Source of the DNA: Zygnema cylindricum
Lineage: Eukaryota; Streptophyta; Zygnematophyceae; Zygnematales; Zygnemataceae
Assembly (NCBI GenBank): GCA_037447655.1
Contig: JBBHKE010002557.1
Location: forward strand, 1-64,000
Direction: 5' to 3'
Length of the DNA: 64,000 nucleotides
The notes under the pieces are model-generated. The model was not told the DNA's origin, searched no databases, and was given only the letters and a program-made list of their open reading frames with translations. The position numbers were made by a program, and so were the translations under genes. This document shows, piece after piece, positions 1 through 64,000 of this stretch; position 1 is the stretch's first letter, and every line of letters begins with the position of its first letter.

Positions 1-159
1 TCTATCGCAGTTGCTCTATCCTGTACAGAATCACATTAAGAATATCAGACGTTGCGTTGTCCGTACGGACCATATCAAATATAATCGTGGTTGCCTTGTC
101 CTGTCTGTGTTGCAGCTTCGCTGCTGCACTGCTCTGCTGCTGCGCTGCTCCGCTCTGCT

Positions 160-285
160 ATATAGCGGTTGCTCTGTTGTATAGCAGCTGCTCTGCTGTA
201 TAGCAGCTGCGTTGCTCTGTTGTATAGCAGCTGCGCTGCTCTGTTGTATAGCAGCTGCGTTGCTCTGTTTGTTAAGCACCTGCGC
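160..285. repeat. 24-bp minisatellite, about 5 units
   Basis: The unit is roughly TGCTCTGTTGTATAGCAGCT plus GCGT, repeated in tandem with small changes. It keeps several frames open on both strands (an 8-residue ALLYSSCV-type period), so the short open frames here are repeat artefacts rather than genes. Confidence 0.85.
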
Positions 286-619
286 TGCTCTGAGACTGAA
301 AGCTTTCCAAAAAGACAACACTCTCCACGTGGCTCCATGTCATGCCACGTCAGAAAACGCCAAAGTGACCACTCTGGGATTTTGGCGATGATGTGCGGCG
401 TTGGATTTGCAGCGAGACACAATCTTAGCTGTTATAAATACTTACGCTGCATTTGTTTCACTGTCGAAACAAAATGCGTGATATCCGTTTTGAAATAGAA
501 TCGTACTTTCATAAAACCGTATCTATGCATGTCGTATACAGTTTTAGTTAAATGGTTTTGTTCCCCCCCTAAATATATATTTATATCTATCACATACTAT
601 ATCACTTAGCATTGGTCCT

Positions 620-697
620 AGTCTTATAGGATAAAGGTGATTGCTATCGGCCAACTTGACGAACCGCAGGTAGCGGGATCAAATCCTGGGTCTGTCA
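620..697 (+). repeat. tRNA-like module inside E-family LTR (copy A)
   Basis: A B-box-like GGATCAAATCC lies at 676-686 in a T-arm-like context. A GGATAAAGG stretch about 45 bases upstream sits where an A box would be. Flanking TGACGAA and TCTGTCA can nearly pair. Related modules occur at 5898-5971, 12503-12568, 17968-18043 and 38507-38590, always antisense to the LTR. It is not an intact tRNA gene. Confidence 0.55.
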
Positions 698-894
698 GGT
701 ATATAACCTACTAAAAATAACTGTCTATTGAACTAAGGCAATCATGGATCAACCACCTTCTCTATCCTTCAGTGACTATAACAACTATGGGGGCTAGAGA
801 GAGGAGGTGGAGGCAGGCTGCCCGTCCTTTTCTTTTCTTTTATCCTAACATATTTAAACCTAGAAAATACTCTAAAAATCTACTAATTTCAACA

Positions 895-2313
895 AACCTC
901 TCGGTTCCCAAGCACGCTCGACAGTTGTCAAGCTCATGTGCATTCTCGGCATATCTCTAATCACACGAATTCCAAAGCCCCATTCCACCATGTACGGACC
1001 TCAACGTTCGGTAAAAGGGGAAAACAACCAGTTGAACCCCATCCTTGTGTTTTCACCTAGGAGCACAACTCACTTTAGTTCACCTCAAACGGAGGTCCAA
1101 AGGCGGAGTTAGTCCGTTGCAACGCTGCCGGCTGAGTGACATGGCATTTGTTCTATGTAGCTTCAGCGGAGGGGTACATTGTGGAAAGTGACGTAACATT
1201 TGGGATTGTCCTGTAGATTCTGCTGTTAGCCTTCAATAGGATGGTAGTTCAGGCCCAACCGACGGGTAGAGCATTTATGACTTTGGATCAAAGCTAGGGG
1301 TTTTCACGTAAACTTAGAACTTTGTGGCCCATTGGTGTACCATAAGAGGACCTTTGGTTGCTAATCCAGCCGGAGCCTGTCGCTTAACTGTTTGCCCTGA
1401 GTGTAGTATAGCCTGTTTTGTCTAATGTCCGTACGATAACAAATGCTAGCCGCTGATAGGCTTTTGGAATTGCTTTGACTTTGGCACGTGTAGTAGGACA
1501 AACCTTGGTTGTATAAGGCACTTGGGGCCGAAGGAGACAAGTTGCTTTTTCAGTACTGTCTCCTAAGAAAACCCCCAGAGAACCAATCTATCTTTCTGTT
1601 GGAGAACAGTTGCATTCTGTCGTGGACTCTGTTGCCATGTTTGTTTTGGACTGTCTTTTGTGGAAATCGTAGCTCGGGTGGGTGGTTTGCCGATCCTCTC
1701 TTTGGGCGATTTGGACGTTCACTATATCAAACTGAGAAGAGTCTAGTCGGATCTTTACAGCGGAAACAAGTGGTGAGGAAGAATCATATCTGTCTTCGCG
1801 TCAATTTGGAGAGGTATCTTCTTCTGAGTTTGTCTTCGTTGCACACCGGGGTATGTGAGCTTGCTTTACCATTATCATTGATTTCTATCTATATTTATAT
1901 TCTCAGGGGCAAGGTGATATTGTTTAAAAACCAAAGAGCCGATTTTTATTGTTTCTATATTTCCGCGTGGGAGTTATTTGCGCACTGTTGTGGTCCTTGG
2001 TTTTTGTCTGGTTTTCTTGTGGGATGGATTGGACGACTCGCATTCCCTTTGTTGCTCTTTGGAGAGTGCTCAGGGTTGCAGCATTTAGTGGGCTTTCGAT
2101 GGATCAACACATAATTTGGGGGGGTATGGGGTACTTTTTTTTTTCACTTTCTCCCTTATTATTACCTATGCATATCCCCGGAAAGGAAGAGACAAAGAAA
2201 AGCATGATCTCGCATCCGGAACGGCATCAACATTCGGGGTGGATTGCAGGTCTATCATGCACACCTCTTCGGACATCACACCTAAACCTCCCGGTTCCCA
2301 GGCATGCTCGACA
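895..2313 (+). mobile_element. Gypsy 'M'-family LTR end, leader and second LTR piece
   Basis: The stretch holds the last 29 bases of an LTR ending GCTCGACA (895-923), then a leader of about 1.2 kb, then a second LTR piece (about 2100-2313) ending in the same GGCATGCTCGACA. The leader has landmark blocks also seen near 28.3-30.6, 34.5-36.7 and 61.8-63.0 kb: a GGGTACATTGTGGAA block near 1163, a TATAAGGCACTTGGGGCC block near 1513, and a block ending near 2090. The open frames at 1509-2114 and 1949-2383 are not conserved in those copies, so I do not call genes. The LTR-leader-LTR order suggests a short non-autonomous derivative or a recombination product. Confidence 0.65.
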
Positions 2314-2737
2314 GCTTCCCTTCCTGGTGGTGGAAGGTAAGCAATTTGAAATTTTCCTGGGATGGCTATCAAGACAAGGCTGAATAAGGAATTAAGTGCC
2401 TGGAAATAGCAGTTTAGTGTTCGAAACCCGAAGGGTCGATAAAGGACCAAGGTGGTGGTACCCTGAGATTAATGGAATCGGGGAAAAACAAATGCTCTTA
2501 ATTCCGGATGTTACCCTGTTTATGCAACTTCCACTCTGTCAAAACTGCTCGGCAGCTCCACAGATATTGTCAATGTCATTTAGCAATTCCCTATTTCCAA
2601 GCGGTGGGAAAAGGAATATCAAAACTGAATCGGGCTTTTTTAGCTATATTACAAAACAAAACCATTTCACACCTTCAGTCAAAATCTTCGGAGATCATGT
2701 CCAAAAGTGAGGAACTCAATGGACAAGTGGTGTCGTT
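2314..2737 (+). pseudogene. Decayed gypsy internal region upstream of DNMT domain
   Basis: The stretch lies between an M-family LTR end and the methyltransferase remnant. It has short overlapping open frames (for example 2396-2710), none of which I can assign. By position it should hold the sequence preceding the DNMT domain (gag or protease side), but no zinc knuckle or protease motif is visible. Confidence 0.35.
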
Positions 2738-3725
2738 GACAATTCCCAGTTCCGACTCCGGATTCTATCTGTATCCTTAGGAATTAGTTTTCATTCGGAG
2801 GCGGTTTTGAAGGTTAGATACAAAGTGGAAACCTATGCAGCAGTGAAAATATCCCCCGAAGCTCGAGCCGTCAGCGAACACTGCCTGCAGCAACTTCACC
2901 AACTATATCCTCAGCAGCTCCCACTGTCGGCAATTTCCAAAGCTCACTGGAGTCTTCCCCATAACGTGGATAACATCATGACACCTCATCTAGCCAGCCT
3001 GGGATGAATAGATTTGGTAGCGGCGGGATGGCCTTCTCACGGATACTCCCTAGCCGGACAAGGAAAGGGGCATAAAGAAAGCAGGAGTAGGACATTTTTC
3101 CAGATAGTATAGTTAATCTCATGGATACAACAACTCCAAGACACGCCAGTGCGGTATGTTTTGGAAAATGTCTACTTGGGGGATGATCGACGAAGACATG
3201 TTGCCGATAACTAGAATCATATCACCTGATTTTAGGAGCTTCATTGGTCTTCGATGGAACACAAATGGGATCTCGGGCCCACAGAGTTAGGGCTTATTAG
3301 ACAAATCTCATCCCGCTTCCCGAACGCAAGAAACTCTTAGAGAAACAGATTTCCAACCCCGAAAAATTTGTGCAGCAAATCTTCTGGAAAGGGCGAATGG
3401 CAACGCCCGTGACAAAACTGACCATCCCCCTTTCTTTTGGTGTAATAAGCTACGATTTCCACGTAAAGCGCTTCCAACTTTGGTTTCCTTCCCGAACAGC
3501 AATACATATCAGAAGGGAGCAGCAGGAAGGATGTTCGACATTACAGCAAAAATCTGGACATTCCTGAAAATTGCAAAACAAGAACAAGCCATGGGATTTC
3601 ATCCGGATACCACGGCCGCACCACGTATTTCAAACCTCCAATGGTGCAGCATAATAAGACAGAGTATGGAATTGAATGCGGTCACATGGGTCTTGATGCA
3701 TTCTCTTGCCTTTTCTAGTCTCTAG
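2738..3725 (+). pseudogene. C5-cytosine DNA methyltransferase domain in gypsy element (catalytic Cys lost)
   Basis: DNMT domains of this class transfer a methyl group from S-adenosylmethionine to cytosine C5. One frame from 2738 reads a decayed motif I (RILSVSLGIS), then YAAVKISPEARAVSEH (motif II) and, after a TGA at 3005, IDLVAAGWPSHGYSLAGQGK (motif IV) and YVLENV (motif VI, near 3150-3167). In another frame come VFDGTQMGSRAHRVRAY (motif VIII, about 3249-3300) and the C-terminal MGFHPDTTAAPRIS with a motif-X-like tail (3591-3710). The catalytic PCQ is PSH: Ser codon at 3035-3037. Motif order I-IV-VI-VIII-X is canonical, unlike plant DRM enzymes, which are permuted. It lies upstream of gypsy RT in the same orientation and is parted from it only by the 3915-8802 insertion. 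The minus-strand copy at 47043-48166 is the closest relative here. Several stops and at least one frameshift make it a pseudogene. Confidence 0.85.
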
Positions 3726-3914
3726 TCTCCGCAATCTAGAAATAGCTACATTCAAGCTCCAAAATTGTTAGCCATGCACGCCAATTTGCAACCTGAGGGG
3801 GGGAGAGAGACTAGAAAAAGAAGCTTAAAAATTTCACATGACTTAAAGGCACCCTCACTGGGGGGGAGCGGAGGCTCGGAAGAAGAAAACTTAGCGGAAG
3901 TTGTCAGCAATAGC
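3726..3914 (+). other. Gypsy internal stretch ending in TSD of copia insertion
   Basis: This joins the DNMT remnant to the inserted copia element. It contains two G-rich runs (3796-3804 and 3863-3870). The last five bases, ATAGC (3910-3914), are the target-site duplication matched at 8803-8807. No gene is seen. Confidence 0.6.
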
Positions 3915-4098
3915 TGTTGTTTTTGAAGATTTAGTTTCGTGCGTATGTGAAATTTGATGCGCACGCGACGTTTCGTGCGTATATATTTTACATGATGTAC
4001 TGTGGAGTTTTGAACAGTTTGCGGTTCGGGGGAATTAAATGTACGAGTAAAATTAATGGAGTAATTGAGTGGCGCGAAATGTGAGAGGAAATGGACGG

Positions 4099-4117
4099 CG
4101 GATCGCGAAGCGATCCG
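4099..4117. repeat. Perfect palindrome in C1 LTR
   Basis: CGGATCGCGAAGCGATCCG is an 8-bp perfect stem around a 3-base loop. It recurs at 7657-7675, and nearly so in the solo LTR near 29795-29815. It lies about 60 bp upstream of the G-box, so it may be a regulatory or RNA hairpin element. Confidence 0.7.
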
Positions 4118-4174
4118 ACGTGAGATAATCGACGAAGATAAAATGGTACATCGCACGTAAAGTTCATAATGCGA

Positions 4175-4193
4175 CACGTGGGATATATAAAAA
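4175..4193 (+). promoter_or_regulatory. C1 LTR promoter: G-box plus TATA box
   Basis: CACGTG (4175-4180) is followed at once by TATATAAAAA (4184-4193). The same pair is at 7733-7751 in the right LTR. This arrangement fits a Pol II LTR promoter in a plant-type genome; transcription itself is inferred. Confidence 0.65.
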
Positions 4194-4822
4194 GGACGCC
4201 GCCGGTACATAGAATCTTTTTGGGGACAGGTGTACTTATTTTTGGCAGGCGCATTTATGACGAGGAACAAAATTGCGGTACGGATAATTTCGGATGGTTT
4301 GACGAGGTTTCGACAAGTGGATTTTTATGACCACGCGGCGCCACATCAAGGGTGCCGATTAAGAGCGACGGACGGCGGATATAGGCCGCCGATATTTTCA
4401 AGGGATCTCATTATCTTTAATGACGTATTATTAGGTGGACCGTACATATGCGATGTCGGTTCACTACGTGGATTTATCTACGAGTGACTAAGCGAGTTGT
4501 CGCTTATGACGCGTATTTTGCGGACGCGTCGGTATAAATATTTGAAACAACATTGTCTTGTGTTACGTGAATTAATATTTTAGTGTTGATTATTACAGTT
4601 TCTATTTAGGTGGTCAATTAGGGTTTCGGCATTTTAATTTGTGTGTATGCAGTGTCGTACTTGCAGACAAGTGTACTCTTATGATTGGTCGACTCTCAGG
4701 TGTACACTTACAGTTAGGATTATTTGTCGTAATAGGTTTTCATGATGTAATACTACTTAGTGGAAGTTATGTTGGCTATTTTGACATGTAGCGATTCATT
4801 GACAGCTCACAAGTGTACATAT

Positions 4823-6156
4823 TGAAAATCTATGGGCTCCATTGCCACACAGAATTCGCAGGTCCAAAGGAAGCTAATCTAGATAGTGCCGACTCCAAGT
4901 TAATATAAACCCAAATGATTGACCCCTTGACAATCAGAACCCCATTATAGCTTCACCCCTGTGAAATAAGACTTTCTGTGTGCTCAGTTCCACCACAGAA
5001 TGCAAAGTTAGAATATTAGATTTGGACACATTCACCCACTTTGAATTTCCCTAAGAATTGCAGCCACCCAGGCAGGAAAAGACTCTGACCGACTACACCC
5101 TTGTGTAGCCTGGACTCCCCTGAGTCCGCAGCAAAAATAATCACTTAATTTGGTCAACTGAGTTGATTGTTATGGCTGGCCAAAGTTTGCCATTTATACA
5201 AGGTGCTCTCTCGAAGAGGCAGCTACCTACCAGAAATATTCTAAGTCCTAAACCCCTCTCTAAACCCTCTAGTACTGAGGTACGGACCAATCGCATTACT
5301 GTATAGTACATAAAGGTAGAAATGCCGATGTACCTTCTGTACGGTCATCGTACGACACAGCTAAAAAGTCAACACATGTTTTATCCGGATTCCCTCTTGT
5401 AATCCCCAGAATTCCCGCTTCCAAATCTTATCTCTCCACGTGGCGCCAGGTAATGCCACGCCAGTAAACGGTACCGTACAATAAAGTACAGGTGCCGGAG
5501 TACTTTCTGTACGGAGTGTACGATATTGCCACAATGTGACATTTGTCACATCCGGATTTGTTGTGTTCCTTTCCGGAGATTCCGCAACCTCTACGATGTC
5601 ACCACGTGTCATCCGGAGTGGTGACGTCCGCAAACCGCCAAATTATCCTTTCGCGTAGCCGGCGCTAATCACGGCCGTCCGATTTATTTCGGCATTAAAT
5701 TGTAGCCGTTGAAAGTTGGTGCGCGGTATTTGTTTCGCTATCGAAACAAATGTGCGGTATCCGTTCCGTCCCTCTAACGTACTCCGTACTAAATAAACTG
5801 TATCTATGCACTAAGAATCAATTTCCCGTAACGAATTACTTTACGTATCACTATATATATTGTTTTCAAACCCTATGTCATGTAACACTAGTATTAGACT
5901 TAACGGCTAAAGCTAATGGCTATGCATTGCTTGACGGACGCCAGGTACTAGGATCAATTCGTGGGTCCGTCTACATTCTTTTTAGTAAATCTATATTTAT
6001 CTACACTTGTCTCTCCGGAGAGCTTAACCAGCCATGGCTTTAGCTCCCTTTCCAGCCTTCAGTGACTACAACAAGTGTGGGGGCTTGGAGAAGGGAGTCA
6101 GAGGCACACTCCCTTTTCTATCTAATAAAGACCTAGAAAATACCCAAATATCAACA
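4823..6156 (-). mobile_element. Solo LTR of family 'E' nested in C1 left LTR
   Basis: It reads TGAAAATCTATG on the left and ATATCAACA on the right (minus strand: TGTTGATAT...TTTTCA). The target duplication CATAT is at 4818-4822 and 6157-6161. It has no internal region, so it is a solo LTR left by LTR-LTR recombination. Removing it restores the C1 LTR. It carries the tRNA-like module at 5898-5971. Confidence 0.93.
5898..5971 (+). repeat. tRNA-like module inside E-family LTR (copy B)
   Basis: The A-box-like region is AACGGCTAAAGC. The B-box-like GGATCAATTCG is at 5951-5961. ACGGAC and GTCCGT flank the B box as a perfect 6-bp inverted pair, as also in copy C (12503-12568). Confidence 0.55.
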
Positions 6157-6583
6157 CATATATAGGAATGAGCTTTGTTAGGAATTAAAATAATCAATGC
6201 TGGTTAGTAAAGTGGGGACCAAAGATGTAGTATTTTAGGGTTGTCGATTAGGTCATGCACTTTGAATGATATAATAATTATACCTTGATTATACTCTTGT
6301 TTATGTGTGATGCATTTGTTTTTATTATTTATGTTATTTTATATATGTTTGATATGCATTGTTTATGCATTTATCCTAGGGTTTGTTTATGTCGATTATT
6401 CCATCAAACCTTAGATATTGTCATAGGGTTTATTTATGTTCATTATTCCATGAAACCCTAAATGTTGTTGTATGTTAAATGGAGGATGCATTTCAAATGA
6501 TTGTTCATTGACCTAGCTTCGCTTAGCTTCTTGCATGATAGTTTGGGTGGCTTCTGCGGTCTATTTTAGACCAAAGAACAACA

Positions 6584-6597
6584 GGTTATGGGCCCAC
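6584..6597 (+). other. Primer-binding site: anticodon arm of initiator tRNA-Met
   Basis: GGTTATGGGCCCAC follows the LTR end directly. It is complementary to the GTGGGCCCATAACC anticodon arm of plant initiator tRNA-Met, not to the tRNA 3' end. Known parallels are Drosophila copia and yeast Ty5, which prime from a cleaved half of initiator tRNA. The same signal occurs at 18863 and 28137. Confidence 0.8.
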
Positions 6598-7473
6598 ACC
6601 CCATCTACCATATGTTAGGTTAAGTCGATGTAGGTTTTTGTCACACGCATTGTAGCGGGTTAATATTGTCCTTGCTGGTTGTATTGCAGTTGTGTCTGTG
6701 TACCCATGAGATCGGCCTTATCATAGTGTTGGTATGTGCCGATTTTAATCTTGCATCGCCCCAAGGGTTAACTTAGTGACAGTGCCGAAATGTCTACCCT
6801 CAATGAAAATGATTAATTATGAGAAATGATATTTTATTTTTGGAAAATACATATTCGTTTGATGGAGAGATGTGGAAGATGGAGATTCGACGTTTGGGGG
6901 AGAGAGATCCGGAAGGTGGAGTTGTGACATGTGGTGGAGAGATCCAAATTTTGTGGATCGATGATTGTTGAAAATTGGAGTTGTAATGTAGATTTTGAGT
7001 TGTTGGAAATTTTTGCGAAATGTGACATTATTAGAATTTTTGGAAAATACTATTTTGTATATGAATTTTTATGGGAAATTTTGGGATTTGATAGTTTATG
7101 AAAAGAAAAAAAAATATTATTGAAATCTAGATTTGTTATAATGAGGTAGGAATTATTTGAGCGAGGATATATTATTAGTGTGACCTTTTGGCTTTAATTT
7201 TTAGTTGATTTGTGATAGAATTTTGGGAATGTAAATCCGGATTTAGATATTGGAAGGAATTATTTTTGTTGTAATCGGAAGATGAAATCATATATATATT
7301 ATGTATTATGAAATCTGGATGGTATGTGGAGTTAGCGGAAGCGATGGTGGAACAAGTGAGAAAATTCTGGCGGAGGCATTTGGCGGATTCAGATGGAGGA
7401 GACAGCAGGAGGTGACAGTGTGACAGCTGATGACGTGGCATAATGGATGCACAAAACTAAATTTTCGGGGGAG
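6598..7473 (+). other. C1 internal non-coding region and polypurine tract
   Basis: About 880 bp between primer site and polypurine tract hold no open frame resembling gag, protease, integrase or RT. The sequence is purine-rich and AT-rich. It ends ATTTTCGGGGGAG at 7461-7473, the likely polypurine tract just before the right LTR. Confidence 0.75.
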
Positions 7474-8807
7474 TGTTGTTTTTGAAGATTTAGTTTCGTG
7501 CGTATGTGAAATTTGAGCGCACGCGACGTTTCGTGCGTATATATTTTACATGATGTACTGTGGAGTTTTGAACAGTTTGCGGTTCGGGGGAATTAAATGT
7601 ACGAGTAAAATTAATGGAGTAATTGAGTGGCGCGAAATGTGAGAGGAAATGGACGCCGGATCGCGAAGCGATCCGACGTGAGATAATCGACGAAGATAAA
7701 ATGGTACGTCGCACGTAAAGTCTATAATGCGACACGTGGGATATATAAAAAGGACGCCGCCGGTACATAGAATCTTTTTGGGGACAGGTGTACTTATTTT
7801 TGGCAGGCGCATTTATGACGAGGAACAAAATTGCGGTACGGATAATTTCGGATGGTTTGACGAGGTTTCGACAAGTGGATTTTTATGACCACGCGGCGCG
7901 ACATCAAGGGTGCCGATTAAGAGCGACGGACGGCGGATATAGGCCGCCGATATTTTCAAGGGATCTGATTATCTTTAATGACGTATTATTAGGTGGACCG
8001 TACATATGCGATGTCGGTTCACTACGTGGATTTATCTACGAGTGACTAAGCGAGTTGTCGCTTATGACGCGTATTTTGCGGACGCGTCGGTATAAATATT
8101 TGAAACAACATTGTCTTGTGTTACGTGAATTAATATTTTAGTGTTGACTATTACAGTTTCTATTTTGGTGGTCAATTAGGGTTTCGGTATTTTAATTTGT
8201 GTGTATGCAGTATCGTACTTGCAGACAAGTGTACTCTTATGATTCGTCGACTCTCAGGTGTACACTTACACTTAGGATTATTTGTCGTAATAGGTTTTCA
8301 TGATGTAATACTACTTAGTGGAAGTTACGTTGGTTTTTTTGACATGTAGCGATTCATTAACAGCTCACAAGTGTACATATATAAGAATGAGCTTTGTTAG
8401 GAATTAAAATAATCAATGCTGGTTAGTAAAGTGGGGACCAAAGATTTAGTATTTTAGGGTTGTCGATTAGGTCATGCACTTTGAATGATATAATGATTAT
8501 ACCTTGATTATACTCTTGTTTATGTGTGATGCATTTGTTTTTATTATTTATGTTATTTTATATATGTTTGATATACATTGTTTATGCATTTGTCCTAGGG
8601 TTTGTTTATGTCGATTATTCTATCAAACCTTAGATATTGTCATAGGGTTTATTTATGTTGATTATTCCATGAAACCCTAAATGTTGTTGTATGTTAAATG
8701 GAGGATGCATTTCAAATGATTGTTCATTGACCTAGCTTCGCTTAGCTTCTTGCATGATAGTTTGGGTGGCTTCTGCGGTCTATTTTAGACCAAAGAACAA
8801 CAATAGC

Positions 8808-9030
8808 GTCCTAATAGGTGGGGAAGCAGTAGACCCACAAGAAGGATTAGAATTCGATAACACACGGTGGGGTCGACCATCGGAAGCATGGGCGGAAGTA
8901 GAACCAAGGAAGATGGATTAGACCTTACGGGAGTAGTTGGACTCTCAGGAGAAAGCCCAACTCTCGGAATTATTGGAAAGACACAAACATGTGTTTTCTT
9001 GGTCAGACACCAACTTCTGTATCTATAAGG
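8808..9030 (+). pseudogene. Gypsy pol, degraded stretch before RT
   Basis: It continues the gypsy element after the copia insertion. No motif is recognised. The minus-strand open frame 8785-9126 is a shadow. Confidence 0.4.
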
Positions 9031-9893
9031 GGCCCCTTTTAGAATCGACTTGATAAACGAGACAGCGACTATTTGGCAAAAGCAATACCCTCTCAGCTTC
9101 AAAGAGAAAGAATTTATCACAGCCAACGTCCAAACTTTGGTGAAAGTCGGCTTAATGCAAGAGAGTACAAGACTCCACGTGTTCGCTTCCCCAACCGTTC
9201 TTCCTCCCTAGAAGGATTTGTCCGGGAAAACTGTCGATTTTTGGATGTGTTGGGACTATTGTTTGTTAAACAGTGCCACCATTTCTAACAGATATCTGAT
9301 GCCAACCGCGGAAGAGATCTTCGACTCTCTTGCCGGGGCCACTATATTTTCCACCATTGAACAATGGGTTTCACCAAATTGCCATGGAACCGAAGCACCG
9401 CGAGCGGACTGCATTTTGGGCGGGGTCTAGGTTAAATGAGTGGATCTATATGCCTTTTGGGCTAAAGAATGCTCTGGCAAAATTCCAACGAGCGATAGCC
9501 GAAGCTCTTTGAGGAATCGATTCTGCTTGATGCTATATTGATGATGTCATTATTTTCTCCATAACCTTTGAGGAGCACTTGGAGCATCTCCAAATTGTTT
9601 TCCGAGCCCTCTAAGCAGCAGGCTTTAAGTGTCACTCAAGCAAGGGTATCTTTGGGGTGCACAAAATCATTTACCTTGGACATGAAGTAACCCCCTAGAC
9701 AGTGGCCCCCTATATGGTCAAGATAGCAGCTGAAGACGCTCTCCCTCCACCGCAAGACATCTCGGCCCTCCGCACTTTTTTGGGCCTGGCCAACTACTAT
9801 CGAAGATTTATCCCCGAGTTCACCAGTCACGCCCAACCCTTAAATCAGTTATTGCGGAAGGACCAAGAGTGGCAGTGGGCCAAAGAATAACAC
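9031..9893 (+). pseudogene. Ty3/gypsy reverse transcriptase (decayed)
   Basis: RNA- and DNA-templated polymerase of the M-family gypsy element. It begins with FRIDLINETATIWQKQYP (about 9038) and shows a degenerate region near 9300-9430, then WIYMPFGLKNALAKFQRAIA (about 9441-9500), the catalytic YIDDVIIFS (YIDD codons 9534-9545) and the connection segment FLGLANYYRRFIPEF (about 9779-9823). The motifs lie in more than one frame with several stops, so it is inactive. It lies downstream of the DNMT remnant and upstream of RNase H, giving the order DNMT-RT-RNase H-integrase. The YIDD aspartates themselves are intact. Confidence 0.9.
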
Positions 9894-10356
9894 ACATCCT
9901 TCTAATTCTTGAAGGATGCGCTGAAGAAGCACCCCGTGCTCGGATGCTTGATCACCGGAAACCTTTCCTCTTATACACCGACTGGAGCAGGTTTGGATTA
10001 GGGGCAATTTTGACTAAGATTTATGACGCCGGGGCGGAGTGTGGTGGCTTACGCCAATAGGAGTAATAATAGAGCCGAGGGAAATTACAGCAGTTACCGT
10101 GGAGAGCTTCTCGCGGCGGTTTGGGCCATTCAGCACTTCTGGCCCTATCTATACGGGACACAGTTTACCCTCATTACCAATCACCAACCTCTCAAATGGA
10201 TCATGGAAAATAGTAAGTTAACTAGCAAAATCGCCAGATGGGTTTTCATCTTGCAGGAATACGATTTCACTATTGTCCACCAGGCAAGAGAAATCCACGA
10301 GAACGCTGATAGACTGAGCAAAAATCCCGACCCCTCAACTTTGGACTCTACCTGAG
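9894..10356 (+). pseudogene. Gypsy RNase H domain (decayed)
   Basis: This degrades the RNA strand of the cDNA hybrid. Visible are LLYTDWSRFGLGAI (about 9970-10010, first catalytic Asp in TDWS), then YRGELLAAVWAIQHFWPYLYG (about 10098-10160, catalytic Glu) and FTLITNHQPLKWI (about 10163-10203, with Asp to Asn at the usual TDH position). The frame is open from 10023 to 10355 but shifts before that. Loss of the TDH aspartate and the frameshift suggest no activity. Confidence 0.88.
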
Positions 10357-11880
10357 CTCGGCATGATGAGGACCCTGAAGTTAGCTTGGCAATCATCCGA
10401 GCCTCCTCCGCATTAATCTGGCTTCCCCCATCTGGGTGGGAATTGTGAACTTTTGCTTCAAACTTAGAGAGGGAGGCACCAATAGGGGCCTAAAGGAAGG
10501 ATATTAGGATTTATCCGGATTCTCTCCAATCTATCCAGCGCGGTTCACCTCTTCCCCAGTTGTCTGGAGTTAAATTGGCCCGTGTTCAAGACCGGATGGC
10601 TGCCTATGATTGGGACCGGGGTATTCTCCTCCGAAAATCGGCGGATGGGACGAGGAAAGTGGTTCCCCCACCCGCAGATCGAGAAACTCTAATTACTCGC
10701 ATTCATCAATAATGTAGGCATTTTAGACTGAAAAGGACCACTTCCATGATCACGGGATCATATTGGTGGACCGGATTGCGGACCTAAATCAACCGAGTTG
10801 TACAGACCTGCTCTTCCTACGATCGTGTTAAAGCCACTTTTGATAAAAAGGGTGGGACAGAGCTTCATTCTCTTCCCATCCAAGGGATGCTTTACCAATG
10901 GTCTATGGACCTTTAAGAGCCTCTCGCGACTAGTAGACGGTGAAATTGTTTCGTCCTGGTCATGAAAAAACATTTTCGAAATGGATATAGTCGGTGGTTT
11001 TGCCCCGGAAAGAGTCTAAGGCGATTGAAGATGCCTTTTTGCAGAGGGTGTTGTCGCAATTTGGGGCGCCAATAGAGGTTTTACCTGACCAAGGCTCTGA
11101 ATTTGCCAGAGAATTTTCAAACCTTTTGGAATTGTGCCTCATCGACCATTGGTTGACCAGTCGGGACCATCCTCAAGCCGACGGTTTGGCCGAAAGGTGC
11201 ATACAGACAGTGAAGCGGTCACTACGAAAGTATGTAGTGGAACAAGATTTGGGAGAGTGGGAAAGAAGAGTGCGTTCGATTGCCATGGGATACAAGTTCT
11301 TCTGGCATGTTTCCCTCCACTCCTAGATCCCTTACTTAATTTTATTTGGATGACATCCCATCCTGCGCGACGTTGCTTCGGCCTAAGTAGTGGTTTTCCC
11401 CGAAATAGACAACCAAATGACAGTGGAGAGACTTATTGCCGATAGAGCCAAAGTCTTCCACTGAGAGATCCCTCTCGCTATCGGAAAATCACAGGCGGCT
11501 CAACACCAAGATCAGTTGTGGTATTCTCAACGCCGAAGTGGGAATTTGGTACCATGACAACGGCGATTTATGCTTGGGGATTTTGTGTATAGAATGCAAC
11601 AGAAAAAAGACACATTCGATATTTCTATCGGGCGCGTAATTCTTAAAGTTGTATATGTTTTTAACAAATGGGTTCTTACCCTGGAGGAGAAGGATGGCCG
11701 AAAAATTAAAGACAACCAAATCAATATAGCCCCTTTTCATCTTTGGGGATTGGAAGATGAACCCACATTCCACCTCACTTACTTTACCGACCCACCATCT
11801 TGTTCCTCAGCCTGCACTCTGTCACCCCAGCCGGCTGATGTCTTGGTCTGCGACCAATTGAGCCAATGTTGGCATCCATC
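10357..11880 (+). pseudogene. Gypsy integrase and C-terminal tail (decayed)
   Basis: Integrase joins the cDNA ends to target DNA. An HHCC-like segment lies around 10700-10830. The core has WSMDL (about 10900-10915), then VLPDQGSEFAREF (about 11076-11115, second Asp) and HPQADGLAERCIQTVKRSL (about 11168-11224, catalytic Glu). The tail includes LGDFVYRMQQKKDTFDISIG (about 11571-11630). The same tail is found on the minus strand at 33220-33365 and 63310-64000. Multiple stops and frame changes are present. Confidence 0.87.
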
Positions 11881-11954
11881 ATGACTCCCCTCGTCTTGGG
11901 AGTCACACCCCCACCACTTGGTCACATGGTTCTGCTGGAACTGCGAGTTGGATG

Positions 11955-12290
11955 TGTAAATCCTTCATTTATATATCTTAGTCTCGATTGACTAAGAGGG
12001 AGGGAGAAATTGGGAACTCACCCTCTTTACCGGCACTCCCTCCTTTTTCCGGCCAGATGGGAAAGGAAGGGGGAAGAAGTATCTTTTCCACCTTCCCATG
12101 CATTAATTTTCATTTCTTGTCCCTATTTTCTCCTCCGCCTTTCATGCATGTCCACAGAAGGGATAGGGGGCAAAAATGGGCATTCTCACCATCACGAGAA
12201 TCATCCGCATTTAGGGTTATTTGCGAGAATCTGGTGCACACTATTTCGGGCTGCAAGACTTATTCTTATGTTCCCCAGGCATGCTCGACA
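11955..12290 (+). mobile_element. Gypsy M-family 3' LTR
   Basis: It starts about TGTAAATCC (11955) and ends GGCATGCTCGACA (12290). It contains GACTAAGAGGGAGGGAG and an AAATTGGGA block that are shared with 63008-63303, with the 3' block at 30610-30920 and, more weakly, with 2100-2313. It closes the gypsy element that carries the DNMT remnant. The start is less certain than the end. Confidence 0.75.
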
Positions 12291-12310
12291 ATACAAATGG
12301 AAATGAGTGA

Positions 12311-12658
12311 TGTTGAAAATCAAGTATTTTCTAGGTCTGTATTAGGATAGAAAATAGCAGAGGCAGTCTGCCTTTAACTCCCTTCTCCAAGCCCCCATAC
12401 TTGTTGTAGTCACTGAAGGCTAGATAGGGAGCTAAAGCCATGGCTACCTAGGCCCTCTAGAGAGACCAGGAGCTGTTTTGGTAGATTTACCAATAAGGGG
12501 ATTGACGGACACAAATTTGATACCTGCCGTCCGTTATATCTCCTATAGCCGTGAGCTTTGTCCTATAAACTAAGACTTCTATTGAGATATAAAGGGTTTA
12601 ATAAATATTTAAAGGTTAACACGTAAACTAATGAATATAACGTAACAAATAAGATTCT
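12311..12658 (+). mobile_element. E-family LTR, 5' part, truncated by next LTR
   Basis: It starts TGTTGAAAATCAAG just after the gypsy LTR. It matches the inverted starts of the copies ending at 894 and 6156, and is cut at 12658 by the insertion of a C3 LTR. It contains the tRNA-like module (copy C) at 12503-12568 on the minus strand, with ACGGAC and GTCCGT flanking. Confidence 0.8.
12503..12568 (-). repeat. tRNA-like module inside E-family LTR (copy C)
   Basis: On the minus strand the B-box-like GTATCAAATTT (12513-12523) sits between ACGGAC and GTCCGT. The A-box-like side is worn (GGACAAAGCTCACGGC). Confidence 0.45.
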
Positions 12659-13742
12659 TGTTGACTTGAGGCAACCGGTGCCCTAGAGGAAGAAGAAGAA
12701 GCACCAGCAGTTGCCATAGTGTTGAAAACACAAAGAGGAAACTCTCACGAAAAACCCATAAAAGACCAACTTCACAATGAAGCCCCAAACAAACCAGAAA
12801 TACTCTAGGTCTTCAAATCTGCCACAATATAGATAATACCACAATGAAACCACATGCAGAATTTTACAAGGTTTTACCAAAAGATCGCAATGATCTTTCA
12901 AATAAAAAACCCCCAAACACTGCTTTGCAGTTTTCATACAAGGAATTCCTAACTCCAAAAAATATTTTAAGTCGTACATATACAAGTTAGACTACAGCTG
13001 ATATAAATCGTACCACAATAATCGTAGTCAACAGGTACACTAACCTTATCAAACCAAACCTTGGCGTCACCCGTACACAATATTTACATCAACCTAGAAA
13101 AGTCGGCCGCTAAAATAAAATAATACGCTGTCAAAAGTTCGTTCAGTGAAATGATGACACACTCAATATTTCATCTCCTAAACATTGCTTTGCAGTTTTC
13201 ATACAAGGAATTCCTAACTCCAAAAAATATTCTAAGTCGTACATATACAAGTTAGACTACAGCTGATATAAATCATACCATAATAATCGTAGTCAATAGG
13301 TACACTAACCTTGTCAAACCAAACCTTGCCGTCACCCGTACACAATATTTACATCAACCTAGAAAAGTTGGCCGCTAAAATAAAATGATCCGCTGTCAAA
13401 AGTTCGTTCAGTGAAATGACGACACACTCAATATTTCATCTCCTAAAATGATGGCGGACTTTGTCGGCGTTCGCGCATTCGTTCATCACCAAAGATGAAC
13501 CTCCACGTGTAAATCCGGTCCCCAAATGAATCAGTACTTTCACTGTCCGGATCAAAAACCTTTACTCCCTCAAAGACCGACGTGTGTCCCTAAAATGTAC
13601 CGAACCTGTGAACTCTTTTCGGAGTTATATATCACACTAAATCCTTTTTACGCCAATTCAGTCTGTACACATAAATGACTAAGTCTGGAATCTCCTTCAC
13701 ACACACGAGATATAGAGAGGACTTAAGGTTTCCAAAACAACA
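12659..13742 (-). mobile_element. Copia 'C3a' 3' LTR with 265-bp internal duplication
   Basis: On the minus strand it starts TGTTGTTTTGG (13742) and ends CAAGTCAACA (12659). It pairs with the C3b LTRs at 17015-18862 and 22419-23223. It is about 1084 bp against 805 bp for the C3b 3' LTR, because a 265-bp block is tandemly duplicated. The copia pol on the same strand follows at 13766. Confidence 0.88.
12917..13446. repeat. Tandem duplication of 265 bp in LTR
   Basis: Two adjacent units (12917-13181 and 13182-13446) start ACACTGCTTTGCAG and ACATTGCTTTGCAG and differ at only a few bases by eye. Confidence 0.92.
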
Positions 13743-14308
13743 CTCCCCTAAACCTTTAGACTCTCTCAGCCACTAAGTCCACATTCCTCTCTACAAACCT
13801 TCAATTTAGGTGTCGGTAAAGACTTAGTCATCATATCTGCTTCCAAATTCACATCCACTTGATAACTGAGTTTCAATATTTTGTTCATCACCTTATTTCT
13901 CACAAAATGCAACTTGATATCAATGTGCTTGCTCTTGAAATGATGACTTGGGTTAGATGCAATCGCTATAGCTGCCTCGTTGTCATACCACACTATTTGA
14001 GGTCGAGATTGCATAAAATGAAGCTCTTGAAGGAGAGACTTAACCTAAAGCAATTCCTTGACAGCTGAACTTGCCGCCATATATTCAGCCTCTATTGTAA
14101 ACTGAGCTGTGACCTTCTGAAGCTTGCAGCTCTTGCAGCATGTTCCACTTCCAATCTTCAGAATGAATCTGGTGGTGGAACGACGGCTTGGCATGTCCCC
14201 GTAACTCGCATCGCTCCAAGTCTGAATTTTGAATTCATCTCCACCGAGAGCTAATTGTAGGTGTCGTGTCCCCGCAAGATACTGAAAACCCTCTTTGCTA
14301 CCTCCCAA
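13743..14308 (-). pseudogene. Copia C3a RNase H domain and polypurine tract
   Basis: Ty1/copia RNase H. On the minus strand it reads YLAGTRHLQLALGGDE, then WSDASYGDMPSRRSTTRFIL (catalytic Asp), TIEAEYMAASSAVKELL (Glu) and IVWYDNEAAIAIASN (Asp), then KHIDIKLHFVRNKV and MMTKSLPTPKLK. The end is followed by a polypurine tract (about 13743-13760) adjoining the LTR. A frameshift near 14050 splits it in two frames. Confidence 0.88.
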
Positions 14309-14816
14309 TCGATCTCCTCAGATTCAGTAAATTACGACTTAAAACACCAACCACTGCCGCAATATCCAGCCGCGTGTAGTTCATTGAGTAAATTAGGCTG
14401 CCGACAATATGTCCAAATGGAATGGTGGCCATAAAATTTGCCTCCCCTGATTCTAAGGTGTCATCAAAAATGACTCCTCCCTCGGTCTCCATGCCTTCAA
14501 TTTTTTGCTTAAATTCCATGGGAGTGGCACTGCTCTTTGCCCTTACCATGCCGAACTTTTCAAGCACATTCCCAATCGCTTCCCGCTGCGTTAGATAAAT
14601 TATTCTCTTATCTCTATCCCTTTCTAATTGAATTCCAAGAATATACTTTCCCTCCCCTAAATCCTTCATCTCAAATCTTATATTGGAAGCTATTTTAATT
14701 TTTTTAATCTCATTTAATGACTTACTTAGCAGCAACAAATCATCTAGATATACCACAATGTAAATAATTCCATCTTCCCCTTCCATTACATAGATTGAGT
14801 GATCTGAACTAATTCT
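14298..14816 (-). pseudogene. Copia C3a reverse transcriptase, C-terminal half
   Basis: The catalytic motif is YLDD within IVVYLDDLLLLSKS, followed by FEMKDLGEGKYILGIQLERD, TPMEFKQKIEG and a worn copy of IVGSLIYFMNCTRPDIAA. The open frame runs on into the neighbouring LTR (to 14903), which is not part of the protein. The missing N-terminal RT continues at 16790-17014 beyond an inserted C4 fragment. Confidence 0.88.
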
Positions 14817-15555
14817 TGTTGTTCTGAGACAATTGTTGGTACTGAAGATGAAGAAGATGCAGCAGTAGTCATCGTAGAACAAATCAAGAGAGGAAGCTTC
14901 CACAAATACCGATGGCTGAACAGAAACTTTGACAGACTATAACTTTCAGAAAAATGCACCAAACGTCCTTAAAATTTGCCACAATGTAGATAACATACAA
15001 AGGAACACACACACAAAATTTGCAATCAATTCCGCTCACAAATCTGTGAGATATGTAGAAATGAAATTACATAAAACTGAGTGTACAGTTTTCATATCAT
15101 TTGTTCCTAAAAATCAAATTCACTAAGTCCTACTTTTATACACCGAAACTACACTAAGCTGTACGGAGGCATTCCAGCCGTACATCTAACATTCTATCAC
15201 AAATATTTACACCGAAGTTCAGACAACGTAAAGTGATAATGATCTAGTCACGCCTCGTCACTATTTGTTGGCGGCGGCTGTCAGCGGTCCGATTAGAGGA
15301 TTTGGCACCGTAGAATTGACTTCACGAAGTCCAGTGGTCCTGCCGAATTTCCGTACGTCCACGGAGGACATACTCACGCATTCTCCCAAGTGACGACACG
15401 TGTCCCAAGTGTGAATGAACCGTGAACTCCCAACTTCACTGTCACACTAATTTCGGTAAGTACTGAACCGAACTCAACCAAAAATAGCTTAAGTCCTGAA
15501 CAGCTCTCTCTCACAGCTGAGGCATAAAGAGGACTAAAGCTTTCTAAAAACAACA
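14817..15555 (-). mobile_element. Copia 'C4' 3' LTR, 739 bp
   Basis: On the minus strand it runs from TGTTGTTTTTAGAAAGC (15555) to CTCAGAACAACA (14817). It is almost identical to the solo LTR at 18939-19677, which is exactly the same length. I count about five to seven differences by eye. A polypurine tract (15556-15571) and the C4 pol follow on the same strand. Confidence 0.93.
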
Positions 15556-15578
15556 CTCCCCTAAAGCTTTAGACTCTG

Positions 15579-16772
15579 CTAGTCACTCAGTCCACAAGCC
15601 TCTCTACAGAACTTCAATTTGGGAGCAGGTAAGGGTTTTGTCATCATATCAGCCACCATTTGCTCATCCGGTAAATAACTCAACTTCAAGACTTTTCCCA
15701 TCACCTTTTCTCTTACAAAGTGTAGCTTGATATCAATGTGCTTACTCTTAAATTGATGACAGGGATTAGATGCAATAGCGATTGCTGCCTGATTATCACA
15801 CCACACTATCTGTGGTCCAGATTGCATAAAGAGAAGCTCTTGGAGAAGAGACTTTACCCAAAGTAACTCTTTAACAGCCGAGCTGGCAGCCATGTACTCA
15901 GCCTCCATGGTAGACTGAGCCGTTACCTTCTGAAGTTTGCTGCTCCAGCAGCAAGTTCCACTTCCGATCTTCAAAATGTATCCGGTGGTGGAGCGTCGGC
16001 TCGGCATATCTCCGTAGCTCGCATCGCTCCATGTATGAATTTTGACTTCCTCTCCACCGAGAGAGAGTCTAAGATTTTGAGTTCCTGCAAGATAACGAAA
16101 AACTCTCTTTGCTGCCTCATAGTCTGATTTCCTTGGATTCTGAAGGCTTCGGCTTAAGGCTCCAACCGCTGCTGCGATGTCGGGACGAGTACAATTCATG
16201 AAATATATGAGGCTTCCGACAATCTGCCTGTAAAGAATGGAGGACATAGAATCTGCCTCCCCTGAATCTAAGAAACCATCAACCAAAACACCACCATCCG
16301 TTTCCGTGCCTTCCAATTTCTGCCTGAATTCCATAGGAGTGGCACTCCCCTTTGAGTCCGACATGCCAAACTTTTCTAACATGTTCTTGATTGCTTCCTT
16401 TTGAGTTAAATAAATAATTTTCTGTTTCCTGTCTCTTTCTACTTGAATTCCTAGAATATACTTAGCCTCACCCAAGTCTTTCATTTCAAACCGGGAATTC
16501 AAAGCTGATTTTATTTTATTAATCTCATTGATGGATTTGCTAATTAGTAGCAAATCATCTACATAAACTGCCACATAAATCACTCCATCATCAACTTGCA
16601 TTACATAGACTGAGTGATATGAACTGATCGTGGTAAAGCCTAGATTGGTTAAAAACTCATCTAATTTCAGGTTCCATTGCCTCGGAGCCTGTTTCAGACC
16701 ATAAAGGGACTTCAACAGTTTACAGACCAGATTTTCTTTCCCTTTTTCTGCATACATCTCAGGCTGCTTCAT
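15579..16772 (-). CDS. Copia C4 RT-RNase H, intact open frame, 5' truncated
   Basis: C-terminal part of a Ty1/copia Pol polyprotein, 397 residues without a stop. The N-terminus begins inside RT (MKQPEMYAEKGK) and reads LLKSLYGLKQAPRQW (19-33), the catalytic YVDD at 70-73, FEMKDLGEAKYILGIQVERD, and IVGSLIYFMNCTRPDIAAAV. RNase H follows with WSDASYGDMPSRRSTTGYIL, STMEAEYMAAS, IVWCDNQAAIAIASNP and KHIDIKLHFVREKV, ending CREACGLSD just before the polypurine tract. The first Met is internal to the true polyprotein; gag, protease, integrase and the RT fingers are missing. It is the best preserved coding stretch of the window and, with the near-identical LTRs, marks C4 as the youngest family. The fragment alone should not be functional. 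Confidence 0.92.
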   Translation of the reverse strand: MKQPEMYAEKGKENLVCKLLKSLYGLKQAPRQWNLKLDEFLTNLGFTTISSYHSVYVMQVDDGVIYVAVYVDDLLLISKSINEINKIKSALNSRFEMKDLGEAKYILGIQVERDRKQKIIYLTQKEAIKNMLEKFGMSDSKGSATPMEFRQKLEGTETDGGVLVDGFLDSGEADSMSSILYRQIVGSLIYFMNCTRPDIAAAVGALSRSLQNPRKSDYEAAKRVFRYLAGTQNLRLSLGGEEVKIHTWSDASYGDMPSRRSTTGYILKIGSGTCCWSSKLQKVTAQSTMEAEYMAASSAVKELLWVKSLLQELLFMQSGPQIVWCDNQAAIAIASNPCHQFKSKHIDIKLHFVREKVMGKVLKLSYLPDEQMVADMMTKPLPAPKLKFCREACGLSD

Positions 16773-16784
16773 ATAAATTACATA

Positions 16785-17014
16785 AAGCCTAGACCGGTTA
16801 GAAACTCATCTAGTTTCAGATTCCACTAACGGGAGCCTCCTTAAGACCGTACAAGGATTTCAACAGCTTACAAAATATATATTTTTTTTTCCGGTCTTTG
16901 CATACATTTCAAGCTGCTTCATATTAATCACTTCCTCTAAATCTCCATGCAAGAAAGCTGTCATAACATCCATTTGATGTAATTCCATATCCTCAATGGA
17001 GCCTAAAGAGAACT
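16785..17014 (-). pseudogene. Copia C3a RT N-terminal fragment
   Basis: On the minus strand it reads LSLGSIEDMELHQMDVMTAF, LHGDLEEVINMKQLEMYAKT and, with a frame change, a worn LKSLYGLK...PR-W and LDEFLTGLGF. It would join to 14816, so the C4 fragment 14817-16784 lies within C3a. It is cut at about 17015 by the C3b 5' LTR, which points the other way. Confidence 0.8.
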
Positions 17015-17185
17015 CTGGGTTTTGGAAACCTTTAGTCCTCTCTATATCTCGTGTGTGAGAAAGAGATTCTAGACTTAGTCGGTTATGTGTACATCTGAGT
17101 CGACATAGATAAGATTTGGTGTGGTATGTAACTCCAAAGGGAGTTCACAGATTTGGTACACTCTATGTACACGTGTCGGTCCGTG

Positions 17186-18245
17186 TGGAAGTCAAGCTTG
17201 GTTGAGTTAGTGCAACTCTAAGACCTCCATAGGACCTCAGAGTAGGCAGCTCACACGTAGCCTCTAGGATAACCCTGACCCTTTTGTGTTTCAGCAAGAA
17301 TAAATGACACCCTGGCAGACAAAAACTTTGACCACCTTCACCCCTGTAAAGGCAAGACTCCCCTGAGTTGATAGCAAAAAGAATCTTTGAATTTGCTCCC
17401 GTGAGCAGTAAGTTATGAAGGGTCAAAGTTGACCTTTTGTACAGAAGCTCTCTGGGAGAGAGGGTCCAATCTATCAAATTTTTCTAGATCCTATCTCTCT
17501 CTAAAAATCTATCTACAGAAGTACGGCACCAATCATAATAGTGTATTGTAAATAAAGTTACAGGTATCGTTGTACTTTATGTATGGCCATTGTACGACAT
17601 GGCCAAAAAGTCGACACATGTCATTTTTGGATTCGTTCTTGGAATTCCCGGAGATGTCGTAATCCAATGTTGTTGTGCCACGTGGCGATTGATGTGACGT
17701 CGACCGCAAACCACCAAAAACCTATTACGCGATCTCGGCATGTTTCGTGGCCGTCCGATTAAGCCGGATTACAATCGTGGCCGTCATAAATACTTGCGCA
17801 ATATTTGATTCGCATTTGAAACGAAATGCGCGGTATCCGTTTCGGATGTGCCATAGGCCGTACATTACAAACTGTATCTATGTCTAAATATCCCGTTGAA
17901 TGAAGATAGCCGACGTTTTAACATTTAAATAACTATCAAACCCTATATTATATATCTCTGGTTTATACTAGTTTGCTAAGGCTACCAGCTACCGGCTACT
18001 TTGGCGGACGACAGGTATCAGGTTCAAATCTTGGGCCTGCCAAGTATATTTTTGTAAAATGTGATAACCTAATATCTGTCCCCATCGGGATAGCATAGGC
18101 GACCATGGCTCTATCTCCCTCTCCAACTTTCAGTAACTGCTACAAGTGTGGGAGCTGGAGAGAGGAGTTAGAGGCAGACTGCCTCTACTTCTTTTCTGCA
18201 TTTTACAAAACCTAGAAAATGATAAAATAACCTTTAATTTCTACA
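17186..18245 (-). mobile_element. E-family LTR inserted in C3b 5' LTR
   Basis: It aligns block by block with the solo LTR 4823-6156: CACCTTCACCCCTGT-like, GTACGACATGGCC, CACGTGGCG, GCGGTATCCG, the tRNA-like module, and CTACAAGTGTGGGAGCTGG. The ends are diverged (left TGGAAGTC, right TTTCTACA) and no clean target duplication is left, so the limits are within about 20 bp. Confidence 0.75.
17968..18043 (+). repeat. tRNA-like module inside E-family LTR (copy D)
   Basis: The B-box-like GGTTCAAATCT (18021-18031) is the best match to GGTTCRANYC among the five copies. The flanks GGCGGAC and GCCTGCC nearly pair. The A-box-like side reads TGCTAAGGCTACCAGC. Confidence 0.55.
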
Positions 18246-18862
18246 GTTAGTTGACAAAGTACATATTTACTTGAGGGACTAAATTTACACGTGGAGGTTC
18301 ATCTTTGGTGATGAATGAATGCGCGGATGATGGACGGAGTTTGCTCTCATTTTTGGAAGAGAAATATTGACCGAAACGTCATTTCAGCAGACGAACTTTG
18401 ACTGCGTACTTTAGCGGCGGCTTGGGTTAGGGATTGATGTAAATACTTGTACGGTAGACGGCGGGGTTTAGTTTGATTAATGTTTAAGTGTACCGGCAGA
18501 CCACGGTAATTGTGGTACAGTGTAGATCAGTTGTAGGTTCATTTTGTATATGTTAGACTTATAATACTATAGAGTAAGGGATTCATTGTATGGAAAAACT
18601 GCGAAGCAGTTTTCGTGCACTTTTGGAATTGCAAGATCATTGTGATATGTTGGCAGAAACTTGTGAAATTCTGCATGTGGTTTCTTTGTTATACTTCTTA
18701 TATTGTGGCAAATTTGCAGACCTACTGTTTGGTTTGCTTGGGGCTTCATTGTCGGTTTTTTTGTGGTCTCCGTGAGAGTTTCCGCTTTTGTAATCTGAAT
18801 AGTATGGCAACTGCTGGTGCTTCTTCTTCTTCCTCTAGGTCACAGGTTGCTTCAATTTAATA

Positions 18863-18876
18863 GGTCACGGGCCCAC
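18863..18876 (+). other. C3b primer-binding site with mutated gag start
   Basis: GGTCACGGGCCCAC equals the 6584 site with one change (TTATG to TCACG). That change also turns the gag ATG into ACG (18867-18869). Confidence 0.75.
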
Positions 18877-20100
18877 CCTCACGGATCTTGGTGTTTAATG
18901 GCAAAAAATATTTATATTGGGCAGATTTGACTTAGTCTTGTTGTTCTGAGACAAGTGTTGGTAATGAAGATGAAGAAGATGCAGCAGTAGTCATCGTAGA
19001 ACAAATCAAGAGAGGAAGCTTCCACAAATACCGATGGCTGAACAGAAACTTTGACAGACTATAACTTTCAGAAAAATGCTCCAAACGTCCTTAAAATTTG
19101 CCACAATGTAGATAACATACAAAGGAACACACACACAAAATTTGCAATCAATTCCGCTCACAAATCTGTGAGATATGTAGAAATGAAATTACATAAAACT
19201 GAGTGTACAGTTTTCATATCATTTGTTCCTAAAAATCAAATTCACTAAGTCCTACTTTTATACACCGAAACTACACTAAGCTGTACGGAGGCATTCCAGC
19301 CGTACATCTAACATTCTATCACAAATATTTACACCGAAGTTCAGACAACGTAAAGTGATAATGATCTAGTCACGCCTCGTCACTATTTGTTGGCGGCAGC
19401 TGTCAGCGGTCCGATTAGAGGATTTGGCACCGTAGAATTGACTTCACGAAGTCCAGTGGTCCTGCCGAATTTCCGTACGTCCACGGAGGACATACTCACG
19501 CATTCTCCCAAGTGACGACACGTGTCCCAAGTGTGAATGAACCGTGAACTCCCAACTTCACTGTCACACTAATTTCGGTAAGTACTGAACCGAACTCAAC
19601 CAAAAATAGCTTAAGTCCTGAACAGCTCTCTCTCACAGCTGAGGCATAAAGAGGACTAAAGCTTTCTTAAAACAACAAGTCTTACCTTAAGCAAGTGAGG
19701 TTGTATGATGTGATTTCCGTTGTTCTTCCGGATATGGATCTAAATTTTGAAAAGAAATATGAGGATGCATTGCATGTTCTTAAATTACTCTTGTCCGAAA
19801 ATTTGAACATGACATATATCAATATCTCTAAAGCATCTGATATATGGAAGGCATTGCGGGAGTCTTATGTCCTAGCTAGTGAGCAGAATGAGATTATAAC
19901 TGCTGGGAAAATTTGGGATTATAAGTATTGCGGGGGTGATATGAACTCCTATTGTAATGGCTTGAAGCTTTTGTTGTCAAAAAATGCATGTTCCAAGGGG
20001 AATTTTCCTTCTTATCATCAAGCTATGATTCTAATGAGAGGGTTTCCTACTGAATATAAAGGAGGCGCGGAACAATTGAAAATGCATCTCTCGTCAATTT
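18867..20100 (+). pseudogene. Copia C3b gag, split by a solo LTR
   Basis: Capsid-type gag of Ty1/copia. The N-terminus reads GPPSRILVFNGKKYLYWADL (18870-18929) after an ACG in place of ATG. Removing the LTR 18939-19677 and one TSD restores the frame into SYLKQVRLYDVISVVLPDMD and on through ALHVLKLLLSENLNMTYINI, DIWKALRESYV and GRITAGKIWDY-like sequence (19695-20090), with one in-frame stop at 18933-18935. It aligns with the gag starts at 28140 and 25956. At about 20095 the gag joins the integrase directly, so the nucleocapsid, the protease and most of the integrase are deleted. Confidence 0.88.
18939..19677 (-). mobile_element. Solo LTR of copia C4, 739 bp
   Basis: The target duplication AGTCT lies at 18934-18938 and 19678-19682. 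It has the same length as, and very few differences from, the C4 LTR at 14817-15555. The forward open frame 19051-19248 (and its twin 14929-15126) lies within the LTR and is not a gene. Confidence 0.96.
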
Positions 20101-20405
20101 ACAGTTCCTTATACACCGGAACAAAACGGAGTATCCAAAAGACTTAACCGGACATTAACAGAGAATGCAAAATCTATGATGTTGGATAAAAGAATAGATT
20201 TTAAATTTTGGGGTGAGGCATTCTCTTGTACATATTATATTAGGAATAGAATATAAACTAAGGTGGTAAAAGGGAAGACACCGTATGAAACGTGGACTGA
20301 AAAGAAACCCAGTGTAAGTCACTTCCGGGTTTGTGGTAGCAAATGTTTTATTTTGGATAATCTTCCTATTTCTAAGTTTCATCCAAAAATCTGTTACATA
20401 AATTT
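20101..20405 (+). pseudogene. Copia C3b integrase, C-terminal part
   Basis: The frame reads PYTPEQNGVSKRLNRTLTEN (catalytic Glu in EQNG), then LDKRIDFKFWGEAFSCTYYI, GKTPYETWTEKKPSVSHFRV and CGSKCFIL, with stops after NRI and YGL. The core DD residues of the integrase are absent because of the fusion to gag at about 20095. Confidence 0.88.
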
Positions 20406-20860
20406 TTATGGGCTATGATGATGAGTAAGTAGGCTATAGAGTTTATAACCCAGATAGGAAAACTCTTCAGGCTGCTAAGAATATTCAGGTTAAGGAAGAA
20501 AGTCAATCGGTTGATGTTTTTCGCATGACAGATTTTGAGAAAAATGACAAAAATCAAGAATATGTAACTTTTGAAAATGTTTTTTTTTCCTCTTTCATAA
20601 GTCCTTCCTCTACTCCTACTCCGATATTTCCAATCATTCAACCTGTAGAGCAAGCTCCTCCTCCTCCTCCACCTCCTCCTCCTCCTCTTTCTCGACGATA
20701 ACGTACGGATCCAACAGTTCCAGCCTCAGATTTTCCGTGGGGAAGAAGGCAAAGCAGCAAGCTGCGAGGTGAACCGGTGGAACATGCTCTATTTTTCTGC
20801 AATCACAATGGAGCCGGTCACCATACAAGAAGTGTTTTCAGCTCCGAAAAAGGATCAATG
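20406..20860 (+). pseudogene. Copia C3b integrase-RT linker with Pro run
   Basis: The frame shows GYRVYNPDRKTLQAAKNIQV and a CTCCTCCTCC stretch giving about 11 prolines (20660-20691). It then leads to EPVTIQEVFSAPKKDQWISA, the start of RT. The linker is variable in copia elements. Confidence 0.7.
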
Positions 20861-22400
20861 GATCTCCGCTGCGAATGATGAAATGCGATCGTTAATAGAA
20901 GCTCAAACTTGGGAGCTTGTGGAGCTTGTGGAGCTTCCGCCGGATTGAAAGGCCATCGGTTGTAAGTGGGTCTTCAAAGGTAAGCTGAATACGGATAATT
21001 CTATTGAAAGATATAAGACTATACTTGTTGCAAAGGGCTATAGTCAGAAAGAGGGAATTGACTATGAGGAGACTTTCTCTCCGGTTGTCCGGTTTCTAAC
21101 TGTTAGAATTCTTTTGTCTTTAGCAGCCATAAAGGATATGGAATTAGATCAAATGGATGTTTAGACAGCTTTCTTGCATAGAGATTTAAAGGAAGTGAGC
21201 TTTTTGAAGCAGCCTCAAATGTATGTAAAGACCCGAAAAGAAAATCTAGTCTGTAAACAGTTAAAATCTTTGTACGGTCCGAAGCAAGCTCCACGTTAGT
21301 GGAATCTGAAACTAGATGAGTTTCTAACTGGTCTCGGTTTTGTGAGGATTAGTTCACATCACTCAGTCTATGTTATAGAAGGGGAAGATGGGATTATTTA
21401 CATTGCGGTATATGTAGATCATTTGTTTCTGCTAAGTAAGTCATTAAATGAGATTAATAAAATAAAAGTAGCTTTGAATTCAAGATTTAAGATGAAAGAT
21501 TTAGGGGAGGCAAAGTATATTCTTGGAATTCAAGTAGAAAAGGATAGAGATAGGAGAATAACCTATCTAACACAGCATAAAGCAATTGGGAATGTGCTTG
21601 AAAAGTACAACATGGGGGAGGTAAAGGGAAGTGCCACTCCTATGGAATTTAAGCAAAAAATTGAAGGTATGGAGATCTAGAGAGGAGTCATTTTTTATGA
21701 CACCTTAGAATCAGGGGAGGCATATTTTATGGCCACTATTTTATATCAGTAGATTGTTCGCAGCCTAATCTACTTCATGAACTGCACGCGGCCAGATATT
21801 GCGGCAATAGTTGGTGTTTTAAGCCGAAGTCTACAGAATCTAAGGGGATGGGATTGGGAGGCATCAAAGAGGGTTCTTCAGTATCTTGAAGGGACACGGA
21901 ACCTGCGACTAGCTCTCGGTGGAGATGAAGTCAAAATTCTGACTTCGAGCGATGCGAGTTACGGAGACATGCTAAGCCGCCGTTCCAACACCAGATTCAT
22001 TCTGAAGATTAAAAGTGGAACATGCTGCTAGAGCAGTAAGCTTTAAAAAGTCACAGCTCAGTCTACAATGGAGGCTGAATATATGGCGGCAAGTTGAGCT
22101 GTCAAGAAGCTACTTTGGGTAAAGTCTCTCCTTCAAGAGCTTCATTTTATGCAATTTGGACTTCAAATAGTGTGGTGTGAAAACCAGGTAGCTATAGCGA
22201 TTGCATCTAACCCGCATCATCAATTTAAGAGCAAGCACATTGATATCAAGTTGCATTTTGTGAGAGAAAAGGTAAAGAACAAAATATTGAAAACAGTTAT
22301 CTGCCGAATGAAAAGATGGTAGTGGATATGATGACTAAGCCTTTACCGACACCTAAATTGAAGTTTTGTAGATCAAATGTGGACTTAGTGGCTGAGACAG
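20861..22400 (+). pseudogene. Copia C3b reverse transcriptase and RNase H (decayed)
   Basis: RT starts WISAANDEMRSLIEAQTWEL and reads [45 protein letters not shown] followed by a stop and TAFLHRDLKE. The catalytic motif is YVDH (YVDD with the second Asp lost, about 21412-21423). After DLGEAKYILGIQVEKD and TPMEFKQKIEG come a stop and IYFMNCTRPDIAAIVGVLSR. RNase H shows SSDASYGDMLSRRSNTRF, STMEAEYMAAS and IVWCENQVAIAIASNP. Several stops and a frameshift near 22290 rule out function. A polypurine tract (22406-22418) follows. Confidence 0.9.
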
Positions 22401-22418
22401 TCTTAAGGTTTAGGGGAG

Positions 22419-23223
22419 TGTTGTTTTGGAAACCTTTGTCCTCTTTTTATCTCGTGTGTGAGAACTAGATACTGGACTTAGTCATTTATGTGTACAAACT
22501 GAATTGGCGTAAACTGAATTTAGTGTGACATATAACTTCGAACGGGTCACTGGTTTCGTACACTCTAAGGACACGTGTCGGTCTATGAGGGATTAAAGGT
22601 TGTTGATCTGGACGGCGAAAGTAGCGATTCATTTGGGGAACGTATTTACACGTGGAGGTTCAACTTCGGTGATGAACGAATGTACGAACTCAGGACGGAG
22701 TCCGCCATCATTTTAGTAGATGAAATATTGATTGCGCCGTCATTTTAGTGAATGAACTTTTGAAAGCGTATCATTTTATTTTAGTAGCCGACTTTTCTAG
22801 GTTGATGTAAATATGTGTACGGGTGACGGCAGGGTTTATGTTAGTGTACTGGTTGACCACCGTAATTGTGGTACGGTGTAGATCAGCTGTAGTCTAACTT
22901 GTATATGTAGGACTTAGTATATTTTTCGAGTTAGTAATTCCTTGTATGAAAACTGCAAAGCAATTTTTTGGAGTTTTTGAATTGAAAGATCATTCTGATC
23001 TTTTGGCATAACCATGTGAAATTCTGCATGTGATTTTTTTGTGGTATTATCTATATCGTGGCAGATTTGCAGACCTAGAGTATTTGTGGTTTGATTGGGG
23101 CTTCATTGTGAAGTTAGTCTTTTGTGGGTTTTTGTGAGAGTTTCCTTTTTGTGTTTTACACACTATGGCAACTGCTGGTGCTTCTTTTTCTTCCTCTAGG
23201 GCACCGGTTGCCTCAAGTCAACA
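22419..23223 (+). mobile_element. Copia C3b 3' LTR, 805 bp
   Basis: It starts TGTTGTTTTGGAAACC after AAGGTTTAGGGGAG and ends CTCAAGTCAACA. It is the direct partner of 17015-18862 and the reverse-orientation partner of 12659-13742. The open frame 23165-23416 starts inside it and is not a gene. Confidence 0.92.
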
Positions 23224-23522
23224 TGAATTTCGTAAAGTACATTTTCCAGATGTTTGGTTCAAACTTCATCCGTCCAACTCTGTGAAACTGCTCGTTCGAT
23301 ATTTGACACGTGTATGTGAGCGTCGACGCCATTCTGAAATACCAGCACAGTCCTCATATGCCGACGCGTGTCATTGTATAAGTACTATTCACTCTATTGT
23401 CCTCGTACTATTGTAACACTATTAAAGGTAAATATTAGAGCGGACGTAAACAAAAATATTCTCAGTCTTAGAGCTCCCCTTATAGCTTTATCTACTGAGT
23501 ACTAAAGCTTTGAAAAACTAAC
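23224..23522 (-). mobile_element. LTR fragment of another copia family
   Basis: The right edge is AAAAACTAACA then CTCCCCTAAAGCTTTAGAC, which on the minus strand is a polypurine tract followed by an LTR starting TGTTAG. The left 200 bp match 26735-26945. The left boundary is set only by the C3b LTR end. Confidence 0.6.
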
Positions 23523-23847
23523 ACTCCCCTAAAGCTTTAGACCTAGTACGTCACTCAAAATGCCTAAGTTTAAAACTTCTAGATACGTTCATTCATTTAT
23601 GACCGGTTAGTCGTTCCAAAGCTAAAACCACTCAGACCACATTTATAATTATACCCACGAAAAACATGTGCTTGATATCACGCCCTCAAAATAGTCTTTT
23701 GCATCACCATAACGTTCTACGTACATTCAGTCCCCCAATGCGCGAAACCATCCAAACCTCCACACTACACTTGTTAATGGTTTACTCACAGAGCGTCGCG
23801 TGCGCACAAAGTGTTGCGTAGACACGAAACTATATTTTCAAAAACAA
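23523..23847 (-). mobile_element. Retroelement debris and C1/C2-like LTR start
   Basis: It begins with the polypurine tract of the previous LTR. It ends with ACGAAACTATATTTTCAAAAACAACA, the inverted start of a C1/C2-type LTR, followed by its polypurine tract CTCCCCTTAAAA. Confidence 0.55.
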
Positions 23848-25434
23848 CACTCCCCTTAAAATGTAGTTTTGTGCACCTGAAAAAAAAACCTAATTGTACC
23901 TTTCCGTAAATTCTAATTTCTTCCCTTTTTTTTCTTTCAAACGTCATTATTGCTTTTACGTCACTGCTGCTCCAACTGCCTCCATGTCTTCGAAACTCCG
24001 CCTTCTTAACAACTGACTCCTTACCGCGCCTTCTTGACAACTGCCTCTTTGCCGCGTTAGTCATTTAATATTCAAACACTCTTTGACTTTTATGAATAAC
24101 CTTTTCAACCGCTTTTTTAATTTATGTGAATTTTATAGACTTACAGATTTGAATATCGTCCCGTTACAGCTCCCCCTATGCCATAAACGTCAAACTGTCC
24201 TCTCATTAATGCTATACCACCTCTTTATTAAATTTGAATTTCCACCCGTATTCATCACTTAGTCATATAAACAGTATTTGTCAAAAAATATCTCGTCTCT
24301 ACACACTTTCATTAAACAGTTGCACCTTCTTTTCTATTTAATACTTCCATGCCTTACTGTTTCTTTGATATATGTTGCCTACGTTACTACACCAAATTTC
24401 TTTATACCTTGCTGAAAAGTCGTTCAAGTCTCTCCATTTGCGTGTCACACATCCTCTTAACGTTGCAGGTCGCGTTCTCTTGTGTGATCAATTTTGTGAC
24501 CTGTTTTTTCTCTTATTGTTTTCCCGCAATATGTACCTCTTCTTTGTTTTCTTATGACATTCAGGTCTATTTATATTCTTTGTACTTTTTCCATAATTTT
24601 CCTTCCCATAAAGTGTGATTTTTCTCACTAATTTTTGATCATTTTTTGAAAACCTGCAACTCCCTTTAAGTGTATTCCTCCTTAGTATGTTCATTCTAAT
24701 CCTATTATACTTTAGATGGACTCTCCTCTTCCTAATTTTCCTTTTTGTTTTCCCATTTTCTTCATTTTTATTACCTATTTCACTCTCATAAACTTTGTAT
24801 CTTACTCTATTTTCTTGAACACTTACTCTTAATCCTTCTCTGAGTGCATTAATTTTCACGTCCACATTATTTTCCACTTCCAACGTTAATTCTCCATCTT
24901 CTTCTCTAACTCTTCTTACTTTAATAGCTCACTCTGTTGTAAGTCTTTTCGAGTCACCAAGTTGTCACCGGTGTCACAAAGTCTTAGTCCTTTTTGCTTT
25001 CGGATTTCTCCACACTATTTTCGGTGACAACACCATTTCCACCGCTTTCCACATTATCCATATTTTGAAAAACACAAATGGTTTGTAAGTAAAAGAATTC
25101 TCTGACGAAAAGTTTGTCCTTTTTGTCGACACTTGGGTATTCTATTCGCTCTATAAACAGTGTTCATTGCCTTTGTGTGGTAGGTCGGACTCGGTTGTTG
25201 TCCCATCTGTTTTTGAAGTTTTTTGTAACACATGCACTTTTATATGATGGACATACCTTGAAGGTATGTCTTAAATAATCAAAGTAAAATCAATTCTTAG
25301 GTCCATTTCCAGAACTTACTATTACTTATAATTTTATGAAACTGAAACTTAGATCCCTTAATATTCCTCTTATTTGATAAAACCTTTTTAGTGGCCTCTT
25401 CTTCTAAAACAAATCTTCTTGCTAAAGTTAAGGT
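23848..25434 (-). other. AT-rich interior of reverse copia element, no recognisable pol
   Basis: It lies between an LTR start (23847) and a gag (25435-25956) on the minus strand. Open frames here (for example 24488-24883, 131 codons, Lys/Arg/Asn-rich) are low-complexity and match no pol motif I know. The element looks non-autonomous, gag-only. Confidence 0.5.
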
Positions 25435-25956
25435 CTAATCCTTTTTGTCAATTAAAGTCAATCTATCTAATGCACTTTTATGTTTTTTAGGTAGGCTTCT
25501 CGTTAACAAGAGAGCTTGTTGAGCATCTGTAAAGTTTCCTCCTGCCAAAGCATTTTCTACAAATAAAACTTCTAGATCAATACAGTGTTTCTTCATACTA
25601 CCTCCTATATACTTATATTCAACTATTTTGGTCACACTACTACACCAATGATATATATAAGTCTTTTGATACGTACATTTTAAGCACTTCCATAATTCAG
25701 TAACACTTTTTAAGCTTAGGTAAGACATTACCATTTCCTCATTCAAGGAGTTCTTGATAACCCTTAGACACTCTAGGTTCTTATTTGTCCATCCATTTGA
25801 CGTTTCGCCCAAAGTTCCATCCACCTTATCCATTAGCTCCATCATCTTGAAGTAGCTTTCGAGCATACACTTCCAGTAGTAATAGTTAGATCCATCAAGA
25901 ATTGGTAGCCATGGGCGTGTGCCCATTACATATCGTCCATAGCCTATTTCATCCAC
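25435..25956 (-). pseudogene. Copia gag, N-terminal capsid part
   Basis: Ty1/copia gag. It starts near the primer-site-like stretch around 25915-25930 (minus strand GTAATGGGCACACG) and reads MGTRPWLPILDGSNYYYWKC, then MLESYFKMMELMDKVDGTL, VIKNSLNEEMVMSYLSLKSV and TELWKCLKCTYQ, and later VEYKYIGGSMKKHCIDLEVL and LTRSLPKKHKSALDRL. The frame is open for 173 codons. Its likely true start is the second Met (MGTRPW), aligned with the ATG of the gag at 28140. No zinc knuckle or protease follows. Confidence 0.85.
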
Positions 25957-26680
25957 GGATACTCATAGAAACACCCACAGACTACTCCAAAAATAATTGT
26001 GTTTGAGACACCACACATTATTTTACAATAAAGTTAATCAACTCAAACTGCACCAATGTGGAGTATACTATAGACGCTATAAACCCCCAAAGTTAAAGCC
26101 AAATCCACCAAGGAATCTATAAGATATAAGCTCCAAAGATTCCCTAAAATAGCTGGCAGCTATTCAAAATAAACACGTAGACTTCCCACAGAATTCTAGA
26201 GAATTGACAAAACATATTGCAACTATGTAAACAAATCGTTTTTAGGTCATCAAATATTTTTACAAAGTTTCTTAAAAAAAAAATCAATCAGCGTGATCAC
26301 ACCATCAGGTCAAAGTTGCAGAATAACAGTTTTGCCATTACTTTGATAAGCTCAACTGTGATGATGAAAACAATCTAATTCCTACAAGTTATACTCAAAG
26401 AGTAACCAACTTGGTCCTACACTAATTCTAGAGCTACACTTGTGACTAAGTACTGTACCCGATTAAAACAGTATACGCCTAATGTACTTGAGGTAGGTTG
26501 CAACCCTAATTGCTACTTGCCGCTAATAGAATAGTGAAACACTATTTTATAATGTGCTAAACTACAAACAAATGTTTTCTAAGTATTAACAAATACATGT
26601 TTGTACAAAAGGTGTTACTGATGTTTGTCAGCATAGGTCATATAAGTCTAGTCGTGCGGTACGAAACACCTGAGTGCGTT
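25957..26680 (-). mobile_element. C2-type copia LTR and leader
   Basis: On the minus strand the stretch around 26390-25957 aligns well with the forward copy at 34040-34470: blocks CAAAGTAATGGCAAA, GCAACTTTGACC, GTGTGATCAC, and GAAATAGGCTATGGAC just before gag. The part 26400-26680 is more diverged and its outer limit is not clear. Confidence 0.7.
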
Positions 26681-26949
26681 CGCGTGCTTGGTCACTTGTG
26701 GTCCCGTGCGAAAATCGCTGCCGACAACACGATTCGAATCACCACTTCATGTTAAATTTTTTACAGTTCATTTACCGGATGTTTGGTTCAAACTTCGTCC
26801 GTCCAACTCTGCGAATCCACTTGTTCAATATTTGACACGTGTTTGTGAGCGTCGGCGCCATAGTGAAATACCTGCACAATCCTCATATGCCAACGCGTGT
26901 CCCTGTAGAGGTACTATACACTCTATTGTCCTCATACTAGTGTAATGTT
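26681..26949. repeat. Dispersed repeat shared with 23224-23430
   Basis: It shares CCGGATGTTTGGTTCAAACTT and a following 170 bp with 23250-23430. Both copies keep a similar open frame (DVWFKL-PSNS, YLTRVCERRRHSEIPAQSSY), but each is short and joined to different upstream sequence, so I call a repeat rather than a gene. Confidence 0.55.
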
Positions 26950-27300
26950 GTCATGAGGCAACTAGTGCCCCTGAAGAAGAAGAAGCACCGCCATTTACCA
27001 TAATAATCAATACACAAAGAGGAAACTCTCACGAAACCCCACAAAAGACCAACTTCACAATGAAGCCCCAAGCAAATTAGACACACCCTAGGTCTAAAAA
27101 TTTGCCACAATGTAGATTATACAACAAACAAACCACATGCAGAATGTCACAAGGTTCTACACAAAGATCATGAAGATCTTGAAATTCAAAAGACACTAAA
27201 AAACTATTGGATTTAACTTCAATCTGTAGCGATAAATTTTCTCGTCGCTTTAACAAATCGTTACTCTGGAAAATCACAAAACAAAGGACGCCAACAAATG
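26950..27300 (-). mobile_element. C3-like LTR 3' fragment
   Basis: It starts TGTTGTCATGAGGCAACTAGTGCCCC and follows the C3a LTR (12659 onward) through the GAAGAAGAAG, CACAAAGAGGAAACTCTCACG, GACCAACTTCACAATGAAGC and CCACATGCAG blocks before diverging near 27190. Confidence 0.7.
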
Positions 27301-28135
27301 TCGGTGAAAAATACGATTCACTATTTTTGGTACGCCGTAAAATTCAAAAGATTACATGACATATATTTTTGTATGCCACGTCAGACAAAATTACGCCACG
27401 TAAATTTTTAAGGATACAACGTCACTACAAAAGATAATTCAAACGACAAAGTACCACGGGAAATTTAAACTTCAGATATTACCCGGAAAATCCGGTGTAA
27501 CTCAACTGAACTTTGAAATTCAAATATTTGGTTTCAAACTTAGTAAGAAAATTCAAATTCTTAGTTTACAAAATTTGAATATTTCAATCCGATATAGCTT
27601 AGTTCGTTATATTCAAGGAGAACTGTGTTAGTTTAGGGAGTATATAATTATCATTGTAGGAAGTAGAAAATACTCAGATTAGTTTACATTGTGTGTTTAC
27701 ATTCTTTTAACGAAATTCCATTTGCTTTGAGTTTTGTGTTAATCTGAATGTGAATATTGAAGTGAAAATCTGATCAAGTATAATCTGAGTATTTCAGAAG
27801 GTTATTATGGTCAGATGGGAAGTAAGTAATTATCTGAATATAATCTGAGTATTTCAGAAGGTTATTATGCTCAGAAGGGAAGTAATTATTTTAATGCCAA
27901 TAAGACAAATTGACTTCAAGGTCTGACATCAAATTTCTTTAAAGGAGGAAGTCTTTAATAGATTTCACGGGGACAGGTTAATTGTCTAAAGTCTGTTTCA
28001 GATAAAAGTTAATATTTAAGAATTCAAGATACCCTGAAGTAATTTGTTTGTAAAGAATTTGTAAGAGCGTCGCTTAGGCAGTTTAAGGTTGCTTAGCTTT
28101 AAGTGATCAGTCAAGATGGACGATCAAAGTTAACA
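27301..28135 (+). mobile_element. Probable copia LTR leading into gag
   Basis: AT-rich sequence ending AAAGTTAACA (28135), immediately followed by the half-tRNA primer site and gag. It contains a 60-bp period tandem duplication (27781-27828 and 27841-27888). The left limit is not defined. No gene is seen. Confidence 0.5.
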
Positions 28136-28136
28136 A

Positions 28137-28150
28137 GTTATGGGCCCACG
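28137..28150 (+). other. Primer-binding site overlapping gag ATG
   Basis: GTTATGGGCCCACG contains the 13-base complement to the initiator tRNA-Met anticodon arm. The gag ATG is at 28140-28142 within it. Confidence 0.75.
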
Positions 28151-28330
28151 CCCTAAACTGTATGTATTCAATGGATCTAACTATCTGTTATGGAAGACAC
28201 TTATGGAAGGACATCTCGAGGAGAAAGACCTTCTTCATGTGGTGGATAAATCAATTACAAAGATATCATCAGTATCAGATGATGAAGGATCTGAACAGAT
28301 GGATAATACAAAAGTAAGAAATTATTGCAC
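28140..28330 (+). pseudogene. Copia gag N-terminus, truncated
   Basis: The N-terminus reads MGPRPKLYVFNGSNYLLWKT, then LMEGHLEEKDLLHVVDKSIT and a DDEGSEQMDN stretch, matching the 5' end of copia gag (compare 25956 minus and 18870 plus). After about 28325 the sequence changes to gypsy M-family leader, so the gag is broken there; the rest of the open frame to 28433 is not gag. Confidence 0.85.
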
Positions 28331-30920
28331 CTCAAAACTGCAATTTCGTTACAACCCTCATGGGGGGTTACATTGTGGAACACCACGTAACTTTTCCGAT
28401 TTTCATCTATATTATGTTGTTAAATGTCACTAGGGATTCAGTTTAGGATTAACTGATTTTTGGTCCATTAATTACATTAAGTCAAAGTTTGGCGTTTTCG
28501 TGTCATTTTCAATACTTTATCTTATAATAATAAAACAAATTTTGACTTTCACTCGCCAATCTTGCCGCAGTCGAAAGTATAACTTGTTGGCCCAAGTGTA
28601 GTACGGATTATTATGTCTTATGTCAGTTCAATAACACTTTCTCTTCTTTTATTGGTTAATTGCATAGAGTGTTGTTCTTTGGTCTAAAATAGACCGCAGA
28701 AGCCACCCAAACTATCATGCAAAAAGCTAAGCAAAAATAGGTCGACGAACAATCATTTGAAATGCATCCTCCATTTAACATACAACAACATTTAGGGTTT
28801 CATGGAATAATCAACATAAATAAACCCTATGACATCATCTAAGGTTTGATGGAATAATCGACATAAACAAACCCTAGGACAAATGCATAAACAATGCATA
28901 TCAAACATATATAAAACAACATAAATAAATAATAAAGACAAATGCATTTCACATAAACAAAAGTATAATCAAAGTATAATTAAATAATCATTATATCATT
29001 CAAAGTGCATGACCAAAACAACAACCCTAAAAGTCTACATCTTCGGTCCCCACTTTACTAACCAGCATTGATCAATATTCTAATGAAGCTCAAATCTATA
29101 TATACACTTGTGAGCTGTTAACAAATCACTAAGTGTCAAAATAACCAACGTAAATTACGTAACTGTCATTAAATCAAACTAATCGTAAGCGTACACCTGA
29201 AAGTCAAGCAATCGTAAGCGTACACTTGTCTGCAAATACGACATCGTACACACACAAATTACACTATCAAAACCCTAATTGATCACTTAAAAATAAACAT
29301 CATAATCAACACTAATTTATAATGATGTAAAAGACAAAACAATGTTTCTCCAAATATTTACACCGACGCATCCACAAATCCGCGTCATAAGTGACAACTT
29401 GCTTAGTCACTTGTCGATAAGTCCACGTAGTGAACCGACATCGCATATGTACGGTCCACTAGATAATGTGTCATAAAAACAATGTGGTCCCTTAAAAATA
29501 TCGGTGGACGTCGTCCGCCCTCCACGTGTACCTCGAACAACTTGCCGAAATCAATTCGTACGATCCAAATCCTGTCCGTACCGAAATCACGTACTTCGTC
29601 ATAAATGCGCCTTGTCGCATTTAAGGTACACGTCATTTTCGATAAATTCATGTCGCAATAAGCGACAACTTAAAGTACACCTGTTAAATACGACGCTCCG
29701 TACCGGCGACGTCCCATGTAATAAATTTCATCTGTCGCATTTTTTTTCGTACGTGCGACGTACCATTTTATCTTCGTCGATTATCTCACGTCGGATTGCT
29801 TCGCGATCCGCCGTCCATTTCCTCTCACATTTCGCGCCACTCAATTACTCCATTAATTTTATGTGTACATTTAATTCCCCAATCCATAAATCCTTTCGAA
29901 CCTCCACAATATATCGCGTAAATGCGTACGCACGAAACATCGCGTACGCACGAAACGCTCCGTACGCACGAAACTAAGTTTTCAAAAACAACATAGAGTT
30001 GGCCTTGTTGACCTAAAACTGGACAAAACTTTGATGTATAAGGCACTTGGGTCCAAAGAAGACAAGTTTCTTTTTTAGTACTGTCTCTTGAGAAAACCCC
30101 CATAAATTCCAAACAAACGTTTTTTTGAAGAATCTTTGTCTTCAATGTGTGTTTGACTCTATTGCCATCTTCGTTTTGAATTTGTCTTTTGTGGAGATCT
30201 TAATTCATGCAGGTAGTTGGCAATATCCATCTTTTGGGCTATTCCGACGTTTTGTTGTTGAAACTAAGAAGAGTCAAGTCGATTTTGAGCTACGGAAACC
30301 GAGGGGGGAAGGAGGACCTTACCTGGTTTCGGTGCCATCGGGAGAGATTTCGTTTTCTCTTTGTGTCAGCATTGCTTTCCGGAGTATGTTGAGCTTGCTT
30401 TACTATCATTCTTAATTCATATTTTATTCTATTTTTTTGGACAAGGTGATATTGTTAAATCTAAATCAGCCAATTCTTTTTATATCCGTTATTTCTTTGT
30501 GGGAGTTCATTTGGGCCCTCTTTGGTAGCCCTTTTGGCTTCGTTTGCGTTTCAGCCGAAGTAGGCTGCTAAAATCTTTTGTACCAGGACACCAGGTTTTG
30601 AGGGAGCATTTGTGAGACATCCAGCTAATAAGCACAATTGGGATCTCAGTCTGATGACCAAAAACCCACCCCGTTCTTCCCGGTTTGATGTGGGAAGGAA
30701 GGGGGAGCGGGTATCTTTCTCACCTGCCCATACATTCATTCCTACTGGTTGTCCGATTGCCTCCTATGTTTTGCATGCATGTTCACAAAAAGAACACTGG
30801 CAAAAAAGAGCATTATTCATCATCATGGGAAGCATCCGCATCTGGAGTTATTTACAAGAATCCTATGCAACCCAGTGCTAGTCGTGGGCATTATCATATA
30901 TTTCCCGGGCACGCTCGACA
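28331..30920 (+). mobile_element. Gypsy M-family leader and 3' LTR, split by solo LTR
   Basis: The leader runs 28331-28669 and resumes at 29999-30600 after a C1-type solo LTR. Both parts match the leaders at 1130-2100, 36730-35580 (minus) and 62800-61850 (minus). An LTR of about 310 bp (30610-30920) follows, ending GGCACGCTCGACA. It has no pol, and its 5' LTR is missing. The FEGAFVR-like reading at 30598-30620 also occurs at the head of the reverse gag at 35577. Confidence 0.7.
28670..29993 (-). mobile_element. Solo LTR of copia C1, 1324 bp
   Basis: On the plus strand it reads TGTTGTTCTTTGGTC to TTCAAAAACAACA. The target duplication TAGAG is at 28665-28669 and 29994-29998. It is an older relative of the C1 LTRs at 3915 and 7474. 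The worn palindrome and the GCGTACGCACGAAAC repeats lie near its right end. Open frames 29403-29651 and 29504-29977 lie within it and are not genes. Confidence 0.95.
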
Positions 30921-32775
30921 TTAGTACTCCATTTTTGCAAAAATACTGTTCCTCTTGGTGTCCCATGAAGCCACATGCTACACACTTAGAACCTTCGGTG
31001 GTGTAATACCCCCTTAGCTCGATTGACACGTGAGCATCATCAAATTTTGGAAGTTTAATCTGCCTCAACTGCGATTCAGACATCTTAGATGTTTCAGACC
31101 AGGGAGTTGTGCTGTAACTCTTCTTAGTTACTGATGTTCTTTCTTCTCCCCCCCCCTTTGTTTCCGTTCCTGCTGCTTTCGAGTCCTTTGAGCTCCTTCC
31201 TTCTCAAATTCTTTTTTCTTGATGACGAGTTTGGGTTTGAGTTTTCTAGGACAACGTTTCCACCTATAACTGGTTTGTTGACAATTAAGGCAATTGTACA
31301 AAAAAACTCTATCATCAGCCTTCATGGCTTGTTTCGGTCCGTTATCAGCCACTTGTTTTCCTTTAAGCTTCCGCAAAGCTTGAATTTTAGTTTGTTCCTC
31401 ATGGTTCAAGCATATCTCTTTGACAAACCTTGCAAAATTCCCTCTTGCCTTGCATGTTACTGCTTTCTCCTTGGCTTCACTATGAACAAAGTGGTCATAT
31501 AATTTCATGGCGGCTAGCAAAATTTGTTTTGTAAAGGGATTGAAATCAAGAATTGCCTGGTCGGCAATCCAATTGTCCAGAGCGGCCTGCCCTATTTTCC
31601 CGAAAGTATTACGGACAGCGATGAAAAATTTGGTGGCCATGGACAGCAGATCGATATTGGAAAGTTTTGTTTACTGACAAAGGCACGAGAGTAGGTTTAA
31701 AAGATTACGCGGTGTTTCATTCTTCAAAAACCAGAGTTCTGTAAATTCTTTAATTACAGATTCATTTCTTTTAGTGTAGAGATCTTTATAGGTGTCCAAA
31801 AGAGTAGTACAAGAAGCATGGTTTGACATCATTCGGGTGGCGGCTTTGGCTGCGTTGATCGCTTTCAATTGGTTAACGTATGCTAGTCCTTATCCTTGCA
31901 GTTTCATATCGTTGATGAAAATGGTAGTGACATGTGTGGAAGCACATGCAACTAGATCGCCCTCCGCTTGGACTACAGCCTCATCTAGAACAAGATCAGA
32001 AACTTTGATGCAACGGGCCATCAAAAGGTGCTACCTCTCTTTATAGTCGGCTAGTGCACCTCCAGAAAGGTAATTAACCATCATTGGAAAAAGAGTGGTT
32101 TTGAAAGTTAACAGGAATGGCTCCTCCTCGATATTTGTTGATTTTGGACTAAGGGAAGGATTTCCACAATAATTCGAAATCAAAAAATGCAATCTCTGAA
32201 CTGTCCCCTGTAAAAATCCGGACGTATCCCATTTCTTTCTCTTCTTCCGCAAGATTTGTGAATTGTGGCGAAGACAGCATGGGGGGACTGACAAATTGAG
32301 CAAGGGAGATGACTGGTAGATCCTCGTCCTCGAGACCCAAACCGCCTCGTTCTCCGCTAGAAGGTGCTGCCCTACGAGAGGTGGATCCCCCCCCCACAGG
32401 GTCGATGTTTCCAACTAATGTGGACCTTGATCCCCTTGGTTCAAACGGTGTCCGAGTAAGACGTCTTGTCGTGACGGGTGGAATCTAGAGGTTGAGTCTG
32501 TTTAGGGGAGTACCCTAAGAGGACGAAGACAAAGGAGAAGGTGGGTGGCCTTGCTTGAGAAACGGTGTATGCCTTCTAGCACTACGTCCCGATCGAGATG
32601 AAGTTGGAGGTTCAGAGGTAAAAGATGGGGGGCGACATTGAGGTGGAGAATAGGCAAAAATAGTGGTTTCAGGCAAGGCGGATATAACAAGGGGTCCACC
32701 ACCAACCCGAAGAGTGCTACGGAAATATCCTTGGAGTCGGCTAGAGGTCCTTGGAACTAAGAGATGAAGAATCAT
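30921..32775 (-). pseudogene. Retrotransposon gag, probably gypsy type (decayed)
   Basis: On the minus strand a capsid-like region spans several frames. The parts are VSDLVLDEAVVQAEGDLVAC (about 32010-31950), INAAKAATRMMSNHASCTTL (near 31860-31800), then MATKFFIAVRNTFGKIGQAA...AILDFNPFTKQILLAAMKLY (31640-31500), and two Cys-His knuckle-like motifs: CLNCQQTSYRWKRC (His to Tyr, about 31290-31250) and CVACGFMGHQEEQYFC (about 30980-30935, longer spacing than CX2CX4HX4C). A Pro/Ser/Arg-rich N-terminal part lies at 32775-32150. It has at least three frameshifts. No protease or RT follows on this strand; at 30921 it abuts a gypsy LTR in the opposite orientation. Confidence 0.6.
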
Positions 32776-33215
32776 AAGAAGATCTAAAGAAACTAAGAAA
32801 GTTAACGCCTAGTATAAGGATTTTGCAGAGGTGTTGGTGTAAATATTTTGTACAACAGAGATTTGTCATTTTGCTAATTAGTTTATTATTGTAGATTTGT
32901 TCATTTTGACATACCTCGAATTATTCGGGTATACTCACAAGTGTTTAGGTAGATGGTAGATACTGCACGGCTGGTATGCATCCGTACAATCAGTAGTGAA
33001 CCCTCTGAGTATAACTTGTAGGACTTAGATTATTTTGAGTATCACAGCTGAGTTAATCAAAGAAATGGCAAACTGTTTTTCAGTAACTTTGACCTGTTGG
33101 TGTGATCACTCTGATTGATGTTTTGATGTGAAACTTTGTGAAGATATTGTATGATCTGGAAATTATACGTGTGTTTAGTTTCAATCTGTTCAGTTATCTC
33201 CATAAAATTCTCCAT
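32776..33215 (+). repeat. C2 copia LTR fragment, first direct repeat
   Basis: The stretch 32776-33212 is a direct repeat of 33780-34200, about 85% alike by eye: GTGTAAATATTTTGTACAACAG, TTATTATTGTAGATTTGTTC, GGGTATACTCACAA, and TAACTTGTAGGAC blocks. It lacks the LTR 5' part that precedes the second copy. Confidence 0.85.
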
Positions 33216-33370
33216 GGGTTTAGTTTCCACTACTTTCAAAATTATTCTCATGGCAGAAATATCCAGCGTGTCCTTCTTCTGTTCCATCCGATATACGATG
33301 TCCCAGGCAAAAACGGCCTTTGCCGGTGAACATAATTTCGGCTCCGCCGGTGCGAATAACATAGTTGATC
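33216..33370 (-). pseudogene. Gypsy M-family integrase tail fragment
   Basis: The minus strand reads AWDIVYRMEQKKDTLDISAM, matching LGDFVYRMQQKKDTFDISIG of the gypsy pol at 11571. It is a small isolated remnant trapped between two copies of the C2 LTR. Confidence 0.75.
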
Positions 33371-34475
33371 CTTGTTGATTTGAAAAGTTTGTTTCGTGCG
33401 TACTCTACATTTCGTGCGCTTACGAGAGTTCGTGCATAATGGAATTTAATGTGGAGGTTCGAATGGATTTCCGGATTGGGGGAGTGAACATACGGATAAA
33501 ACTAAAGTGACATAAGGGACTCGGTGAGTGGTGTGAATAAACATTGAGAGATGGATGGCGGATCACAAAGCATTCTGATGTGAAATGAACGAAATGTTTT
33601 AATATACGCCGCACGTATGGCGCAGCTGCAACGCAAACAAGACAATGCAGCTCCGGTTATTTTGAATATGATCCATACGGACAACGCAGGTGACGCAGCT
33701 ACGGATAATATAAATATGATCTGGTACGGGAGAACGCAACTGCGATTGGTATGAATCAAGTAGGCGGACGAAGATTCATAAGAATATCTAAAGTAACTAA
33801 GCAAGTTGACACATAGTATGCGGATTTTGCGGAGGTGCCGGTGTAAATATTCTGTACAACAGAGGTTTATCTTTTTGCTGAGTAGTTTATTATTGTAGAT
33901 TTGTTCATTTTGATATACCTCTACTTATTCGGGTATACTCACAATAATTTAGAAAGATGGTAGATATCGTAAGGCTGGTATGCCTCCGTAGAATTAGTAG
34001 TGAACTCTCTGGGTATAACTTGTAGGACTAAGATTATTTTGAGTATCACAGTTGAGTTAATCAAAGAAATGGCAAATTGTTTTCTGCAACTTTGACCTGT
34101 TGGTGTGATCACTATGATTGATGTTTTGATATAAATCTTTGTGAAAATATTTTGTGATCTGGAAAATATATTTTTGTGTAGTTTCAGTCTGTTATGTTAT
34201 CGCTATAGAATTCTGTGAGAAGTCTACCTGGTTAGTTTGAGAAGCTGTAAGCTGTTTTTTGGAAACTCTCAAGCTTATATCTTCTAGATTCCTTAGTGGA
34301 TTTAGCTCTAACATTCGGAGTTTACACTGTCTATTGTTTACTGCATATTGGTTTAGTTTGAGGTGATTTTGTTCTTTGTGAACTGAAATGTGTTGTGTGA
34401 AACACAATTGTTTTTGAGGTAGTCAGTGGGTGTTTCTGTGAGTATCCATTGCTGAAATAGGCTATGGACAACATT
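33371..34475 (+). mobile_element. C2 copia 5' LTR and leader
   Basis: It starts near TTGTTGATTTGAAAAG (about 33373) and contains GTTTCGTGCG and GGATCACAAAGCATTCTG, diverged forms of the C1 LTR start and palindrome. It ends with GAAATAGGCTATGGACAA (34460-34473), the same leader end that precedes the reverse gag at 25956. The gag itself is missing because reverse gypsy sequence begins at about 34476. Confidence 0.75.
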
Positions 34476-35577
34476 CCTAAGTCCTGCTGACTACCCTGGT
34501 CAAATCCGCTATACCCATACCCAGGACCTCTGGGTCGGTAGATCTTGTTTTCCACAATCCTCCCGAATATCGAACGCTTGGTGTTGCATGAGGAGGCTTC
34601 CTAAGTGCAACTGTTGTGGGAGGAGGGAACGTTTCCTCCTTAACAATCGGGGTGAACCTCCCTTTACTATCGCGGTGGTCAACTCTCTTCCCCTAGAGGG
34701 AATCTTGAGGGCTCTTCCTACTAGTGCCTTCTCCAGCACGGGCCCGAGAAGTTGTTCGACCTCTAGACTGCCTATTGCAGTGTCATGGGACTGAGTGGTC
34801 TGAGGATGTGAAGCTAGCACCCTCCAGGGTTGGTCCAGTACAAACATAAAAGAGTTGTTTTCTGAAGAACTACTCAAAATCTTTACTACCCCTCCCACCA
34901 ACCGGACTACTCGAGCTCGATCTGTGCAGGCTACCCTTTGAACTAACTCTTTCTTTACCTTCAACTCATGCAGATTTTTAGCGGCAAGGAGTTTTTTTTG
35001 ACAAGGCCGACGAGGATCTGCTATATTCTTAGGGTCTATCGGGATTTCAGCCCTGGAAACCTTAGACCGGGTATGGAAACCAACTTTAGGGAAGTGACCC
35101 GAAAATGATTCCTTATGAGCCAACCCTTTTGTGCAAGCAGTAGGAGATGACTTCTTCCATTCCTCGGCTTGGTTCATGTCGGCCTCGGCCAAAGATGGGA
35201 ACTACTAAAGAGTCAAGCTAGGGGGAGGTAGAGAAGCGGGTGCCCCAGATGGTTTCTTAGCGGAAGAATCAAAGACAAACGCCACTGGGACGGATTCCTC
35301 GGACATTTAAGACCTTTCTTCTGGTATGAACATCTCTTGCCGACACTGCTCTCCGGATAAAATATCCGGAGTTCCCTTCTCTTGGACTTCTCCCCCTCCC
35401 ATTGAGTGATGGATACAAGGAAGTAGACCTGACTTGGGATGAAACCCTAACTCCTCTCAAGAAAGTAATGTACCAATCACTAAAGCTCCTATCCCCTCTA
35501 ATTTGAGGAGACAGGGTCGTTTTTTGAGTACAATGCTTATCACCTGGAAGTCTAACAAATGCTCCCTCAAAACCCAT
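34476..35577 (-). pseudogene. Gypsy M-family gag, N-terminal part (decayed)
   Basis: On the minus strand the leader from 36730 ends near 35590 and an open frame starts MGFEGAFVRLPGDKHC (35577), continues to 35269, and is followed in other frames by a 227-codon frame (35192-34509) that is basic, with ADPRRPCQKKLLAAKNLHEL and ELVQRVACTDRARVVRLVGG. No zinc knuckle is visible. By position it should be the gag start. I do not recognise the domain itself. Confidence 0.5.
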
Positions 35578-36730
35578 TGATTTGGTACAAAAGATTCTAG
35601 TAGCCTACTCCGGCTGAAACGCAACCGAAGCCAAAAGGACTACCAAAGAGGACCCAAAAGATCTCGCACGAAGTAGTAACGAAAATAAAAACAATTGGTT
35701 GTTTCACATTAAACAATATCACCTAGCCCAAAAAATAGAATAAAAGATAGAGTTAAGGATGATAGCAAAGCAAGCTAAACATACCGCGGAAAGCAACGCA
35801 AACACAAAGAGAAGATGAAATCTCTCTTGATGGCACCAAAACTAGGTAAGGTCCTCCTTCACCCCTCGGTTTCCGCAACTCGGAACCGACAGGACTCTTC
35901 TTGGTTTCAACAACAAAAAGTCTAAATCGCCCAAAGGATGGATAGTGCCAACTACCCGCCTAAAATAAGATCTCCACAAAAGACAAATTTAAAACCAAGA
36001 TGGCAATTGAGTCACACACACATCCAAGACAAAGATTATCCAAAAGAAGGTTGGTTTGAAATTTCTAGGGGTTTTCTCAGGAGACATTATTGAAAAAGCA
36101 ACCTGTCTCATTCGGACCCAAGTGCCTTATACATCAAGTTTTCTCCATTTTTAGGTCAACAAGGTCAACGCTATGTAATTAACCAATGAGCGAAGAGCAA
36201 GTGCTATTGAACTAACATAAGACAAAAAATCCATACCACACTTGGGCCAAAAAGTTGTACTTCCCCCTGCGACTAGATTTGCGACCAAAAGTCAAAATTG
36301 GTTTTACTACTATAAGACAAAGTACTGAAAATGACACGAAAATGCCAAACTTTGACTCGATGTAATTATAGACCGAAAATCATTGAACCTAAACTGAATC
36401 CCTAGTGACTTTTAAGAGCATAATCTAGATGATAATCCGAAAAGTTACGTGGCGTTCCAGAATGTACCACCCCATGAGGGCTAGTGGCACTTAGTCTCAT
36501 GTAACCAAATTGCAATTTTGGGGCGCAATAACTTTGTTTTTCGGCCTTTGTAGACGTGAAATAAACTACGTCGCGCACAGCTTAGGAAATACAAACGTAT
36601 TGTCCAGTTTGGTGCACTCCCTTCTCAGTATCTTATTGATTGTAGAGGGAAGAAATGGGCCCGGTAATCTTGGGTGTAAGATGGTGTGCCGACAAAGCGC
36701 ACTGGCTTGACAACCCTAGAGTTACTCTGA
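35578..36730 (-). mobile_element. Gypsy M-family leader, minus strand
   Basis: It aligns with the leader of the other copies: TGTCAAGCCAGTGCGC start (about 36718), GGTACATTCTGGAACGCCACG (about 36467-36447), GTATAAGGCACTTGGGTCC (about 36131-36113) and the stretch to CAGCCGGAGTAGGC (about 35612-35599). It begins exactly where other copies leave the LTR, without an LTR, next to copia pol. Confidence 0.75.
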
Positions 36731-38334
36731 AGTAATTAATAGTCCGTAACATAGTAAATGGATGACAACCATTAATGATGAGATGGTTTCCATTATGGAA
36801 GAAAACACTTTGGAGCTAGTGGATTGTCCTCCACACAAAAAGCTGATAGGATGCAAGTGGGTATTTAAGTTTAAACTCAATACGGATAGCATTATCGAGC
36901 AATACATGGCTAGATTAGTGGCAAAGGGGTTCATACATAAGGAGGGAATCGATTATGAGGAGACCTTTGCTTTGGTTGTTAGATTTTCCTTCGACCGGAT
37001 TCTACTTTGTCTAGCGACAGCGGAAGACATCAAAGTGCACCAAATGGACATCAAAACCGCTTTCTTACACAGAGAACTAGAAGAAGGGATCTTTACAGGA
37101 CAGTCGGAAGGATTTGTGGAGAAAGATGAAGAAAGTAAGGTGTGCAATTTGATAAAGTCTCTTTAAAGATAAAACAGGCTCCACGCAAATAGAACAAGAA
37201 GTTGGACGAGTTTCTGACAAGTTTGGGATGTATCCAAATCAATTCGGATCATTCCATCTATCTATTTGAAGATGAGGAAGGTATAATTTCATTACAATCT
37301 ATGTTAATGATTTGTTTGTTTTAAGTAAATCCATGGAGAAAATTAATGGAATCAAAAAGGATCTAAAGAATAGATTTGAAATGAAAGATTTAAGGGAAAC
37401 AAAATATATCTTAGGAATTCAGATGGAGAGGGATAGAGGGAAGAAAATAAGAAGACTAACTCAAAAGGAAGCAATCCAAAATATGCTTGAAAAAATTCAA
37501 ATGGATAAAGCAAATAGTTATACAAGTCCAATAGATTTAAATAAAGGGAAACGAGGGGAGCTCAGAAGAGGGGGTCTTGATCTTAAATAATGAGTTAAGA
37601 CCTGAGGAAAGCAAGTCCATGCAAACTTTTCTGAACAGACAAGTTGTCGGTAGTTTGATCTATTTTATGAACTGTACTCGTCCTGATATAGTAGCAGCTG
37701 TGGGGGTACTAAGTAGGAGTCACTATGATCTTAGGAAGAAAGATTGGGAAGCGGCAAAAAGGGTCATGCAATACTTGATAGGAACAAGAGATTTGTGGTT
37801 GCATTTGGGAGGGGAAAATACTGACATCGCCACTTGGAGTGATGCCAGTTAGGGGGATGCTCTGATGAGGAGGTTAGGGGGATGCTCTGATGAGGAGGTG
37901 TACATCTGGGTATGTGATGTATGTTGGGAATGGGGCTTGTTGTTCGAGTAGCAAGCAATAAAAGGTGATTGCTCAGTCCACCATGGAGGCTGAGTATATG
38001 GCCTCTTGTTTGGCCGTGAAATAATTGATGTGGGTGAAATTATTGCTTCGAGAATTTGGGTATATAAATAATGGAGTGCAAAAAATATTTTGTGATAATC
38101 AAGCTGCAATTGCAAATGCAGCAAACCCAAAGCATCACTTTAAAGCAAAGCATATAGATATCCGATAAACCTTTGTTATAGAGAAGGTTGAGAATAAAAT
38201 AATTAGTTTGGAATATAGACCAGATGGAGAAATGATAGAAGATATGATGACTAAGCCCGTTCCTTCTCCCAAATTGATATTTTGTAGGGAGAAGTGTGGA
38301 TTGAAGCAAAAGATAGATTATAAAATAATTGGAG
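36731..38334 (+). pseudogene. Copia pol: RT and RNase H (decayed), E-family LTR follows
   Basis: RT reads KWMTTINDEMVSIMEENTLE (36750 onward), [56 protein letters not shown]. The catalytic YVDD region near 37300-37320 is worn (YNLC, YVNDLFVLSKS in shifted frame). After FEMKDLRETKYILGIQMERD and EAIQNMLEKIQM come VVGSLIYFMNCTRPDIVAAV and WSDAS. A 25-bp tandem duplication (37852-37901) disrupts RNase H. The remaining RNase H is readable only in shifted frames. A polypurine tract (38321-38334) is followed by the LTR. Confidence 0.88.
37852..37901. repeat. 25-bp tandem duplication within RNase H
   Basis: The unit TTAGGGGGATGCTCTGATGA plus GGAGG occurs twice in a row. The 25-bp gain shifts the frame at WSDAS-GDA. 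Confidence 0.9.
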
Positions 38335-39253
38335 TGTTAAAAAAGGTAGTTTTTATTTTCTGTCTTTTGCGAGTCTGTCTTTGAAACTTCTTAAATCCTC
38401 ACACTTATCGTAGTCACTGAGGACTCAGAGAAAGCCATGGTTGCCTTAAGCAGTTAGGAAGATAGACAAACGGAGCAGGAGGCATAGGTCTTTGCAAAAT
38501 ATAGGTGCCGAGATTAGGATTTGATCCTATGACGTCTTGATGACCAATGTACAACGAAGCCCTGCGCCTTATCCGTTGGGTCATAATGAAGCGTTATATA
38601 TATAAGGTGCGTTTCGTATATAAAGATGGTACCAATCTACATTCTCCATTTCGCAGATTACGAAACGAAAGGACATTTAAATTGAACGGATGCGATTAAT
38701 TGTCAGTTTCACATCCCACGGCTCACAGTGGAGCCGAAGCACTAGAGTGCACATTTGGCGGTTTGTGAGCTAAATGTCGGCGGATGACACGTGGCAATCC
38801 ATGAGTGGACAGCGCACATTTCAGGGAGAATAACTACGGCTTAGGAACTAAAAGGCGTCAGCGCGACAGCCATGTCGTACTATGGTCGTACAAGAAGTAC
38901 CGCAATAGCTGTACTTTTGTACAATATTGTGAATGGTTGAGAACATTAGTAGTAGGTTCAAAGAGGAAACTTAGGACTTAGAAAAATTTAGGTAGCCGCC
39001 CTTCTCCCAGAGTGCATCTTTATTTATAGGCCATCTTTGGCCAGCCATAACTTAATGCTCAAGTGAGCAATTTCAGTGATTCTTTTTGCTGCGGACTCAA
39101 GGGAGACCAGGCTACACAAGGGTGTAGTCGGTCAGAGTTTCTTGCGTGCTATAGTGGCACTTATTCATTGCTATAGTCAAAAGTGCAAATATTATCCTAA
39201 AGGCTTCATATAAGTTGGATATTCTGTGGACTAATGGAGGTCATATAATTACA
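38335..39253 (+). mobile_element. E-family 3' LTR, 919 bp
   Basis: It starts TGTTAAAAAAGGTAG right after the polypurine tract AAAATAATTGGAG and ends ATAATTACA. This junction shows that family E is the LTR of a copia element and fixes its orientation. It shares with other copies (on the opposite strand) the GACTCAAGGGAGACCAGGCT and ACACAAGGGTGTAGTCGGTC blocks. It contains the tRNA-Arg-like module. Confidence 0.85.
38507..38590 (-). repeat. tRNA-Arg-like module in E-family LTR (copy E)
   Basis: On the minus strand TGACCCAACGGATAAGGCGC (38581-38562) differs at three positions from the TGGCCCAATGGATAAGGCGC A-box/D-arm of plant tRNA-Arg(ACG) as I recall it. GGATCAAATCC (38527-38517) lies where the B box should be. 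The acceptor stem does not pair well, so it is tRNA-derived, not a functional tRNA gene. Confidence 0.6.
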
Positions 39254-40495
39254 TGTATATGTTGACAATACTCGTGACGGTTGTCACCGTGTACAATGTC
39301 TTTGTCGCATCGTACTTTTTCGAAAAAATTTAAAGCGTCGCAAGACACGTCGTAATTTTTAAAACGATTTGGTATATCGCATGTCATTGTGTGACATCGT
39401 AGACGTTTAGCCTTGCAGTTGTGGTTGTACAACATGCCTTAGCGTATACCTCTCCTGTCTGGCCGCCATGACTTCGCAGATTTTTCAACTTTGCGTGAAA
39501 TGACACTGCACCATCGAGACCCCTGCAAAAAAAAAAACGCACAAGGTGCATGCGGACGAAAACGAACAACCTTGGATTTTTTTCAGTCGTCAAAAACTTT
39601 TGAAAAATTTTCACACGTGGGAATATGTTTTCTTATTTGTATAAATGGTTTTACTTTGCTTAAAACACATTAACGATGTAGTTTATGATAAGTTTGAAGA
39701 TGACGTGACAGTGGGTCTAAAAAACACAAGACAAATTTTCGTACATCCTAACTTCGAGAATGACGCAAATTGTACTCTACATATTTGCGATTTCTTCGTA
39801 CTTTCACAACTTAGGCAGTACGGCGTTAATTTTTAAAGGAAAACGATAGAAAAAAACCTGAACTTAGCCACATGGGGACGTACTCTAAGGACGAAATCGT
39901 AACTTACGTTGTGACGATTGTATACGCCGACAATACCTGTGATGGTTGTCAACGTTTACAATCTGCGTTGTCGCACGTTGTTTTTTGGAACTGCTTGTGA
40001 CGTCGCATAACTTTTCGTGACATTGTAGACGTATGCCGTTCATGGTTGAAGAAGATGCGCTTTGTTGCTTCGCCTGTCCGGTTGACGTGAAATGGCATGG
40101 GATTTTCGAGACAACGAAAAAAACAAATTGTGTACTTTTTTTCGTCGTTTTTGAACGTTTCTGTACTTTTCCTTGTCGCTGAAAATCGTTTTAAACTTTT
40201 TGAGAAATTTCAACACGTGCGAATATGTGTTCCTATTTGTTTATCAAAAATACTTTGTTTCAAAACGCTTCACCGATGTGCTTTGAATAAAAGTTTGAAG
40301 ATGACGTTTTTTGTCGTGGCCGTGGGTCGAAAAACACAAGACGACAACATGTAGTACATGACGCAAAATGTACTTCTCCTTTTTTCATTTTTTTTGTACG
40401 GTTGAAACTTACGCGGTACGGCGCGCAGTTTTACAAGAAAACTACAGAAAATAATCCTTACTTTGGCACATGGGGACATACCCTTACTTTTTCCA
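39254..40495. repeat. Two-unit tandem duplication, about 600 bp each
   Basis: Unit 1 (about 39264-39880) and unit 2 (about 39912-40480) share ordered blocks: GACAATAC, TGACGGTTGTCA/TGATGGTTGTCAACG, TTGTCGCA, TGACATTGTAGACGT, GTTTGAAGATGACGT, AAAACACAAGAC, and CACATGGGGACRTAC near the end. The units are diverged (perhaps 30% by eye). No gene is recognised; short open frames are not conserved between units. Confidence 0.75.
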
Positions 40496-40575
40496 TTTAG
40501 GGCGTCGTACTAGTTAAATTTGTACGAATCGTACTAAATAAACACGTACGAATTGTACTAATAATAAATGTTTCA

Positions 40576-41040
40576 TTGTTTCTCCTCTTCTCGTACTTCT
40601 CCCGTACCTCTTCTCCTCTTCTTTCTCCCTTCCTCTCCGTCTGCAAACTTATAACCATGTCTTTTATAATTCGCAGACCTTTCGCACTATATAATTTTCT
40701 TCTCATTTCGCACTGTATTCTTCTGCTGCAGTCTCATTCGGTCCTCGGAATTTCCAAAAGTATCGGTTATAAATCCGAAAAAAACGAGGAGATGACAGCT
40801 GGTAGGCGATCTCAGCCAAGTCAATCGGCAGATCCCGCCGACAATTTTTTTTTTGTAAGAGAAAATCGACGAATCGAATTTTACGGGCGTGAAAAAAACG
40901 GTTTCGGAGGATTATTCGGAAAACGTACGGAAAAAGTACGGTTGAAACTGTCGGAAAGAAAATTGGTGGAATCGCCGAAAGGAGGAGAAAAAAAAGGCAA
41001 AAAAAAACTTTCGCGGTGTGGATTTCGGTATATGATGTGA
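40576..41040 (+). CDS. Possible first exon of the O-fucosyltransferase gene (tentative)
   Basis: An open frame of 154 codons. From the second Met in-frame ([20 protein letters not shown], about 40657) it has a hydrophobic segment of about 18 residues ([20 protein letters not shown]) that could be a signal peptide or type II anchor, then a charged Lys/Arg-rich stretch. Fucosyltransferases of this family are ER or Golgi proteins with such an N-terminus, and it lies 2 kb upstream of the catalytic exon in the same orientation. Against it: no recognisable catalytic motif and no proven splice donor. The minus-strand frame 40703-41050 is an overlapping alternative that I consider a shadow. Confidence 0.3.
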
Positions 41041-41053
41041 GATAGGTCATCCA

Positions 41054-41170
<117 letters not shown>

Positions 41171-41597
41171 TTTTTCGATTTTTTTTTCCTTTTTCGAGTA
41201 GTTACTTATTTATTTTCGCAGTTTTTCGGAAAAAAATTAATTTGGAGAGAGAATGACTACATGCAAATTTCGGACGACCGAATTTTCAAATATAATTGTA
41301 TATTTTTTTTTTTCGATCTCATGATTTTTTTTTATTTTTTTTTCTTTGTTTAAATTAATTTTTTGAAATTGAATGATCTAAGTTCAAGTTTCGCCCTCTT
41401 CAAAAAATGTTCAGTACTATTTTTTATTCCTTTTTTTTTCTTCGCTGACGTGGCATAATCAATCGATTGTTTGTAACAATAATTACTAAGGGAATTTTCA
41501 TGCTAAATGCCTATTTCTAATTATAGTTGATTAGGAAACCAAATGGTTGAAAAGATAATTAGGGTTTCCACTTTGTAAGATCAGATTTATTTGACAA

Positions 41598-41775
41598 TTT
41601 TATTTATTTTTTGCAGAAAATTGTCATTTTTTTGCAGGAAATTGTCATTTTATTTGCAGAAAATTGTCTCTTTTTTTGCAGAAATTGTCATTTTATTTGC
41701 AGAAAATTGTCTTTTTTTTTGCAGAAATTGTCATTTTATTTGCAGAAAATTGTCATTTTTTTGCAGAAAATATTT
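41598..41775 (+). repeat. Minisatellite with splice-acceptor-like units
   Basis: Eight units of about 22 bp, each with a T-run followed by TTTGCAGAAA(A)TTGTC. Every unit contains a pyrimidine tract plus TGCAG, the form of a plant 3' splice site. It lies in the presumed intron region upstream of the fucosyltransferase exon. The FCRKLSFF-type open frames are repeat artefacts. Confidence 0.85.
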
Positions 41776-42099
41776 GCGAGTGTAAGTAAAAATGTACGCT
41801 GCGGCTTTTCTCGATCAAAAAGAGTAATCATGTCTAAAATAAAACCACTTTTTTTTAAATGATTGATGAAAATAAAAGATATTGTTCCAAAAGTATCTTA
41901 AATAGACTTCAAATTTAAATTGCAATTTCTTAAAGATGAATCCGCAAAAAGGACCACAAACCAGTTCGAAATATGGTTAAGAAAAGAAGTTCAGTTATCC
42001 GTTATCCGTTATCTTGTTATCTTTTCCCTTTAACTTTTTTGATGAACTTATTCTATTGTGAGTCGTTCGATTCCATGTCTTCCCCTGGATGGTCTAACC

Positions 42100-42250
42100 T
42101 GGTATTTCCATCCCTCCCTCCTCTCCCTCCCTCCCCCTCCTCTCCTCTCCCTCCTCCCTCTCCACTCCTCCCTCTCCCTCCTCCCTCTCCCTCTCCTCCC
42201 TCTCCTCCCTCTCCCTCTCCCTCCTCTCCCTGTCCTGACCTTCCTCTCCC
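42100..42250 (+). repeat. Pyrimidine tract (CCCTCTCC-rich)
   Basis: About 145 bases of almost pure C and T. Further tracts are at 42486-42555, 42690-42825 and 43975-44206. Confidence 0.95.
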
Positions 42251-42483
42251 CAAAATGTTCTCTCTACCCCGTTTTTTTCCCCTAAAACCTAAAAAAAAAA
42301 AAAAAACCAAAATCTGTTGAGAGACAGCGGCTTCCAATGCCATGAAGGTTGGCCATTTAAATGACCCTCAACCGCACGCTTCCTCATCCTTCACTGTGCA
42401 TGGAGTCTGACTCCATCCCTTTCCCTCTTCTCCATCCGATTCATTCTTTCCATTATATGCATTAAGCTCTATCTTATTAAGTG

Positions 42484-42485
<2 letters not shown>

Positions 42486-42525
<40 letters not shown>

Positions 42526-42825
42526 CCTCCCTCCCTCCCTCCCTCCCTCTCTTTCTCCTCCTTTTGTGTCCAATGAATTTTTACTTGAAGTCTAATTTGA
42601 CCGTTTAGATAAAGGGAAAAGCTCTAAAAAATCATATGCTTTTAAATTCATGTCCTCCAAGGTTTGCAAGAAAAGATCATGTTAATCTCTCTCTCTTTCA
42701 CTCTGCCTACCACTCTCCCTTCCTCCCTCCCTCTCTCCCTCTTTCTCTCTGCCTACCACTCCCTTCCTCCCTCCCTCTCTCCCTCTCTCCCTCCCTCTCT
42801 CCCTCACTCCCTCTCTCTCTCCTCC
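42486..42825 (+). repeat. CT and CCCT simple repeats
   Basis: (CT)n then (CCCT)n at 42486-42555, and a CTCCCTCC-rich tract at 42690-42825. Both also contain copies of CTTTTAAATTCAT and TCCAA(A/T)AATTTTACT-like flanks, suggesting a local duplication of about 200 bp (42480-42670 and 42680-42910). Confidence 0.8.
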
Positions 42826-43135
42826 TTTGTGTCCAAAAAATTCTACTGGAAGTCTTATTTCAGCTTTTAGGTGAATTGAAAAAGATTCGCAAATGATTTA
42901 CTTTAAATTCATATTCACCAAATTGTCCATAGAAAAATTCAAATGATGTTAAGCTCGTTACTTCTCTTTGCATGTACTTTTCTCAACCGGAAATGTTTCT
43001 GAACATATGTCTGTTTTCGTCTTCTTTTGGAACAAAAGTATTCATGAAAACTTGGATAATTCCATTTTAAGTCATTCTAATCAAGTTCAGCTACTCTTTT
43101 GTTTCTTTTCCTTTTTTGAATTTTCTGCATTTTAG

Positions 43136-43951
43136 GTAAGCAATCGCGTTTTCTGTCTTTTGAATGCTTTGAAATTTGCGAGTATTCTTAATCGTACTTT
43201 ACTCGTAACTTTGGATCCGAATCAAATAAGATTCAGTTTTCATAGACGACTTATTTTCGATATTGAACACGTGCGACAATGTTACGGAATCAACACAATT
43301 ATGACCATTCAAGAATACGTAGAAACGTACGGAAAAAATGTCATTATCGATCAAATTTTATGTATGAACGAAATGGGATGTCCGATTCAAGATTTTTCCG
43401 CTCCCGTTGAAAATTATTTTCCTTTTTGGAAGCACGTAACTTTTTCAAAATCGGGTCCAAAGCCGCAATTGTTGGAAAATCCGTCTTGCGAATTCACTAT
43501 TGAGGAAGTGAGAGAGGTGTACGGAAATGCATCAGGAAGCATTTTGTATATGGGCAAGTTTTTTTTCAACGAAGTTAAAACAGTGGACATGTTTGATGTT
43601 CCGATTTTAAGGTCAAACGAATGTCATTCGAATATCGGAGTTCAACCCGATTCTTCCGTTCTCGAATCGGGAAAAAGATTTGTGGAGGAATTTTTTAATG
43701 GAACAAATTTCATAGCGGTACATCTTCGTCGAGAAGACTTTAAAGAAGCTTGCGAGAGATATAGAGACAAAAAGTGTTATTTACCGATTGAAGAAGTCGT
43801 CGAATGTTTAAAATCGAAGCTTCAAGCATTCAATATAAGCGACGTTTTCCTTGCAACAAATGGAAATGCTGAAGAGGTATTTTGGAAAGACAAAAACGTT
43901 ACTTTCATGACAACCAATGTTGGTGGGTTGGAAAATTTTAAATGCCTAATA
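43136..43951 (+). CDS. O-fucosyltransferase, catalytic exon (GT65/POFUT-like)
   Basis: The protein family transfers fucose from GDP-fucose to protein or glycan in the secretory pathway. The frame is open from a TTTTAG acceptor at 43130-43135: VSNRVFCLLNALKFASILNR matches the family's N-terminal (G)xxNQxxxLxxALxxAxxLNRTL pattern. Later come IAVHLRREDFKEAC (HLRR codons 43721-43732, the GDP-fucose-binding HxR motif) and VFLATNGNAEEVFW (the VFxATD-like motif). It is about 270 residues without stop or frameshift, unlike the transposon genes around it. The frame stops at 43952-43954, so a donor should lie shortly before, after VGGLENF or KCL. The C-terminal exon is at 44408-44688 beyond a CT repeat and an assembly gap. 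The TTG at 43160 is not a start. The gene is divergent and could be a plant-type GT106 relative, but the HxR motif supports fucosyltransferase. Confidence 0.85.
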
Positions 43952-43972
43952 TGAACAATCGACATTGTACTT

Positions 43973-44206
<234 letters not shown>

Positions 44207-44364
44207 NNNNNNNNNNNNNNNNNNNNNNNNNNNNNNNNNNNNNNNNNNNNNNNNNNNNNNNNNNNNNNNNNNNNNNNNNNNNNNNNNNNNNNNNNNNNNN
44301 NNNNNNNNNNNNNNNNNNNNNNNNNNNNNNNNNNNNNNNNNNNNNNNNNNNNNNNNNNNNNNNN
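44207..44364. other. Assembly gap (158 N)
   Basis: A run of N inside the intron between the two fucosyltransferase exons. Translated X residues in frames across it are meaningless. Confidence 1.
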
Positions 44365-44407
44365 ACCTTTATTGAAACAGATTAAGGTGAAGTTTTTCTA
44401 GAGCCTT

Positions 44408-44688
44408 AAGCAAAAAATTTGAGTCCCACGGGTTTTCGAGAAGTACAACTTGTTCGACTGAAAACGGCACTGAGTGAAGACAAAGAATTGGAGACTCAGT
44501 TGTTAGGTACTAGTTCCGAATTCCGGGATCTTTTTGAAGCGGAATTAGACAAAGTTATTTCCATGCAATCTACAGTGTTCGTAGGATCGTGGAGATCGAC
44601 ATTTACGGCGGACATAGAACGGTTAAGATATGGTTTTGGTACTTCCGATCCTCGAGATTCTTACCTCTGTGAAACTATTCCTCCTTGA
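44408..44688 (+). CDS. O-fucosyltransferase, C-terminal exon
   Basis: The frame reads SPTGFREVQLVRLKTALSED, then AELDKVISMQSTVFVGSWRS, TFTADIERLR and ends SDPRDSYLCETIPP at the TGA 44686-44688. The FVGSWRSTFTADI segment is the conserved acidic/hydroxyl motif (FxGxxxSTFS/T) near the C-terminus of O-fucosyltransferases. It is in the same orientation as the exon at 43136, and there is no competing gene between. The acceptor is uncertain (TTAAG at 44403-44407 gives the right frame; a TAA just upstream, 44404-44406, limits it). No intact downstream exon is needed. Confidence 0.8.
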
Positions 44689-46405
44689 TTATCCTCTTAG
44701 ACCTGGAGATCCTCATAGATTTGATCCTTATAGATTTGATCCTAATAGATTTGATTTCATTTTCACAAATGATAATTTTTTTTTAATATACATGAAAGCT
44801 TAAATCCGTTAAACAAAATCAATTTCCGCTTCTAATTTTTGGATGACTAGGATGAAAATGGACGTCACTTAATCGAATTTAGATTTAAATTTTGATTTAG
44901 AGGAAAATGGGTAAACTTGAACAAGAAAATTTTGAAATTTGATAAATTTGGAGGAATTTAGAAAACATTGGATGGATATCTGAATTAATTAGAAACATTA
45001 TGAAAACATTTAACGACATTAAACCGAACTAGATGAAAAATGTGGAAAATGAGTGATGAAATGTTAAAATTTAATAAATTGAAATAAAATATTCAGAACT
45101 GTGTGAAAATTTCGAAGAAATTGAAATCATTAGGATAAAATTTGATAAAACTGAATTGAATGTAGTTGCAAGTAAGGGAAAGTGGATTAAATTGAAAAAA
45201 ATAATGTTGAAATTTGATGAAATGGAGAAGTTGGAGAATTTCTGATGAAAAATTGAAAGAAATTAAAATCATCAGGATATGATTTTACTGTTCTGGATTA
45301 AATTTAGATGGAATTAGAAGAATGGGTGAAACTGAATTTAGTGAAACATTGGATGGAAATGTGAATGAAATTGAGAGCAAACGGATAAAATTTGATGAAA
45401 TTAAATTTGTGGTCGAATACATTTGTATTATCTTTTTAAATCCAACCACTAATTTTCTTTCAAGTTTTGTTTTTTATTTTTTCTGGTTTTGATTTGCACA
45501 TATTTATTATTTCTTTTGACGAAATTGAGCAATTACATTTCCCACTGCAATTCCCATCGTCCATCGCTATTAAAGGATTTATTAGTGTTGATAAAATTTA
45601 CAATGTATAATACTAATTTAAGATAAGAAGACAGGATGGGAAATCGACCAGCAATGGACAGCAGAGGTCGCAAACGGTCAACCGAAATCGTAATCGACCG
45701 TTAACCGACAGCCCGCGTCGGATCCGGAATGGATTTGGTTGCCATATTTGGGGGGTCGGGAGGATTCGGGCGGGTGATTCACCAAAAAAAATATAAAATA
45801 GGTTATGGTCGGGTAAGCAAAAAATGAAAAAAAAATTGAAGGTTTTGTACCGTCGATACTATCCAACATTATTGTACTTTGTACTCTTGGTATCGTGGAA
45901 GGTATAAGGGAGATGTACCACTAATTTTGTACTTATTCAGGTACGGGCGGGTACAGGTAGTCGCGAGAAATCGAGATTCAGTTAACTTTTATTTTCGTAA
46001 ACTCGTTTCGAGAAACGGTTAACAATTTTGGTGCATGATATAACCCGGTCAGGCATCGAGTATTCAGATTTTGAAAAAAAAAAAAGGGTCAGTTTCAGTA
46101 ATCTAAAATGTTGACTTTTCCGACCTCTAGTGGACGGCCGTGGAAAATCGAGGCGATTCTGGTCGGTGCAAACTGCGGAGCGAAAACTACACCACGTATC
46201 GCTATTAGTGTCAACGTTTTTTTTGACACTTAAAACATTATTTTCCCGTACATGCTTATTGGATTATGGATCTGACGGTTGCGATTGAAAGCCAAAATTC
46301 TCACCTTCCGATTGGGTGTCTCCATGTGAAAATCAGACAAGTGTGTATGGAATGTCGTGCATGTGTCAACTAACGTGAAGATGCATGCAATATCATCAGC
46401 TAAAC
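44689..46405. other. Intergenic, AT-rich, no gene seen
   Basis: The part 44760-45430 is a monotonous purine-rich run of degenerate AAATTTGATGAAATTGGA-like words. The part 45430-46400 has no open frame over 65 codons and no recognised repeat. A polyadenylation region for the fucosyltransferase gene would be here, but no signal is decisive. Confidence 0.7.
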
Positions 46406-47110
46406 AACCGATGGATGGCCACTAGGCCCCACGGCCTATTTATATTCCTTGCAGGAGTTATCCTATTGAAGACAATATGAATTTAGACTTAAAGAGAATA
46501 AATCAAAATAGAAACAACCGAGACGGAAAAACAAAAACTGAAAATGACAATATGCAAAACACCTATTAGGTTTGAGATAACCAAACTCAAAAGATGCACA
46601 TAAGCCAACTAGAAATAAATACACAATCACAAGAAATAAAAACAACAAAATGATATTCCCAACATGCAACTTCCACACTAATTAAAGTTCAGCCACAGTC
46701 GGGAAAGAAGTTTGTGTTATGAGGACGCGATCGAAATCCACTCAAACGGACGAAAAGAGTTGAAGGGAAACCGTGCGGGTCTTGGCCGTAGCCGTATAGA
46801 TTAATATGTAAGGCTTTACAAGAGATTGATAATGTAATACAAACTAGACGCTTCACGCTAAGGCAGAAAGTCACCTCTAAGCTATCCGGACAATTTTACA
46901 AATAAAAAGATGGCAGCAAAAAATCTTCAATACTCAAAATAATAATTCATGCACTTGAAAATTGTCTGCAGGAAATAATCTAAAATCTACTAAGTACCAC
47001 CGTCTACGCCTAGCGAAAACGAACCAATAGGATTGCAGCGTGCTATGTAAATATTGGGTCTAGTTTGGATTCAACCAATAGGCAGCCGGAATCCCATGCC
47101 TTACGTTGAC
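46406..47110 (-). mobile_element. LTR (3') of the DNMT-encoding element 'G3'
   Basis: It is a direct repeat of 52081-52748 (about 90% alike by eye): CCGATGGATGGCCAYTAGGCCC, AGTTATC-TATTGAAGACAAT, AAAGAGAATAAATCAAAATAG and GGATTGCAGCGTGCTATGTAAA blocks. It directly abuts the end of the DNMT domain on the minus strand. The exact limits are uncertain by several bases because no clean target duplication is seen. Confidence 0.75.
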
Positions 47111-48166
47111 AGTGGCGACCAGCTGCAAAGCCAAGACCTAAAACAAAAGACAAAGACTGAGGGTCCATGACACGACCTAATAAACTGCATCTTTGACGTT
47201 CTGTAATACCAGGAGCGGCTGTAGTGTCAGGAATGAAATGTAGTGCCAAGAATGAAATGCAGTGCCAGGAATGAAATGCAGAAGGTGTTCTCGCTCCGTA
47301 GAGGTAGGCTCTTCGAGCTCACCGGTATAAATGTTTCGGAGTATGCCAGGACCGTCATTAGAGAATGCATGCGAATGTGGGTAAGAAACTAAGTTAGGAA
47401 GAACCTTTAAAGGTTGACCCGGGACGTTGATATTGAAATTAGGGGGACAGTCCTTTTGAATGCAAGGTTGCACCTTATGGAAAGGAAGAAGGGCAGCCTG
47501 AATAACTGTAGGAGGAGGACGAAGTGACACGTTAGCCCCGCGGAGTCAACCAATATCGATAAGGTTCGTCCATTTGGAGCGAACCCGATGTGCTAATCAA
47601 CCATGGCGAGCCGCATCAATAATAAGGGGCGGACCAATTAATTGTGCGATCCGTTGATAATCAGCCAAGACCGTGGGTCTTGAATCTTTATAAGCTGCGA
47701 CATTTTCCAAGATATACCCCATAGGATGCTCTAAAGTTTGTAGAAAGTGGAGGATGCGGACCAACTCAAAAAATAATTTGGTACGGGGATCTGCTAATCG
47801 GAGGCCTTTCTAGGCCCAAGACATTCCCTGACACTCCCATCCACCAAAAACTAGATTAACCGGCCCAATCTCCACTACTTGATGGTTGCCCACAATCCGG
47901 ATGTCTTCTAGGAGGGCAGTATGCATATGCTCATATGCATATTTTGGTAACAAATGCGGGTATTGCGAATGCAACAAATTACAATGTACTTGTGCTTTCC
48001 GTGCTAAAGGATCAATCCCGACAGCATAATAGAATCAGATTAATAATCCATTTCGCAGACAAGAAAAAAGGGAAGTGCCAATTATAGCGAAGAGGCCCAA
48101 AATCACCAATCCATTCGGATGAGGTCTTCATTGGACCGGATTCCAATTAATAGGAAGAAACCCAAA
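47043..48166 (-). pseudogene. C5-cytosine DNA methyltransferase in LTR element (catalytic Cys kept)
   Basis: Predicted to methylate cytosine C5 in DNA with S-adenosylmethionine. On the minus strand motif I reads GLVILGLFAIIGTSLFS (about 48110), then FYYAVGIDPLARKAQVH (motif II), VNLVFGGWECQGMSWA (motif IV; catalytic Cys codon 47833-47831, Pro to Glu before it), LADPRTKLFFELVRIL, GYILENVA (motif VI), IIDAARHG and LAHRV (motif VIII), TSTERE (47300 region) and a motif-X-like LLGRVMDPQSLSFVLGLGF. From 48589 to 47177 the protein is in one frame, interrupted by five nonsense codons (48130, 48037, 47812, 47599, 47548) with no frameshift; one frameshift follows near 47200. Motif order is canonical, so it is not a permuted DRM; no BAH or chromodomain is attached, unlike MET1 and CMT. 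The C-terminus runs into the LTR (stop at 47043). Confidence 0.85.
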
Positions 48167-48361
48167 CGAGTCCGTAGGAATTAGGATTGGAGGAGAGACT
48201 AGATAAAGTGGAATTGACAAGGTTTGGTTATAGATGCGATTAAATTCCCTCGTATCTATAAAAAATCTTAGGTCACTGAAAATTTCGGGCAAGTAAGAAC
48301 TATCGGGCATAATTTCTTCTGTTGACAATGAATGAAGTATTTTGACCCCCACAGAATTCCT

Positions 48362-49008
48362 TCAAAATGCAGGTATGAAGGTGGCCAAATGTGCCATAAA
48401 AGGCATGGGTTTCTTAGCGAAAATTAACGGAATGCAGATTTTGCGTTCTAGGAAGCTAGTGGGCCTATAAGAAAATGTCTGATCATGCATGTCAACTCCA
48501 CCCCCTACACGAAATAGAACATCCTGTCCCACTAGGCATTCATAGTCACTATATTTAGTGACTAGAGCGTGAACTAAGATCTCTGCCAAGTTCGTGTCCG
48601 TTCCATTTTGGAACTGGAAGACGAGCGGTTCCTTAGTGATTCCTAAGACAGGCTCGTTGTACCCACTGATGTTAACAAGCGAGTCGTAGTGGGCTGAAGC
48701 TTGTCCGGAGTTAGACCAAGCTTGAGTGCAAAGCGAGAGCCCAATATCACCGGATTTGCATCCGTATCCATGAGGGGCAAAGAAGGGGCTATACCATTGT
48801 TCAACAATGAACCCTTCCCGTTATCCAAAAAACTTACGTGAGGATCGAGGGAATTTTGCTCCTCCACAGAAATAGGCTGAATAGAAACAAGATTTGTGTG
48901 CAGCTGCAGTGCTTGTAAAGCGACAAATGCAGCTGAGCTATTGGAGGTAGGAAAGAGTTTTGGAGTGTCAGAAATCATAGTGGATAGAATGCACAAGTGT
49001 TCTTTCAC
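48362..49008 (-). pseudogene. Retroviral-type aspartic protease of G3
   Basis: It cleaves the polyprotein. On the minus strand SLPLMDTDANPVILGSRFAL holds the active-site triplet as DTD (family DTG/DSG; third position Gly to Asp), followed by LKLGLTPDKLQ. In the next frame come ILVHALVTKYSDYECLVGQD and VLFRVGGGVD, the LLG-type C-terminal strand of the fold. A frameshift near 48640 separates the halves. The second half is in the same frame as the DNMT, supporting a protease-DNMT polyprotein. Confidence 0.75.
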
Positions 49009-49463
49009 GCGATGTGCTTCAGTATTGTTTGATCCACTATTGTGAGAGCTTCAGCCCCGATGGCTAAAGCGATTTCGGGCATGGGAGGAGAATGTTCTTT
49101 AGTAAATGACAACGGAATACGCGTGTTAGGAGTTTTACCGTCACGGCTGTGATTGGTCGAACCTTTATCGAACGTAGCCTCTCGTTGTTGGACAGTGGAA
49201 TCTCGTAAGATTCGACCTGCCAACGTGGGCATGTGTACAACGGTGCGAGCCATGCCTGTAAATTGTGGCTTCATTTGAGCCATGAAGGCTCCGAACTGCT
49301 CTTTAATCATGACCGCTGTTTGCTCTTGCATTTCCAAACGTTCTCTATCTCTTCGAGATACCTTAGGTGGAGTGGTGTTTTTTTCAAGTTCTTTAACCGG
49401 TTGAACTAGTCTTGCGGATAGAGCGGGAATGCCACCACTCTTAATTTGGTTCTGATAAGAAAA
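49009..49463 (-). pseudogene. G3 spacer between nucleocapsid and protease
   Basis: The frame 49337-49005 (MEMQEQTAVMIKEQFGAFMA onward) is in frame with the nucleocapsid part upstream, with one stop between. It is Gln/Lys/Thr-rich with no motif known to me; linker of the Gag-Pol polyprotein. Confidence 0.55.
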
Positions 49464-50407
49464 CTATGGGTTCTTTATATGACAACGTTGGACATAATGT
49501 CCTGTTTGCTTGCAATGTGTACAGGAAGTAGTTGGAAGCAGTTTTGTCTGGACACATTCGGGCATCATGCCTTGTTTTCCCACATCGAAAACATAATCTA
49601 TTTCTAGAGCAACTACTGGGGTTCCCATGGCCGGGACCTTAGGAGGCCAGTTGTTAGGACGAGGATCGTTCCATGGTGGAACAATTAGTTCTTTCAATAC
49701 CGCTTTAGGACGGTCATGGGCTTCCGACCAACAATTTTGCATTTCATGTTCCACAACATGCTGGGCAGCTTGGTCGAAAGTGAACTTCAAGCCGTAGGTT
49801 TGAGTTAGTTGACTCTACATAAATTTCTTAGACTGACTCAGAAACTGTCGTACAAATTTTTGGACAGCTTCAGCATCCGACATCAAGTCCGGCAATGCTT
49901 CACGAAGAGTTTCCATACGTGCACGCATGGCAGGGGCGGTATCTTGGATTTCCGTTCAAAGTTCATCAACTCGCGAACTTGGTCAGGGTTTTGCATACGG
50001 TATTCCGCTTGCAACATTTCAAACATGACTGAGAGCGGATCTAGTATACGGATCGTCATCGCTGGTCGTGTTGGGATTCCAACACGAACGGTTATAGCAA
50101 ACTGTTGGGGTATTTCCGTAACTGCTGCTCTAATAACACCCCCTTTGAGATCAAGGACTTCCGTGATTGCCGGTTGATAAAGAATTTCAGGTTGTCCTAT
50201 AATAGGAGGACTCCCAACTAAAGCTGGAGAAAACTTTGTCATCGCAAGTACGGAATCATACTTGCGGGAATAAAGAGTAAGGGCCGAACGGCGAAGGTAA
50301 TGGCCTAAATGAGATAAAGCAACCCGTAGGTCAAACCGATTTTGGTACCGGAATGCAAGCTCGCGCATTTCGATATTGAATAACATACGGAAATGAGATA
50401 GGGTCAT
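49464..50407 (-). pseudogene. G3 gag with zinc knuckle
   Basis: Capsid and nucleocapsid. The first part (50407-49883) has MTLSHFRMLFNIEMRELAFR and a Pro/Ile-rich middle, then MFEMLQAEYRMQNPDQVREL. After a frameshift near 49880 the second part (49790-49464) reads FTFDQAAQHVVEHEMQN and ends with CTHCKQTGHYVQRC, a perfect CX2CX4HX4C RNA-binding knuckle (about 49520-49479). The frame is broken only a few times. It is upstream of protease and DNMT on the same strand, as expected for a Gag-Pol order. Confidence 0.8.
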
Positions 50408-50927
50408 TTTGTCTTTTATTCATGAAAAACACAAATGAAGCCGACCCCCTCCCTCGGATGTGGAAGCCATTGCCATTAATGGAATGAGTGGGGCTAATAA
50501 TGAATTTGTAAGTTGCGGAAACCATAAAGATAATGAATTGGAATCTGACCCGTCCAGGGAATTGTGGTCATATTTTTTCTCGAAAAGTGTGGAAGAGACT
50601 GATGATAAAGAAGATACTGAGGTGAGAGACGATCGGACTGAAGGGGAAATTTGACCCGAGATATCATGGGAAGAATGGTCCAAAAGACTAGGTAAGTCTG
50701 ATGGTCCTGATTCTGTGGGCCTAAAAGAGGCCGACGACGTGTAGTTTCGAAAAGATAATCGAGATTATCCCAATCGGTGGGCTTAAAAAATGATAAAACC
50801 AAATGATGACCAGATAGCAAAATCGATCTATACGAGATGCTTCAAATGCCAGGCCACACCACTCTCTTGTTCAATTAGCCTATCAATCTCTAACAGGGCC
50901 TCGATGGCCAGATCTATCAAGAAGCCA

Positions 50928-51027
50928 AATTACCAAAACCTGCTACCTTGCAAACAAGGGGGCAAGGCCGAAAGGCCAAATTACGAAAACCTGCTACCTT
51001 GCAAACAAGGGGGCAAGGCCGAAAGGC
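50928..51027. repeat. 50-bp tandem duplication with hairpin potential
   Basis: Two units starting AATTACCAAAACC and AATTACGAAAACC, otherwise identical. Each contains CCTTGCAAACAAGG and GGCCGAAAGGCC, both able to form stem-loops, and CCTTGC can also pair with GCAAGG. Confidence 0.9.
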
Positions 51028-51654
51028 CAGATCTAGGAAGGAAAATAACTTACTACCCAAGCACTCACAAGTGCAAATCTACAGCGACACAATCCAAAAA
51101 AAAACTAATTAATGCCACCAACGGCAAGATCTAAGGAAGAAATCTCACACAAAACAAAGCAAACTTAGCCAAGGCCACTCAGGGCTAGATAGCAAACATA
51201 GAAAGCTGGAAAAATGTAATGCTCAATATGAGTGCATTCGAGCAAATCCACGCCAATCTCATTCCCTCTAACGATCAACCAACTATCCTAACACGCTTTT
51301 GCACCCGCTAGGCATTGTGATACTTACATAACACTTTTAACAATCTGGTGATTATCAAAAGTGAATAGAGTCGATCGTTACAACAAAAGTTTTGCAAAAC
51401 TCCAAATCCAATATGCTTCCCTTTTTTTACTCTTCGTGAAATAAGGAAGTCGACCGGTCACCTCGAATATAAAATTGGGTACGGGCGAGAAACGGAGCGC
51501 ACACTAACACGAGTCAAGTTATGGTGGAAAATAGTACACCAAAACAATTGAATATCTAAGAATTTGGCAACAATCTTAAGAAATGTTGGAAATTGATTGG
51601 ACAAGTGTGAAATTGAAAGAAGTGTTTGGAAATATGAAAAAATATGTTACAATG

Positions 51655-51810
51655 TATACTAAATGTGCACAAATTGGAAGAAATGTGGAGCAATCTGCAC
51701 AAAATGTGCAGAAATTGCAAAAATTGCAGAAATTATGCAGAAATGTGCCAAAATGTGCAGAAATTGCAAGAAATGTGCAGATATTGCAAAAAATGTGCAA
51801 AAATTTTCCA
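51655..51810 (+). repeat. Degenerate GTGCAGAAATTG tandem repeat
   Basis: More than ten imperfect units of 9-12 bp built from (G/T)GCA(G/A)AAATT/ATG. It keeps frames open on both strands. Confidence 0.85.
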
Positions 51811-52080
51811 ATGTTCTATAATGTTTGCAAATATGACCAAATTTCCAAGAATGTATGATCAAAGTGACAGAATGTTAATAGCTAAGGATAAAAATGTGAA
51901 GATATGTTTCAACAATTGCATAAATTGCGACAAATGAGCGTCAATGTTGACGAATGTCGAGAAAATATGAATATAATATATATATATATATATTTTTTTT
52001 TATATAACCGAATCTGAAAAAAACAAAATGAATTGAAAATATCAATTTTGAATGAGAGACAATTTTCAAGTGCAAGAATA

Positions 52081-52748
52081 CTAAACCGATGGATGGCCAT
52101 TAGGCCCCACGGTCTATTTATATTCCTTGCAGGAGTTATCATATTGAAGACAATCTTAATTCAGACTTAAAGAGAATAAATCAAAATAGAAACAACCGAG
52201 ACAGAAAACAAAAATTGAAAATGACAATATGCAAAACACCTAATAGGTTTGAGAAAACCAAACTCAAAAGATGCGCATAAGCCAAATAGAAATAAATACA
52301 CAATCACAAGAAATAAAAACAACAAAATGATATTCCCAACATGCAACTTCCACACTAATTAAAGTTCAGCCACAGTCGGGAAAGAAGTTTGTGTTATGAG
52401 GACTCGATCGAAATCCACTGAAACGGAAGAAAATAGTTGAAGGGAAACCGTGCAGGTCTTGGCCGAAGCCGTATAGATTAATATTTAAGGCTTTAGAAGA
52501 GATTGATAATGTAATAAAAACAAGACGCTTCACGCTAAGGCAGAAAATCGCCTCTAAGGTGTTCGGACAATTTTACAAATAAAAAGATGGCTGCGGAAAA
52601 TCTTCAATGCAAGAAATAATTTAAAATCTACTGAGTACCAGCGTTTACGCTTAACGAAACAAACGAATAGGATTGCAGCGTGCTATGTAAATATTGTGTC
52701 TAGTTTGCATTCAGCTAATAGGCGGCCAGAATCCCATGCCCTGCGTTA
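52081..52748 (-). mobile_element. LTR (5') of element G3
   Basis: Partner of 46406-47110. It lacks a 40-bp piece that the other LTR has near 46935-46972. The inner edge is ACTAAACCGATGG on the plus strand. Confidence 0.75.
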
Positions 52749-53020
52749 TAGAAGCTATAACCTATAAATAAAAACCCTTCCTATCTACATGTGAATGCGT
52801 GAACCTCCAAATGGTTCACGACTTAAATTTTTCCCATCGCGTCCCATTGTCAGAACTGACAGTCGGCTTGTTTGTACGTCGCATCAACGGTCCGGATACG
52901 ACATTTCGAACTTGGGATGCTTTTGCGTCGATGGCCGAGATGATCTTTCGTGCGAAAAAATGAAATTCCTCCTCAACGGAAATTTCGGGAGATACGGGTA
53001 CGGTAATATTATAGGTACGG
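52749..53020. other. Short intergenic stretch with TSD of the chromovirus
   Basis: No gene is seen. It has several inverted words (TATAGAAGCTATA at 52748-52760, GTCAGAACTGAC at 52850-52861). The last five bases TACGG (53016-53020) are the target duplication of the next element. Confidence 0.7.
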
Positions 53021-53984
53021 TGTAATAGGATTTCTAACCTCTCAGAAAATAGCATTACTACATCACATTTCAACCACACATTCCAACACATTAGAAAATT
53101 ACACATTCTCATTGGAAAGCACTCACATAAAGAAATAAACTTTAAATTAGAATAAGCTTCTGTCCACATAACATTAGCTTGGTCTCTTGCCCTCGTGGCT
53201 CAACCCTTGTTTTAAAGTGTTTTCCTCTACTCTCCACTCTTAATAATTCTATCTCTTAACTACTAAAATACTACTTAGTTTGTAAGAGATTTCAATGCCA
53301 ATTCTCCAATTTGGTTTTAATCGCTCAAGACCATGATCAGTTGGAATTTCCACAAACTTTTCCCAAAGGAAAAGATGTCTACTCTCCTCCTACACTTCAC
53401 TATTTATCCATTGTCGCCTTGGACTTGCGAGGCCAACGTCAACGCTCAGTTGAATTGGCTTTTACGTGGGCCAATCATTGATCAGCAAGGACTCGGACTG
53501 ACCAATTAAAAAGCGTGCGAAATCTCCCACTAACTACGTAGCATTTACTTACCAATCAAACACTACATTTTTATACGTAGCATTTACGTGCAAAAGTGCA
53601 CGCAAATTGAAACGCGACTTCGCACGATCGTGCGTTTCGAATTTAACTTGCGAAACTACCTATGAAACTTACAAATTTGAATTATAATGTTTCGTACTAA
53701 AAATCGTACGAATTGAACCATAAGAGGTACCAAACCACTATTAGTACTTTATATAGACGTACGCGTTAAATTCCGCGACTACTTTGACCCTTAACCCGTT
53801 TCAATGTTACCCACCTATTATTTTGACCCCTAGCTGTCACCTAAATATACCCATCGCTATATCTTTTGAAATATGACTCTAAATCGCGCGATTCTTTCGT
53901 GGACGTCCACCAAATTTAGTACTCTATATTCATAACACCTAAATACCCCATTACAAACAAGTTAAATCTGCTGTTATTGTTACA

Positions 53985-54003
53985 TCATCCCCTCCTTATT
54001 TTT
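53985..54003 (-). other. G2 polypurine tract
   Basis: The minus strand reads AAAAATAAGGAGGGGATGA directly before the 3' LTR. It is the usual primer for plus-strand DNA synthesis. Confidence 0.8.
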
Positions 54004-54032
54004 AACTTACCTCAGTTAAAACTCTTTGATTC

Positions 54033-54700
54033 TCAAGACAGGAATTCTATATTATCATCCCTCCAATACCTTTGCAAAAACTCAGAATTTTTATCTTCTA
54101 AAGTTAACTCATCTTCTGGCTTTCCTAGATAATGCACTTGCCAGAATATAGTATTGCCGACCTCAAACCGTTGACCAACCCAATTTATTACCCATCTGTG
54201 AACCTCAAATTCTATAATTATTGAGGGATCCAAATTCGAATTCTCCTTCAGTTGGTCGAAGATTTGCTGGTTTTAACTGGCTGATATGTTTCACTGGATG
54301 AATTTTTGTTGAAGGCGGAAAGTCCAATTTGGCAGCAACTAATGATATCATCTCGATTACTGTAAATGGTCCGATGTACTTAGGAGCAAATTTCCCAGTA
54401 GGATCCCCTTGTCCCTCGATCTTGCACCAGTAATGAGTTGTTGAAAGCCAAACCTTCTCACATGTGCTTTCCATCCAATCACCCCCTTTGCGGTTAGCAT
54501 TTAGTTTTTGCCTTCTTTGTGCCTCCACTAATGCATCCCAGACTATTTTCCAAATAGTTTGAATGTATTCCCAAAATTCCGTTCTAGAACCCCTATTCTC
54601 TTGAGTGACCCCTATTATTAAGTCTAATGCTTCTTTCGGTTGGTACCCGTATTCAACTTCAGAAGGTGAGAATCCTGTACTAGCATGTTAACATGTATTG
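54033..54700 (-). pseudogene. G2 integrase C-terminus and chromodomain
   Basis: The frame 54528-54205 holds the integrase GPY/F-like region (FAPKYIGPFTVIEMI, then KIHPVKHISQLKPA). The last frame (54233-54033) reads VHRWVINWVGQRFEVGNTIF and WQVHYLGKPEDELTLEDKNS, matching the chromodomain pattern (ILxxR...YLVKWxGxPxxxxTWE), with W and Y of the aromatic cage roughly placed. Chromodomains of chromoviruses steer integration to heterochromatin. A frameshift near 54205 separates the two. Confidence 0.8.
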
Positions 54701-55299
54701 TATGCAAATTCCATTAATGGCAGTTTAGATTCCCATGTGTTATGAACTCCACTGCAAACAGTCCTAAGCATTTCTTCCAGTGTAGGGTTCATCCTTTCTG
54801 TCTGTCCATTTGTCTGAGGATGATAAGAGGTACTCATTTTTAATTCAGTGCCTAAATTTTGATGCAATTCTTTCCAAATTGCAGATGTAAATTTAGAATC
54901 CCTATCACTGACTATAGACAGAGGAACTCCACGATGTCTGACCACGTTGTCAAAATATAACTTTGCAATATCTACAACTGAATGAGTAGTTTTGCAATGA
55001 ATAAAGATTGCAATTTTACTGAACCTATCGACTACGACCATGATAGTTTCATTTTTTCTGGATGTAACTGGTAACCTGACAATAAAATCCAAACTGACAG
55101 ATTCCCATGGTCTTTCGAGGATATCTAAAGGTTTTCAGAGACCTCTAGGTTTCTGGTTACTAGGTTTACTCTGTTGGCAAAGGACACAACTTTCCACGTG
55201 TTTCGACACCTCCATTGCCATCCGTGGCCAAAACAATCTACTCTGCAACCGACTAAGAGTTTTATCTAGACCTAGATATCGTAAATGCTCATGGGCTTC
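54688..55299 (-). pseudogene. G2 integrase core
   Basis: The HHCC zinc-binding region (EAHEHLRYLGLD, CVLCQQSK) lies near 55300-55170. The core reads SLDFIVRLPVTSRKNETIMV (first Asp), VSDRDSKFTSAIWKELHQNL (second Asp) and YHPQTNGQTERMNPTLEEML (catalytic Glu), then WESKLPLMEFAYNTC. The DDE triad is complete; stops at 55133 and 54689 break the frame. Confidence 0.92.
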
Positions 55300-56226
55300 C
55301 TACAAAAGTTGTTTTTTTAGGTCTCCCATTTCATGAATGCATAACCTATCCCCTGTTCGCAAATATAGTAAACCATCATCTATTCTAAAGTTTTTGACAC
55401 GCCTCTCATTCAATGGGTCAAATTTCCCTCCCGAAATATTTTTGCAAATCACAGCAAAATAAGGATCTTTATCATAACCATTCCTAACAGCATCTAACCG
55501 AACCATCACACTTATTTCAAAACATCTACTTAAAGGATCTGGGACTACATTTGTCTTTCCAGGAATATGTTTGACATTAAAATTGAAATATGCTAATTTC
55601 TGCATCCACTTAACTTGTCTGCCAGTCATAATCTGTGCATCACTGAATCTCTGTAGATAGGAGAGTGCCTTATTATTAGAGTAAACTGTAAAATCTTTAT
55701 TATGCAAATAACAATGCCATTTCACCAATGCATGAATTGTTGCAAGTAATTCATTTTCCTGTGTTGGAATTTTTTTTTCAGCATCATTAAATTTCCTGGA
55801 CTCAAAAGCAATAGGATGAAAATGTTTGCCGACTTTTTGACTTATGAGTGCACCTAGACCTTTATCAGATGCATCAGTAATGATCTGAATTTCAAATTCC
55901 CCAGGAGGATCAGGATACAACAGTGTAGGAACAGAGGTCAACTTCCCTTTTAGTTCCTTGAAAGCTCTCTTTTGATCGTCTCCCCACACAAACGTCTCTT
56001 TCTCCCGAAGTAAATCTGTCAATGGTGCGGCGATCATACTGAAGTTCTTGATAAATTTAATGTAATAAGTAGCCAATCCCAAAAATGATCTAACTTCTGT
56101 GACATTAGTGGGCTGCTTCCAATTTTGTATTGCAGTAATTTTGGAAGGATATGTTTTAACACCTTCCCTATTAACTATATGTCCCAAAAATAATTGTTCA
56201 CTTTTAAAAAAGCTCGATTTTGACAA
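55300..56226 (-). CDS. G2 RT connection and RNase H, open frame of 308 codons
   Basis: The minus strand reads FLGHIVNREGVKTYPSKITA and VRSFLGLATYYIKFIKNFSM (RT thumb/connection), then the RNase H domain: IITDASDKGLGALISQ (Asp), ENELLATIHALVKWHCYLHN (Glu), TVYSNNKALSYLQ (Asp replaced by Asn at the TDH position), and HIPGKTNVVPDPLSR (last Asp). After it comes a linker toward integrase (DPYFAVICKNI, DGLLYLRTGDRLCI). Part of a former polyprotein rather than an independent gene. Confidence 0.92.
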   Translation of the reverse strand: MSKSSFFKSEQLFLGHIVNREGVKTYPSKITAIQNWKQPTNVTEVRSFLGLATYYIKFIKNFSMIAAPLTDLLREKETFVWGDDQKRAFKELKGKLTSVPTLLYPDPPGEFEIQIITDASDKGLGALISQKVGKHFHPIAFESRKFNDAEKKIPTQENELLATIHALVKWHCYLHNKDFTVYSNNKALSYLQRFSDAQIMTGRQVKWMQKLAYFNFNVKHIPGKTNVVPDPLSRCFEISVMVRLDAVRNGYDKDPYFAVICKNISGGKFDPLNERRVKNFRIDDGLLYLRTGDRLCIHEMGDLKKQLL

Positions 56227-56690
56227 TTTTCCATATAACCTTCTTTCCCTTAACCTTTCCTTTACCTTCCCTAGATGAATTACATGTTGTTGTTAGATTC
56301 GCTGAAAATTAAAATATCATCTGTAAACACCTGAACAAACTCATCTATTTAATCTGAAAATGTTTGGTTCATTAATCTTTGGTAAGTAGGCGGTGCATTC
56401 GTTAAGCCAAATGGCATCGCTATCCATTCAAAATGACCCACCCTAGTCTTGAAAGCAGTTTTATCAACATCTTAAGTTCTAATTGGCACTTGATTAAAGC
56501 CACTACGCATATCAATGAAAGAAAATAATTTAGCTCCTTTCAAACGATCTATCCAATTAGAAATTAAAGGTAACGGATACTTATCCTTCACTGTAATCTT
56601 GTTCAGACTACGATAGTTGACACACATCCTCAACGTTACGTCCTTCTTTTTGAAGAAAAGAACAGGTGCTCCGTACAGTGACATAATGGG
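56227..56690 (-). pseudogene. G2 reverse transcriptase core
   Basis: The minus strand reads [57 protein letters not shown] then a stop, [37 protein letters not shown], another stop, and VFTDDILIFSES with both catalytic Asp residues (near 56330-56300). A frameshift and further stops lie between 56300 and 56230. Otherwise a typical gypsy RT. Confidence 0.92.
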
Positions 56691-57134
56691 TTTAATATGT
56701 CTTTACTCCAGAAGCTGCTTGGTCTGTTTCTTTAACTCATCATGCTCAAAGAAGCTATGCTTATAAATTCCTGTGATAGGAGGATTACATCCACGTTCAA
56801 GGTTAATAACATGTTCCACATCTCGGGAAGGTGGCCTCCCCTAGGGTAAGTCACTTGGGAAAACATCTCTAAATTCAAAAATCAAATCTTTAACATCAAC
56901 ATCAGATGTATTAATGTCAGTTACAAAATCATATTTTTGTTTTTCAAGAGTTTTAGTGGTGTCTGATTTAGGAATGACATCAATGTTAGTGTTTTCTCCC
57001 CCCCCTTCATCAGTAACTGCCTCAGTTACTAATAATAAGAAAGCATGATTTGTGGTATCTTTTATATGCTATTTAAATTGTTTAGCGAAAATCAAACCTT
57101 CCACTCCCAACTTGGTTATGTTATTTATATGATT
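56691..57134 (-). pseudogene. G2 protease-RT linker
   Basis: The minus strand contains worn HEELKKQTKQLLE and NPPITGIYKHSFFEHDE-like pieces that precede RT. No intact frame is present. Confidence 0.6.
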
Positions 57135-57671
57135 CTAATGCAACTTCTTCGAAGGTAATGCTTGCAAAACCTTCCAACAGTTTTCAGACTTCACTCTCAA
57201 GGTGTTAGTTTCCCAATTAATTTGAGGGTTATGTTCAGTTGACCAAGGCTTTCCCAGTATTAGCTCATCACTACCCAAATTCATTATTTCACACATAACT
57301 TTCATTTTATGATTCTGGATATCAACTTCAATTATGTCAGTTTGTAAATCTATTGTGGACTTATTACGATTTGCCACTTGAACATGTAAAGGTTTTTCCC
57401 TTATGACTGTAGGAATTTTATTTTCCTCAACAAACTTATGTGATCTGAATGGTTTTCCTTCCACTAAAGACTCAAATCTGATCAAACTGTGTCTAGTGTC
57501 ATCGTTACTCAACTGTCTTAACATAGGTCTTTTGTTAAGAGTTTCATCAGAAGGATTGTTCAAACTATGGAGTGTAGTTAACATCATAATAAATTCAGCT
57601 ATCGTAGCCTTTCCATTTATTAGCATGCCCTCCAGAGTTAACTCTTTCACCTTTAAATCTGGTCGACTCAA
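57135..57671 (-). pseudogene. G2 protease region, active site disrupted
   Basis: The frame of 178 codons reads LTLEGMLINGKATIAEFIMM, LTTLHSLNNPSDE, where the family has (V/A)LIDSGATHSFI-like sequence: the DSGA segment is replaced, apparently by small indels. The C-terminal strand is kept (DIIEVDIQNHKMKVMCEIMN, SDELILGKPWSTEHNPQINW). It should not be proteolytic. Confidence 0.8.
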
Positions 57672-57685
57672 CTAAGGACTTTCAA

Positions 57686-58254
57686 CTAGTCTTTTCCGTT
57701 TCCCACCTCCTGGGCTTCCTGTTTATCTAGGTATAATGCAATATCTTCCTGAACACCTTCATTGACATCAACTGTTTTAAGAGATCCCATATCTGTACAG
57801 TTCTTAGAGTAATGATCTGGACCTCCGCATTTAAAACAAATGACTTTCTTCTTTGGTTTGGTGCATTCTCTGTTGAAATGTCCCTCCTCTCCACAGTTAT
57901 AACTGTAAAGTTCTTTAGTTATGCACACTCATATGCCCTATGACCTCTTTTCTGATAAATAGTGCATGTGGGAATGGAAAAATTAGGTTTCTGAGCATTA
58001 ATGTTCGGTTTAGGACTCTTAATGTAGCCCCCTCTATTTTGAAAAATATTTCCTACATTAACACTCTGTCCACCCCTATGATTTCCCCTGAAGATATTCT
58101 GCCTATTAACCAGACCTGCATTCAGACCTTCTTCCTCAAATTCCTTCTCACCCCACTCTGATACTTCATTGAAATTTCCCCTGAGTGATCGAGTTTCACG
58201 TTTATACCCCAACCGATCCTCTAATTCCAATGACTTATCTTGTAATTCCTTCAA
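57686..58254 (-). pseudogene. G2 nucleocapsid with zinc knuckles
   Basis: The frame 58254-57919 ends CTIYQKRGHRAYEC (knuckle with the second Cys changed to Tyr). The next frame (57928-57686) has YNCGEEGHFNREC (first Cys lost) and CFKCGGPDHYSKNC, a complete CX2CX4HX4C. RNA-binding part of gag, with one frameshift. Confidence 0.88.
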
Positions 58255-58286
58255 ATTAATAAATTTTTGATGTTTAAGTTCTGATT

Positions 58287-59066
58287 TCAGTATAAGATTT
58301 CGAATGTCAAGAAATACAACCTAGCCAATTCATCAGTCAAACCTATGACATGAATGCTGGATGAGTCAAATTCCACAATATAATCTTTCACAGATCCAGT
58401 TTGCTTACAGTTCAACCACATTTCTTCCATTCTGGATTTATAAGTGACAGACAAGAAACGCGATTTGATCGCGGTTTTAAATGTTTTCGAATGAGCATTA
58501 TCAAGAATCAAATTAGACTTTTTTTGAGTGTAATACCAAATTTGAGCAACACCTTTCAGACAGCTTACAGCAAAAGAAGTGTAATCATTATGATCACAGT
58601 TTCTAGATTCCAAATAATACTCCATTTGAAAAATCCAAGCATCTAACTCATCAATCTTCTTACCATCAAATGATGGTGCTTCACTGATAGACAATTTCAA
58701 ATCCTTTATCTTCTTAGGTCTATCGCGATTATCTTGCCTAAAACTGCCATTTCTCTTACTACTCTCACCCTTTTGATCATTAACGTCATTTCTTGTGTGA
58801 ATTAAAATAATTAGCTCATCCAATTTTTGATTTGAAACATTTACATTTTCTTTAACATCCTTCAATTCGCTTTTCAACTCACAAATTGTTTTATCCACAA
58901 CAAAAACATGATTATTTAATCTTTTGACCAATTTCACACTACGTTTCTTGAAAACAGTTAAGGCATTCTCCATTTCACGTTTCCATGCCGAATTTGCCAT
59001 TATCAAAAAAAATGGAATCGAGTAAAAGAAAAATAGAATATAATTTCCCAAAGAAATTTGCTGCAA
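58287..59066 (-). CDS. G2 gag capsid, open frame
   Basis: Likely start is the Met of MANSAWKREMENALTVFKKR (about 59000), since the upstream MQQISLG part is hydrophobic and lies in leader. It contains a coiled-coil-like Lys/Glu stretch, PSFDGKKIDELDAWIFQMEY (retrotransposon gag start pattern FDG...W), LESRNCDHNDYTSFAVSCLK, GVAQIWYYTQKK and MEEMWLNCKQTGSVKDYIVE. It ends at 58287; the continuing DIRNLILKSELKHQKF part leads with a frame change into the nucleocapsid. Confidence 0.9.
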   Translation of the reverse strand: MQQISLGNYILFFFYSIPFFLIMANSAWKREMENALTVFKKRSVKLVKRLNNHVFVVDKTICELKSELKDVKENVNVSNQKLDELIILIHTRNDVNDQKGESSKRNGSFRQDNRDRPKKIKDLKLSISEAPSFDGKKIDELDAWIFQMEYYLESRNCDHNDYTSFAVSCLKGVAQIWYYTQKKSNLILDNAHSKTFKTAIKSRFLSVTYKSRMEEMWLNCKQTGSVKDYIVEFDSSSIHVIGLTDELARLYFLTFEILY

Positions 59067-59719
59067 GTTTAAAGTCCTCTGATTGCTCCAATCCTAGACT
59101 TCTTCTCCTTCACAAATCCTTTGAAAAAGATCAAAATCTGAGAAATCAATAAAATATTGAAAGTAAGTTAGTGCAAAATCAATTCTTCAATTTCCTAAGC
59201 ATTGATGCAAAAAGGTAAAAATTTCCCCATAAATTTTGCAACAGCAAAAATGAAAGCTCTTAAAGGTAACAATTTAGGGTGCGAAAAGGTTTAAGTCATT
59301 TCTGGACTCCTTTGCTCTTGAAAAAGTAAAGTGCTCCACTTTCTTTATCCACCATTAGCAAATTTCCAATTTCCCACGACATTTGGATCTTTTTGTTCTC
59401 TAATCTTCACATCCTCACCCTTCATGGCTTGAAGTTCTCCCTCTACATATGAATCATTGCTAGGAGAAGGCAAGTTTGTTCAGCCTCTAGGTAATTGGAG
59501 TGAGTTTCAGCGGTGGCTACACTGCCCACCCCGCCTTACTCCTTAGGACCTGAGCACGCCCAACATCAAACCAGAGGCCGTTGGCAGTGTGATCACTCAG
59601 TTTCCCTCCAATCCCCTACCACTTCAGATTGTGGTACTACGGACACACGTTAGAGCACCCTCACCGGTCACGGCAGTCGATACTCGAGTGAGCAAACTTC
59701 TCTTTGGTTTCTAACCAAA
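59067..59719 (-). other. G2 leader between primer site and gag
   Basis: Non-coding leader, about 650 bp. No motif is seen other than the primer site at its outer end. Confidence 0.75.
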
Positions 59720-59731
59720 GCTCCGATACCA
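59720..59731 (-). other. G2 primer-binding site (tRNA-Met 3' end)
   Basis: The minus strand reads TGGTATCGGAGC two bases inside the LTR. It differs by one base from TGGTATCAGAGC, the complement of the initiator tRNA-Met 3' end, the usual plant site. It contrasts with the internal-tRNA site of the copia families here. Confidence 0.88.
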
Positions 59732-59733
59732 TA

Positions 59734-60704
59734 TGTAATAGGATTTCTAAAATCTCAGAAAATCCCATTACTACATCACATTTCAATCACACATTCCACA
59801 CATTGGAAAATTACACATTCTCATTGGAAAGCACTCACATAAAGAAATAAACTTTAAATTAGAATAAGCTTCTGTCCACATAACATTAGCTTGGTCTCTT
59901 ACCCTCGTGGCTCAACCCTTCTTTTAAAGTGTTTTCCTTTACTCTCCACTCTTAATAATTCTATCTCTTAAGTACTAAAACACTACTTAGTTTGTAAGAG
60001 ATTTCAATGCCAAAATGCCAATTCTTTAATTTGGTTTTAATCGCTCAGGACCAAGATCAGTTGGAATTTCCACAAACTTTTCCCGAAGGAAAAGATGTCT
60101 ACTCTCCTCCTACACTTCACTATTTATCCATTGTCGCCTTGGACTCGCCAGGCCAAAGTGAACGCTCCGTTGAACAAGCTTTCATTAGGGCGAATCATTG
60201 ATCTGCAAGGACTCGGACTGGCCAATGCAAAAGCGTGCAAAATCTCCCACTAACTACTTAGCATTTACTAATCAATCAAATACTACATTTTTCTACGTAG
60301 CATTTACGTGCAAAAGTGCACGCAAATCGAAACGCGACTTCGCACGATCGTGCGTCGCGAATTTAACTTGCGAAACTACATACGAAACTTACAAATTTGA
60401 ATTAAGACGTTTAGTACTAAAAGTCGTACGAAACGAACCATAATAGGTACCAAACCACTATTAATACTTTATATAGACGTACGCGTTAAATTCCGCGGCT
60501 ACTTTGACCCTTAACCCGTTTCAATGTTACCCACCTATTATTTTGACCCCTAGTTGTCACTTTAATTCACCCATCGCTATATCTTTTGAAATAGGACTCA
60601 AAATCGCGCGATTCTTTCGCAGACGTCCACCAAATTTAGTACTCTATATTCATAACACCTAAATACCCCTTTACAAATAAGTTTGATCTGCTCTTACTGT
60701 TACA
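59734..60704 (-). mobile_element. G2 5' LTR
   Basis: Partner of 53021-53984. The open frames 60007-60201 and 60198-60443 are LTR sequence that recurs at 53291-53500 and 53481-53720 with frame breaks. Confidence 0.95.
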
Positions 60705-60709
60705 TACGG

Positions 60710-61745
60710 TAACATTGTAAGTACGGACGCCAACGGTAAACTTCGTCGTCGGCTGAAATTACGGGAAAAATATATATGTACGATTGACGCGAACGCGACA
60801 TTACGCCGTCGACGGAAATTTTTCAGCAGAAAAATAAATATGTACGTTCGACGCGTACTACGATGTTAAAATGTATGGTCGACGCGAACGCAAAATGTAA
60901 GTATGTATGGTCTTGCAAAACCCAAATAACACACAAACACAAATTAGTGTGGCAGCCGCCGATCCTAATACGTAAATATAACAAGAAAAATGTCCGACAA
61001 GATACGGCATGACTGGAAAAATATGTTTCAGCGGCAATTTTTTTTTTAACCCTAATAGGGATAAACAGTGCAGGATGCAACATTGGCGGGAAGAGGATAC
61101 CTAATAGAAGGCGAGACACCTACCCAGCGAGATTTATGGTCAGGATTTGCGGTCCGGATTTGTACCATTTTGACCGTGAGTTTTGCCCTGATTTCCAGCC
61201 GTAATTTCGCCTATCATTTTCGAACGTGATTTTTCGGTGGTGATTTCCGACAATGATGATGACCGACAATTACGGCGAAGTGAAATCGGTTTCACACCAA
61301 AGGCACTTTCCCATGAAACCGAAACTTAGTCTACTACTTTCAAAGCGTTCCGATGTAACGCAATGAAATCGTTACTTTAAATCGTGACGGATATAGACGT
61401 GGGTGTAATTTGTGACGGTTGTAGACGACTATAAAACTTGCTATAATTGATGACGTTTACAAAATAGCGACGGTTGTAGGTGTGTACTTTCGTGTGTAGA
61501 TGTTTAGGGTTTGTGACATTTTGAGTTCAAGTTCACTATGATAGCGTCAACGTCACTAATTCCAAATCTTTCCGCCATGGTTTCCCGATTTTGTTATTTC
61601 GTCCTTTCTCACTCTACTTGCCATCAAAATACGCTCAAATACAGTTAAAAGTAATCTTTTTTATAGATCTTTGAATTAGTATTGTAATTGATTTTTTTCA
61701 TTATAAGGATTATGTGATAGACGCAGTAGTGGGAGAAGGAGAAAG
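60710..61745. other. Intergenic, no gene seen
   Basis: No open frame with recognisable motif. It contains several GACGGTTGTAGACG-like words (61390-61480) resembling words in the tandem units at 39.3-40 kb. An open minus frame 60823-61119 is not supported by anything else. Confidence 0.6.
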
Positions 61746-63007
61746 AAAGAGGCGCCTTCATGGACTTCGCTTTTGTGGGCGGTGAAAAGATGCCCTATTT
61801 CCCCTCCCCCTCCAGGGCTGATATCCCAATTTTTTGTGGTACTCTACTAGAAGTTTGACAAGAGCCTACTCAAAACCCACAGTTTAGGCCCCATGGATCC
61901 GAGTAGTCTACTCCGGTGAAAACGCACCCGAAAAGAGCCACAAAAATGAACCCCGAAATACACTTCCACACAGATATAATAGAAATAAAGTATTGGCTGT
62001 TTAAGAATTAACAATATCACCTTGCCCAAGAAAATAGAAATAAGAGATAAAATCAATGTTGATGGCAAAGCAAGCTACATATACCCCTGGAAGCAACAAT
62101 AGCAAAAAGAGAAGGCGAAATCTCCCCCAATGGCACCGCAGACAAGTAATGCACCCCTTCACCCCTTGGTTCCAGCCAATCAGAATCGACCAGACTCCCC
62201 TTGGTTCGAAACAGAAAAAGTCCAAACCGCCCAAAAGATTGATAGTGGCAACTACCCTCCGAGCTGCGATTTCCACAAAAGACAGTTCCAAACCAAGATG
62301 GCAATAGAGTCATACACACCACGACAAAGATTCTCCAAAAGAAAGTTTGTTGGAATTTTCTAGGGTTTTTATCAAGAGACAGTACTGATAAGCAGCCTAT
62401 CTTCTTTGGCCCCAAGTGCCTTATACATCACTGTTCGTCCGGTTTGAAGACCACACGTCAACGCTATCAATTTAGTTAATCACCGGAGAGCAGATTTTAA
62501 TGAATTGAGATCAGACCTAAGCTTCCGTACGACACTTGGGGCAAAAAGTTCTACTCCAGATTGCGGCTAGATCCGCAACCTAAAGTCAAAGTTGGTTCCA
62601 CTATTAAACCACAAAGTACCGAAAAGACATGCACTAGCCAAACATCAACCTCATGTAATTAGTGGAATAAATTGATATTGGACCTGCAATGGATTCCTAC
62701 TAACATTTAACAGCATTATCAAAATGACAGTCCGGAAAGTGTCGTGGCGTTCCACAATGTACCCTCCAAAAGGGCTGGTGGAACCGGGTTGTATGTTGCA
62801 CCATGGCATAGTTTGAGATGCAATAACTCCGTGGTCTGGTCTTCGTTAGACGAGAAAAAAATTGTGTTGCGCTCAGTTCAAGACCTCAAGGATCTGGCCG
62901 GTTTGGGGCACTCCTCCCTCCATACACAGGTAACCGTACAAGGTTGAAGTGGCTCCGATATATTAGATAGACAAGGGTGTACTGACACTGCCCACGAGCG
63001 TGACAGC
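61746..63007 (-). mobile_element. Gypsy M-family leader and LTR start, minus strand
   Basis: It starts at the end of the LTR (63007) and matches the leader at 924-2100: GGGTACATTGTGGAACGCCACG (about 62765-62744), GTATAAGGCACTTGGGGCC (about 62424-62406), and the block ending CCGGAGTAGACTACTCGG (about 61917-61900). Around 61840-61750 an LTR start begins (TTGGGATATCAGCCC and CTTTTTCACC-like words) and then decays. The open frames 62001-62415 are not shared with other copies in frame. Confidence 0.7.
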
Positions 63008-63303
63008 TGTCGAGCATACCTTAGAACTATAAAGTGAGACCCACAACCCACCTTAGTTGGTGTGGGAGTCCTACAAATGGCCTAGATGCGGGTGCTTTCC
63101 ATGATAGTGACAATGCCCATTTCGGCCTCCAAATCCCCCGAGGAAATGCATGCAAAACAAAAGAGACAATGGATCCCGCAAGGGAAATGAAAGCTTGGGG
63201 AGGTGAAAAAGATATCCAAAACCCACCTCTAGGGCTAATATCCCAATTTCCCCCCCTCTTAGTCCACCCTGACTAAGATTTAAATTTACCTGCCAAATTT
63301 ACA
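63008..63303 (-). mobile_element. Gypsy M-family LTR, 296 bp
   Basis: The minus strand starts TGTAAATTTGGCAGG (63303) and ends GTATGCTCGACA (63008). It shares GACTAAGAGGG, AAATTGGGATATTAGCCC, CCGCATCTAGG blocks with 11955-12290 and 30610-30920. The pol end of the same family lies just outside on the same strand, so it serves as the 3' LTR of that copy. Confidence 0.78.
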
Positions 63304-63309
63304 TTTCCC

Positions 63310-64000
63310 ACAGAACAAAGGGCTTTGTGGTTGAGTGTGCGGTTCTAAGAGGAGGGGATATATGTTGTATGTCAGCATTAGCTACATTGGTCACAGACCA
63401 AGACAAGTTCTAGTGATGATGACGTCGTGCAGTTCGAGGAGCAAGAAGGAGGGTCAGCAAAGTAAGTTAGATGGAAAGTGGGTTCGTCTTCTAATCCTCG
63501 AAGATGGCAAGGGGATACATTGATCTAATTCTCCTTGATTCTCCGGTTATCTTTTCCTTCCAAGGTGAGAACTCCTTTATTGGAAACGCTCACCACTTTT
63601 AAAATCACTCGCCCGACAGAAATATCTAACATGTCCTATTTCTGCTGCATCCGATACACAAAATCTACGGGCATGAATCACCCTTGCCGAGGTACATAGT
63701 TCTCGCTCTTGCGTTGAGAATACCATAACTGTGTTGATGCTACGCTGCTTGGAAATTTCCCATGGCGAGAGGCATCTCTCTGTGGAACACTTTGGCTTTG
63801 TCAGCGATCTATTTCTTGATTGTCCCGTGATTATCCATCTCTGGGAGGACCACTCTTGAGGCGGAAGCAGCGCCGATAAGGATGGGATGTCGTCCAAATA
63901 AAATGAAGTAAGGGCTATAAGAGTGGAGAGAGGCTTGCTGGCTGAACCTGTATCCTATGGCAATCCACGGCACCCGCATGTCCGACTCCCTAAATCTTTT
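63310..64000 (-). pseudogene. Gypsy M-family pol C-terminus, minus strand
   Basis: The nucleotide sequence aligns with 11300-11955: GAAGATGAACCCACWTTCCA, CTTACTTTRCYGACCC and CATCCCATCCT words, and KAKVFHREMPLAMGN-like protein text (about 63800-63750), followed by the FVYRMQQK-like tail (near 63660-63620). Several frames and stops. The rest of pol lies beyond the window. Confidence 0.75.

What the first reader, a model, noticed from the sequence alone, without database searches (positions are those of the whole stretch)
47043..48166. DNA C5-methyltransferase encoded by an LTR retrotransposon
A canonical-order DNMT domain (motifs I, II, IV with catalytic Cys, VI ENV, VIII, X) lies between a retroviral-type protease and an LTR, on the same strand as gag and in the same frame as the protease C-terminal part. 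Only nonsense codons interrupt about 390 codons, so it was under coding constraint until recently. Retrotransposon DNMTs are known from dinoflagellates and a charophyte alga; this copy shows the same idea, possibly in another lineage. A retroelement could use such an enzyme to methylate its own cDNA or to hide among methylated host DNA; that role is inference. The domain is neither permuted like DRM nor fused to BAH/chromo modules like MET1/CMT, and it replaces the Pro of PCQ by Glu.
Basis: partly seen in the sequence, partly recalled or inferred. Interest (0 to 1): 0.95.

Follow-up and report, generated by a model that had tools for sequence, protein, structure and literature searches.

The report
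Broken retrotransposon carrying DNA methylase
A decayed jumping gene in a large, unnamed green-lineage genome carries its own DNA-methylating enzyme, a kind of element published from one streptophyte alga and, in other forms, from dinoflagellates; intact relatives in this genome also carry a histone-reading finger, and relatives turn up in several other green algae.

Summary
Window 61014-46353 (minus) is a decayed, internally deleted Ty3/gypsy-type element whose pol ORF carried a non-permuted DNMT3-class methylase between protease and reverse transcriptase. Its DNMT frame is 66% identical to an intact 2,395-residue ORF elsewhere in the genome (CCHC-PR-DNMT-RT-RNaseH-integrase-PHD). RT to PHD and part of the 3' repeat are missing; a 4-bp duplication TTCC flanks it, and a gypsy element is nested in its 5' repeat. 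The 47107 junction is in none of the 39 other copies scored, so it looks like one deletion. A second DNMT element lies at 926-12290. dN/dS is well below 1. ECQ instead of PCQ is shared by many relatives, not decay. Closest kin: KnitGypsy-Dnmt3 (Klebsormidium nitens). New within my literature searches: related elements in chlorophytes, Closterium and metagenomes fall into two clades by DNMT position (before RT or after RNaseH); 50 of 69 rows show a PHD finger, whose nearest solved relatives include H3K4me0 readers; one young copy combines DIRS-like split repeats with a 4-bp target duplication. Self-methylation is inferred. Host unnamed; Zygnema cf. cylindricum fits but is unproven.

The parts
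46353..61014 (-). Whole DNMT element A from left end (61014) to right end (46353), with a conventional gypsy element nested inside; about 6.97 kb without it
   Evidence: 4-bp target-site duplication TTCC at both ends; left end aligns with the A-repeat starts of C2577 and C1344, right end ..CACGACA as in C1344
52084..61014 (-). 5' A repeat (A1), split by the nested gypsy element: 61014-60706 and about 53020-52084; TATAAATAG 30 nt before its end
   Evidence: blastn 52910-52058 to C2577 26844-27743; upstream piece to C2577; repeat alignment
53021..60705 (-). Nested conventional gypsy element, no DNMT match: repeats 59734-60705 and 53021-53985 (92% identical), target duplication CCGTA, PBS-like TGGTATCGGAGC; gag 58290-59066, protease 57138-57671, RNaseH 55303-56226
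49023..50572 (-). gag remnant with CCHC-like motif, several frames
   Evidence: tblastn to L009 residues 112-634; weak CCHC hits
48655..49020 (-). Aspartic protease remnant
   Evidence: tblastn to L009 residues 636-757; Asp_protease_2 E=0.012, below cut-off
47103..48151 (-). DNMT3-class methylase domain, non-permuted; stops and one frameshift
   Evidence: tblastn to L009; relatives' motifs aligned; stops counted
47223..47281 (-). 19-bp tandem repeat (3.1 copies) at the frameshift
47103..47107 (-). Deletion junction: coding sequence runs straight into the 3' A repeat; RT, RNaseH, integrase, PHD and the start of A2 are missing
   Evidence: 39 of 39 other scored genome copies (of 612 candidates) stop matching at query position 1247 (window 47106) or earlier; intact order
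46406..47107 (-). 3' A repeat, first part missing (A2')
   Evidence: 702-nt alignment with 52084-52747
46353..46405 (-). Short B repeat and right end, ..CACATGCACGACA then TTCC
   Evidence: sequence
926..12290 (+). Second DNMT element (B), other subfamily: A-like 926-2098, B-like 2119-2313, DNMT 2584-3914, RT-RNaseH-INT 8799-11066, INT-PHD 10973-11956, B-type end at 12290; nested non-autonomous LTR element 3915-8802
   Evidence: tblastn 53-63% to L010/L011 in the DNMT pieces

Best explanation
Shown: the feature is a dead, internally deleted copy of a Ty3/gypsy-type retrotransposon that encodes a DNMT3-class cytosine-5 methylase inside its pol polyprotein, between protease and reverse transcriptase, with a PHD finger after the integrase in intact copies. 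Inferred: in live copies the polyprotein packages the methylase with the RT complex, it methylates the new double-stranded cDNA (and possibly DNA at the landing site), and the PHD finger on the integrase side steers insertion to H3K4-unmethylated chromatin, so that the new copy arrives already marked and in quiet chromatin, at lower cost to the host. The window copy lost RT to PHD by one deletion ending inside the 3' repeat, decayed, and was hit by another gypsy insertion; the order of these events is not fixed. The confidence given is for the identification; I put the self-methylation mechanism at about 0.45.
For: Homology and domain order; target duplications TTCC and TTGG; split repeats; DNMT3 class by sequence and fold (all 50 rows shown are DNMT3 structures; model pLDDT 70, pTM 0.76, parts of 183-255 under 50); dN/dS of the DNMT domain 0.116-0.405 in the 9 informative pairs of L008, L010, L011, L015 and L016 (the tenth, L015-L016, is identical), and saturated pS 0.75-0.84 with pN 0.11-0.15 among L009, L012, L014 and L033; PHD best PDB matches include PHF12, KDM5, BAZ2B, PHF21A, ATXR5 and UHRF1, several of which I recall as readers of unmodified H3K4. 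SymbioDIRS-Dnmt3 domains methylate CG de novo in yeast (PMC5890265, parts 1-4 of 7 read).
Against: No activity is shown for this subfamily; the KnitGypsy-Dnmt3 domain gave no methylation in yeast, which its authors call inconclusive. Many relatives, the window's subfamily included, have Glu where C5 methylases usually have Pro before the catalytic Cys. NCBIfam's dcm model scores 44 and 55 bits, below its cut-off of 100.65. CpG is not depleted in element A (observed/expected 0.84 against 0.82 for the window), so there is no mutational trace of heavy CG methylation.
Confidence: 0.8

Rival explanations
1. The gag-PR-DNMT element without RT is itself a mobile, non-autonomous family that supplies Gag and methylase and borrows RT and integrase.
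For: Both ends and the target duplication are intact around the deletion. ORFs ending after the DNMT exist: L014 (866 aa), P0024 and P0025 (PR-DNMT), Haematococcus P0021.
Against: The junction at 47107 is in none of the 39 other copies scored, of 612 candidates. The other ORFs may simply be followed by a further pol ORF, as in L013.
Confidence: 0.1
2. The domain is no longer a DNA methylase: the ECQ form binds nucleic acid or methylates RNA during replication.
For: ECQ in 10 of 16 PR-DNMT-RT rows, PCQ in 5, PYQ (catalytic Cys lost) in 1; KnitGypsy-Dnmt3 inactive in yeast.
Against: Catalytic Cys 114, Glu 156 of motif VI, and His 195, Arg 196 and Arg 198 are invariant in 9 of 9 rows of alignment A1; exceptions in the wider set are P0003 (Tyr for Cys) and P0015 (Tyr for His). 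Purifying selection.
Confidence: 0.25
3. A chance chimera: a host DNMT3 gene fragment fell into one LTR element.
For: None found.
Against: Many copies in this genome, same domain order in other algae, DNMT and RT trees that agree on the main split.
Confidence: 0.01

Closest known systems
KnitGypsy-Dnmt3 of Klebsormidium nitens (de Mendoza et al. 2018, PMC5890265)
   Same: Gypsy pol ORF with a non-permuted Dnmt3-class domain, repeats arranged as in DIRS, purifying selection; P0017 from K. nitens has DNMT before RT-RH-INT and falls in the same RT clade.
   Different: Separate deep branch (P0017 is 42% identical to L011); PHD is not mentioned in that paper's main text (0 occurrences), but P0017 is partial, so its absence there is not shown; ECQ in the window's subfamily, PCQ in P0017.
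SymbioDIRS-Dnmt3 (dinoflagellates, same paper)
   Same: Dnmt3-class domain in pol, split repeats A-coding-B-A-B.
   Different: Tyrosine recombinase, no DDE integrase; here rve and H2C2 integrase domains and 4-bp target duplications.
SymbioLINE-Dnmt (same paper)
   Same: Retroelement with a cytosine methylase.
   Different: LINE, orphan DNMT class, no terminal repeats; CG depletion reported there, none here.
Orchid Ty3/gypsy elements with AlkB m6A demethylase (PMC9289625, abstract and passages)
   Same: Ty3/gypsy element that took up a nucleic-acid modification enzyme.
   Different: RNA demethylase in an additional ORF, unrelated domain.
Chromoviruses (Ty3/gypsy with integrase chromodomain; recalled)
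   Same: A chromatin reader at the integrase C-terminus.
   Different: PHD finger instead of chromodomain.

Membership tests
KnitGypsy-Dnmt3-type elements | Ty3/gypsy pol order RT-RNaseH-DDE integrase | tested here: met
   Intact copies L009, L010, L011 in one ORF, L013 in two; the window copy itself has lost this part
KnitGypsy-Dnmt3-type elements | Non-permuted Dnmt3-class methylase inside the pol ORF | tested here: met
KnitGypsy-Dnmt3-type elements | DIRS-like split repeats (A-coding-B-A-B) | tested here: met
   Complete in C1344 (A 931 nt at 100%, B at 99.6%) and, with an extra B, in C1374; B-A-B end in C1407 and C1042 (B2 of C1042 cut by the fetch); C544 has A1 and B1 but no A2 found. No A2 found for C2577 within the stretch fetched. 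Window copy: A1, partial A2, short B2
KnitGypsy-Dnmt3-type elements | Purifying selection on the DNMT | tested here: met
KnitGypsy-Dnmt3-type elements | Methylase activity | not testable with these tools
   Not shown for KnitGypsy either
DIRS (tyrosine-recombinase) elements | Tyrosine recombinase (Phage_integrase) | tested here: not met
   Pfam scans of the intact ORFs at E up to 0.01 give rve and H2C2, no PF00589
DRM | Permuted motif order VI-X, I-V | tested here: not met
   Order I, IV, VI, VIII, X; DRM2 matches only part of the profile
MET1/CMT | BAH or chromo domain with the DNMT | tested here: not met
   No such domain in the ORFs scanned at E up to 0.01
Virus of a known group | Relatives in viral contigs | tested here: not met
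   IMG/VR scan: 32 pattern matches, 0 relatives by tblastn

The most novel reading that the evidence does not exclude
DNMT3-plus-PHD Ty3-type elements form an old, green-lineage-wide group (streptophyte and chlorophyte algae) whose split-repeat replication and paired 'writer' (DNMT3) and 'reader' (H3K4me0-type PHD) copy the logic of host DNMT3 with its ADD domain: the element writes its own methylation and lands in matching chromatin. The methylase was taken up once before, or passed between, the two green lineages, with one change of position, rather than only in the Klebsormidium lineage; chlorophytes reported to lack a host DNMT3 would carry one only in their elements.
Probability: 0.35. 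Interest if true: 0.8.

Novelty: new member of a known kind. Interest (0 to 1): 0.55.

Why it matters
It extends methylase-bearing retrotransposons from one published streptophyte alga to further green algae and to a genome with many copies, one of them very young (100% identical A repeats in C1344). That makes the open question of why a retroelement carries its own methylase testable in one host: compare methylation and landing sites of new DNMT-plus-PHD insertions with those of DNMT-less gypsy elements. If the host is Zygnema cf. cylindricum SAG 698-1a, the published 9-fold or greater PHD enlargement there may be element-encoded.

Tried and rejected
Taking the element as 46.4-52.7 kb: rejected, because the 5' repeat continues on the far side of a nested gypsy element to 61014. 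A first TTCC|TGTC candidate at 54040 lies next to that nested element's 3' repeat, inside the nested element, and was dropped. Reading the 3915-8802 repeats as a split-repeat element: rejected, it is an LTR element with an insert in its left LTR and an 890-nt interior. The idea that ECQ is decay: rejected. CpG depletion as a methylation trace: not found. Viral relatives: none. Host identity: not settled; the matK (PF01824) search did not complete. Host DNMT3 sequences could not be placed in the trees: the profile search returned element-type hits (down to E of about 1e-20) and then generic DNMTs (1e-9 and weaker), and it scored only the 7,997 candidates sharing most words. The RT and DNMT trees lack DNMT-less gypsy rows, so one capture or two cannot be told apart; both large trees used the quick method. 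Rows without RT, RNaseH or a long enough DNMT match were left out of those trees (57 of 69 kept); P0022 was left out. The C1374 flanks show no matching target duplication, so 2 of the 3 elements with both ends read have one.

Full report
Check of the observation. Against intact ORFs from the same genome the case is strong: 474 codons at 48679-47261 are 66% identical to L009, and 47243-47103 continue at 83%. The would-refute conditions are not met.

What the element is. A family search of the genome (352.8 Mb, unnamed) had 782 PF00145 candidates and scored 123; by my count of its rows 85 of 123 have no stop in the matched stretch. Neither DNMT of the window is among the 123. L009 gives CCHC-PR-DNMT-RT-RNaseH-integrase-PHD in one 2,395-residue ORF; L010 and L011 give DNMT-RT-RNaseH-integrase-PHD in one ORF; in L013 integrase and PHD follow in a second ORF. 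The window copy keeps gag, PR and DNMT and then runs into its 3' repeat. A DNA search with 47043-48352 scored 40 of 612 candidate copies: itself at 100%, the other 39 at 82-86% over their main stretch, none matching past query position 1247, window 47106. So the junction is private to this copy among those scored.

Borders. The right end is ..CACGACA followed by TTCC at 46353; the left end lies at 61014, preceded by TTCC, and aligns with the A-repeat starts of C2577 and C1344. Between them, inside the 5' repeat, sits a conventional gypsy element 53021-60705 with repeats of 92% identity and the duplication CCGTA. The two A copies of element A align over 702 nt with a 36-nt indel (blastn 87.9%).

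Repeat structure. In C1344, the copy with the most alike repeats of those read, the order is A1, coding, B1, A2, B2, with A copies 100% and B copies 99.6% identical, TG..CA ends, a 4-bp duplication TTGG, and a B1-GC-A2 junction in which right end and left end of the element lie two bases apart. C1374 shows the same with one extra B and no matching duplication; C1407 and C1042 show B-A-B at the 3' end; C544 shows A1 and B1 only; in C2577 no second A was found in the stretch fetched. This is the DIRS-type repeat order, with a DDE integrase. The legend of Fig. 4 in PMC5890265 says the same of KnitGypsy-Dnmt3. How such an element is copied is not known to me.

The methylase. A profile of nine element DNMTs matches 58 PDB sequences at E up to 1; the first 29 are DNMT3A, 3B or 3C (best 1.5e-22), then DRM2 over part of its length, then bacterial enzymes. 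A model (pLDDT 70, pTM 0.76) finds DNMT3 structures in all 50 rows shown. NCBIfam's general dcm model matches below its cut-off. Motifs I, IV, VI, VIII and X are in canonical order (motif names recalled). GW-E-CQ replaces GW-P-CQ in 10 of 16 PR-DNMT-RT rows (the printed L009 motif is a wrong spot, read instead).

Selection. DNMT dN/dS is 0.116-0.405 in the nine informative pairs of the L010/L011 subfamily (the near-identical pair L009-L013 gives 0.319); in the pair L010-L011, with both domains, it is 0.135 for DNMT and 0.090 for RT-RNaseH. The window copy against L033, L027 and L032 gives 0.24-0.27. Near relatives are mostly decayed: of 11 other copies examined, 1 (L033) had the DNMT query stretch in one frame without stops.

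Relatives elsewhere. Two searches of the protein collection returned 22 and 46 proteins and a profile search 92; searches scored only the candidates sharing most words, so the counts are lower bounds. Of 69 rows examined (65 proteins and 4 ORFs of this genome), 46 have DNMT after RT or RNaseH, 16 have DNMT before RT, 7 could not be assigned; a PHD was matched in 50, and 10 with integrase had no PHD match. The RT tree (57 rows) and the DNMT tree (62 rows) each part the two arrangements by one branch (SH-aLRT 100 and 97; quick method); in a careful DNMT tree of 29 rows the DNMT-before-RT rows are parted from the rest at 97/99, the rest including rows without RT in the ORF. Of the named rows placed, Klebsormidium and Closterium fall in the DNMT-before-RT group, Chromochloris and Haematococcus in the other. 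This genome has two lineages, and the window holds one copy of each (element A and element B).

PHD finger. The finger of L009 matches PHF12, KDM5, BAZ2B, PHF21A, ATXR5 and UHRF1 among the best PDB chains (90 sequences at E up to 0.01, 60 shown). From recall, several of these read unmodified H3K4, as the ADD domain of DNMT3 does; no binding was tested.

Literature. In the listings of searches I found PMC5890265 on DNMT-bearing retroelements and, on opening PMC12344493 (section 5 read; passages), one sentence on DNMT3 within retrotransposons citing it. I read parts 1-4 of 7 of PMC5890265. Of other listed papers that bear on DNMTs I opened PMC9861306 and PMC9122828 by passages, and did not open PMC9998398, PMC10538959 and PMC11244446. 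I found nothing on chlorophyte copies or on the PHD finger within what I saw; preprints and subscription papers are mostly not held. PMC9861306 (passages) cites a survey of 12 algal genomes with DNMT3/DRM only in a red alga and a charophyte.

Host. This is a lead, not a result.

Verdict. The window copy is a dead deletion derivative and an ordinary member of its family; the interest lies in the family: many copies, at least one young, a methylase and a PHD finger kept together, and a spread across green algae wider than in the papers I saw.

Noticed in passing
window 926-12290 (+): Second DNMT element of the L010/L011 subfamily with RT, integrase and PHD; its A- and B-like repeats sit just before the DNMT and gag is missing there, an arrangement I cannot explain.
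   Followed up: partly
window 3915-8802 (+): LTR element nested in element B, target duplication ATAGC, ends TGTTG..CAACA, interior only 890 nt with a purine tract: probably non-autonomous.
   Followed up: partly
window 28670-29993 (-): Solo-LTR-like copy of the same LTR (78% to 7474-8802).
   Followed up: no
window 63988-63292 (-) and 33376-33225 (-): Scraps of integrase-PHD ends of DNMT-type elements.
   Followed up: no
window 14301-16772 (-) and 25438-25956 (-): Copia RT and gag fragments.
   Followed up: no
window 43160-43951 (+): O-fucosyltransferase-like stretch (PF10250 E=1.2e-6, 28.8 bits, just below the cut-off of 31.5) with CpG o/e 1.70: the only host-gene candidate among the 10 ORFs scanned.
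   Followed up: no
P0120, Chlamydomonas eustigma: 464-residue protein with a DNMT-like stretch and a C-terminal part that looks like the integrase end of such elements (by eye), probably an annotated element fragment.
   Followed up: no
L038 (C2577:36277-41246): Long tandem repeats follow the coding part of a near relative of element A; its 3' repeat was not found up to 41,500.
   Followed up: no
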